Part shown: piece by piece, positions 1-38,083 of the stretch
Layout of the letters: each line of letters begins with the position of its first letter
Numbering within the stretch: position 1 is the first letter of the stretch
Assembly: GCA_021775615.1 (NCBI GenBank)
Contig: JAJFHL010000038.1
Span: 1-38,083 of the forward strand
Reading direction: 5' to 3'
DNA from: Hyphomicrobiales bacterium
GTDB taxonomy: Bacteria > Pseudomonadota > Alphaproteobacteria > Rhizobiales > JAJFHB01
DNA: 38,083 bases
The notes under the pieces: model-generated
Told to the model about the DNA's origin: nothing
Databases searched by the model: none
The model's input: the letters and a program-made list of their open reading frames with translations, nothing else
Position numbers and translations under genes: made by a program

Positions 1-121
1 AGTGTTTTTTGTTGGTTGCGGCACCGCCCCCCGCCCCCTCCCATCCCCCCCTGGGGTACCCGGCCTTGGGGTGGTTGGGTGGGGGCGCGGGCCGGTGCCG
101 TCTAAGAGAACTCTAAGAGCA
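1..121. other. G/C-homopolymer-rich window edge
   Basis: No gene is supported here. The stretch contains unusual runs of C and then G (about positions 28-95), unlike the balanced codon pattern of the genes that follow. It lies downstream of the stop of the first minus-strand gene. It could be ordinary intergenic DNA or a low-quality contig edge; the sequence alone does not decide. Confidence 0.4.
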
Positions 122-706
122 CTAAATCTCGTCGGTGAAGATGCCGGTCGGCCTACCGTCGATATTGACCGTGTTCTTGCGCCGCCAGTAATTGCGGACA
201 CCCTCGGCGCCAAGGTCTTCGTAATAGGGCAGGAGCTCGGTTTCCGCGCGGCTTCCCGCAAACTGCATCAGAGGAACGCCGGTTCCGCACGATGTCTGCA
301 CCAGATCGATGGCCACGTCGAAAATCTGCCGGCTGCCGGCCAGCTTGGGAAAGCGGGCGATCAGCCCGTCCCATTCCGCGTCCCGGGGGTGAATGACCTG
401 TGCAGCGCCATAGACCCGCAGGATCATCGCGGCGCCCTCGAAGGCGCAGAACATCAAGGTGATGCGCGGCGTGTCGAGCAGATGCGCCGCCGTCTCGTTG
501 CCGCTGCCCGACAGGTTGAGCCAAACGATCCTGTGGTCATCGACAACCTGCAGGGTATCGAGCCCTTTCGGAGACAGGTTCACCCGCCCGTCCCGCGCCG
601 CGGTCGCGACGAAAAAGACGTGCTGGCGCTCGATGAAGGCGCGCAGCGTGCGGTTGAGTTTGCCGGCGACGGCCATATCCACGGTGCTCCTCGATTGGGG
701 TGACAT
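122..706 (-). CDS. Pyridoxamine 5'-phosphate oxidase-related (PNPOx-like) flavin protein
   Basis: A 194-residue protein with the split-barrel PNPOx-like pattern. An N-terminal stretch reads as a strand with FFVATAARDG, followed by VNLSPKG, a loop with DHRIVWLNLSGSGNETAAHL, and a second strand containing RITLMFCAFEGAAMILRVYG. This matches the general stress-protein 26/PNPOx family that binds FMN or a related flavin; the substrate is unknown. A longer open frame runs upstream to 871, but I chose the ATG at 706 because a GAGGTG ribosome site lies about 8 bases before it and the upstream residues look non-coding. It is divergent from the small secreted-protein gene at 889. Family assignment is fairly firm; the physiological role is not visible. 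Confidence 0.85.
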   Translation of the reverse strand: MSPQSRSTVDMAVAGKLNRTLRAFIERQHVFFVATAARDGRVNLSPKGLDTLQVVDDHRIVWLNLSGSGNETAAHLLDTPRITLMFCAFEGAAMILRVYGAAQVIHPRDAEWDGLIARFPKLAGSRQIFDVAIDLVQTSCGTGVPLMQFAGSRAETELLPYYEDLGAEGVRNYWRRKNTVNIDGRPTGIFTDEI

Positions 707-888
707 CTGTCTATCACCTCGCTCCTGACAGCAGTCTGTCAGGAGTCGCGCCCGACCCGGCAGAGCCTTGGGAGTCCTCGCAATTTCGCCGCACTGATGA
801 GCGACATTTGCCCTCGGTCGGACTTTATTGGCCTGCAGTGGACGGCATGCGGCTCGGGGCAACAAGCCCACTCAGCAGGAGCGCTCAG

Positions 889-1197
889 ATGAAACTCACG
901 AGACTATTTGCGGCCGCGGCGGCGGTCTGCCTTTTCTTCGCGGCAATGCCGTCCCAGGCGGTCGATCTGCAGCGCGAGGAAGACTATGCGGACTGTCGGG
1001 GATACGTCCTCGCGCCCAGCTCGGTCGCAAGCACGACCGCCCGGGCAGCGATCATCGCGAGCAGTTCGTTCCTGCATCCGAACCGGCACCGGGCGCAATT
1101 CGGCCCGCACTACTACACCCGCTTTTACGACCCGATCCGGGCCTGCGCGATCCTGCGAACCCGGGCCCGCAAGAACAAGGCACGCAAACGGCGCTAG
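889..1197 (+). CDS. Small secreted hypothetical protein
   Basis: A 102-residue protein that I do not recognise. The start at 889 is backed by an AGGAG ribosome site at 877-881. Residues 1-24 form a clean Sec signal peptide (MKLTRLF, an alanine/leucine-rich core, then a PSQA cleavage site before VDLQ). The mature part is about 78 residues, with a tyrosine-rich centre (HYYTRFYDP), two cysteines, and a very basic tail (RARKNKARKRR). The two cysteines (in DCRGY and RACAI) could form a disulfide. Its TAG stop shares the CTAG tetramer with the stop of the convergent IalB-like gene. Likely periplasmic or exported; no function can be assigned. Confidence 0.6.
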   Translation: MKLTRLFAAAAAVCLFFAAMPSQAVDLQREEDYADCRGYVLAPSSVASTTARAAIIASSSFLHPNRHRAQFGPHYYTRFYDPIRACAILRTRARKNKARKRR

Positions 1198-1748
1198 GGC
1201 GTTGCGTTGAGCTTTTCGAAGGCGTCGGTGAAGCCGCGCAGGGTGACCGGAATGCCGACTTTCTGACCGTTGGCGGTGACAACCAGGACCTTCAGCGTGT
1301 CGCCCTTCTTCATGGCGCTGAGAAGTTCGTCGGAGACCACGGTTGCGGCGAAGACACCCGTGGCGTCGCTCAGGCGATAGCGTACCACGATGCGCTCGAC
1401 ACCCTTTACCTCAAGCGCCATCCCGGGCGACAGCAAGATGCCGTGCGGCACCTTGAGGATCAGCGAATATCCCTCCTCACCGGGCCGCGCTTCCATGGCC
1501 GCGGTCAACAGAGGTTGGCCGGTCTCCTTGATGACGACCGTCTGCATTATACGGCACTTGCCGAGCGAGAACCCTTCCGATTCGCCGCAGTCGAGAAGCC
1601 AGGGGTCCTGCGCCTGTTCGGCTTCGGGGGCGCCCAGATCTTCCTTCGGCGTCTGTGCCTGACCGGGAGCCGGAATCGCAATCCACATCAAGACGGCGAG
1701 CGCCGCTGCGGCGCGGCGTGCGGTAATGGATCGTCTTTTCAAGTTCAT
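1194..1748 (-). CDS. Invasion-associated locus B (IalB) family protein
   Basis: A 184-residue exported protein. Residues 1-32 are a signal peptide with a twin-arginine-like start (KRRSITARR), a hydrophobic core and a GQAQ cleavage site. The mature part carries the IalB-family pattern: an early WLLDCGE segment, a second cysteine in GKCRIMQ, then SLILKVPHGILLSPGMALEVKG and a C-terminal LKVLVVTANGQKVGIPVTLRGFTDAFEKL. The family is widespread in Hyphomicrobiales and is named from a Bartonella erythrocyte-invasion locus, but most members are in non-pathogens and are thought to act in the envelope. A GAGG ribosome site lies 6 bases before the ATG at 1748. It lies downstream of the FMN reductase gene, 118 bp away. 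Confidence 0.85.
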   Translation of the reverse strand: MNLKRRSITARRAAAALAVLMWIAIPAPGQAQTPKEDLGAPEAEQAQDPWLLDCGESEGFSLGKCRIMQTVVIKETGQPLLTAAMEARPGEEGYSLILKVPHGILLSPGMALEVKGVERIVVRYRLSDATGVFAATVVSDELLSAMKKGDTLKVLVVTANGQKVGIPVTLRGFTDAFEKLNATP

Positions 1749-1866
1749 GTTTTACCTCGGCAACCGCGCCGGAACACATCGCCCCGCCATTTGGGCGCTC
1801 AGGTGCCATGGAACGTGCCGCGACGCAACACGTCGCATATGTCAGATTGATGACGTTCTTTGCTGT

Positions 1867-2427
1867 TTAGCCGATCCTGGCGATCCAGAGCTTGAAGGCT
1901 TCGAGCTGTGAGCGGATGATATTGGCGGTGGCCTCATCGGTGATGCCGCCGTCCTCGCCGAATATCTCATGGACGCCGCCGACCATCACCTCCGGCTTGT
2001 TCATCACCATGGCGTTGAGGAAGATGAAGACCTGGCGCAGGTGGTATTGGGCGCGTGCCGTGCCGAGACGGCCGGGGCTGGCGCCGAGGATGGCCACGGG
2101 CTTGCCGTCGAAGGGCTGCTCGGGAGGACGCGACGCCCAGTCGATGGCATTCTTGAGCACGCCGGGAACCGAGTAATTATATTCCGGCGTCGCAATGAGT
2201 ACACCGTCGGCGGCGGCAATCTGCTCGCGCAAACTCTGAACCGCATCGGGATAGCCGGCCGCGCGGTCATCATCGTTGTAGAGCGGCACGCCTGCAATAT
2301 CGGCGATCTCGATGATCATGCCTTCGGGTGCGAGATCGCGCGCCGCCGCCGCGAGCAGCGCTCGGTTGTGGGAGCCCTGGCGCAGGCTGCCGGCGATGCC
2401 GAGCACGTTTACGGGTTTGTCTGCCAT
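1867..2427 (-). CDS. NADPH-dependent FMN reductase (ChrR/YieF-like)
   Basis: A 186-residue flavodoxin-fold reductase. The FMN phosphate loop is visible near the N-terminus as GIAGSLRQGSHNRAL. The family signature ATPEYNYSVPGVLKNAIDW follows at about residues 100-118, and a glycine-rich ASPGRLGTARAQYHLRQ segment comes next. Such proteins reduce quinones, chromate, azo dyes or free flavin with NAD(P)H in the cytoplasm. The gene is downstream of a pirin gene on the same strand (175 bp gap), with a LysR regulator divergent from pirin. A pirin plus quinone-reductase pairing suggests defence against quinones or electrophiles. Substrate is inferred from family only. Confidence 0.9.
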   Translation of the reverse strand: MADKPVNVLGIAGSLRQGSHNRALLAAAARDLAPEGMIIEIADIAGVPLYNDDDRAAGYPDAVQSLREQIAAADGVLIATPEYNYSVPGVLKNAIDWASRPPEQPFDGKPVAILGASPGRLGTARAQYHLRQVFIFLNAMVMNKPEVMVGGVHEIFGEDGGITDEATANIIRSQLEAFKLWIARIG

Positions 2428-2602
2428 GGTGGGTGTCCTTTCGATTGTCTTTGGAGTGTTGAAGGATTTGAGTGTTTTGGTTCCGCGCTACCCGCGTGAT
2501 TTGGCGTGTAAACAAATCATCCCAGCCTGCATATCACGTCGCTCCCGCCTTCGCTGGAGCGGCGATCCGGGTTTCAGGCATAGCTGCCCCAAAGGCTGCC
2601 TG

Positions 2603-3304
2603 CTATTGCCCCATGTCGAACAGCAGGAGTTCCGCATCGGATGTGGCGGAGAGCGTGATTTGCGCTTCGTCCGCAACCGCGGCTCCATCACCTGGATAGA
2701 GCTGCTCGCCGTTGAGGGTGGCCGAACCGCGGGCGACCTGGACCCAGACCTTGCGGCCGGGCTGCACGGCTTGCGTGAGTTCGTTGCCTTCGCCCAGGAG
2801 CGCACCATAGAGGTTTACATCCTGGTGGATGGTCAGCGACCCCTCATCACCACCGCGCGAGGCCAGCAGCTTGAGCGTGTCTGAACGGTCTTCATTGCTG
2901 AAGCTCTTCTGCTCGTAACCGGGCTCGAGGCCATCGCGTTCCGGCATCACCCAGATTTGCAGGAAATGTACCGGATCGGTGTCCGAGTGATTGAACTCGG
3001 AATGCCGGATCCCGGATCCAGCGGTCATGCGCTGCACGTCGCCGGGGCGGATGACCGAACCGGTGCCGATGGAATCCTTGTGTTCGAGCGCGCCGTCCAG
3101 AACATAGGAAACGATCTCCATGTCCTTGTGGCCGTGGGTGTCGAAACCCTGGCCGCCCAGCACCTTGTCTTCGTTGATCACCCGTAGCGGGCCGAACCCC
3201 ATATGCTCGGGGTCGTGATAGTGGCCGAAGGAAAACGAGTGCTTGCTGTCGAGCCAGCCGAAATTGGCGGCACCGCGCTCTTCTGCGTGTCTCACCTTGA
3301 TCAT
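2603..3304 (-). CDS. Pirin family protein (YhhW-like)
   Basis: A 233-residue bicupin. The N-terminal cupin carries the metal-site pattern: THGHKDMEIVSYVLDG supplies two histidines, and GSGIRHSEFN supplies the third histidine and the glutamate. The second, degenerate cupin covers roughly residues 140-230 (SLTIHQDVNLYGALL through LLLFDMGQ). Some bacterial members (E. coli YhhW) have quercetin 2,3-dioxygenase activity in vitro; the natural substrate is usually unknown. The frame is open to 3346, but the ATG at 3304 has an AAGGAG ribosome site and starts with the family's usual MIKVRHAEERG. It is divergent from a LysR gene, with an operator-like palindrome between them. Confidence 0.92.
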   Translation of the reverse strand: MIKVRHAEERGAANFGWLDSKHSFSFGHYHDPEHMGFGPLRVINEDKVLGGQGFDTHGHKDMEIVSYVLDGALEHKDSIGTGSVIRPGDVQRMTAGSGIRHSEFNHSDTDPVHFLQIWVMPERDGLEPGYEQKSFSNEDRSDTLKLLASRGGDEGSLTIHQDVNLYGALLGEGNELTQAVQPGRKVWVQVARGSATLNGEQLYPGDGAAVADEAQITLSATSDAELLLFDMGQ

Positions 3305-3353
3305 GACGTGTCTCCTTGTTGTCTGGGACACATATGGAGGTGTCATTCACGGG

Positions 3354-3400
3354 GACAATATGATAATAATTCTACAGATTGTCTTTTAAACAGCGACAAT
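3354..3400. promoter_or_regulatory. Candidate LysR operator between pirin and lysR
   Basis: Three copies of one hexamer lie in the 104-bp divergent gap: GACAAT at 3354-3359, ATTGTC at 3378-3383 and GACAAT at 3395-3400. The last two form ATTGTC-N11-GACAAT, an exact 6-bp-arm inverted repeat with the T-N11-A geometry typical of LysR-type regulators. The rightmost half-site ends 8 bases before the lysR ATG, so binding would be expected to repress lysR itself. The first two form a looser repeat with an 18-bp spacer. The pattern is seen directly; its binding by the adjacent regulator is inferred. Confidence 0.6.
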
Positions 3401-3408
3401 AGGCACAA

Positions 3409-4320
3409 ATGGACCGGTTCGAAAGCATACGCGCCTTTGTCAAAGTGGTCGATCACAGCGGTTTCGCGGCCGCGGCCCGCACCATGAGCATGTCGCGCTC
3501 GGCGGCGAACAAGCATGTCATTGCCCTGGAGGACCGGCTCGGCGTGCAGTTGCTCACCCGCACCACCCGCAAGGTGACGCCGACGGACACGGGCTATGCC
3601 TTCTATGAGCGCTGCCTGGCGATCCTCGGCGATCTTGAATCCGCCGAGCTTGCAGCCGGACAGCTTCAGCAGGAAGCCCGCGGCACCCTCAAGGTGAGCG
3701 CGCCGATGACTTTCGGCACCATGCATCTGAGCCGCCTGATCGCCGACTTCATGGGCCGGTATCCGGAACTGCGCATCGAACTCACTCTGTCGGACCACCT
3801 GACCGACCCGGTCGCCGACGGCGCCGACCTCACCGTGCGCATCACCGAGCCGCCCGGACCCGCGAATCTGGTCTCGCACCAGATCGTCGAGGGAAAGCTG
3901 GCGCTCTGCGCTTCGCCCGACTATGTCGCCGGACATGGTGCGCCCCAACATCCGAACGATCTTCCGGGCCGCGGTTGCCTGCATTACGGAAATCTCGCCG
4001 CCGGAAATGTCTGGCGTCTCACCGGGCCGGACGGCGAGCACACCATAAGGGTTCGCGGCGCCCTGTGCTCAAACAACGGAGAAGTGCTGCGTGACGCGGC
4101 GCTGGCCGGCCGCGGCATCGCCATGCTGCCGACCTTCATCATAGGCGCCGACCTGCAGACCGGCCGGCTGATCTCGCTTCTCCCCGACTACGCACCACCG
4201 CAGCTCGCGATCTATGTGCTCTATCCGCGCAACCGGCATCTCTCGGCCAAGATCCGGCTGTTCACCGAATTCATGCAGGAACGCTTCGCCGGGCGACCCT
4301 ACTGGGATCTGGTCGAGTAG
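3409..4320 (+). CDS. LysR family transcriptional regulator
   Basis: A 303-residue LysR-type regulator. The winged helix-turn-helix is at about residues 1-60 (FESIRAFVKVVDHSGFAAAA, then MSRSAANKHVIALEDRLG and a wing ending LLTRTTRKVTPTDTG). The effector domain follows, starting near GTLKVSAPMTFG and including LADGADLTVRIT-like and GRGIAMLPTFI segments. It belongs to the CrgA/DhgR-type branch that often represses nearby oxidoreductase genes. It is divergent from pirin, and a palindrome with LysR spacing sits in between, so the pirin and FMN reductase genes are its likely targets. The inducer is unknown; a quinone or phenolic is a reasonable guess. Confidence 0.93.
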   Translation: MDRFESIRAFVKVVDHSGFAAAARTMSMSRSAANKHVIALEDRLGVQLLTRTTRKVTPTDTGYAFYERCLAILGDLESAELAAGQLQQEARGTLKVSAPMTFGTMHLSRLIADFMGRYPELRIELTLSDHLTDPVADGADLTVRITEPPGPANLVSHQIVEGKLALCASPDYVAGHGAPQHPNDLPGRGCLHYGNLAAGNVWRLTGPDGEHTIRVRGALCSNNGEVLRDAALAGRGIAMLPTFIIGADLQTGRLISLLPDYAPPQLAIYVLYPRNRHLSAKIRLFTEFMQERFAGRPYWDLVE

Positions 4321-4361
4321 GGCGGCTCGCATTCATACGCAACCGCTGCGGACGTAATCTC

Positions 4362-4988
4362 TCAATAGCCTGACAAGGCCTCGAACAGGGGTCGCAGCTT
4401 CGGCCGGGCCATGACGAGTTCCACGCAACGCTTCACCGCGGGACACGGTTCAAGCGCCGCGTCATCTTCGATGCTCGCGGCCCAATATGCCATGGTGAGA
4501 TCGGCGAGACTGAACCGGTCTCCCAGGTGATAGGGCCCTTCCCGGGTCAGTCGTCTGTCGATCACCCCGAGGCGGTCGAGGGCTGACCTGAGCGCGTGCG
4601 CCTTCATGGCCGCGGTGTCCTCGTCGCGCATCACGTACCGATGGGGGTAGAAATAACGCTTCATCGCCGGTTCGAGTTCGTCGGCGATATAGAACAAGGC
4701 ACTCAGAAACGCTCCCCGCTGCGGCTCGCCGACCTGCGGCGCCAGTTGGGTCAAATCATGACGTTCTGCAAGATAGAGACTGATGGCGGGTGTCTCGTAG
4801 AGGGTCTCGCCCTCCGGTGTGACCAATGCCGGCACCCAGCCCGCCGGATTGACGGCAAGGTACTCAGGCGTGAGGTGCTCCTTGCGCTTGATGTCGATCG
4901 GCCGCAGTTCGTAGTCGAGCGCCCCCTCCGCCATGACCATTTCGGTGATCAGTCCGCGCGTCGGCGGACCGCCAAAGAGGATATACAT
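4362..4988 (-). CDS. Glutathione S-transferase family protein
   Basis: A 208-residue GST-fold protein. The N-terminal thioredoxin-like domain (about 1-78) includes the cis-proline region NPAGWVPALVT and the ETPAISLYLAER glutathione-contact segment. The all-helical C-terminal domain has the conserved YHLGDRFSLADL motif. The catalytic N-terminal residue is not obvious: the first loop reads LFGGPPTRG, so activity could be a peroxidase, isomerase or conjugating type. A TTG codon precedes the ATG, but I take the ATG at 4988 because a GGGAG site lies 9 bases upstream. It is divergent from the acyl-CoA ligase gene and could be involved in detoxifying substrates of that pathway, though this is only positional. 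Confidence 0.88.
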   Translation of the reverse strand: MYILFGGPPTRGLITEMVMAEGALDYELRPIDIKRKEHLTPEYLAVNPAGWVPALVTPEGETLYETPAISLYLAERHDLTQLAPQVGEPQRGAFLSALFYIADELEPAMKRYFYPHRYVMRDEDTAAMKAHALRSALDRLGVIDRRLTREGPYHLGDRFSLADLTMAYWAASIEDDAALEPCPAVKRCVELVMARPKLRPLFEALSGY

Positions 4989-5132
4989 CAAGGAGAACTC
5001 CCGATCGTCAAAGCGCTTTACTGCTTGTCATAATGGCCTCTTTAACCAACCGCCGGCAACCGGTGAGAGTGGTTTGCCAAAGATGCCGCGGTCTGCCAGT
5101 TTGGCGCTCGCAAGAGCCTGGGAACTTTGGAT

Positions 5133-6755
5133 ATGATCGAGATCGAGGGCCGGACGCTGGCCGAAGTTTGGAAGGAGGCGGTGGCGCGCCATGGGAGCAA
5201 CGCGCTCCTCGCCTGCCCGGCAGATGCAGAACGGGCTTATCATCCGCAAGGCTATGAAGTGACCTATGCGGAGGCGGGGAAATACATCGAGCAGGTCGCG
5301 GGCGCGTTCAGGGAGGCGGGCTACGGCCATGGCCACCGGATCGTGCTCGACATGGAGAACCGGCCGGAGCATTTCCTCATCAAGCTGGCCCTCAATGGGA
5401 TCGGCATCTCCTGCGTGCCGGTCAATCCGGATCTGCGGCCGGCGGAGATCGCCTATATTTTCGACGACTCCACGCCCATGCTGGCCATCGTCAGCGCCAC
5501 TCGCGAGGCCGCATTTCGCGAAGCGCTCGCCGAAAGCACGCACTCGTTCGCCCATGTGTTGATGGACGATCTTGCAGGCGGCCTGCCTGATGCCGCCTGC
5601 CCGCCGCCGGCGACACACCCTGCCGACGGCGCAACCGAGGCCAGCCTGCTCTATACATCCGGCACCACCGGGCGGCCGAAGGGCTGCATGCTGAGCCACG
5701 AATACGAGCTGATGGTCGGCCAATGGTATGTTACGCGCGGCGGCCTCTTGACCTTCCGCGAGGGCGAAGAACGGCTCTACAATCCGCTGCCGGCGTTCCA
5801 CATCAACTCGCTGATCGTCTCCTTTCTCGGGATGATGCTGACCGGCAACTGCCAGATCCAGCCGGCGCGGTTTTCACGCAGCGCCTGGTGGCGCGATATC
5901 TGCGAGACGCGGGCCTCCATCATCCATTATCTCGGCATCGTCGCCCCGGTGCTGATGGACACGCCGGTCAGCCCTCATGAAAAGCAGCACAACGTGCGGT
6001 TCGGTGTCGGCGCCGGCATCGAGCCGACGCTGCACGGGGCGTTCGAGGAACGATTCGGATTTCCGCTCATCGAGGTCTGGGGGATGACCGAGATGTGCCG
6101 GATTTTCGCCGACTGCGAAGAACCGAGGCACATCGACACCCGCGCCATCGGCCGGACCGGACCGGGCCTCGAAGCCCGTGTCGTCGACGAGAACGATGAA
6201 GAGGTACCGCATGGGACGCCGGGTGAACTGACTGTGCGCTACTCTGAGGAAGAGCCGCGAAAGGGCGCCTGTTCAGGCTATCTCAATCAGCCGCAAGCAA
6301 CCGAAGACGCCTGGCGCGGCGGCTGGTTCCACACCGGCGACACGGTCACCAAGGACGAAACCGGCATGGTCTTTTTCGTCGACCGGAAGAAGAACATCAT
6401 CCGGCGCTCGGGCGAGAACATCTCCGCCGCAGAAGTGGAGGCCTGCCTGCTCGGCCACGAAGCGGTGGGCCAGGCAGCGGTGCTCGCGGTGGCAGACGAT
6501 GTTCGCGACGAAGAGGTCTTTGCCTGTGTCGTGCCGGGGGTCGGCGCCTCACCGGGCGGCGATCTCGCTCAGGAACTGTTCGAGCACTGCTTCGAACGTG
6601 TCGCCCATTACAAGGCGCCGGGCTGGCTGCTGTTCGTCGACGACCTGCCGGTAACAGGCACCCAGAAAGTGTCGAAACACCTCATTTTCGGCGACGACGA
6701 AGATCCGACAAAATTAGATGACGTGTTCGATTTCAGGGAGCGGAAGCGGCGTTAG
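5133..6755 (+). CDS. Acyl-CoA ligase (AMP-forming), ATP-dependent
   Basis: A 540-residue member of the ANL superfamily. The P-loop-like motif is YTSGTTGRPKG, followed by the A5-type segment VWGMTEMCRIF, the hinge region FHTGDTVTKDETGMVFFVDR, the signature KKNIIRRSGENISAAEVE, and a C-terminal catalytic-lysine segment VTGTQKVSKH. It would convert a carboxylic acid, ATP and CoA to an acyl-CoA in the cytoplasm. Position beside the terpene-utilisation-like operon suggests it activates that pathway's acid (for example citronellate or geranate), playing the part AtuH plays in Pseudomonas. A TTG lies two codons upstream; the ATG at 5133 is preferred although its ribosome site (GGGAA) is weak. Substrate is not readable from the sequence. 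Confidence 0.9.
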   Translation: MIEIEGRTLAEVWKEAVARHGSNALLACPADAERAYHPQGYEVTYAEAGKYIEQVAGAFREAGYGHGHRIVLDMENRPEHFLIKLALNGIGISCVPVNPDLRPAEIAYIFDDSTPMLAIVSATREAAFREALAESTHSFAHVLMDDLAGGLPDAACPPPATHPADGATEASLLYTSGTTGRPKGCMLSHEYELMVGQWYVTRGGLLTFREGEERLYNPLPAFHINSLIVSFLGMMLTGNCQIQPARFSRSAWWRDICETRASIIHYLGIVAPVLMDTPVSPHEKQHNVRFGVGAGIEPTLHGAFEERFGFPLIEVWGMTEMCRIFADCEEPRHIDTRAIGRTGPGLEARVVDENDEEVPHGTPGELTVRYSEEEPRKGACSGYLNQPQATEDAWRGGWFHTGDTVTKDETGMVFFVDRKKNIIRRSGENISAAEVEACLLGHEAVGQAAVLAVADDVRDEEVFACVVPGVGASPGGDLAQELFEHCFERVAHYKAPGWLLFVDDLPVTGTQKVSKHLIFGDDEDPTKLDDVFDFRERKRR

Positions 6756-6804
6756 GAATTGCGGATAGGCAATCATTGATAAGGATCGCCGCCCCGTTCC
6801 ACAT

Positions 6805-6922
6805 GTCTTCCCCCGGCTTGACCGGGGGACCCAGTATCCACCCGGCTTGCGGCTGTTTGCACTGCCGGGCGCATGACAGGCTCTTGGGGTTACTGGATTG
6901 CCCGGTCATGCCGGGCAAAGAC
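6805..6922. repeat. MITE/REP-like palindromic element with imperfect terminal repeats
   Basis: The ends at 6805-6836 and 6891-6922 are inverted repeats of each other, matching at 26 of 32 positions by my alignment. Each end is also a hairpin by itself: CCCCCGG-cttga-CCGGGGG on the left and TTGCCCGG-tcatg-CCGGGCAA on the right. The 54-bp centre carries nothing coding. The element resembles the abundant short palindromic repeats of alphaproteobacterial genomes with CCGGxxTGACCCGG-type ends. It has no transposase and would be mobilised in trans if at all. It sits between the 3' ends of the convergent ligase and CxxC-protein genes. Confidence 0.65.
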
Positions 6923-6966
6923 ACATTGGGTAGTCGCTGGCACCAAGCTGCGCAAAGCCGCGCGCT

Positions 6967-7266
6967 TTACGCCGTGCCCTGGGGCGGGCCGCCCATGACG
7001 TTGTCTTCCTCGATGCGCTGCTCGATGTCGTCCAGCAGCTTTGAGAGCGCCGCCTCGATGTCGTCGCGGTCGACGCCTTCCTCCATGAGCGCGCCCAGCA
7101 GACCGGCCGCGCCATGCAAAGCAATGGAGTAGCGCGGCAGACCATTGCGCAGCTCCCAGGCGGCGGCGGCCGGGACCAGCGCCAGTTCCACGATGTCCTG
7201 CGTACGGCATGCCGGACAGTCTTCGGTCATGTCGTGCTCAATGATCTCGTTGAGGTCGATGGTCAT
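6967..7266 (-). CDS. Small CxxC-containing hypothetical protein
   Basis: A 99-residue protein that I do not recognise. It starts MTIDLNEIIEHDM and carries one CPAC pair near residue 20, which could bind metal or be redox active. The middle has a small-residue helix (ALVPAAAAWELRNG, HGAAGLLGALMEEG), and the C-terminal part is acidic and helical (DDIEAALSKLLDDIEQRIEED). A GGAG ribosome site precedes the ATG at 7266, though at a long 11-base spacing. It is downstream of the acyl-CoA dehydrogenase gene on the same strand (130 bp). Coding is supported by composition and the plausible start; function is unknown. Confidence 0.6.
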   Translation of the reverse strand: MTIDLNEIIEHDMTEDCPACRTQDIVELALVPAAAAWELRNGLPRYSIALHGAAGLLGALMEEGVDRDDIEAALSKLLDDIEQRIEEDNVMGGPPQGTA

Positions 7267-7396
7267 CGCATAATACTCCAATGAGGCGCGCTCGCCCGGC
7301 GGCACATCCTATAACAGCCCCGCGATGGACGGGTCATTATCAGGAATTCACAAAGTCGTGTTGAGAAATCGCGCCGCGGGCCGAGCCTGCCGCCTG

Positions 7397-8542
7397 TCAC
7401 AGGCCCATCTGCCGCACCGCAAGGTCGCGCATGATTTCCTCCGAACCGCCGCCGATGGCGATCACCTTGACCTCTCGGTAGATGCGCTCCACCGAGTTGC
7501 CGCGCAGGTAGCCGGCGCCGCCGAAAATCTGCATCGCCTCGCTGGCGCAGAACTCGAGCGCCTTGGTGGCGAAGAATTTGGCCTTGCAGATTTCCGCCAC
7601 CGGCATGTCGCCCTCGTTCACCTGCCAGCAGATCTGATTGAGGTAGGCTTCGGTGACATCGATGCGCGCCGACATGTCGGCGATCTTGTGACGGATCACC
7701 TGATGGCCGATGAGCGGCTGACCGAAGGTCTCGCGCTCCCGGGCCCAGGCGATGGAGTCGTCGAGACATACCTTCATCATGCCGAGCGCCACGGCAACGG
7801 CGCCGACTCGTTCCAGGTTGAAGTTTTCCATGATGGCGATGAACCCACGGTCTTCTTCGCCCATGAGGCATTCAGCCGGCACGCGGCAATCGTCGAAATG
7901 GAGTGCCGCCTGACTGGAGCACCACCATCCCATCTTGCGCTCGATCGCGGTGCGCGAGAATCCGGGGGCGTCGGCCTCGACGAAAAACAGGGATATGCCG
8001 GCGACGCCTTCTCCGCCGGTGCGCGCGCCGACAACGAAGTAGTCGGATTCCATGCCGCCGGTGATGAAAGTCTTGGTGCCGTTGATGATGAAGTGGTTGC
8101 CGTCGCGTGCGGCCCTGGTCTTGAGGTTCGCCACGTCCGACCCGCCGGAAGGTTCGGTGATGGCAAGGCTCGATCCCTTGCGGCCCGCGATCACTTCAGG
8201 CAGCACGCGGCGCTTGATATCCTCGGATGCGAGCCTGGCGATCGGATCGAGTGAGATGGTGCGGCCGCTCAAGCCGGCGAATACGCCGGTGGCGCCGCAC
8301 TTGGCGAACTCCTCGCCATAGGCGGCCCGCATGAAGCAGTCATCAAAGCCCAGTCCGCCGTATTTCTCGTCGATCCCGAAGCCGAACACGCCCAACGCAC
8401 CGGTCTTTTCGTGCAGTTCCCAGGGGAAATCGCCCGCCTCGTCCCACTCGTTGACATGGGGCCGGATCTCGACATCCACGAAATTCCGCAAGGTTTCACG
8501 GAACGCCGCACGCTGCTCGTTTTCAAACGGGTTCTTCATCAC
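7397..8542 (-). CDS. Acyl-CoA dehydrogenase (AtuD-like candidate)
   Basis: A 381-residue FAD-dependent acyl-CoA dehydrogenase of usual length. Visible hallmarks are the first family signature ITEPSGGSDVANLKTRA in the middle domain, and the C-terminal IFGGAGYLRGNSVERIYRE followed by VIAIGGGSEEIMRDL. The residue before GGS is not the glutamate that serves as base in medium-chain enzymes, so the base is probably elsewhere, as in the isovaleryl- or CaiA-like branches. Its ATG overlaps the tetR stop by 4 bp (ATGA), so the two are co-transcribed. Next to an AtuA/AtuC/AtuF-like operon it is a good candidate for the citronellyl-CoA-type dehydrogenation step; the exact substrate is inferred. Confidence 0.92.
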   Translation of the reverse strand: MMKNPFENEQRAAFRETLRNFVDVEIRPHVNEWDEAGDFPWELHEKTGALGVFGFGIDEKYGGLGFDDCFMRAAYGEEFAKCGATGVFAGLSGRTISLDPIARLASEDIKRRVLPEVIAGRKGSSLAITEPSGGSDVANLKTRAARDGNHFIINGTKTFITGGMESDYFVVGARTGGEGVAGISLFFVEADAPGFSRTAIERKMGWWCSSQAALHFDDCRVPAECLMGEEDRGFIAIMENFNLERVGAVAVALGMMKVCLDDSIAWARERETFGQPLIGHQVIRHKIADMSARIDVTEAYLNQICWQVNEGDMPVAEICKAKFFATKALEFCASEAMQIFGGAGYLRGNSVERIYREVKVIAIGGGSEEIMRDLAVRQMGL

Positions 8543-9174
8543 TCAACCTCGCGGGGGCGCATGTGAGGACCAATAATTTCGGCAAAGCGTTTCATGATTT
8601 TTGCGGTGTGGCCGGGCTTTGCGTCGAACCGTTCCTGCATGTGCAGCCCGCGCAGGAACACACGGCAGATGGTCCACAGGGTCGCAACATCCCCGTCATC
8701 GAGGTCGACCGATTCATAGAGGCGCACGACTTCGGCATTGAAACCGTCATTGTAGCGCGAAAGGCCCGGCGAAATGCGGGCATGGAGCCCCTTGTCGGTG
8801 CGCGCGGCGACCAGAATCTCGACCAGGGCGCGGCCTTCCTTGGTGTCGACCACGCGGGCCCAGAGCTTGAGCAGGTCCTTCTCGGCCGAGCTTGCTTTCA
8901 AGACGCCTGACTTGGGGCGCGCCGGTTGCAGCAGGCGCTCCACCGTCTCGACCATCATCTCCTCCTTGCTCGGGAAATGGTGGGTGAGGGCGCCGCGGGA
9001 AACGCCGGCGCGTGCCTGAACCCGTTTGATCGAGGTTTCCGCATAGCCGAATTCATCGAGGCAATCGACGACGGCGTCGCAGATCCGGTGCTTGGCGACT
9101 TCAGTCTGACGCTGCTTCTTGGTCTTCGCCGCCGGCACGTCTGCCCGGCTTGTTGCGGCCTCGTCCAAAACCAT
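8539..9174 (-). CDS. TetR family regulator (AtuR-like position)
   Basis: A 211-residue TetR-type regulator. The helix-turn-helix lies at about residues 25-75 (ICDAVVDCLDEFGYAETSIK, then ARAGVSRGALTHHFPSKEEM). The rest is an all-helical ligand domain. The frame stays open for hundreds of codons upstream against the AtuA-like gene, but the ATG at 9174 has a textbook GGAGGT site 8 bases before it. It is co-transcribed with the acyl-CoA dehydrogenase and divergent from the AtuA-like gene, with a near-perfect palindrome between them. In Pseudomonas, AtuR is a TetR repressor that binds inverted repeats in the atuA-atuR gap, so the arrangement is the same. The ligand is probably a pathway acyl-CoA. 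Confidence 0.92.
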   Translation of the reverse strand: MVLDEAATSRADVPAAKTKKQRQTEVAKHRICDAVVDCLDEFGYAETSIKRVQARAGVSRGALTHHFPSKEEMMVETVERLLQPARPKSGVLKASSAEKDLLKLWARVVDTKEGRALVEILVAARTDKGLHARISPGLSRYNDGFNAEVVRLYESVDLDDGDVATLWTICRVFLRGLHMQERFDAKPGHTAKIMKRFAEIIGPHMRPREVE

Positions 9175-9202
9175 GTTGCACCACCTCCAGTTCATGCGAT
9201 AT

Positions 9203-9224
9203 AAACAGAACGTTCGGTCTGTTT
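9203..9224. promoter_or_regulatory. TetR-type operator palindrome
   Basis: A 22-bp inverted repeat, AAACAGAACG-TT-CGGTCTGTTT, with one mismatch between its 10-bp arms. It lies 29 bp upstream of the tetR ATG and 34 bp upstream of the AtuA-like GTG start, so a bound repressor could control both directions. The AACAGACCGnnCGGTCTGTT style is common for TetR regulators of acyl-CoA metabolism. The repeat is seen directly; the identity of the protein that binds it is inferred from position. Confidence 0.75.
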
Positions 9225-9258
9225 CAAGAAAACTCTTGCGCTGGAGGCGGGTCACGCG

Positions 9259-11058
9259 GTGTCCGAAAAGACGATCAGGATTGGGGGCGCAAGCGGGTTC
9301 TGGGGCGATGCGTCCCTGGCCACGCCGCAGCTTCTGGGCGCCGGCGGCCTCGACTACATCGTCTATGACTATCTCGCCGAAATCACCATGTCGATCATGG
9401 CGCGGGCGCGGGCGAAGAGCCCGGAGGCGGGCTTTGCCAGCGACTTCGTCTACTCCGCACTGAAAGGCAGCCTGAAGGACATCGCCCGGCAGAAGGTCAG
9501 GGTGATCTCGAATGCCGGCGGGGTCAATCCGGGCGCCTGCGCCGATGCGGTGCGAACGCTGGTCGAAGACATGGGCCTCGATTTGAAGATCGCCATCGTC
9601 GAAGGCGATGATCTTCTGGCGCGGCGCGACAAGGTCGCGGCGGACGGCCACCGGGAAATGTTCTCCGGCGCACGTTTCCCGGAACCTGACACGGTTGCCA
9701 GCATGAACGCCTATCTCGGCGCCTTTCCGATTGCCAGGGCGCTGGATCAGGGAGCGGATATCGTGATCACCGGCCGCTGCGTCGACAGCGCGGTGACGCT
9801 TGGCGCCTGTATCCACGAATTCGGCTGGTCGCGCGACCAACTTGACGAACTGGCCGGTGGAAGCCTTGCCGGACATATTCTCGAATGCGGCCCGCAGGCC
9901 TGCGGCGGCAACTTCACCGACTGGGAGCAGGTCTCGGACACCATTGAGGATATCGGCTATCCGATCGCCGAAATCGCCGCCGACGGATCCTTCACCGTCA
10001 CCAAGCCGGACGGCTCCGGCGGTCTTGTCAGCGTCGGCACCGTGGCGGAGCAGATGCTTTACGAAATCGGCGATCCGCAGGCCTATCTGCTGCCGGATGT
10101 GGTCTGCGATTTCTCCCAAGTTGCGCTCGAACAGCAGGGCGAAAACCGGGTGTACGTGTCAGGCGCTACCGGCCGGCCGGCTCCCGACACCTACAAGGTC
10201 TGCATGACGCATCAGGACGGCTTTCGCGGCGGACACGCGTTTGCCTTCTACGGCATCGATGCCGACCGAAAGGCGCAGCGCTTCGCCGATGCCGCCATCG
10301 CGCGGGCGCGCGGCAAGCTGAGGGCAAAGAACAGCGCCGACTTCACCGAAACCAGCGTCGAGATCATCGGCGCTGAAAGCCAGTTCGGCTCGGCCCGGGA
10401 ACTCGAAACTGCGCGAGAGGTCTCCGTCAAGATCGCCGCGCGGCATCCGGACCCCAAGGCCATCGACATCTTGATGCGCGAGGCGACCGGACTCGCCCTC
10501 TCCTCGCCGCCGGGCCTCAGTGGATTTGCCGGCACACGGCCGAAAGCCTCTCCGGTGCTTCGGCTGTTTTCGTTTGAGTTGCCGAAGCAGGACGTGCAGA
10601 TTTCCGTTGCCATGAACGGAACCACCGAAGCTTTCGAAAATGCCGCCGGCCAGCCACTCGATAGTGCCGCCATTGAACGGCCGGACGTGCCGGAGCCGCA
10701 CTCGGATGAAGGAGAGTTGACCGAGGTGCCGCTGATCAAACTGGCCTGGGGCCGCAGCGGCGACAAAGGCGACAAAGCGAATATCGGCATCATCGCGCGC
10801 GATCCCGATTACCTCCCATTCATCTGGAACGCCCTGACCGAAGCCGTGGTTGCCGAACGGTTTGCCCATTTTCTCGAGGGCAAGGTCGAGCGCTTCTATC
10901 TGCCGGGTTCGAATGCGATCAACTTCGTGTTGCATGATGTGCTCGGCGGCGGCGGCGTGGCCAGCCTGAGGAATGACCCCCAGGGCAAGGGATACGCCCA
11001 GCTGCTGCTGACCCATCCGGTTTCCGTGCCGGCCAAGCTCGCGAGCGCGCTGCAATGA
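9259..11058 (+). CDS. atuA: AtuA-like acyclic terpene utilisation protein (DUF1446)
   Basis: A 599-residue protein. Residues about 5-450 match the DUF1446/AtuA family: IGGASGFWGDASLATPQLL, then DYIVYDYLAEITMSIMARA, RVISNAGGVNPGACADAVR and DIVITGRCVDSAVTLGACIHEFGW. The C-terminal about 110 residues (LIKLAWGRSGDKGDKANIGI through a glycine-rich loop DVLGGGGVASLRND) form the small AtuA-like C-terminal domain, here fused as in Pseudomonas AtuA. The biochemical role of AtuA is not established; it is required for citronellol growth in Pseudomonas. The start is a GTG at 9259 with GGAGG 11 bases upstream. It is the first gene of a long operon and its stop overlaps the next ATG by 4 bp. Confidence 0.88.
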   Translation: MSEKTIRIGGASGFWGDASLATPQLLGAGGLDYIVYDYLAEITMSIMARARAKSPEAGFASDFVYSALKGSLKDIARQKVRVISNAGGVNPGACADAVRTLVEDMGLDLKIAIVEGDDLLARRDKVAADGHREMFSGARFPEPDTVASMNAYLGAFPIARALDQGADIVITGRCVDSAVTLGACIHEFGWSRDQLDELAGGSLAGHILECGPQACGGNFTDWEQVSDTIEDIGYPIAEIAADGSFTVTKPDGSGGLVSVGTVAEQMLYEIGDPQAYLLPDVVCDFSQVALEQQGENRVYVSGATGRPAPDTYKVCMTHQDGFRGGHAFAFYGIDADRKAQRFADAAIARARGKLRAKNSADFTETSVEIIGAESQFGSARELETAREVSVKIAARHPDPKAIDILMREATGLALSSPPGLSGFAGTRPKASPVLRLFSFELPKQDVQISVAMNGTTEAFENAAGQPLDSAAIERPDVPEPHSDEGELTEVPLIKLAWGRSGDKGDKANIGIIARDPDYLPFIWNALTEAVVAERFAHFLEGKVERFYLPGSNAINFVLHDVLGGGGVASLRNDPQGKGYAQLLLTHPVSVPAKLASALQ

Positions 11059-12677
11059 GCCGGTTTGCATCGACACTGGACACCGGATCCGACGCCTTTG
11101 CGGCGAACCGGCAGGGCATGCTTGCGCTTGTGGACAGGTTGCGCGCGGTGGAAGGCCGGGCCGCGGCCCTGTCCGAAAAGCGCCGCGACCGCTTCGAAGA
11201 ACGCGGCCAGCTGACGCCGCGCGAGCGCCTGGCGCGGCTGCTCGATCCGGGTATGCCGTTTGTCGAGCTCTATAATCTCGCGACCTATCTGGTGGACGAG
11301 CCCGACCCGGAGAAAAGCATTCCCGGGGCCAATATGATCACCGGCATCGGCTTCGTGAGCGGCGTCCGGTGCCTGGTGTTCGTCGACGACAGCGGCATCG
11401 AGGCCGGCGCGATGACCGAGAAGTCGGTCGAGAAGGGGAACGGCTGCCTCAAGATGGCGCTGCGGCAGAAGCTGCCCTTCGTCCATCTGGTGGAAAGCGC
11501 CGGGGCCAACCTGATGAAGTACACGGTGGAGCTCTGGGCGCATGGCGGCGGCCTGTTCCATGGCCTTGCCAAGCTGAGCGCCGCCGGCATCCCGACCATC
11601 ACCGTACTGCACGGTCTTTCGACCGCGGGCGGCGCCTACCATCCGGGCATGAGCGACTATGTCATCGGGGTGAAGAACAATGGCATGGCGGCACTCGGCG
11701 GGGCGGCGCTGGTGCGCGCGGCGACCGGCGAAGTCGCCGACGACCGGGATCTCGGCGGCACCGAAATGCATGCCTCGGTCACCGGTCTCGTCGAATACCT
11801 GGCGGAGGACGACGCCCATGGCATCGATCTCGCCCGTGACCTGATCGACCGGCTCGACTGGAACGCCCGTTGCCAGGTGCCGGCGCGCGGGGGCCATGAC
11901 GAACCGGCCGCATCCCCCGACGAGATCGCCGGTCTGGTGCCGGTCGACTACAGAACCCCTTACGACGTGCGCGAACTGGCCGCCCGCCTCGCCGACGGTT
12001 CCGACATCAGTGAATTCAAGCCGCGCTACGGTCTTTCCACCGTCTGCATGCACGCCAGGGTTTTCGGCCATCCCTGCGGCATCATCGGCAACAACGGCCC
12101 ATTCGATCCGGATGGGGCGACCAAGGCCGGCCAGTTCTTCCAGCTCTGCGATGCCGCAAACATCCCACTGGTTTTTCTCAACAACACCACCGGCTACATG
12201 GTCGGCACCGAATATGAGCGCGCCGGAATGATCAAGCACGGCTCGAAGATGATCCAGGCCGTCTCCAATGTGCGGGTGCCGAAGATCACGTTCTATATCG
12301 GCGCCAGCTTCGGAGCCGGAAACTACGGCATGTGCGGCTATTCCTACGAACCGGACTTTCTGTTCACCTGGCCCAACGCCCAGACCGGGGTAATGGGCGG
12401 CGAGCAGGCGGCGAAAACAATGGAACAGGTGATGACCAACGCCGCCCAGCGCCGTGGCCAGGAGGTCGATGAGGCGGCGATGAAGGCGCAGATGCAGGCC
12501 ATCGCCGACCATTTCGATCGCCAACACAGCGCCTTCTACACCTCCGGTCACATGCTCGACCACGGCATGATCGACCCGCGCGATACCCGAAAGGTTCTGG
12601 GGTTCTGCCTGGAAACCTGCCGCGAGGCGCGCCACCGCACATTGCTGCCGAACAGTTTCGGCGTGGCGCGCATGTAA
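11055..12677 (+). CDS. atuC: Acyl-CoA carboxylase beta (carboxyltransferase) subunit, geranyl-CoA carboxylase-like
   Basis: A 540-residue carboxyltransferase subunit. N-terminal RGQLTPRERLARLLDPG is typical. The first crotonase-like half has VESAGANL and HGLSTAGGAYHPGMSDY, then AATGEVADDRDLGGTEMH. The second half has LVFLNNTTGYMVGTEYERAGMIKHGSKM and GASFGAGNYGMCG. It would transfer the carboxyl group from biotin to a 3-methyl-branched enoyl-CoA. Co-occurrence with the AtuA-like gene favours geranyl-CoA over 3-methylcrotonyl-CoA. Structural work on the Pseudomonas enzyme attributes the difference largely to a Phe (methylcrotonyl type) versus Gly (geranyl type) in the active site, which needs an alignment to read here. 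It partners with the biotin subunit at 13503. Confidence 0.85.
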   Translation: MSRFASTLDTGSDAFAANRQGMLALVDRLRAVEGRAAALSEKRRDRFEERGQLTPRERLARLLDPGMPFVELYNLATYLVDEPDPEKSIPGANMITGIGFVSGVRCLVFVDDSGIEAGAMTEKSVEKGNGCLKMALRQKLPFVHLVESAGANLMKYTVELWAHGGGLFHGLAKLSAAGIPTITVLHGLSTAGGAYHPGMSDYVIGVKNNGMAALGGAALVRAATGEVADDRDLGGTEMHASVTGLVEYLAEDDAHGIDLARDLIDRLDWNARCQVPARGGHDEPAASPDEIAGLVPVDYRTPYDVRELAARLADGSDISEFKPRYGLSTVCMHARVFGHPCGIIGNNGPFDPDGATKAGQFFQLCDAANIPLVFLNNTTGYMVGTEYERAGMIKHGSKMIQAVSNVRVPKITFYIGASFGAGNYGMCGYSYEPDFLFTWPNAQTGVMGGEQAAKTMEQVMTNAAQRRGQEVDEAAMKAQMQAIADHFDRQHSAFYTSGHMLDHGMIDPRDTRKVLGFCLETCREARHRTLLPNSFGVARM

Positions 12678-12693
12678 TGGGACGCTTGGATCC

Positions 12694-13506
12694 ATGACAG
12701 ACCTTCCCGACACGCAATTCATCGAGCTCGACCGCGATGGCGGCTGGCTCACCATCTGGCTCAATCGCCCGGAAGTACGCAACGCACTCTCGAACGAGAT
12801 GATCGCGGAACTGACCGCGGTGCTGGCGGCGGTGCGCGACAACCGCGAGATCAGGGGCATCACCCTGCGCGGCCGGGGCGGCGTGTTCTGCGCCGGTGGC
12901 GACCTGAAGGCGTTCCAGTCGGTGTTTCAGGGCGAGATGCACAACGAGACGGATGTCGCGGCGGCAAACCGCAAGGCGGGCGAACTGTTCGTGGTTCTTG
13001 AAACCATGCCCCAGGTGGTGGTGATGCTGATCGAAGGCGCCGCCATGGCCGGCGGGCTCGGCATGGCCTGCACCGGCGACGTGGTGGCGGTCACCAAGGA
13101 TGCCAAATTCGCGCTCACCGAAACCACCCTCGGCATTCCGCCGGCGCAGATTGCGCCATTCGTGGTGCGCCGGTTCGGACTCAAGACGGCGCGCCGGCTG
13201 ATGCTGACCGCGGCCCGGTTCACCGGTGCGGAAGCGCAACAGTTCGGCCTCGCCGATTTTGTTGTCGACGATGCCGCCGGCCTGGACGAGGTTGAGCTGA
13301 CCATCCGCAAAGGCGTCCTGCGCTGCGCGCCGGGCGCCAATGCGGTAACCAAGGACATCGTGCTGTCGGTCGAGCGCCTCGGGCGCGAGGAGATGCTCGA
13401 CAAGGCAGCTTCGGGTTTTGCCGGTTGCATGCTGTCGGAAGAAGGGCTTGAAGGCATCGCCGCCTTCTTCGAAAAGCGCAATGCCCGGTGGGTGCCGACT
13501 GAATGA
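12694..13506 (+). CDS. atuE: Enoyl-CoA hydratase, isohexenylglutaconyl-CoA hydratase-like
   Basis: A 270-residue crotonase. The first oxyanion-hole segment is GVFCAGGDLKAFQ, the second is EGAAMAGGLGMACTGDV, and the conserved ALTETTLGIPPAQIAPF block follows. In the Atu and Liu pathways the corresponding enzyme hydrates the carboxylated CoA product (isohexenylglutaconyl-CoA or methylglutaconyl-CoA). It sits between the two carboxylase subunits, which is the usual order (beta, hydratase, alpha). The ATG at 12694 is 16 bp after the previous stop, and its stop overlaps the next ATG by 4 bp. Substrate choice between Atu and Liu type is inferred from the AtuA-like neighbour. Confidence 0.88.
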   Translation: MTDLPDTQFIELDRDGGWLTIWLNRPEVRNALSNEMIAELTAVLAAVRDNREIRGITLRGRGGVFCAGGDLKAFQSVFQGEMHNETDVAAANRKAGELFVVLETMPQVVVMLIEGAAMAGGLGMACTGDVVAVTKDAKFALTETTLGIPPAQIAPFVVRRFGLKTARRLMLTAARFTGAEAQQFGLADFVVDDAAGLDEVELTIRKGVLRCAPGANAVTKDIVLSVERLGREEMLDKAASGFAGCMLSEEGLEGIAAFFEKRNARWVPTE

Positions 13507-15491
13507 GCGCATTCTCAAGCATTCTGGTCGCCAATCGCGGCGAGATCGCGCTTCGGGTGATGCGCACGGCGAGGGCTCTGGCCTACCGCACGATCGCGGT
13601 CTACTCGGAGGCCGATGCGCAGGCGCCACATGTGCGTTTCGCCGATGACGCGGTACCGATCGGCCCGGCGCCGGTGGCGCAGTCCTATCTGGCGATCGAA
13701 CGGGTGCTGGAGGCGGCGAAGGCGAGCGGCGCCGAGGCGGTGCATCCGGGCTACGGCTTCCTGTCGGAAAACGCCGCCTTTGCCCGCGCCTGCGGAGATG
13801 CCGGCCTGACGTTCATCGGCCCCCATGCGGACGCGATCGAGCTCATGGGCAACAAGGCCGAGGCCAAGCGCCGGATGATCGCGGCGGGGGTTCCCTGTGT
13901 GCCGGGGTACCAGGGCGAGGACCAGTCGGACGCGGCCTTCGCTTCGGCGGCGCGGGACATCGGTTTTCCGGTCATGATCAAGGCGGCGGCCGGCGGCGGC
14001 GGCCGTGGCATGCGGCTGGTCAACGCGCCGGAAGATCTGGAGCAGGGCCTGCAGCGGGCGCGCCGCGAAGCCGTCAATGCATTCGGTTCGGACGAGCTGA
14101 TCCTGGAAAAGGCCATCGTCAGACCGCGGCATGTGGAGGTTCAGGTCTTCGGCGACCGGTACGGAAGCATCGTTCATATGGGCGAGCGCGACTGTTCGAT
14201 CCAGCGGCGCCATCAAAAAGTGATCGAGGAGGCGCCCTCACCCGCCGTGAGCCCGGAACTTCGCGAGCGCATGGGCGCCACCGCGGCGGAGGCGGCCCGG
14301 TCCATTGATTATGACAATGCGGGGACCGTCGAATTCCTGCTGGGCGACGACGACGCCTTCTACTTCCTGGAAATGAACACCCGGCTCCAGGTCGAACATC
14401 CGGTGACGGAAATGGTGACCGGCCACGATCTCGTCGCCCTGCAGATCGCGGTGTCCCAGGGCGAACCGCTCGGGCTTGCGCAAAGCGACATGGACGTCTA
14501 CGGCCATGCCATCGAAGCACGGCTCTACGCGGAAGACCCGGCGAACGGCTTCCTGCCAGCCACCGGTAAGGTCGAGCTATGGCGCGAACCGCCAGGCGAG
14601 CACGTGCGCACCGATGCAGGGCTCGAAACGGGACAGGAGATCTCGCCGTTCTACGATCCGATGCTGGCCAAGATTGTCGCCTGGGGCGAGACCCGCGACC
14701 AGGCCCGGCGGCGGCTGCTTTCGGCGTTGAACCAGACCGTGCTCTTCGGGCCGGCAAACAACCGGGCCTTTCTGGCGCGCACCCTGGAGACGGAGACCTT
14801 TGCGAAAGGCGCCGCCACCACCGCCTTCATCGAAGAAGAGTTTGGCGCCGAAGGCATGGCCATGGCTCCACCGACGGTGGCGCACGCGGCTGTGGCCTGT
14901 GTCCTGCAGTATTGCGCCGAATGCGATGCGGCGCTTGCCGCCAGTGTTGGCGTATCGCCGGGGCTGCTGAACTGGAGCAGCGCCGGCGCACTTCATACGC
15001 GCTACCTCCTGACCGAGGGGGAAATCAGCTTCGATCTGACGGTTTCACCGACCGCCGATGGTAGCTACCGGGTCTCCCATGCGGACGGAGCGCTCGACAT
15101 CAAGGTTTCCGATCGAACGACCGGTGCGAAGGTGGTCCGTGTCGACGGCCGGCAGATGCGCGTTAACGGATTTGCGGCCGCCGCCCGCAACCGGTATCTC
15201 TCTGTCGACGGCGACAGCTTCGCATTCCAGCGGGCGGCCAGCGGCGCGTCGGCGGAGGCGGACGCAGCGGACGGCAGCCGGGTCATTGCGCCGATGCACG
15301 GCAATCTTATCGAAGTGCTGGTGGCCTCCGGAGCGGCGGTTTCGAAGGGCACCAGGCTGGCGGTTCTGGAGGCGATGAAAATGCAGCATGAAATCGTCTC
15401 GAAGATTGATGGTATTGTTTCCCAGACGCATTGCGAACCGGGTGCGCAGGTCGCCGCGGGCGATCTGCTTTTCGCCATCGACGCAACCTGA
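13503..15491 (+). CDS. atuF: Acyl-CoA carboxylase alpha subunit (biotin carboxylase + BCCP)
   Basis: A 662-residue biotin-containing subunit. Biotin carboxylase spans about 1-450: ILVANRGEIALRVMRTA, HPGYGFLSENAAFARAC, the glycine loop KAAAGGGGRGMRLV, and EMNTRLQVEHPVTEM. A linker or BT-type domain follows, and the biotin carboxyl carrier domain is at the C-terminus with the site LEAMKMQHEIV, where the biotinylated lysine is residue 626. It uses ATP and bicarbonate to carboxylate biotin for the beta subunit at 11055. Length and order fit geranyl-CoA or methylcrotonyl-CoA carboxylase alpha subunits. The gene begins inside the stop of the hydratase gene (ATGA). Confidence 0.92.
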   Translation: MSAFSSILVANRGEIALRVMRTARALAYRTIAVYSEADAQAPHVRFADDAVPIGPAPVAQSYLAIERVLEAAKASGAEAVHPGYGFLSENAAFARACGDAGLTFIGPHADAIELMGNKAEAKRRMIAAGVPCVPGYQGEDQSDAAFASAARDIGFPVMIKAAAGGGGRGMRLVNAPEDLEQGLQRARREAVNAFGSDELILEKAIVRPRHVEVQVFGDRYGSIVHMGERDCSIQRRHQKVIEEAPSPAVSPELRERMGATAAEAARSIDYDNAGTVEFLLGDDDAFYFLEMNTRLQVEHPVTEMVTGHDLVALQIAVSQGEPLGLAQSDMDVYGHAIEARLYAEDPANGFLPATGKVELWREPPGEHVRTDAGLETGQEISPFYDPMLAKIVAWGETRDQARRRLLSALNQTVLFGPANNRAFLARTLETETFAKGAATTAFIEEEFGAEGMAMAPPTVAHAAVACVLQYCAECDAALAASVGVSPGLLNWSSAGALHTRYLLTEGEISFDLTVSPTADGSYRVSHADGALDIKVSDRTTGAKVVRVDGRQMRVNGFAAAARNRYLSVDGDSFAFQRAASGASAEADAADGSRVIAPMHGNLIEVLVASGAAVSKGTRLAVLEAMKMQHEIVSKIDGIVSQTHCEPGAQVAAGDLLFAIDAT

Positions 15492-15515
15492 CGGGTCAAT
15501 CAGGGAGAAGGCCAA

Positions 15516-16316
15516 GTGCAGCAGGCGCAGGATTTTCTTGATGAGTCTCTTGGTTTGGCGGGCATCCTCGAGCCGTTGAGCGATGCCGACTTTGCCCGTG
15601 AAACCCTCTTCAAGGGCTGGACCATCGAAGACGTCATCGGCCATCTCTATATGTTCAATCACGCGGCCAACCTGACGGTCGAGAACGGCGATGACTTCGC
15701 AGCGTTCTTCGCGCCGATCGGCGCCCAGATGAAAGCCGGGAAATCGCTTCTGGAAATACAGCACGGCTGGCTCGGTGGCCTCGGCGGGCGCGAGCTCTTC
15801 GACCTGTGGCATCTGGGGTGCGAGAACACAGCGGCGAGCTATGCGAAGGCTGATCCAAAGTTACGGGTCAGATGGGCAGGGCCGGACATGAGCGCCCGGT
15901 CGAGCATCACAGCGCGCCAGATGGAGACCTGGGCGCATGGCCAGGAGGTCTTCGACGTGCTGGGCCAGATCCGCGAAGACGGCGACCGGATCCGGAACAT
16001 CGCCCATCTCGGGGTCACGACATTCGGCTGGACCTTCACCAACCGCGGCGAAGAGGTGCCGGACCCGGCGCCTTATGTGGTCCTGACATCGCCTTCAGGT
16101 GCTCTTTGGGAGTGGAACGAACCCCAGGACGGCAACCGGGTAGACGGCACAGCGACCGAGTTCTGCCAGGTGGCGGCCCAGGTGCGCAACGTCGCGGATA
16201 CTTCGCTCACCGTAACAGGTGACACGGCGAGCCGTTGGATGGCGGTCGCCCAGTGTTTCGCCGGTCCTCCCGAGACGCCGCCGGCCCCCGGCGCGCGCCA
16301 CATATCAACCACCTGA
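15516..16316 (+). CDS. TIGR03084-like (DinB/maleylpyruvate isomerase-type) protein
   Basis: A 266-residue protein with a GTG start at 15516 preceded by GGGAGAAGG. The N-terminal helical part has the metal-site-like pattern WTIEDVIGHLYMFNH and later ARQMETWAHGQEVFD, as in the DinB/mycothiol-dependent maleylpyruvate isomerase fold. The C-terminal part (FGWTFTNRGEEVPDPAPYVV onward) resembles the SCP2-like domain of such proteins. Members annotated TIGR03084 occur in acyl-CoA degradation clusters, but I know of no assigned reaction. It follows the carboxylase alpha gene by 24 bp and precedes a crotonase by 10 bp, so it is part of the same operon and probably acts on a pathway intermediate. Confidence 0.75.
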   Translation: MQQAQDFLDESLGLAGILEPLSDADFARETLFKGWTIEDVIGHLYMFNHAANLTVENGDDFAAFFAPIGAQMKAGKSLLEIQHGWLGGLGGRELFDLWHLGCENTAASYAKADPKLRVRWAGPDMSARSSITARQMETWAHGQEVFDVLGQIREDGDRIRNIAHLGVTTFGWTFTNRGEEVPDPAPYVVLTSPSGALWEWNEPQDGNRVDGTATEFCQVAAQVRNVADTSLTVTGDTASRWMAVAQCFAGPPETPPAPGARHISTT

Positions 16317-16326
16317 GGGGAACGCC

Positions 16327-17160
16327 ATGCAGCTCGACAGCACATTCTTCAGGGCCGAGATCGACGGACCGGTCGCCCATCTCATCATGAGCCGTCCGGA
16401 CAAGGCGAACAGCATGTCGTCCGACTTCTGGGAGGACCTGCCGCGCCTGACCGGAGCTCTCGAGGCGAACGCCGCGATCCGCGCCATGGTGATCTCCGGC
16501 GAGGGCAAGCATTTCTCAGCCGGCATGGATCTTTCCGCCTTCGAGCAGATCATGGAACTGACCGGCGCCGAGCCGGCGCGTGGCGCCCATGCGCTGCGGG
16601 CCCTGATCGCGCGGCTGCAGGACGCCTTCACCGCCCTTGAGCGGGCGCACTTTCCGGTCATCGCGGCCATTCACGGCGCCTGCCTCGGCGGCGGCGTCGA
16701 CTTCGTCACCGCCTGCGACCTGCGGCTGGCCACCAGGGACGCGTTTTTCGGGATCGAGGAAATCCACATCGGCATGACCGCCGATGTCGGCACCCTGCAG
16801 CGATTGCCGAAGCTGATGGCGCCCGGTATCGTGCGCGAACTTGCCTATACCGGCCGCAGGTTCACCGCCGACGAGGCGCATGGCTGGGGGTTGTGCAACT
16901 CCGTACATGAAGACCACGCGGCTGTCGTCGAGGCGGCAATGAAGCTCGCACACGACATTGCCGAGAAGTCACCGCTCGCCATTACAGGCATCAAACAGGC
17001 CTCCAACTATGCGCGTGATCATTCCGTGACGGACGGGCTCGACCAGATCGCCACCTGGAACGCCGGCATGCTGCGGCCGGAAGACCTCAGGTCGGCTCTT
17101 GAAGCGCGAACGGCACGCAAGCAGGCGGTGTTTGCCGATCTGCTGGTGGGCGAGAGCTGA
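16327..17160 (+). CDS. Crotonase, delta3,5-delta2,4-dienoyl-CoA isomerase-like
   Basis: A 277-residue crotonase. The oxyanion-hole segments are HFSAGMDLSAF and HGACLGGGVDFVTACDLRLA. The later block FFGIEEIHIGMTADVGTLQRLPK carries a glutamate and an aspartate in the positions that serve as acid/base pair in dienoyl-CoA isomerases, which sets it apart from the hydratase upstream. It would shift double bonds of a dienoyl-CoA during beta-oxidation of unsaturated chains, which suits an unsaturated terpenoid substrate. The ATG at 16327 has a GAGGGG site 6 bases before it, so the longer open frame from 16219 is not used. It is in the operon with 10-15 bp gaps on each side. Confidence 0.85.
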   Translation: MQLDSTFFRAEIDGPVAHLIMSRPDKANSMSSDFWEDLPRLTGALEANAAIRAMVISGEGKHFSAGMDLSAFEQIMELTGAEPARGAHALRALIARLQDAFTALERAHFPVIAAIHGACLGGGVDFVTACDLRLATRDAFFGIEEIHIGMTADVGTLQRLPKLMAPGIVRELAYTGRRFTADEAHGWGLCNSVHEDHAAVVEAAMKLAHDIAEKSPLAITGIKQASNYARDHSVTDGLDQIATWNAGMLRPEDLRSALEARTARKQAVFADLLVGES

Positions 17161-17175
17161 CCGGGATTGCGGCTT

Positions 17176-18471
17176 ATGAAGGTCCTTGTGCTCGGGGGGT
17201 ATGGCCTCATCGGTCTTGAGATCATGCGCCAACTGATCCGCGACGGCATGACGCCGGTCGGCCTGGGACGATCCGCCCACCAGGGCAAACGCGTCCTGCC
17301 GGAGGCGGAATGGATCGGGCTCGATATCGCAGAGCTGACCACACCTGAGAAATGGGCCGGCCACATTGCCGGCTTCGATGCGGTGGTCAACGCGTCGGGC
17401 GCGCTGCAGTCCGGCGGGCGGGACAACGTCTCGGCGGTGCAGCGCGACGCGATATGCGCGCTCGTTACCGCCTGCGGGGGCACGGGCGTCAGTCGCTTTG
17501 TCCAGATTTCAGCGCCCGGCGCCGACCCGGGCGCCGACACGGAGTTTCTCAGGACCAAGGGCGAAGCCGACCAGGCCCTGCGCCAGAGCTCTCTGGACTG
17601 GGTCATTCTACGGCCGGGACTGGTGATCGCGGCAACGGCCTATGGCGGGTCGAGCCTGTTGCGTACGCTGGCAGCGGTGCCTCTGGTTCAGCCGCTGGTT
17701 CTGGCCGACGCACGGCTCCAGAGCGTCGATGCTCGCGACGTCGCACGGGCAGTCGCCCGGTCGCTCACCGACCGGACGCTGGCGCGCCGGGACTTCGATC
17801 TTGTCGAACCGGAAGAAAGGTCTCTGCGGTCACTCGTGCTCGATTTCCGCATCTGGCTCGGCTTTGCGGCCCCGGCACGCGTCTTCGTGATGCCCGATGC
17901 ATTCGGGTTCGCGGTGGCCCGACTGGCCGACGTGGCGGGGCTGCTCGGGTGGCGTTCACCACTGCGCACGACGGCGCTCAAGGTGCTGGCGGACAATGTC
18001 ACCGGAGATCCCGAACCGTGGCGCGCCGCCACCGGCGAAACGCTCGCGCCGCTGGCGCAGACGCTTGCTCGGTTGTCCACATCGCGCCAGGAGCGTCTGT
18101 TCGCCCGCATGCAATTGCTGTTTCCGGTTGTCTTGGCGGTCTTTGCCGGGTTCTGGATCGCCTCCGGCGTCATCGGCTTCGCGCGCCATGAGGCGGCCGT
18201 GGCGGTGATCTCCGGGCAGGTCGGAGGTGGCCTTGCGTCGCTTTTCGCTTATGCCGGATCGGCATTCGATGTGCTGATCGGTCTTGGCGCGCTCGTGCGA
18301 AAAACATTCCGGGCAAGCTGCCTGGCCTCGGTTGTCCTCTCGCTGGGCTATCTCGCGGCGGGCACGGTCGTTACTCCGGAGCTCTGGGCCGACCCGCTCG
18401 GACCCTTCGTTAAAGTCCTGCCGGCAATCGCTCTTGCGGCGATGCTGGCCGCAATGGCGGATGAACGGTGA
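17176..18471 (+). CDS. SDR-family NAD(P)-binding protein fused to a DoxX-like membrane domain
   Basis: A 431-residue fusion. Residues about 1-290 are an atypical short-chain dehydrogenase/NAD(P)-binding Rossmann domain, starting MKVLVLGGYGLIGLEIMRQL with the GxxGxxG loop and including VVNASGALQSGG and FVQISAPGADPGADTEFLRTKGEAD. Residues about 305-431 contain four hydrophobic helices of the DoxX-like type (LLFPVVLAVFAGFWIASGVIG, then VGGGLASLFAYAGSAFDVLIGLG and LPAIALAAMLAAMA). The Rossmann half would face the cytoplasm, tethered to the membrane. The gene ends overlapping the DUF2269 gene by one base (TGATG), so the pair is translationally coupled. Its reaction is unknown; NADH-ubiquinone-complex-like or lipid-related roles have been suggested for relatives. 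Confidence 0.82.
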   Translation: MKVLVLGGYGLIGLEIMRQLIRDGMTPVGLGRSAHQGKRVLPEAEWIGLDIAELTTPEKWAGHIAGFDAVVNASGALQSGGRDNVSAVQRDAICALVTACGGTGVSRFVQISAPGADPGADTEFLRTKGEADQALRQSSLDWVILRPGLVIAATAYGGSSLLRTLAAVPLVQPLVLADARLQSVDARDVARAVARSLTDRTLARRDFDLVEPEERSLRSLVLDFRIWLGFAAPARVFVMPDAFGFAVARLADVAGLLGWRSPLRTTALKVLADNVTGDPEPWRAATGETLAPLAQTLARLSTSRQERLFARMQLLFPVVLAVFAGFWIASGVIGFARHEAAVAVISGQVGGGLASLFAYAGSAFDVLIGLGALVRKTFRASCLASVVLSLGYLAAGTVVTPELWADPLGPFVKVLPAIALAAMLAAMADER

Positions 18472-18947
18472 TGGAGTGGCTGCATCTCTTGCGCCTGGCG
18501 CATATTCTGGGCGCCGTTGTCGTGCTGGGCACCGGCGCCGGCATCGCCTTCTTCATGGTCATGGCGCACCGCACCGCCGATGCGCGTATCATTGCGCATA
18601 CCGCCGGGACAGTGGTGATCGCCGACTGGATCTTCACCGCCACCGCCGTCGTCGCGCAGCCGATCACCGGCGTGCTCCTCGCCCGTGAAATCGGTTGGAA
18701 CCTGACCGAGGGCTGGATCGTCACTTCGCTTGGATTGTATGTGTTTACGGGGGTGTTCTGGCTGCCAGTGGTGTGGATCCAGCGCCGCATGCGGGACCTG
18801 GCGCGCGCGGCCCATCAGAACGGCGGCGCGCTTACGGCAGACTACTTCCGGCTGTTCAGGATCTGGTTTGCTTGCGGGTTTCCCGCGTTCTTCGCGGTCC
18901 TGGCGATCATCTGGCTGATGGTGGTGAAACCGGATATCGGTGTGTGA
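18471..18947 (+). CDS. DUF2269 family integral membrane protein
   Basis: A 158-residue membrane protein with four hydrophobic helices: LRLAHILGAVVVLGTGAGIAFFMVMA with an early LLRLAHI histidine, AGTVVIADWIFTATAVVAQP, LGLYVFTGVFWLPVVWIQ, and WFACGFPAFFAVLAIIWLMV. This pattern fits DUF2269 predicted membrane proteins. Its start is inside the stop of the SDR-DoxX gene, which argues for a functional membrane complex with it. It is the last gene of the long operon and is followed at once by GC-rich hairpins. Function is unknown. Confidence 0.8.
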   Translation: MEWLHLLRLAHILGAVVVLGTGAGIAFFMVMAHRTADARIIAHTAGTVVIADWIFTATAVVAQPITGVLLAREIGWNLTEGWIVTSLGLYVFTGVFWLPVVWIQRRMRDLARAAHQNGGALTADYFRLFRIWFACGFPAFFAVLAIIWLMVVKPDIGV

Positions 18948-18955
18948 GGCTCCGG

Positions 18956-19012
18956 GCCGGCGCGACAGTCGCCGGCGCCGCACCCAAGGCGGGCCCGCTG
19001 GCCATAGCGGGC
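18956..19012 (+). terminator. GC-rich hairpins after the long operon
   Basis: Two hairpins follow the DUF2269 stop. The first is GCCGGCG-N7-CGCCGGC at 18956-18976 and the second GCCCGCT-N6-AGCGGGC at 18993-19012. Neither has a T tract, so neither is a classical intrinsic terminator; they could slow polymerase or protect the transcript 3' end. Confidence 0.35.
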
Positions 19013-19063
19013 ATCAGCCCGGCACGGTCAAGTCGCCGTGCCGCGGTTGTGCGGTGTAACCGA

Positions 19064-19219
19064 TCAATGCTGCTCGGGACGTTTCCGGTCGCTGCGATCG
19101 CGGAATCCCAACAGTGCACGTCTTGGTTCTTTCGAGCCCTCGGCCTGAGACGGTTCCGTGGTCGGACGGTTCTCGGCTTCCGGCGAGCGAGGTTCGGACG
19201 TTGCAACCAACTTGAACAT
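19064..19219 (-). CDS. Possible 51-residue small protein
   Basis: A short frame MFKLVATSEPRSPEAENRPT onward, ending DRSDRKRPEQH. It is rich in Pro, Glu, Ser, Arg and looks disordered. Support is a GAGAGG ribosome site about 5 bases before the ATG at 19219 and an FNR-like palindrome 64 bp further upstream. I recognise no homologue and the coding evidence is thin. It lies in the 688-bp gap between DUF2269 and the unknown 323-residue protein gene; the rest of that gap holds the usp remnant and hairpins listed separately. Confidence 0.35.
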   Translation of the reverse strand: MFKLVATSEPRSPEAENRPTTEPSQAEGSKEPRRALLGFRDRSDRKRPEQH

Positions 19220-19282
19220 TTTTTCCTCTCACCTGTTCGCGTTTCCTCACCCTTAAAATAGTGCATTAAATCACACTTTACA

Positions 19283-19296
19283 GTGATGTATATCAC
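19283..19296. promoter_or_regulatory. FNR/CRP-family-like palindrome
   Basis: GTGAT-GTAT-ATCAC is an exact inverted repeat with the N4 spacing of FNR/FixK/DNR boxes (consensus TTGAT-N4-ATCAA), differing at the outermost base of each arm. A second overlapping repeat, TCAC-N8-GTGA, occupies 19271-19286. It lies 64 bp upstream of the small minus-strand frame and in an A+T-rich stretch. Universal stress protein genes are often in such regulons, and a usp remnant lies nearby. Binding is not shown. Confidence 0.4.
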
Positions 19297-19437
19297 GTAT
19301 TTGACGTTCATCAGAAACAGCTCGCGGCTTTGGGGTCGGCAAACAGGCAATCGACGCGTCGGCCGGCCCGTCCATACGCCGATGTATCATCGCGGACGGT
19401 TCCGACCGGTGTCCGTGGTGGGAATTTTTGGGAAAAT

Positions 19438-19590
19438 TCACGGCCTGCGGCGCAAGCCTCCGATATCGGGATGCGGGCGCACCACGTTGACCGAGCACTC
19501 GGCGCGGCGCACCACAGGGGCCGTATTGGGCCCGAGCAGGTTGCCGGAGAGCTGCGAACTGTCGAGTCCTACCCGCACAGATTGAACTCT
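19438..19590 (-). pseudogene. 3' remnant of a universal stress protein gene
   Basis: The minus strand here reads VGLDSSQLSGNLLGPNTAPV, then VVRRAECSVNVVRPHPDIGG and a TGA at 19440-19438. This closely parallels the C-terminus of the intact universal stress protein encoded at 20688-21140 (QLSDYLLGPNTARVV, HAKCSVNVVRL). Only the last 40 or so codons are present and no start or nucleotide-binding N-terminal half precedes them. The break falls about 50 bases before the start of the unrelated gene at 19636, so that segment seems to have replaced the 5' part of a second usp copy. The left and right limits are approximate. Confidence 0.75.
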
Positions 19591-19635
19591 TTGCCCGAAC
19601 AGCTATGATGAGAACCCATCGTTGGCGGAGACGTA

Positions 19636-20607
19636 ATGGCAAACTTGACTTTCAAGATACTCGTTCCGAGCAAACCACAGAAAACACGTGCCAAATGGCG
19701 TGCCGAAATCGAGGAAACGGGCGAGCGCTTTCTGATCGGCCAGACGGTTGGTTTCGCGGATGCCGACGGCAAGCACCGCGGTCTTTACCAAAGCCGCGTC
19801 ATGAAGGACATTCCACGGCTTCACTATGACCGGTTCACCGCAGAGGCCAACATCGGGCTTTGGGCACATTTCATGTGGCCCTCGGTCACCGCTGAAAGCG
19901 GCAATGGGCATCATCTTGTGGTCAACACCTATGATCGCGCGCGTTTTACCTTCGGGTTTTATCAACTGGCAGCCCATACGCCGAATCAGAACCTGATCAA
20001 GCTGTTCAGGGAACTCCTGGCGCTGCCTTCGGCAGCGACCTATTTTCCGGATCTATTCATCAGGAACGGACGTGTACACAGACGGGAAGGGACAGCCACC
20101 TACTCGCTGGAAAAGATCACGGAGATTCATCGTCCGAACGGCAAGACTGAAAAGCAGCTCATTGCATTCATGACTTATCTGAACCCTGATACCTACAACG
20201 CCACCGAACGAGAAGCGCTGAACGCTGCAAAGCTCATGCATTGGCTGGTAAACGATACGGCTGCTGTGAACGCATCTGAAACGGTTGCATTCACCATCAT
20301 GCATGACAAGCTGAAGCTCCAGGCGAGAGCGTTCAAACTCACCGGAAAAGACCCTCGGCTTGCGCTTTGGATATCCGATATTCGTCATCAGGGTCGCGGT
20401 GGGCCACGCAAAATAAATGCGGCGCTGGCAGAACCCACATTGAAGAAGCAACTCAGGGCTCTATCCAAGGTTGACGTCTACAATTCCAAGCATCCGAATG
20501 GCCGTTACGTCGCCAGACGTAAAGCGGTGAGAAAGTCTATTGACGTCCTGGTCAGCGAGAACCGCTTTGACAACGTCCTCCTGGGCGACGCACAGCTGCC
20601 GCTCTAG
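19636..20607 (+). CDS. Unrecognised 323-residue protein in a lower-G+C segment
   Basis: I do not assign a family. The ATG at 19636 has a GGAG site about 6 bases upstream. The N-terminal third has KILVPSKPQKTRAKWRAEIE and FLIGQTVGFADADGKHRGLY, and then an ordered core TAESGNGHHLVVNTYDRARF followed by TFGFYQLAAHTPNQNLIKLF. There is no signal peptide or membrane helix. The acid-containing loop followed by an aromatic strand faintly recalls lysozyme/chitosanase-like hydrolases, but that is only an impression. Two 60-base lines I counted are 50% and 52% G+C, against 62-77% in two lines from neighbouring genes, and codon choice differs, so recent transfer is likely. It is flanked by a usp remnant and an intact usp gene. 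Confidence 0.75.
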   Translation: MANLTFKILVPSKPQKTRAKWRAEIEETGERFLIGQTVGFADADGKHRGLYQSRVMKDIPRLHYDRFTAEANIGLWAHFMWPSVTAESGNGHHLVVNTYDRARFTFGFYQLAAHTPNQNLIKLFRELLALPSAATYFPDLFIRNGRVHRREGTATYSLEKITEIHRPNGKTEKQLIAFMTYLNPDTYNATEREALNAAKLMHWLVNDTAAVNASETVAFTIMHDKLKLQARAFKLTGKDPRLALWISDIRHQGRGGPRKINAALAEPTLKKQLRALSKVDVYNSKHPNGRYVARRKAVRKSIDVLVSENRFDNVLLGDAQLPL

Positions 20608-20687
20608 ACCCTTTCACCTGGTCAGTCTACGCCTTAGCCCTAACTGCTGCTTTCGGACGAAAATGGACAGCATCGTTTGATTCGGCG

Positions 20688-21140
20688 CTAAAGCCGCACC
20701 ACGTTGACCGAACACTTGGCGTGCCGCACCACGCGGGCCGTGTTGGGTCCGAGCAGATAGTCCGAGAGCTGCGGGCGGTGGGCGCCGATCACGATCTGAT
20801 CAACCCCAAGCTCGTCGGCGACATCGAGGATCTGTTCATAGACCGTGCCATGGCGGGCGATGGTATCCGCCTTGGTGCCCTTCGCCACGTTCTGCGCGAC
20901 AAACTCATTGAGATGATCGAGTGCGTTCTGCACGATCTTCTTCAAATCGTAGTCTTCCGAACCGCCCATTTCACCGCGAATGGCGTAACGGTAGTCGATG
21001 CCGGTGACCATGTTCGGCACAACCGTCATCACTGTCAGCGCCGCCTTCTGGCGATCCGCCTGTTCGACCCCTTCGGCCAGGACCTTGGCGGAGGTTTCGG
21101 TATCGCCGAGATCGACAGGAACGAGAATTTTTGAAGCCAT
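20688..21140 (-). CDS. Universal stress protein, UspF/UspG-like
   Basis: A 150-residue UspA-domain protein: KILVPVDLGDTETSAKVLAE at the N-terminus, TVMTVVPNM in the second strand, and IVIGAHRPQLSDYLLGPNTA near the C-terminus. The last block is the nucleotide-loop region of the UspF/G type (HRP and LLG), with an arginine where the G-2X-G-9X-G motif has its second glycine. Such proteins bind ATP or AMP and modulate stress and transport. It lies 19 bp downstream of the binding-lipoprotein gene and so is the third gene of the BCCT operon. A role in gating or signalling solute status for the transporter is inferred from position. Confidence 0.9.
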   Translation of the reverse strand: MASKILVPVDLGDTETSAKVLAEGVEQADRQKAALTVMTVVPNMVTGIDYRYAIRGEMGGSEDYDLKKIVQNALDHLNEFVAQNVAKGTKADTIARHGTVYEQILDVADELGVDQIVIGAHRPQLSDYLLGPNTARVVRHAKCSVNVVRL

Positions 21141-21159
21141 TGCCGCCTATCTCCTTTTT

Positions 21160-23016
21160 CTAGCTGTGCTCGGGACGGGTATAGAGCCACACCAATCCGA
21201 TAAACATCAGGAAGATCAGTATATTCAGGATGGACACGTCCGCCGCCGGGTTGATCGCCGCGGGCGGCGATGGAAGCACCGGAGACAATGCCGCAGCCTG
21301 CCTGAGTGTTGGATCGACCAGCAATGTGCCGGGAATGGCCCCGGTTATCGTCTTGATGGTCGCCGCCGGGATCGGTGCGATTGTCGTCGACACTGCGCTC
21401 GGCCCCTGATCGCCGACCGCATCGCCGGCCACCGGCGCCATGCCGGCAAGAACCACCTGAACGCCCAGCGCATCGATCGGCTGGCGCTGTACACGATAGG
21501 TGTTTGCAGGGACCCGCACCTCCCGCAGGAACGGATAGCGCACCAGATTGGCGCCTTCCTTCCAGGCATCCATCGGCAGCACGCCGAAGAGCACTCCGTC
21601 GATCATGCTTGAGATCGCCCGGTCGCCGAGAGGCGCAACGACGAGCGCCGCGTCCGCCTGACCCGAGGTCAGGGTTTCTATGATCGCTTCGGGCGTGCTT
21701 GTCGCGGCATGCTTCAAGGTCGCCTCAAGGGCGAGCCCCTGAAGGACCACCGCCGCAAGACGGGCGGCGGGTGAACCCTCCGGCCCCGTCGCCAGGGTCT
21801 TGATCGCCTTGAAATCCGGCCCATCGCCACTCTTGAGGCCGCTCTTGCCGATCAGATGCACCACATTCTGGCCCACCACGGCAACCGCCTCAAACCGGTC
21901 GTCCCGGCTTGGAACCGCGCCGGACAGATCGAAGAATGCATCGGCGCCGACCAACGCCATACGGGCATCGCCCGAGGCTATCTGGGCCAGGGGATCGATA
22001 TCGGCCATCACCTTGACCTCACGACCGGTGAAGGCGCGCCTCACGGCGCGCAACGCGGTGGTCGAAAGGTTCGATGCCTCTACCGAAGGCGTCGTCGACA
22101 CCACCAAAGGCGTGTCGGTGGTGACCGCGCCGCCCTTGATCAGCCCCATCTCGGCAAGGGCGCTGCGCGCCACGGAAGCGGCCGACCGACCCTCGATGTC
22201 GACCTTACCGTTCAGTGACGCCATGGCTGCCTCGTCAATCTTGCCGGCAAGCGCACTGAGGGCTGCACCCAGATTCTGGTGCTTGGCGAGCGCGTCTGCC
22301 CGCACCAGTGGCGCCAGCTGATAGACCGGGAAGAACTGCAGATCGTCCTGCAGCACGACCAGATCATACTCGATCACCTGACCGTCGGTGGTGTAGATCT
22401 CGGCGACATCAACGTCGCCATCGAGCAATTTGTCGTAGAGCTTCGCGCGATCGTCGAGCTTGACCACCTCTGTGGACCGGAACGCCATGCCGTAGCGCGC
22501 CAGCATCGGTGACAAGCCGTCCAGAGGACGCCTCTGGAAGTCATCCTCGATGCCGAAGTTCAGTTCTCCGGCCTTCGCCACCAGATCGGACATGGTGCTG
22601 AGCCCGAGCTCTTTGGCCCGGCCCCTGCGCATCGCCATGCCGTAATTGTTGGCAAAACCGACACGCGGCAGCCAGGTCATACCAAGCGGCTCGTAGATGG
22701 CCTTGACGCGCTCGGTCGCCTGGTCGCCGTCAGCTATCGGGTTCTGCCCGAGCATGACAAGACCGGTGCCGTTGTATTCCGGATAGACATCGATGTCGCC
22801 GCGCTTGAGCGCCTCCAGAATGGCCTGGGTGTTGGCGTACTCAACGGGGCCCTCGACTTTCAGCCCCTGCTCCTGCGCCAGGATCGCAAACATGTGCGAC
22901 AGGATGTTGCTTTCTCCAAAGTTCTTTGAACCGATCTTGACCGTGCTGCCATCTTCGCTGCAACCGACGAGCAGCATGCATACGGCAAGGAGGCTAAACA
23001 GAATTCGACTGGTCAT
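21160..23016 (-). CDS. Dual-domain solute-binding lipoprotein (OpuAC-type + TAXI-like) with C-terminal membrane helix
   Basis: A 618-residue protein. Residues 1-19 are a lipoprotein signal with lipobox LVGC (lipidated Cys19). Residues about 27-300 are an OpuAC/ProX-type osmoprotectant-binding domain: VKIGSKNFGESNILSHMFA, RGDIDVYPEYNGTGLVML and FGIEDDFQRRPLDGLSPML. Residues about 320-530 look like a second, TAXI/NMT1-like periplasmic domain (PLVVSTTPSVEAS, ATGPEGSPAARLAAVVLQGL, SGQADAALVVAPLG). A proline/alanine-rich linker leads to one membrane helix near residues 594-613 (ILNILIFLMFIGLVWLY). The frame is open to 23148, but the ATG at 23016 has an AAGGGAGA site. The gene follows a BCCT transporter gene by 22 bp, with no ABC ATPase or permease in the window. 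Domain 1 is firm; domain 2 is tentative. Confidence 0.85.
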   Translation of the reverse strand: MTSRILFSLLAVCMLLVGCSEDGSTVKIGSKNFGESNILSHMFAILAQEQGLKVEGPVEYANTQAILEALKRGDIDVYPEYNGTGLVMLGQNPIADGDQATERVKAIYEPLGMTWLPRVGFANNYGMAMRRGRAKELGLSTMSDLVAKAGELNFGIEDDFQRRPLDGLSPMLARYGMAFRSTEVVKLDDRAKLYDKLLDGDVDVAEIYTTDGQVIEYDLVVLQDDLQFFPVYQLAPLVRADALAKHQNLGAALSALAGKIDEAAMASLNGKVDIEGRSAASVARSALAEMGLIKGGAVTTDTPLVVSTTPSVEASNLSTTALRAVRRAFTGREVKVMADIDPLAQIASGDARMALVGADAFFDLSGAVPSRDDRFEAVAVVGQNVVHLIGKSGLKSGDGPDFKAIKTLATGPEGSPAARLAAVVLQGLALEATLKHAATSTPEAIIETLTSGQADAALVVAPLGDRAISSMIDGVLFGVLPMDAWKEGANLVRYPFLREVRVPANTYRVQRQPIDALGVQVVLAGMAPVAGDAVGDQGPSAVSTTIAPIPAATIKTITGAIPGTLLVDPTLRQAAALSPVLPSPPAAINPAADVSILNILIFLMFIGLVWLYTRPEHS

Positions 23017-23038
23017 CTCATCTCTCCCTTTCCGTACT

Positions 23039-24592
23039 TCACTCTGCGGCCTGGCCGGTCGCGGCGCCGCGCGCCTCGATCGGTCCCGGCAGATCCGTCC
23101 GTTCCTTTCGGATTTCCCGCAAGAAACCGACAATCTGTAACAGGACAATCACCGTGAACGGGATTGCCCCGGTGATCGCCATGGCCTTTGCCACGGTGAC
23201 CGAGCCGGAGAACAAGGTGCCCGCGGTGATGGCGGCGATCAGCGTGCCCCAAACCATCTTCTGCAGAACCGGTGGGTTGAGATTGCCGTCGGTGGTCATC
23301 ATCGAGAGCACGAAAGTGCCGGAATCCGCCGAAGTGACCAGGAAGATGAACATCAGCGAAACGGCCAGGATGTTCAGGATGTCGCCGGCTGGGAAATACC
23401 CCAGGAAGCCGAACAAGGCCTTGGTGACGTCTTCAAAGATCAGCTCCTTCAGGCCGCCGCCGCCGTGCAGTTCGATGTAGAAGCCTGCTGCGCCAAAGAC
23501 CGCAAACCACAGCATCGAGAACAGGGTGGGCACCAGGATGACGCCCATGCAGAACTCGCGAATGGTCCGCCCGCGCGAAATGCGCGCCACGAAGATGCCG
23601 ATGAACGGCCCCCACGCGATCCACCAGATCAGATAGGTCAGGGTCCACCCGGCGCTCCATCCGGTGAGCCCCTCGAACGGGAACAGCTTGAACGACATGG
23701 TGATGATGCTCGACAAATAGGCGCCGATTGAGTCGATGAAGGCTTCCAGAATGAACTGGGTCGGCCCGGCGAACAACACCAGGAGCATGATCGCGATGGC
23801 GATCACCATGTTGACGTTGGACAGGATCTTGATGCCCTTGTCGACGCCGGTGGTCGCCGACAGCATGTAGCAGACGAACAGGATCGCCAGGATCGTCAGC
23901 GACGTGCCCACGGTTTCGCCGGTTCCAAAGGCGTAGAACGAACCGGAGCGCACGGCCAAGGTGCCCATGGCCAGTGACCCGGCCAAACCGAACACGACGG
24001 AGAGAACCGCCAAAATATCGGCAATATTTCCGATCGACTCGCCGGCTTTGCCGCGGAACAGGAATTTGATCGGCGTCGAAATCATCGACGGCTCGCCGCG
24101 CCGGAAGGTGAAATAGGCAATCACCAGGGCGCAGACCGCATATATCGACCAGGCGTGCAGCCCCCAGTGCAGGTTGGTGATGACGAGCGCCTGACGGGCG
24201 GCGGCCGGGGTTCCGCCTTCCATGCCGGGCGGCGAGATGTAGTGATACATCGGCTCGGCCGGGCCCCAGAGCAGGAGACCCGAGCCCATGCCGCCGGCGA
24301 ACAGCATGGCGATCCACGATGCCGTCGAGAACTCGGGCTCTTCATCGTCGGCGCCAAGGCGGATTTTGCCATAGGGGCCGAATGCCATGTATCCGCTCAG
24401 GATCAAGAAGCAGGTGCAGATGAACAGCCAGGCCCAGCTGCCGCCCTGAAGCATATAATTCGTGAAGCCCAGCATTGTGCCAGTCATGCTGCCGGGATCG
24501 ATCAGACCCCATGCGCCAATGCCCACGCAAAACGCCATGGAAACGACGAAAACGAGATTCATTGATAGCGCTGATTTTCCAACGTCGGGCAT
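23039..24592 (-). CDS. BCCT family transporter (betaine/carnitine/choline type)
   Basis: A 517-residue membrane protein with about 12 helices. Family marks are the glycine-rich stretch FAGGMGSGLLLWGPAEPMYH, the WWIAWGPFIGIFVARISRGR block (the Trp-rich signature in modified form) and SADSGTFVLSMMTTDGN. BCCT carriers import betaine, choline, carnitine or related zwitterions by Na+ or H+ symport, or exchange. The long cytosolic tails that sense osmolarity in BetP-type proteins are absent, so simple uptake is more likely. The ATG at 24592 follows a strong GAGGGGAGG site. It is the first gene of the minus-strand operon BCCT, binding lipoprotein, usp, and is divergent from the aminotransferase-dehydrogenase fusion. 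Substrate unknown. Confidence 0.93.
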   Translation of the reverse strand: MPDVGKSALSMNLVFVVSMAFCVGIGAWGLIDPGSMTGTMLGFTNYMLQGGSWAWLFICTCFLILSGYMAFGPYGKIRLGADDEEPEFSTASWIAMLFAGGMGSGLLLWGPAEPMYHYISPPGMEGGTPAAARQALVITNLHWGLHAWSIYAVCALVIAYFTFRRGEPSMISTPIKFLFRGKAGESIGNIADILAVLSVVFGLAGSLAMGTLAVRSGSFYAFGTGETVGTSLTILAILFVCYMLSATTGVDKGIKILSNVNMVIAIAIMLLVLFAGPTQFILEAFIDSIGAYLSSIITMSFKLFPFEGLTGWSAGWTLTYLIWWIAWGPFIGIFVARISRGRTIREFCMGVILVPTLFSMLWFAVFGAAGFYIELHGGGGLKELIFEDVTKALFGFLGYFPAGDILNILAVSLMFIFLVTSADSGTFVLSMMTTDGNLNPPVLQKMVWGTLIAAITAGTLFSGSVTVAKAMAITGAIPFTVIVLLQIVGFLREIRKERTDLPGPIEARGAATGQAAE

Positions 24593-24898
24593 GTCTGGCC
24601 TCCCCTCGTCATCCGCTTTTCGGGACCCCAGATCCCGTGGATGATCTTTCCATATCGTGGAAGCCTAACCAATTGTCGCTTGCGTTGATACCGTTTTCTG
24701 TTTGCACACTGTTCAATTAATGCCTCAACACGGGCTGCCAACGGCATCACGCCCCGGTTGCGGCCGCTTCCAGGCAAGTGCGGCAATCGCGCCGCATTTG
24801 GCCGCCAGAACGACGTTTTCGAAGCCCCCTGCGCTGGTGCCGGCGCATACCTTCCGATGCAATCCGTGGACCGCTCCGCCTGTAGTGAGGAAATTGCG
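24593..24898. promoter_or_regulatory. 306-bp divergent control region
   Basis: This gap separates the BCCT operon from the fusion-enzyme gene and must hold both promoters. The stretch near 24660-24720 is A+T-rich (AACCAATTGTCGCTTGCG, then CACTGTTCAATTAATGCC) and is the best place for promoter or LysR sites. I find no exact palindrome and no coding frame that I would support; the open frame running through part of it from 24758 looks like non-coding extension. Confidence 0.45.
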
Positions 24899-27868
24899 AT
24901 GACGACAATCGACGACTTGAAAAAGCAGAGGGAGGCATCGCTCAAGGCCACGGCGGGAGGCCCGCCGGCGCGCACCTCCAATCCGTTTTTCGGGGTCGGT
25001 CCGATCACCGATCTGGCGACCGATGAAGTGGACGCCCGGCTGCTGCGGCAGGAGTTCGACGCCTGGCTCGAAGCCAACTACCGCAAGCTCGACGACCGGG
25101 GTCAGGACATCGGCTCCTTCACGTCGGCCGAGATCGGACGCTCGATGCATCGCGGCTACCCGGCGGACAAGATCCTCATCGACATGATGCGCGAGATCCA
25201 CCGCTATTTCGAATTTCCCAAGACCAACAAGATGGCGGTGGGACTGGGCGGCGGCCACTCGGGCTTTACAGTCTGCGTCCTGCACCTGATGAACGCCAAC
25301 GATGCCGGCCAACACATCTATGTGGACACGCCGAAACCGGAAACCGAAGAGGGATCGGGCGGCGGCTTCTTCCGCCAGTCCTGGGGCGCCCAGATGATCG
25401 AAATGCAGCGCTACGCCGCGAACGGCGACGAGGCGCGCATCCACTTTGCCGACACCGAAGGCTCAATCCCCAGCGCCGACACGCTCCAGGAGATGGGGAT
25501 CAAGCTGTTTGTCGGGGTCGGTCACGAGACCACCGGCGCGACAACCTATACGGCCGAGGACGTGCGCAACCTCATCGAATGGATCGACCGCGATCCGCCG
25601 CATCATCATGCCGTCCTCGATGCCACATCGATGCTCGGCGCCATGCCCTGGGGCGACGAGACGGTTCGCGAGCTCGTGACGAAGTGCTGCATGTTCATGC
25701 CGTTCCAAAAGGCGATCGGCGGCATCTCCGGCTATTTCGTGGTGTCGCTGACACCGCAGGCGCTCAATCTCATCGAGGTCAATCAGGATCATCCCTCGTG
25801 GGCGATCCCGCGCCAGCTCAAGATCGCGGTGCCGCGCGACCCCAAGAAGCCGCTGTCCGGCGAAAGCACAACGGCGCTCGGGCCTATCTACGACCCGGAT
25901 GCGGACGTCATGCTGGGCGGTATCATCAACACTTACTCGGCGCTGGCTTTTGCGGAAACGACGTTCGGCCTCTTGCGGTCCGAGCGCAAGATCGGCCCGG
26001 TGTCACAGGCAAACAAACGCTCGGCCGCCAACCGCAAGGCGATCAACGACTGGGTGGCCGGCAACGACCTGCTTGAGCTTGGCGTTGCCGAAGAAGAACG
26101 GCGCGGCGCCGCGGTCACGCTGCTCAAAGTCAATGATCCGGGGATCACGGATGCGGATACCCATGCCGCCATCATCGCCAAATCGAAACAGATTCTGGGG
26201 TATGAAGGACTGACCCATCCCAATGGCGACTACGAGCGCGGGCTCGACGTTGCGCGCTATGTCAACGCCTTCCCCGGGACGCCCGGCGACTACCGCGCCT
26301 GGATCGGCGGCATCCGCCCCGTAGACGACATCACCGCCCTGCTCGACAATCTGGCCTACGCCTATCACCGCGCCAAGATCGTGGTGCTAGAAGAGCAGCT
26401 TGCCGAGTTCGGCGAAACCTTCGAGCCCGCCGGACTGAGTGGCGAGCGCCTGCGCAAGGATGATCCCGACCGGGCCTACAAGGTTCTGGTGGCCGACATG
26501 GTCGGCCTCAGGTTCGACGCCAAAGGCAGGCCGGACCATTCCGAAGTGCGCGCCTATATCAAAGCCAAGGGCGGCGTGTTCCACGAGGGCCCATTGCGCC
26601 AGAAGGCGAAACTCGAGACCGGCCGGATCCACTTCTTCTACCAGCCGGACCTCTCGACCGCGGACGAGATCCTGCCGCAGACCGAAGAGGGCCAGTACGA
26701 TGCGGTGATCGCGGCGGCGACCTTCCTGCCCGACGCCTGCCAGTTCGCCGAAGGCGGCGTGCGCATTGGTGCCGGCACCGGCAATATGGGTGCCAAATGC
26801 TGGGGCGGCGGCAATGGCGATGGCGGCACGGCACCCCTAATGAACACGCCGAGCTTCAACTCGCGGGCCACGGCGCAGATGGCGATGAAGGCGCTTTTGA
26901 AGGTGCTGCCGGACCTGCCGGTCGGCACATTGCACGACCGTGTGGTGGACGGCGCCTTCGACACCGGCAAGAACCTGCGCGAGTTTCCGACCGAGAAGAT
27001 CGAGGGCAAGCGGATCGCGGTCCTGGGTTATGGCAATATCGGTCGCGAAGTGGCCAAGCTGGCGCAGGCCTTCGGCATGCAGGTCGCGGTCCATGCCCGC
27101 CCGCATCACCGCGACTGGATCGTGTCGGAAGGTTTTGAGTTCGCCGCAACCGCGGAGGACGCGGCGCGCGGCGCCGACGTCATCACTCCGCATACCGGCC
27201 TTGGGGCGCTCAATGCCGACACCGGCAAGTTCACCAATGAAGGCTTCATCGACGAGGTCGTGCTGAACGCTCTGAACGACGGCGCCGTGGTGATCAACTA
27301 TGACCGCGGCGAAGTGATCGACGCGGGCGCCCTCGATGCGGCGCTGGCCAGCGGCAAAGTGCGCTATGCCGCCATCGATGCGGATATCTTCATGGATGCC
27401 GAAGGCAATATCACCGGCCCGATGGCGCCCTATCGCGGGATCGAGACGCGTCACAGGGGCAAGCTGGAACTGCTGCCGCATGCCGCTGCCGACACCGAGC
27501 ACCTAAGCCGGGTCGAAGGCGCCAGGCAGGCGGTCGACCAGATCATCGAGTGCATCCAGCACAAATGCGTCATCAACCTGAAAGGCGAGCTGCCAGAGGG
27601 CTATGTGAGCGCCGGACCGGAGACCGTCGACGGCGTCGGCAAGGTGACGGCCAACCGGCTGGCAGGCGCGGTCGTGGACGAAGATGCCCTGCAGCAGGCG
27701 CGCGCCGCGGCCGAGCGCATCGCCGCCATCTGGGGGGCGGTGTCCGCCATCGAGGATCCGGACAGGCGCGGCGCCTTGCTGGAGCGCTATGGCAAGGACC
27801 TGGTGCTGCAGTCAAACCGCTACGGGTCGCTGATGGAGCGGTTGGGTCTCAAGGGGCCGTTCGGCTGA
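24899..27868 (+). CDS. Fusion of class V aminotransferase-like and D-2-hydroxyacid dehydrogenase-like domains
   Basis: A 989-residue two-part enzyme. Residues about 20-510 resemble the SerC-type class V aminotransferase fold: MAVGLGGGHSGFTVCVLHLM, HAVLDATSMLGAMPWGDETV and the lysine segment FMPFQKAIGGISGYF, with Lys271 the likely PLP site. Residues about 525-960 resemble SerA: IGAGTGNMGAK, NTPSFNSRATAQMAMKALL, the NAD loop VLGYGNIGREVAKLAQAFGM (Gly710-Gly715), Arg803 in YDRGEVID and His861 in LPHAAADTEH. The expected catalytic Glu is displaced (IDADIFMDAEG). There is no ACT domain. This unites the second and first steps of serine synthesis, or an analogous 2-oxoacid/hydroxyacid route. I took the ATG at 24899 (GAGG site 12 bases upstream). 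The substrate is unknown. Confidence 0.85.
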   Translation: MTTIDDLKKQREASLKATAGGPPARTSNPFFGVGPITDLATDEVDARLLRQEFDAWLEANYRKLDDRGQDIGSFTSAEIGRSMHRGYPADKILIDMMREIHRYFEFPKTNKMAVGLGGGHSGFTVCVLHLMNANDAGQHIYVDTPKPETEEGSGGGFFRQSWGAQMIEMQRYAANGDEARIHFADTEGSIPSADTLQEMGIKLFVGVGHETTGATTYTAEDVRNLIEWIDRDPPHHHAVLDATSMLGAMPWGDETVRELVTKCCMFMPFQKAIGGISGYFVVSLTPQALNLIEVNQDHPSWAIPRQLKIAVPRDPKKPLSGESTTALGPIYDPDADVMLGGIINTYSALAFAETTFGLLRSERKIGPVSQANKRSAANRKAINDWVAGNDLLELGVAEEERRGAAVTLLKVNDPGITDADTHAAIIAKSKQILGYEGLTHPNGDYERGLDVARYVNAFPGTPGDYRAWIGGIRPVDDITALLDNLAYAYHRAKIVVLEEQLAEFGETFEPAGLSGERLRKDDPDRAYKVLVADMVGLRFDAKGRPDHSEVRAYIKAKGGVFHEGPLRQKAKLETGRIHFFYQPDLSTADEILPQTEEGQYDAVIAAATFLPDACQFAEGGVRIGAGTGNMGAKCWGGGNGDGGTAPLMNTPSFNSRATAQMAMKALLKVLPDLPVGTLHDRVVDGAFDTGKNLREFPTEKIEGKRIAVLGYGNIGREVAKLAQAFGMQVAVHARPHHRDWIVSEGFEFAATAEDAARGADVITPHTGLGALNADTGKFTNEGFIDEVVLNALNDGAVVINYDRGEVIDAGALDAALASGKVRYAAIDADIFMDAEGNITGPMAPYRGIETRHRGKLELLPHAAADTEHLSRVEGARQAVDQIIECIQHKCVINLKGELPEGYVSAGPETVDGVGKVTANRLAGAVVDEDALQQARAAAERIAAIWGAVSAIEDPDRRGALLERYGKDLVLQSNRYGSLMERLGLKGPFG

Positions 27869-28772
27869 TCAGCTCGATCCCGCTCTCGCTCAGTTCCGCC
27901 TCACGCAGCAGCCATTCGCGAAACGCCCTGGCCTTGGGGCGGTCGAGATTGGCGTGCGGGCAGACGACGTAATAGGCATAGTTGGTCTGCAACGCGAAAT
28001 CGAACGGCCTGATCAGCCGCCCGGCAGCCAGCGCACGCTCCACCAGAACACTGCGCGCCAGAGCGACGCCGTCGCCCTGCTCGGCCGCCTGGATCACCAG
28101 GTTGGAATGCTGATAGCCGGGGCCCCTTTCGGCATCCACCTCGGTTTCGCCGACCGCCATCAGCCACATGCGCCAGTCGACGCGCATGTCGTCGTGCAGC
28201 AGCGTGTGGTTTTTGAGATCAGCGGGTGTCTTGAGCGGTGGCCCGGCATCGAGCAGGCCGGGCGCGCAAACCGGGAACAGTTCTTCCGTCATCAGTCGCT
28301 CGACGCTCAGGTCGGGCCACTCGCCATGGCCGTAGCGGACCGCGAGATCGACATCGACGCGGTCAAAATCGACACTGGCGTCAGAAGTGGAGATGTGGAG
28401 ATCGATTTCCGGATGCGCCGTGCGGAAGCGCCCAAGCCTTGGCACCAGCCAAGTGGCGGCGAACGAATCCATGGTTGTGACCGTCAATACGCCGGAGCGG
28501 TCGTGACGATGCAGCCGCTCGACGGCGGCCGTCATAACGTCCAGCGCCTCGTTGACAGCCGGGAACAAGGACTGTCCCGCGTCGGTCAGCATCAGAGCCC
28601 GATTGAGGCGCCGGAACACCGGCATACCGAGGTGATCTTCCAGGGACTTGATCTGATGGCTCACCGCCGCCTGGGTCACGTTCAACTCCGCCGCCGCGCG
28701 GGTAAAGCTCAAATGGCGCGCGGCCGCTTCAAAGGCGCGCATGGCGTTCAGAGGGGGCAATCGGCGGGCCAT
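27849..28772 (-). CDS. LysR family regulator, GcvA-like
   Basis: A 307-residue LysR-type regulator of the GcvA branch: LPPLNAMRAFEAAARHLSFT, AAELNVTQAAVSHQIKSLED, HLGMPVFRRLNRALMLTDAG at the N-terminus, and effector-domain segments VDFDRVDVDLAVRYGHGEWP and QHSNLVIQAAEQGDGVALAR. GcvA-type proteins control glycine cleavage genes in E. coli, and paralogues control many amino-acid genes. It is convergent with the fusion-enzyme gene, their 3' ends overlapping by 20 bp. Its likely targets are the fusion gene and perhaps the divergent BCCT operon. An inverted repeat upstream of its start could be an autoregulatory site. Confidence 0.93.
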   Translation of the reverse strand: MARRLPPLNAMRAFEAAARHLSFTRAAAELNVTQAAVSHQIKSLEDHLGMPVFRRLNRALMLTDAGQSLFPAVNEALDVMTAAVERLHRHDRSGVLTVTTMDSFAATWLVPRLGRFRTAHPEIDLHISTSDASVDFDRVDVDLAVRYGHGEWPDLSVERLMTEELFPVCAPGLLDAGPPLKTPADLKNHTLLHDDMRVDWRMWLMAVGETEVDAERGPGYQHSNLVIQAAEQGDGVALARSVLVERALAAGRLIRPFDFALQTNYAYYVVCPHANLDRPKARAFREWLLREAELSESGIELISRTAP

Positions 28773-28797
28773 GGCTCTAGATAAAATTTATTCATCA

Positions 28798-28828
28798 AAA
28801 ATTCAAGATGTGCATGCCGTTGAATTTT
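28798..28828. promoter_or_regulatory. Inverted repeat upstream of the GcvA-like gene
   Basis: AAAATTCAA at 28798-28806 and TTGAATTTT at 28820-28828 are exact 9-bp arms separated by 13 bp, starting 25 bp before the lysR ATG. This T/A-rich dyad fits a LysR autoregulatory site or a core promoter overlap. A second exact dyad, ATTAGAT-A-ATCTAAT, lies at 28880-28894, closer to the DUF1127 gene. Both are seen directly; the binding protein is inferred. Confidence 0.5.
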
Positions 28829-29015
28829 CTTCTGTTCGCACAAATACTGCCATAATCCAACAAGGTCGGTCAATTTTCCATTAGATAATCTAATTTGAAA
28901 TACAACAAAGATCGTTTGTGGACCGCCCTGCCCAGCCATACATCGGAAACACGAGAAATGCTCCTCTTGCGGAGCATGGTGCCCGACGACGGGCAGACAG
29001 GACTGGAGCACGACC

Positions 29016-29261
29016 ATGAAACACGCATACAGCAATGCCATGCCCGGATCGGGCGCGAGCAGTGCGGCTCATGACACGCACATACCGGCGGCCAGACCGG
29101 CCAACCGGTCATGGAGCATCCTGAGCACGCTCCTCACCTGGCAGAGCCGTTCAGAGGGCCGCCGTCATCTGCGCGAGCTGGACGACCGGCTGCTGAAGGA
29201 TGTGGGCCTGACCCGTGCGGACGCACAGTACGAGAGCAGCAAACCGTTCTGGAAGGCCTGA
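29016..29261 (+). CDS. DUF1127 (YjiS-like) small protein
   Basis: An 81-residue protein. The C-terminal half is the DUF1127 motif: WQSRSEGRRHLRELDDRLLK followed by DVGLTRADAQYESSKPFW, with the conserved LxxLDDxxLxDxGLxR pattern. Small proteins with this arginine-rich domain bind RNA or regulate phosphate, nitrogen or stress metabolism in some alphaproteobacteria. The N-terminal 35 residues are Ala/Ser/Pro-rich and look disordered. A GGAG site lies 8 bases before the ATG. It is followed within 55 bp by a one-helix membrane protein gene. Confidence 0.85.
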   Translation: MKHAYSNAMPGSGASSAAHDTHIPAARPANRSWSILSTLLTWQSRSEGRRHLRELDDRLLKDVGLTRADAQYESSKPFWKA

Positions 29262-29315
29262 GCCGGCCGCCCGCGGCGGGACCGCCGCACGCACACATGA
29301 ATGTGGAGAGCAAAG

Positions 29316-29540
29316 ATGACCGATCTGGAATTTTCCAACGCCTATGACCGTGAACACGGTGTCACCGGACCCAACGTTACGGTGGGGGCGTCCATTGCCG
29401 CCCTGGCGCTGGCGCTGCTCATCGGACTGAGCGCCGCCGACATCAACCGCCACGCCTATACAACCGCCGATCCGTCGTCCTCGTCTGAGAGCATCGATGC
29501 AAGGTTCGACGGGCGCGGCAAATGGGGCGGCTACATGTAA
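29316..29540 (+). CDS. Small single-helix membrane protein
   Basis: A 74-residue protein that I do not recognise. It starts MTDLEFSNAYDREHGVTGPN, has one hydrophobic helix near residues 26-43 (VGASIAALALALLIGLSAAD), then a Ser/Asp-rich segment and a glycine-rich end (GRGKWGGYM). An in-frame ATG lies five codons upstream, but the GGAGAG site sits 6 bases before the ATG at 29316. It is downstream of the DUF1127 gene and ends just before a strong terminator. Possible role in the envelope; nothing further can be said. Confidence 0.65.
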   Translation: MTDLEFSNAYDREHGVTGPNVTVGASIAALALALLIGLSAADINRHAYTTADPSSSSESIDARFDGRGKWGGYM

Positions 29541-29565
29541 ACGCCCCAACTCCGAAAAATGCAAA

Positions 29566-29606
29566 ACCCGGCCGCGGCACTCACCGCCGCGGCCGGGTCT
29601 TTTTTT
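29566..29606. terminator. Bidirectional intrinsic terminator
   Basis: A perfect 12-bp stem, ACCCGGCCGCGG and CCGCGGCCGGGT, closes a 9-base loop and is followed by a T-rich run to 29606. On the other strand the run AAAA before the stem gives TTTT. It separates the convergent small membrane protein gene and the AGCS symporter gene and can serve both. Confidence 0.9.
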
Positions 29607-29617
29607 GTCGCCAGGCG

Positions 29618-31120
29618 TTACTTGATCTTCTTGATCTCGCCGGACGCCAGTTTTTCCTGATAATCCGCCAGAAGCGCCTTGACCTTCGGCATCAGCATGT
29701 AGAGGCCGATGATGTTGGCGATGGCCATGGCGAAGATCATCGCATCGGAGAAGTCGATGACCGGACCCAGGCTCATGGACGCGCCGATCACCACGAAGAC
29801 ACAGAAGATCGCCTTGAACACGAGCTCCTTGGCCTTGCCTTCACCGAACATGTAGGTCCAGGCCTTGAGGCCGTAGTAGGACCAGGAGATCATGGTCGAG
29901 AAGGCGAACAGCACCGCCGCGATGGCCAGCACGTAACCAAAGCCGGCGATGTCGGCTTCAAAGGCTTTCGAGGTGAGCGCTATACCGGTGACATCATTGC
30001 CGGGTATCCAGGATCCGGTGATGGTGATCACCAGGGAGGTCATGGTGCAGATGACGACGGTGTCGATGAACGGCTCGAGAAGCGCGACATAGCCTTCCGT
30101 CACCGGATGCTTGGTCACCACCGCGGAGTGCGCGATGGAGGCCGAACCGATACCCGCTTCGTTGGAAAAGGCGGCCCGCTTGAAACCCTGGATCAGGGCG
30201 CCGATGGCACCGCCCGCAACGGCTGCAGGAGCGAAAGCACCGGTGAAGATGGCGCTGACCGCGGCCGGGACCTCGGTGATGTTCATCAAGATGATGATCA
30301 GTGCAGCGCCGACATAAATAATCGCCATGCCGGGCACGATCTTTTCCGTCACCTTGGCGATCGACTTGATGCCGCCAATGATCACGACGCCAACCAGCAC
30401 CGCCATTATCAGACCGAACAGCCAGCCCTTGCCTTCGAAGAACGGTATGATCGAGGAGATCTGGGCGAAGGACTGGTTGGCCTGGAACATGTTGCCGCCG
30501 CCAAGCGCGCCGCCGATACAGCAGATCGAAAAGAAGATCGCCAGGAACTTGCCGAGCGCCGCCTTGCCGTCTTCCGAAAGGCCTTTGCTCAGATAGTACA
30601 TGGGGCCGCCGGAGACGGTGCCGTCCTTGTATTCGTTGCGGTAGTGAACACCGAGGGTGCATTCGGTGAACTTGGAGGCCATGCCGAGCAGGCCGGCCAG
30701 GATCATCCAGAACGTGGCGCCGGGACCACCGAGATAGACGGCGACACCGACACCGGCGATATTGCCGAGGCCGACGGTGCCGGACAGCGCGGTGGCAAGT
30801 GCCTGGAACGGCGTGACTTCACCGGCATCCTTTGGGTCGAAATAGTCGCCGCGGACAAGTTCGATGGAATGCTTGAAGCCGCGGAACTGAATGAAGCCGA
30901 AGTAGAGTGTGAACACCACCGCCGCGATCACCAGCCAGCCGACGATCAGCGGGAACTGGGTGCCGAACACCGGAACCGAATAGAAAACGGTCGAGACGAT
31001 CGGATTGACGATCGGTGCGATCATCTCACTGATGGCCTTGTCGATGCCATCCGACTGGGCAAAGGCGAGGCTTGACATGAAGGGCAAGCTGAGGCCGGCC
31101 CCGAGAATTGATTTTAGCAT
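29618..31120 (-). CDS. Alanine/glycine:cation symporter family (AGCS) protein
   Basis: A 500-residue membrane protein with about 11 helices. AGCS marks are [55 protein letters not shown] and [19 protein letters not shown]. Family members import alanine, glycine or serine with Na+. The ATG at 31120 has a GAGGGG site 8 bases upstream. It lies 49 bp downstream of a universal stress protein gene on the same strand, and divergent to that pair are an Lrp-like regulator and an AlaX-type editing protein. This context favours alanine. The substrate is inferred, the family is clear. Confidence 0.94.
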
Positions 31121-31169
31121 CTGAGTTTCCCCTCAAATAAATCCTGGCTGCCGCGTGTGCGGTGCAGCC

Positions 31170-31601
31170 CTACGGCACGATGGTGACGGGCACCGGCGCA
31201 GCCTGCGCCAGCGAGATCACCAGTGAGCCGAGCAGCCGGTTGGCCAGCCCCGTACCGCCCGAGCGGCCGATGATGATTTGAACGGCCCCTTTGGCCTCGG
31301 CGATCTCACACAGGAGCTCGGCGGCATTGCCGTGACGCGCCTCGCATGTGGTTTCGACGCCGGCCGCGTTGAGCTCATCAGTCACCGGCTGAACAATGGC
31401 ATTGGCGCGGTCGAGCTCCTGCTCGCGCCGCATGTGCCGCTCGGCCAGTTCTTCAGGCGTGTGAAAGCTGTAAGGCGACCACTCCAGCACCTGAACCAGG
31501 TGTAGCTTGGCCTTGGCCAGTTTGGCCCGCTCCGCTGCGAAATCAGCCGCATGGCGCGCTGACTCCGAACCGTCGAAGCCGACGATGAAAATGTCGGTCA
31601 T
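31170..31601 (-). CDS. Universal stress protein (UspA-type, ATP-binding motif intact)
   Basis: A 143-residue UspA-domain protein: IFIVGFDGSESARHAADFAA at the start and IIIGRSGGTGLANRLLGSLV near the end. The latter is an intact G-2X-G-9X-G-S ATP-binding motif, in contrast to the usp at 20688. A GGAGG site 8 bases before the ATG at 31601 sets the start over the longer open frame. It is the first gene of an operon with the AGCS symporter. A role in sensing energy or controlling the symporter is inferred from position only. Confidence 0.92.
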   Translation of the reverse strand: MTDIFIVGFDGSESARHAADFAAERAKLAKAKLHLVQVLEWSPYSFHTPEELAERHMRREQELDRANAIVQPVTDELNAAGVETTCEARHGNAAELLCEIAEAKGAVQIIIGRSGGTGLANRLLGSLVISLAQAAPVPVTIVP

Positions 31602-31733
31602 TCCTGTTTCCTCCAATACCGCAACCGGTCGCCCCGCCTGAAGGAAGGCTGTCGCGCCCATTGCATCGGGCGCAGTTCAGGTGTCGAGCGAAACGCCCAC
31701 GGCCAGATTCGTTGCAAGCCTTCCGTCTATTAT

Positions 31734-31825
31734 TCTAGGCATTTTGACTAGTCTTTGGCTCTTTTATAGGCTAAAAAGCAGGTAAATGCCCTATAATCAT
31801 CGAATCTATAGGAAATTCGCCTAGA
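31734..31825. promoter_or_regulatory. Candidate Lrp-type control region
   Basis: The A+T-rich gap between the divergent usp and lrp genes holds recurring motifs: TCTAGGC at 31734-31740, TATAGG at 31765-31770, CCTATA at 31790-31795, TATAGG at 31807-31812 and GCCTAG at 31820-31825. CCTATA-N11-TATAGG is an exact dyad. TATAAT at 31792-31797 could be a -10 box for lrp. Repeated short dyads of this kind are expected for Lrp/AsnC regulators, which bind several phased sites. Binding is inferred. Confidence 0.45.
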
Positions 31826-32289
31826 TGTCCAAATCATTCGACCAGATCGACCGACGCATCCTGACCGAGCTGCAGGAGAACGGGCGGATGCCGATCGTTG
31901 AGCTGGCAAACCGCATTCACCTCACCAAGACGCCCTGTGCGGAACGGGTCCGGCGGCTCGAACGCGACGGGGTGATCCGCAAGTACCGGGCCGAACTCGA
32001 TCCGGTGGCACTGGGAGCAAGCTTTGTGATGGTGGTGCAGGTGTCGCTTGGCCAGACCAGCGACAACGCGCTGGAGCTGTTCAATGAAGCGGTCAAGCGG
32101 ATCCCGGAAATCCAGACCTGCTTTCTGGTGGCCGGCCATTTCGACTATCTGCTTCTGGTCCGCACCACCGATATTGCCCACTATCGCGCCGTACTGGGCG
32201 ATCAGATCGGCAAGCTGCCCGGTGTCCAGCAGACCCACTCCTATGTGGTGATGGAAGAAGTGAGCAACCGCAGGGCGCTGCCGGTATAG
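31825..32289 (+). CDS. Lrp/AsnC family transcriptional regulator
   Basis: A 154-residue regulator. The helix-turn-helix is at about residues 7-60 (RRILTELQENGRMPIVELAN, then LTKTPCAERVRRLERDGVI). The C-terminal ligand-binding RAM domain covers about 65-150 (FVMVVQVSLGQTSDNALELF, IPEIQTCFLVAGHFDYLLLV, LPGVQQTHSYVVMEEV). Such proteins respond to amino acids; near relatives sense alanine, leucine or lysine. It is divergent from the usp-AGCS operon and 42 bp upstream of the AlaX gene on its own strand, so both are likely targets. An autoregulatory repeat region lies before its ATG. Confidence 0.94.
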   Translation: MSKSFDQIDRRILTELQENGRMPIVELANRIHLTKTPCAERVRRLERDGVIRKYRAELDPVALGASFVMVVQVSLGQTSDNALELFNEAVKRIPEIQTCFLVAGHFDYLLLVRTTDIAHYRAVLGDQIGKLPGVQQTHSYVVMEEVSNRRALPV

Positions 32290-32331
32290 TGCGTCGGACG
32301 AGGGGCGGGAAACGCACACAAGGGCTGATCG

Positions 32332-33054
32332 GTGGCACATCGTCTTTTCTGCCAGGACAATCCAAACGCGCTCGCGCTCGAGGCGCAGGTGGTGGACGCG
32401 CGTCCCGGCGCGGTCCTGTTTGACTGGTCTCCCTTCTTTCCCGGCGGCGGCGGACAACTTGCCGACAGGGGCGGCATCGCCTGGCATGGCGGCACCGCCG
32501 CAGTGACCGGTTTTTTCGCCGAGGGGGAAGACCTGTGGCATGCAATTGACACGGATGAGGAAATTCACGGCACCGTGCATCTTGCGGTCGACCGCAGCTT
32601 TCGCCACGAGATGTGCCAGCTTCACACGCTCGCCCATATCGCCAATGCGCTGGTGTTCGAAGCCTTCGACGGGGCTCTGCTCACGGGCGCCCAGCTCGGC
32701 GACAATGGCACGCTCCGGGTCGATTTCGATCTTCCCGGCGCCGACAACGCCCATCTGCGGGCGCTCGAGGGGCCGCTCAATGAGGCCATCGCCCAGAACC
32801 TTGGCATAAACACCTTCTACATGCCCTGGGACGAAGCGAACGCTTGCGAGGGCATGTTCCGGTCGAAAGCGGTTGCGCCGCCGCGCCTCGACGACGACAC
32901 GGTGCGCATCGTCGAGATTGCCGGTCTCGACCGTCAGGCCTGCGGCGGCACCCATGTCGGGCACACCGGCGAAATCCCTGCCGTCAAGGTGCTGAAGGTG
33001 GAAAACAAAGGCCGCCACAACAGGCGGCTGCGCCTCGGTCTTGAGGGCCGGTGA
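32332..33054 (+). CDS. AlaX-type alanyl-tRNA editing protein
   Basis: A 240-residue free-standing Ala-tRNA editing domain. Marks are the glycine loop FFPGGGGQLADRG, the zinc-site pairs HTLAH (in CQLHTLAHIANAL) and CGGTH (in RQACGGTHVGHTGEI), and the final KVENKGRHNRRLRLGL. It hydrolyses Ser- or Gly-mischarged tRNA(Ala) in the cytoplasm. The start is a GTG at 32332; the ribosome site AGGG is weak. It is probably co-transcribed with the Lrp-like gene. Proximity to an alanine symporter and an Lrp-like regulator makes an alanine-responsive unit plausible. Confidence 0.92.
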   Translation: MAHRLFCQDNPNALALEAQVVDARPGAVLFDWSPFFPGGGGQLADRGGIAWHGGTAAVTGFFAEGEDLWHAIDTDEEIHGTVHLAVDRSFRHEMCQLHTLAHIANALVFEAFDGALLTGAQLGDNGTLRVDFDLPGADNAHLRALEGPLNEAIAQNLGINTFYMPWDEANACEGMFRSKAVAPPRLDDDTVRIVEIAGLDRQACGGTHVGHTGEIPAVKVLKVENKGRHNRRLRLGLEGR

Positions 33055-33169
33055 ATGAAATCCGGTTGGCCGTGAACACTGCAATCAGCGTTGCCGGTAT
33101 TGCCGGACCCTCGCTCGCCTTCTGACTGGATCGCACGGGTCAAACTCCGACCCCTGATAGAGCACGCGC
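33055..33169. other. Intergenic stretch without recognised features
   Basis: Part of the 486-bp gap between the AlaX gene and the metallo-hydrolase gene. I see no supported frame or site here. The rest of the gap holds a sulfotransferase remnant (33170-33383) and a 121-bp repeat (33424-33544). Confidence 0.4.
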
Positions 33170-33383
33170 ACGCGCTTCGTACCTGCGGATATGTTATCGA
33201 TTTTCTGGATCTTGAGTGGGACGAGCCTGCCTGACCTTTCACGAAACCAAGCGTTCCGTGCGCACATTGAGCCGCTGGCAGGTGCGCCAGCCGATCTACA
33301 CAACCTCGGTCAAGCGGTGGACGCGGTACGATGCGCATCTGGCGCCGCTGAAAGAGGCGCTGGGGGATCTGTTCAAGGAGTAA
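33170..33383 (+). pseudogene. Frameshifted C-terminal remnant of a sulfotransferase
   Basis: The plus strand reads CGYVIDFLDLEWDEPA up to a stop at 33232-33234. One frame over, from about 33225, it continues ACLTFHETKRSVRTLSRWQV, then RQPIYTTSVKRWTRYDAHLA and PLKEALGDLFKE to a TAA at 33381. Joined, this is the characteristic end of TPR-type sulfotransferases (LxWxxxCLxFH, then TxSxxQVRQPIYxxSVxRWxxY). The N-terminal part with the PAPS-binding loop is absent. One frameshift and the loss of the 5' part mark it as decayed. The left limit is uncertain. Confidence 0.75.
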
Positions 33384-33423
33384 CGGATTACCGGCCGAAA
33401 CCGCAGACACATCTGCCGAGGCG

Positions 33424-33544
33424 CACGCTAGAGCGGGATCAGGAAAAGTGGATACCGGTTTTCCGTCCGATCCCGCTCTATCATACTGGAATCGATCACG
33501 TCCTATCGACTTAGGTGATTCGACCTAAGTCGATCGTGATCTAG
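33424..33544. repeat. RIME-like 121-bp palindromic repeat, copy 1
   Basis: Two nested hairpins. The first pairs AGAGCGGGATC with GATCCCGCTCT and contains ACCGGTTTTCC. The second pairs CGACTTAGGT with ACCTAAGTCG around GATTCG, with outer arms GATCACG and CGTGATC. It matches copy 2 (34615-34735) at 117 of 121 positions by my count. Its terminal CTAG contains the stop codon of the minus-strand metallo-hydrolase gene. The sequence resembles rhizobial intergenic mosaic elements; it has no coding capacity. Confidence 0.9.
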
Positions 33545-34482
33545 TTATCCGCCTTGAGACTCACATAGACGAAACGCAGGAACTTCTCCGCGGCCATCAC
33601 CTTGTAATCGCCGTCGAAGGCCTCTTCCAGGTCACGGGTGGGTTTGGACGCGATGAAATCGCCCACCGACTGGCCCTCGGCGATGGCGGCGAGAGTGCGT
33701 TCGCGGATCACCTTGAGGTGGCCCAGATGCCACTCCAGGTCGGCGCGGGTGGCAAGCGCGCCGTGGCCAGGCACGATCCTGGTCTCGGGGCCGGCGACGG
33801 CGAGCCCAACCTCGAGCGCCTCGATCATGCCGGAGAAACGACCGCCGCTCGAGCCGTCGAAAAAGGTGTAGAGGCCGTTGAAGAAGACATCCCCCATATG
33901 CAGCACATTGGAGCCGGTGAAATGGACGATGGCGTCACCGTCGGTGTGGCTCGCCGGCACCTTGACGATCTCGACGGTTTCGCCGTTGAGGTGAAACGAA
34001 ATCCGGTCGTTGAAGGTGATCGTCGGCAGGGCGTCGGAGGCGACAAACGCGCCGTTCGCGTCCTTGAACCAGCGCCCGATCATCTCGGCGCGCACATTGT
34101 CATGGGCGACGATGGTGGCGCCCAATGCGGTAAAGGCCTTGTTGCCACCGGTGTGATCGCCGTGCCAGTGGGTGTTGACGACGAAGCGGAGCGGACGGTC
34201 GTCTATGGCGGCGATCGCATCTGCGATGATCTTGCTCGCCGGGGCGAACTGGTCGTCGATCATGACCACGCCGTCGACGCCGACCGACACGGCGATGTTA
34301 CCGCCCCTGCCCCGCAGCATGTGCACGGTGTCGGAGAGCCGGGTCACCTTGACCGCCGGCGCCTGGGCCCAGGAGCCAAGCGGGGACACGAGGATTGCAC
34401 CCGCGGCCAGCAGAAGCGCAACGACTATCGGCCAGATACCGCCGGACCGCATTGAAAAGAACCTGTGGATCGCCTGTTTCAT
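33541..34482 (-). CDS. Exported metallo-beta-lactamase-fold hydrolase
   Basis: A 313-residue protein. Residues 1-42 form a long signal peptide (basic start MKQAIHRFFSMRSGG, hydrophobic core, cleavage near SWAQA). The MBL fold has the zinc motif NTHWHGDHTGG (HxHxDH), then VPASHTDGDAIVHF with the third-site histidine, MGDVFFNG, and RIVPGHGAL. This pattern is that of subclass B3-like or quinoprotein-relay/sulfur-linked MBL proteins that work in the periplasm; the substrate is not apparent. The frame is open to 34512 through a TTG, but the ATG at 34482 gives a better signal peptide; no ribosome site is strong. Its stop lies in a RIME-like repeat and another copy lies 132 bp upstream of the start. 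Confidence 0.85.
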   Translation of the reverse strand: MKQAIHRFFSMRSGGIWPIVVALLLAAGAILVSPLGSWAQAPAVKVTRLSDTVHMLRGRGGNIAVSVGVDGVVMIDDQFAPASKIIADAIAAIDDRPLRFVVNTHWHGDHTGGNKAFTALGATIVAHDNVRAEMIGRWFKDANGAFVASDALPTITFNDRISFHLNGETVEIVKVPASHTDGDAIVHFTGSNVLHMGDVFFNGLYTFFDGSSGGRFSGMIEALEVGLAVAGPETRIVPGHGALATRADLEWHLGHLKVIRERTLAAIAEGQSVGDFIASKPTRDLEEAFDGDYKVMAAEKFLRFVYVSLKADN

Positions 34483-34614
34483 GGCGTAACCGTAACCGAG
34501 CCGAAGCGCCAACTCCAGTCACCCCTGGGTCACAAGGGCGTGCGGCATTCGGCGGCGTCGATCACACCTGTCAAGGCCGCCGCGCCGACCAGCGCATCCC
34601 GGATTTACGAAAAA

Positions 34615-34735
34615 CACGCTAGAGCGGGATCAGGAATAGTGGATACCGGTTTTCCGTCCGATCCCGCTCTATCATACTGGAATCGATCACGTTTTATCGA
34701 CTTAGGTGATTCAACCTAAGTCGATCGTGATCTAG
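34615..34735. repeat. RIME-like 121-bp palindromic repeat, copy 2
   Basis: Direct-orientation copy of the element at 33424-33544, differing at four positions (aaaagt/aatagt, gtccta/gtttta, ttcgac/ttcaac). The paired substitutions lie outside or in loops of the main stems, so both hairpins are kept. Its terminal CTAG holds the stop codon of the TauE/SafE-like gene, just as copy 1 holds that of the metallo-hydrolase gene. Confidence 0.9.
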
Positions 34736-35451
34736 CGTGTCATGCCGTAGAGCCCCGCCAAGAGAAGGATGCCGAGGGCGACCATGCGGTATGTCGCCTC
34801 GTTCGACTTGCGAAACATGCGACTGCCTATCCAGGTCGTTGCGAGAAACCCGGGCAGGAGCAGTGCGGCCGTGCCCATGACCGACAAAGTGATCAATCCG
34901 CTCACCGTCATCATCACGATCAGGGCAACGAGGGTCAGGGCGAAGTAGGCGGTGAAATTGGCACGGTTCGTTGCGGCCGAATCCCGGCTCGAGAGAAGGT
35001 ACAGCATCACCGGCGGGTTACCGAGACTGGTCAACGCCATCAGCACGCCGGAAACCATCCCCACGCCGACGGTTGCCGGCAAGGGCTTGCTCCCCTCGTA
35101 GCGCCAGCCGGTCAGGAGAAGAAGCGAGGACACCGTTACAAGAAGTGCAACGCCGAACTGGAGACTGCCGGTTTCGAGCGACACCAGCAACCAGCTCCCA
35201 ATGGGCATCAACGCCGCCGCGGCAGCGCCCATGGGACCGACGGTCCACCAGTCGATTTCACGGCGCACCGATGGCAGCAACTGGGCCGTCGCGGCAAGCT
35301 CTATGAGGATCACGATACCGACGGTCTGGACCGGATCGAACAGGTGAACGAAGAACGGCGCCATGAGCATGCCGGAGCCGACGCCGGCGAAGCCGCGCAT
35401 CAACCCGGCGGCAGCCGCTATGCCAATTGCGATGCCCAGTTCCGGCGTCAT
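34732..35451 (-). CDS. TauE/SafE family (sulfite-exporter-like) membrane protein
   Basis: A 239-residue membrane protein with about 7-8 helices. The first repeat has GIAAAAGLMRGFAGVGSGML and VGIVILIELAATAQLLPSVR; the second has GVGMVSGVLMALTSLGNPPV, a repetition of the same G-x-GxP pattern expected of this family. Members export sulfite, sulfoacetate or other organic anions, but many have no known substrate. The ATG at 35451 follows a GAGAGGG site; the open frame continues to 35526. Its TAG stop is provided by the end of a RIME-like repeat. It is divergent from the ABC transporter pair. Confidence 0.9.
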   Translation of the reverse strand: MTPELGIAIGIAAAAGLMRGFAGVGSGMLMAPFFVHLFDPVQTVGIVILIELAATAQLLPSVRREIDWWTVGPMGAAAAALMPIGSWLLVSLETGSLQFGVALLVTVSSLLLLTGWRYEGSKPLPATVGVGMVSGVLMALTSLGNPPVMLYLLSSRDSAATNRANFTAYFALTLVALIVMMTVSGLITLSVMGTAALLLPGFLATTWIGSRMFRKSNEATYRMVALGILLLAGLYGMTR

Positions 35452-35675
35452 AGGTGTATCCCTCTCAGCTCCGGCCCACGGCTCGCAACCGATGGCGTTT
35501 CGCAGGCTTTTCGCGGGACCGCACAATGTCGGTCATTTGCCATTCTGTCACCTTCGCGTCCGCCCTTTTGCCCGTCAAACCAAACTGTGCCGCCCAAACC
35601 AACGCTTCCCTTTGGCGACGCGGGCAAAGCTGATATACCACCGCCGTCACCAGCTCATTTCGCGGAAGCGCCTGC

Positions 35676-36602
35676 ATGGACCCAATGATTTCGATCTCCG
35701 GACTGTCGAAGACCTATGCGTCCGGGTTCCATGCCCTGAAAGATGTCAACCTCGACATAAAGCCCGGAGAGATCTTTGCGCTGCTCGGGCCCAACGGGGC
35801 CGGCAAGACGACGCTGATCTCGATCATCTGCGGCATTGTCACCCCCTCCGAGGGCAGCGTCACGGTCGATGGGCATGACATTGTGCGCCACTACCGCGCC
35901 ACGCGGTCGCTGATCGGGCTGGTGCCGCAGGAACTGACCACCGACACCTTCGAGACGGTGTGGAACACGGTCAAGTTCTCGCGCGGCCTGTTCGGCAAGC
36001 GCTCCGATCCGGCCTTTATCGAGAAAACCCTCAAGGAACTGACCTTGTGGGACAAGAAGGACAGCCAGATCATGACGCTGTCCGGCGGCATGAAGCGGCG
36101 CGTGATGATCGCCAAGGCGCTGTCGCACCAGCCGCAGGTCCTGTTTCTCGATGAACCCACCGCCGGGGTCGACGTCGAGCTGCGCAAGGATATGTGGGGG
36201 CTGGTGCGCGGACTGCGCGAGGCCGGCGTCACGATCATTCTGACCACGCACTATATCGAAGAGGCCGAAGAGATCGCCGACCGGATTGGGGTCATCAATA
36301 ACGGTGAGCTCATTTTGGTGGAGAACACGGCCGAACTCATGCGCAAGCTCGGCAAAAAGCAACTCACCCTGGAGCTGCACAAAAAGATCGATGCGGTCCC
36401 GGCCGAGCTGTCGCAGCATAACCTGGAGCTCGCCGCCGATGGCGGGGCGCTGGTCTACACCTACGATACCCAGGCCGACCGCACCGGTATAACCGCCTTG
36501 CTTCGCGACCTGCACGAGGCCGGCATCAGGTTCCGCGATCTGCAGACCACACAAAGCTCGCTGGAGGAAATCTTCGTGAGCCTTTTGAGGACCGATACAT
36601 GA
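35676..36602 (+). CDS. ABC-2 type exporter ATPase
   Basis: A 308-residue ATP-binding subunit. Walker A is GPNGAGKTT, the Q-loop is GLVPQEL, the signature is LSGGMKRRV, Walker B is [12 protein letters not shown] and the switch histidine is in TTHYIEEAE. The C-terminal extension of about 90 residues, ending with [12 protein letters not shown], is typical of drug/polysaccharide exporters such as YadG or DrrA. It drives export together with the permease that starts inside its stop codon (ATGA). The start at 35676 has GGAAG upstream; the residues MDP precede the usual [11 protein letters not shown], so the second ATG at 35685 is a possible alternative. Substrate unknown. Confidence 0.94.
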
Positions 36603-37360
36603 ACTACTTTGCGGTCTGGACGATCTACAAACAGGAGATGGCGCGCACCAAACGCACATTGTTCCAGAGCGTCGTCTCACCGGTGATCTCGACCTGCCTC
36701 TACTTCGTCGTGTTCGGGTCGGCCATCGGATCGCGGATCACGGAGATCGACGGGGTGAGCTACGGCGCCTTCATCGTTCCCGGGCTGATCATGCTGTCGC
36801 TGCTGACGCAAAGCGTCACCAACGCATCTTTCGGCATCTACTTTCCAAAGTTCATAGGCACCATCTACGAGGTGCTTTCAGCGCCGATCTCGTTCTTCGA
36901 AATCGTGCTTGGATATGTCGGCACGGCGGCGACCAAGGCGATGTTTCTGGCGATGATCATTCTGGCGACGGCGCATCTCTTCGTGCCGCTTGAGATCGCC
37001 CACCCGTTCTGGATGCTGCTCTTCATGGTGCTGACCGCGCTCACCTTTTCGCTGCTTGGGTTCATTATCGGCATCTGGGCCGACAATTTCGAGAAGCTGC
37101 AGGTCATCCCGCTCCTGATCATCACTCCGCTCGCCTTTCTCGGCGGGACCTTCTACTCGATCTCAATGCTGCCGCCGGTCTGGCAGACGGTGTCGCTGTT
37201 CAATCCGGTGGTCTATCTGGTGAGCGGGTTCCGCTGGAGCTTCTATGAAATCGCCGATGTCAGCGTCGGCGTCAGTCTCGCCATGGTCGGCCTGTTTCTC
37301 GGCCTGTGCCTTGCGATCGTGTGGTGGATCTTCCGCACCGGCTATCAGATCAAGAGCTAG
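36599..37360 (+). CDS. ABC-2 type transporter permease (YadH-like)
   Basis: A 253-residue membrane protein with six helices. N-terminal [20 protein letters not shown] and [20 protein letters not shown], and the C-terminal [20 protein letters not shown] and [20 protein letters not shown] match the ABC-2 exporters of the YadH/NodJ type. It pairs with the ATPase upstream (overlap 4 bp) to export an unknown drug, lipid or polysaccharide. Its TAG stop is directly followed by the start of a degenerate RIME-like repeat. Confidence 0.93.
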
Positions 37361-37393
37361 CGCGGGATCAGGAAAACGGGAAAACGGGTTTGC
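37357..37393. repeat. Partial RIME-like repeat, left end only
   Basis: After the permease stop the sequence GCTAGCGCGGGATCAGGAAA resembles the left arm of the 121-bp repeats (GCTAGAGCGGGATCAGGAAA), then becomes degenerate (CGGGAAAACGGGTTT). The right arm and the second hairpin are not recognisable. The gap to 37588 holds nothing else that I can support. Confidence 0.6.
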
Positions 37394-37588
37394 GTTTGAC
37401 TGGCCGATGCCAAAGTCGATCCAGGCCGTGTACCCATAAATGAGACCCTGCGAAGCTTGCCGTGCAATGCGCGGTTAACACCCGGATTCGGACCGTTTCA
37501 GGCGCGCCGCTATATGATGATGATCTGCCGATTGCAGACATCACGAGTTTGCTTTACTTGCCGATTGTATGGCGAAAAGCTGGGCCGC

Positions 37589-37954
37589 TCAGAAAGCGGC
37601 TTTCCACTGTTCCGTGTCCACGAACCACCGTTCTTCGAAGACCTTTCCGTCCGTAAGTCTGAACAGCACGGCGAGCTGGCTCCCGTTGGGTACCTTGTCG
37701 CTCTTCCACTCGAGGATTGACACGACCTCCCCTGCATCTCCGATCTGGCGGATTGAAGTAATGTCGAATCCCGGTGGCAAGGCTGCGCCGAGATTTTCAA
37801 GTGCGCTCCGGAATGCGGCCGTACCTTCCAGCACATCATTCTGACCGGGCATCACGAAAATCATGTCTTCGGTATAGTCCGCGATCAGCGTGTCCCAGTC
37901 CCCACGCGCGACCGCTTCCCATCCCCGTTTCACAATACCAGCATTGCTCAACAT
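37589..37954 (-). CDS. NTF2/SnoaL-like small protein
   Basis: A 121-residue protein of the nuclear-transport-factor-2-like fold: VKRGWEAVARGDWDTLIADY, MIFVMPGQNDVLEGTAAFRS and a final VLFRLTDGKVFEERWFVDTE. Members are enzymes (ketosteroid isomerase, polyketide cyclase) or simple ligand-binding proteins; nothing here points to one. The ATG at 37954 has an AAAGGAAA site 6 bases upstream. It is convergent with the ABC permease gene. The remaining 130 bases of the window, upstream of it, show no supported gene. Confidence 0.85.
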   Translation of the reverse strand: MLSNAGIVKRGWEAVARGDWDTLIADYTEDMIFVMPGQNDVLEGTAAFRSALENLGAALPPGFDITSIRQIGDAGEVVSILEWKSDKVPNGSQLAVLFRLTDGKVFEERWFVDTEQWKAAF

Positions 37955-38083
37955 GTCGTTTCCTTTCCCTATTCAATAATGCAACACACCGTGTCCGGCC
38001 GGGACCGTCAATCGCGTAGTCGCTTACTCCGGCTTGCATCAAGCCAAGGCGGCCTTCACTCGATGAGTCCATCTCGCTTAAAG

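Follow-up and report, generated by a model that had tools for sequence, protein, structure and literature searches.

Does a BCCT carrier whose gene adjoins that of a solute-binding lipoprotein import its substrate with the help of that lipoprotein? To our knowledge, the known BCCT carriers (BetP, BetT, OpuD, TmaT, DddT) work alone. Two BCCTs of Spiribacter salinus are termed single-component systems in the available part of a published report (PMC5818414). The window studied here, the whole 38,083-nucleotide stretch of DNA that was analysed, holds a cassette in which gene linkage argues otherwise.

A BCCT gene in line with lipoprotein and usp genes

Three genes lie in one direction on the minus strand, in the order BCCT carrier, lipoprotein and usp (Table 1). 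The open reading frames bear out the preliminary description, which had placed the BCCT gene, a 618-residue lipoprotein gene and usp in the same direction with gaps of 22 bp (BCCT to lipoprotein) and 19 bp (lipoprotein to usp). We set the lipoprotein start at the ATG at 23016, the mechanical open reading frame beginning at 23148, and read a Shine-Dalgarno-like stretch ahead of the lipoprotein start and ahead of the usp start. The same description was wrong in stating that no ABC ATPase or permease is in the window, as genes for an ABC ATPase and an ABC-2 membrane protein are present. These are of exporter type and lie about 11 kb from the cassette, so its argument is unharmed. The genome carries four further OpuAC genes, three with an ABC ATPase and permease and one with an adjoining ATPase; thus the organism would have other routes for betaine import.

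Table 1. Positions in the window of the cassette genes, the parts of the lipoprotein and the exporter-type ABC genes.
Feature	Position	Strand	Details
BCCT-family carrier	23039..24592	-	517 aa; Pfam BCCT E 2.4e-160
Two-domain lipoprotein with C-terminal membrane helix	21160..23016	-	618 aa
Signal peptide with lipobox LVGC (residues 16-19; Cys19)	22960..23016	-	read directly
OpuAC/ProX-type binding domain, residues 25-294	22135..22944	-	Pfam and model
TAXI-like binding-protein domain, residues 300-535	21412..22119	-	Pfam NMT1_3, profile, model
Linker, residues 536-590	21247..21411	-	low confidence in model
C-terminal membrane helix, residues 592-613, basic residues behind	21178..21243	-	predicted
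Universal stress protein, UspF-like	20688..21140	-	150 aa; Pfam Usp E 3.2e-24
ABC ATPase	35676..36602	+	
ABC-2 membrane protein	36599..37360	+	

The BCCT carrier passes the family cut-offs (Pfam PF02028, 534.6 bits against 27; NCBIfam TIGR00842, 444.3 against 407.55) and has GGMGSG in TM3. Its aromatic-box residues are W143, W148 and Y151 in TM4 and W323, W324 and W327 in TM8, which we take to form the substrate box from positions known in BetP. These aromatic motifs are kept in 20/20 aligned lipoprotein-linked BCCTs, an alignment that omits L100 (broken frame) and L149 (contig end). In a tree that also omits L100, the 21 linked BCCTs fall together in a single group (support 94/97; recovered in 95% of 200 bootstrap trees) with about four deep lineages, long-branch warnings being attached to the tree. 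Judged from these sequences, the loci share ancestry. Five of the 19 clade-specific residues fall at positions 465-471, in a turn between TM11 and TM12 that is taken as periplasmic; equal clustering was reached in 123 of 20000 random draws. The usp product matches NCBIfam UspF (E 2.8e-24, 85.9 bits) under the cut-off of 166.

Two binding-protein folds in one lipoprotein

Sequence, Pfam and a structure model confirm the lipobox, OpuAC domain, TAXI-like domain and C-terminal helix that had been described for the lipoprotein. In an alignment that omits L152 (contig end), Cys19 is invariant in 21/21 homologues. A hydrophobic stretch, judged by eye, stands at the position of the helix in 21/21 full-length lipoproteins, and Asn-Pro stands a short way ahead of it in 16/21 by a by-eye count. 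For the predicted helix itself, 10-residue means of pLDDT in the structure model are 73-88.

The OpuAC domain matches Pfam over residues 25-288 (E 3e-50) and is modelled with pLDDT mostly >90. The first 34 matches listed in the fold search of this model, with target TM-scores of 0.83-0.93, are ProX, OpuBC, OpuCC, EgtU and sensors built from such proteins. For A. fulgidus ProX, we take the betaine cage and carboxylate residues to be K13, Y63, T66, Y111, R149, Y190 and Y214. In the alignment, five of these seven positions are invariant in 21/21 lipoproteins (K31, Y81, T84, R163 and Y232 of the OpuAC domain), the Y111 position (Y125) is Tyr in 20/21 and Phe in one, and the Y190 position (208) is Tyr or Phe in 19/21. 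By its residues, then, the OpuAC domain has kept its betaine pocket.

The second domain matches Pfam NMT1_3 over residues 373-526 (E 5.2e-9, 36.6 bits against a cut-off of 27) and NCBIfam TRAP_TAXI over residues 338-533 (E 3.5e-11, 42.5 bits, under the cut-off of 84.35). Its profile finds solved TAXI proteins at the first ranks (E 1.2e-9). Likewise, TAXI chains stand at the top of the fold search with its model (mean pLDDT 71, three sequences), with 9ibp_A matched at VIA Z 17.0 over 230 residues (rmsd 4.0). The predicted fold and the sequence profile of the second domain are thus both those of TAXI proteins. According to the accessible part of one study, the key ligand residues of TAXI proteins are a Tyr and a Gln (VcGluP Y45 and Q93; PMC11574862). 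In 21/21 lipoproteins, the position of the Gln (TtGluBP Gln78) holds G, A, S or P, and the stretch expected for Y45, placed by eye, holds no Tyr. This domain is also the less conserved one, with a mean pairwise identity of 0.41 against 0.52 for OpuAC. The description of the second domain as TAXI-like therefore holds in fold and profile, whereas the view that it too binds solute is weakened by the absence of the glutamate-binding residues of TAXI proteins.

The pair recurs across genomes

The preliminary description had named two outcomes that would count against a binding-protein-dependent BCCT system, a pair found only here and a lipoprotein that travels with ABC OpuA/ProVW genes. Neither is the case. 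A BCCT gene lies directly upstream in 22/22 two-domain loci with readable upstream sequence, while an OpuA-type ABC permease or ATPase occurs within 3 kb in 0/22. In control loci with OpuAC but no second domain, a permease is found in 74/83 and an ATPase in 70/83 within 3 kb, and a BCCT gene in 0/83 within flanking sequence of at most 7 kb; the permease and ATPase queries came from one S. meliloti system. The gap between BCCT and lipoprotein genes is -4 to +35 nt in 21 loci, P. aminovorans excepted, and four of these 21 gaps are -4 with starts as chosen by script. A usp gene follows the lipoprotein gene in 18/22.

The count is 22 and not 23 since one genome (G1147, locus L148) was dropped, its contig ending inside the lipoprotein gene. 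Genome G1153 supplied two contigs, L151 and L152, which make a single locus in the tally. Martelella NC20 is uncounted as a near copy of NC18, and its BCCT gene also adjoins the lipoprotein gene. The control derives from the best 80 of 94 OpuAC relatives: L011, labelled Chloroflexota from its MAG title, and L012 are two-domain loci, and the other 78 together with five more make up the 83.

On plasmids, 3/294 BCCT records are >=60% identical to the BCCT of the window, and the same three plasmids are the only ones among 455 OpuAC records that cover the lipoprotein full length; the remaining 27 plasmid BCCTs among the matches listed reach <=43.6% identity. Among 255 genomes sampled from the class, and leaving aside the BCCT of the window itself, three BCCTs matched at E <=1e-110, all 40-42% identical. 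In the plasmids and the class sample, BCCTs >=60% identical to that of the window were thus met beside the lipoprotein only. The cassette is rare and patchy, with at least 6/397 genomes of the order and at least 2/398 of the phylum; at most five candidates were scored per genome, hence the lower bounds.

Occurrence at 22/22 loci in several lineages rules out a chance neighbourhood, and presence of the pair on complete plasmids rules out misassembly. Long mechanical open reading frames at L011, L012 and L147 that might pass for BCCT-lipoprotein fusions merely run on out of frame across the BCCT gene, and no such fusion was seen among the loci examined. Distances between lipoproteins and between BCCTs correlate (r 0.95 over 19 loci), as expected for any co-inherited genes, so we draw no evidence of contact from them.

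Of 24 stretches compared, no more than 4 share any gene cluster other than BCCT, lipoprotein and usp, and no DctQM-type TRAP membrane gene was found recurring with the cassette among them. A divergent TAXI-TRAP pair lies beside the cassette at L092, genes for an FAD oxidoreductase and a GMC oxidoreductase lie near L137-L140, and a linear amide hydrolase gene is present at L094 and L101. As substrate clues such neighbours are weak and inconsistent, so we name no substrate from them.

Discussion

A BCCT whose gene adjoins that of a solute-catching protein tethered to the membrane suggests a type of binding-protein-dependent transporter that has so far gone unrecognised. We found no account of such a pairing in the open PMC literature. 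The preliminary description had proposed a binding-protein-dependent BCCT system analogous to TRAP or TTT transporters. The linkage part of that proposal stands, with a BCCT in 22/22 loci and OpuA-type ABC genes in 0/22; delivery of substrate would follow by analogy, and gene linkage makes the cassette a candidate for the class of binding-protein-dependent secondary transporters. The likeness of a binding protein joined to a secondary carrier holds as well, with a closer published parallel in TAXI-GltS of Bordetella pertussis (BP0403/BP0402), a binding lipoprotein and GltS carrier described in 2025 (PMC12344293). In the available text of that paper, use of a soluble binding protein had been known solely for TRAP and TTT carriers, substrate delivery is a proposal awaiting verification, and partnership with a binding protein may call for some property of the elevator mechanism, which further classes would test; the words BCCT and betaine occur 0 times each in its main text.

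As far as that text goes, the two systems share an elongated multi-domain TAXI-fold lipoprotein whose gene is directly downstream of that of a secondary carrier, overlapping or close genes, absence of TRAP membrane genes, and functional coupling deduced from gene linkage. They differ in the carrier, here a BCCT of LeuT-type fold and there GltS of the ESS family, modelled as an elevator. Our cassette has a betaine pocket in an OpuAC domain, which BP0403 lacks, a TAXI-like domain without the glutamate residues, a C-terminal membrane helix and a usp gene. TAXI-GltS has fusions and measured glutamate binding, whereas the cassette is known from genes and models. The TRAP system TeaABC/TeaD of Halomonas elongata likewise combines a binding protein and ion-driven carrier with a clustered usp gene and compatible-solute import in the accessible part of its description (PMC9006882), but our cassette has no TRAP membrane component and its carrier is unrelated. 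With the OpuAC-type proteins of ABC importers (A. fulgidus ProX, OpuBC, OpuCC, EgtU) the lipoprotein shares a binding domain with ProX pocket residues, though none of the 22 two-domain loci has an ABC ATPase or permease gene within 3 kb. With BetP, BetT, OpuD, TmaT and DddT the carrier shares the full BCCT domain and aromatic box, yet the clade members seen adjoin a binding-lipoprotein gene.

We consider it most likely, at roughly 60%, that the BCCT carrier receives a betaine-like solute from the OpuAC domain. The three genes would encode one transport system, in which lipid and C-terminal helix keep the lipoprotein on the outer side of the inner membrane, beside the carrier and probably in complex with it. 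The OpuAC domain would capture a solute with a quaternary ammonium and a carboxylate and pass it to the outward-open carrier, and the gradient of a coupling ion would drive import. As the TAXI-like domain is without the ligand residues known for TAXI proteins, docking or bridging is its more likely role. From the cytoplasm, the Usp protein would probably tune the carrier, as TeaD does for TeaABC.

The main rival, to which we give appreciably less credence, makes the lipoprotein a solute sensor or allosteric regulator that switches the carrier on or off and passes no substrate. BCCT carriers as a family are not known to need a binding protein, the apparently doubly anchored lipoprotein could touch the carrier permanently, the operon has a Usp regulator gene, and a sensor would equally give the co-occurrence and the clade-specific residues. 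The kept ProX-type pocket speaks for delivery instead, and such proteins deliver substrate in ABC, TRAP and TTT systems, as is also proposed in the available account of TAXI-GltS. It is rather improbable that the OpuAC and TAXI-like domains present different solutes to one carrier. Tandem domains with different ligands occur in ABC systems such as GlnPQ, and the lipoprotein does hold tandem binding-protein folds, but both the Gln78 substitutions with the missing Tyr and the lower conservation of the TAXI-like domain oppose this. It is very improbable that the lipoprotein is an orphan serving an ABC permease encoded at another site, with the BCCT merely co-expressed for the same solute. The genome holds further OpuAC genes with ABC partners, and recruitment of several binding proteins by one ABC system has been reported. 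Against it stand the ABC permease in none of the 22 two-domain loci and the BCCT gene in all of them, and clade BCCTs without the lipoprotein were not met in the plasmid and class samples.

BCCT carriers have the LeuT fold, and their structure and transport cycle are well known from BetP, so the pair of carrier and lipoprotein can be rebuilt in vesicles. Given this fold, the regular pairing would be a test of the elevator requirement raised for TAXI-GltS in the available text (PMC12344293). If delivery by the OpuAC domain is true, the pair is likely a high-affinity route for betaine-type solutes whose two parts are now annotated separately, one as a 'glycine betaine ABC transporter substrate-binding protein' and the other as a 'BCCT family transporter'.

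Gene order and distribution of the cassette

The BCCT carrier gene, the gene of the two-domain lipoprotein and usp lie in this order on the minus strand, with gaps of 22 bp (BCCT/lipoprotein) and 19 bp (lipoprotein/usp). Open reading frames and Pfam matches bear out the preliminary description, which had placed the three genes in one direction with these gaps. It had also stated that the window holds no ABC ATPase or permease; as worded this is wrong, given a DrrA-like ABC ATPase and an ABC-2 membrane protein, but its intended point stands in substance because this pair is of the exporter type and about 11 kb away. Divergent from the BCCT gene is a gene whose product, by appearance, fuses a phosphoserine-aminotransferase-like half to a 2-hydroxyacid/phosphoglycerate dehydrogenase-like half. 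A 323-residue protein, without NCBIfam match at E 0.1, is encoded beside the cassette, convergent with usp. The window also contains a second transporter-usp pair, with usp directly upstream of the transporter gene.

Cassette genes and neighboring features in the window and at other loci (L numbers)
Locus	Position	Strand	Feature	Pfam match
Window	23039-24592	-	BCCT carrier	BCCT, E 2.4e-160
Window	21160-23016	-	Two-domain lipoprotein, 618 residues	OpuAC, residues 25-288, E 3e-50; NMT1_3, residues 373-526, E 5.2e-9
Window	20688-21140	-	usp	Usp, E 3.2e-24
Window	19636-20607	+	323-residue protein	best match only E 0.098
Window	24899-27868	+	989-residue protein, putative fusion	
Window	29618-31661	-	AGCS sodium/alanine-type symporter (29618-31120), usp (31170-31661)	
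Window	35676-37360	+	ABC ATPase, ABC-2 membrane protein	
L092	4371-7440	-	TAXI-TRAP pair	
L094	10020-11087	+	Linear amide C-N hydrolase	
L101	5985-7055	-	Linear amide C-N hydrolase	
L100, plasmid	7395-8971	+	BCCT, broken frame	
L119	2636-4237	-	Second BCCT	
L148	2-850	+	Second BCCT	
L159, plasmid	2989-5842	+	BCCT, small ORF, gltS	

In overlapping samples, the two-domain lipoprotein was found in 6/397 genomes from the window's order, 2/385 from its class and 2/398 from its phylum; three single families gave 8/23, 1/10 and 5/69, the last including one case divided between two contigs. Plasmids of Paracoccus aminovorans and of two near-identical Martelella strains also encode it, three of the 455 plasmid records that matched OpuAC. 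It occurs as well in a genome of Rhodovulum and in a MAG of Anaerolineae (Chloroflexota by its own label only). Counting loci with readable upstream sequence and omitting one Martelella as a near copy left 22 distinct loci (18 genomes of the window's class including the source, and four named records), representing about four deep lineages. The gene pair is not confined to the window: in 22/22 loci the lipoprotein gene is immediately preceded, on the same strand, by a BCCT gene sharing at least 60% identity with the window's, and the gap is -4 to +35 nt in 21 of them. Four loci show a 4-nt overlap with script-chosen starts; at L091 a later start is equally likely. The record of the P. aminovorans plasmid (L100) shows a broken BCCT frame, through either sequencing error or decay, and intact lipoprotein and usp frames. 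Downstream of the lipoprotein gene, usp is present in 18/22 loci (once on the same genome's second contig) and missing at L012, L094, L101 and L120. Beyond the three genes, gene clusters recur in at most 4 of 24 stretches examined. A hydrolase gene of the choloylglycine hydrolase family adjoins two cassettes, both of the subtype without usp, and two genomes carry a further, distantly related BCCT gene (35% identity) close by.

The lipoprotein does not travel with OpuA-type ABC genes

We compared these loci with 83 control OpuAC loci matching the first domain alone (78 of 80 from one similarity scan, five from two genome samples), using ABC permease and ATPase queries from one S. meliloti system at E 1e-6; some stretches were short. 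A permease lay within 3 kb in 74/83 controls and an ATPase in 70/83, whereas these queries found neither within 3 kb in any of the 22 two-domain loci. Conversely, no BCCT gene was found within 7 kb of available sequence at the 83 controls. Fisher tests gave very small p values, with related loci counted as independent.

Among the matches listed from 294 plasmid BCCT records, three are at least 60% identical to the window's, and the same three carry the full-length lipoprotein; the remaining 27 listed stay at or below 43.6%. Across 255 class genomes, BCCT matches of E 1e-110 or better were the window's own and three at 40-42% identity. Five of six hand-picked other plasmid BCCTs had no OpuAC gene annotated within 3 kb on each side in an incomplete gene table, and the sixth is without annotation. 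The Roseobacter denitrificans plasmid L159 carries a BCCT gene lacking an OpuAC neighbor.

Carrier clade, domains and pocket residues

The fold of BCCT carriers is that of LeuT. A tree of 34 BCCTs places the 21 linked to the lipoprotein in one group (support 94/97, with long-branch warnings), apart from 13 others that include the two other BCCTs of the window's own genome. Nineteen residues are fixed (at least 95%) across 20 linked BCCTs and do not occur in 12 others. Of these nineteen, five fall at 465-471, presumed to form the periplasmic TM11-TM12 turn, and 123 of 20000 random draws were as clustered. This is no more than suggestive, because residues also become fixed through shared ancestry. 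The aromatic residues that, by BetP, we take to be the substrate box of betaine carriers are kept in 20/20 linked BCCTs.

In an AlphaFold2 model of the full-length lipoprotein (42 aligned sequences), the OpuAC domain is confident (pLDDT mostly >90), the second domain low to middling and the linker low. Motifs and a predicted C-terminal helix (residues 592-613, mean pLDDT 72.6) point to a lipid anchor and double anchoring. A fold search matched the OpuAC domain to solved OpuAC-type proteins (ProX, OpuBC, OpuCC, EgtU and sensors built from these), with target TM-scores of 0.83-0.93 for the first 34 matches listed. Of what we take to be the ligand residues of A. fulgidus ProX, K13, Y63, T66, R149 and Y214 align with K31, Y81, T84, R163 and Y232, invariant in 21/21 members. 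Likewise, Y111 aligns with Y125 (Y in 20/21, F in 1/21) and Y190 with position 208 (11 Y, 8 F, 1 V, 1 L). With these pocket residues kept, the OpuAC domain should bind a solute bearing a quaternary ammonium and a carboxylate.

The second domain was modelled alone from three sequences (best mean pLDDT 71.1, four others 60.0 to 39.7), and its top-ranking matches were TRAP-transporter TAXI proteins (VCA0144 at Foldseek E 1.8e-12). In VIA the top TAXI match scored Z 17.0 (230 residues, rmsd 4.0), other TAXI chains 12.3-13.0 and other binding proteins up to ~12. Furthermore, a profile from nine members matches solved TAXI proteins (E 1.2e-9). A Gln and a Tyr are described as glutamate determinants of VcGluP and TtGluBP (PMC11574862). 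The position aligned with the Gln is G/A/S/P in 21/21 members, and the stretch expected to hold the Tyr, placed by eye, has none in 21/21. A docking role is more probable for this domain, much as a bridging domain has been proposed in BP0403 of TAXI-GltS. At L092 a TAXI-TRAP pair (fused permease and TAXI protein) adjoins the cassette divergently; as an idea only, a TAXI gene so placed could be the source of this domain.

Discussion

The nearest published case is TAXI-GltS (PMC12344293), a class that its authors inferred from linked and overlapping genes, from fusions and from ligand binding, noting that coupling still needs experimental proof. By the same account, TRAP and TTT were previously the only carriers known with binding proteins, and an elevator mechanism is proposed as a possible requirement for their use. 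The term BCCT is absent from the main text of that paper, and full-text searches of the open PMC literature listed no report of a binding-protein-dependent BCCT system. In TAXI-GltS fusions occur and ligand binding was measured; no BCCT-lipoprotein fusion was seen here, and the ligand is predicted.

The preliminary description had proposed that the lipoprotein hands substrate to the carrier or senses solute for it. Delivery is most likely and best explains why, in the samples examined, the gene of the binding domain was not met without the carrier, nor the carrier clade without the binding domain. Sequence, gene order, co-occurrence and pocket residues are observed; from them we infer a complex, delivery, the type of substrate, ion coupling and a part for Usp. 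Usp may act as a modulator, comparable to TeaD, which binds ATP and modulates the TRAP transporter TeaABC (PMC9006882). Together, a tethered betaine-type OpuAC domain would deliver substrate to the BCCT carrier, with the TAXI-like domain docking the lipoprotein.
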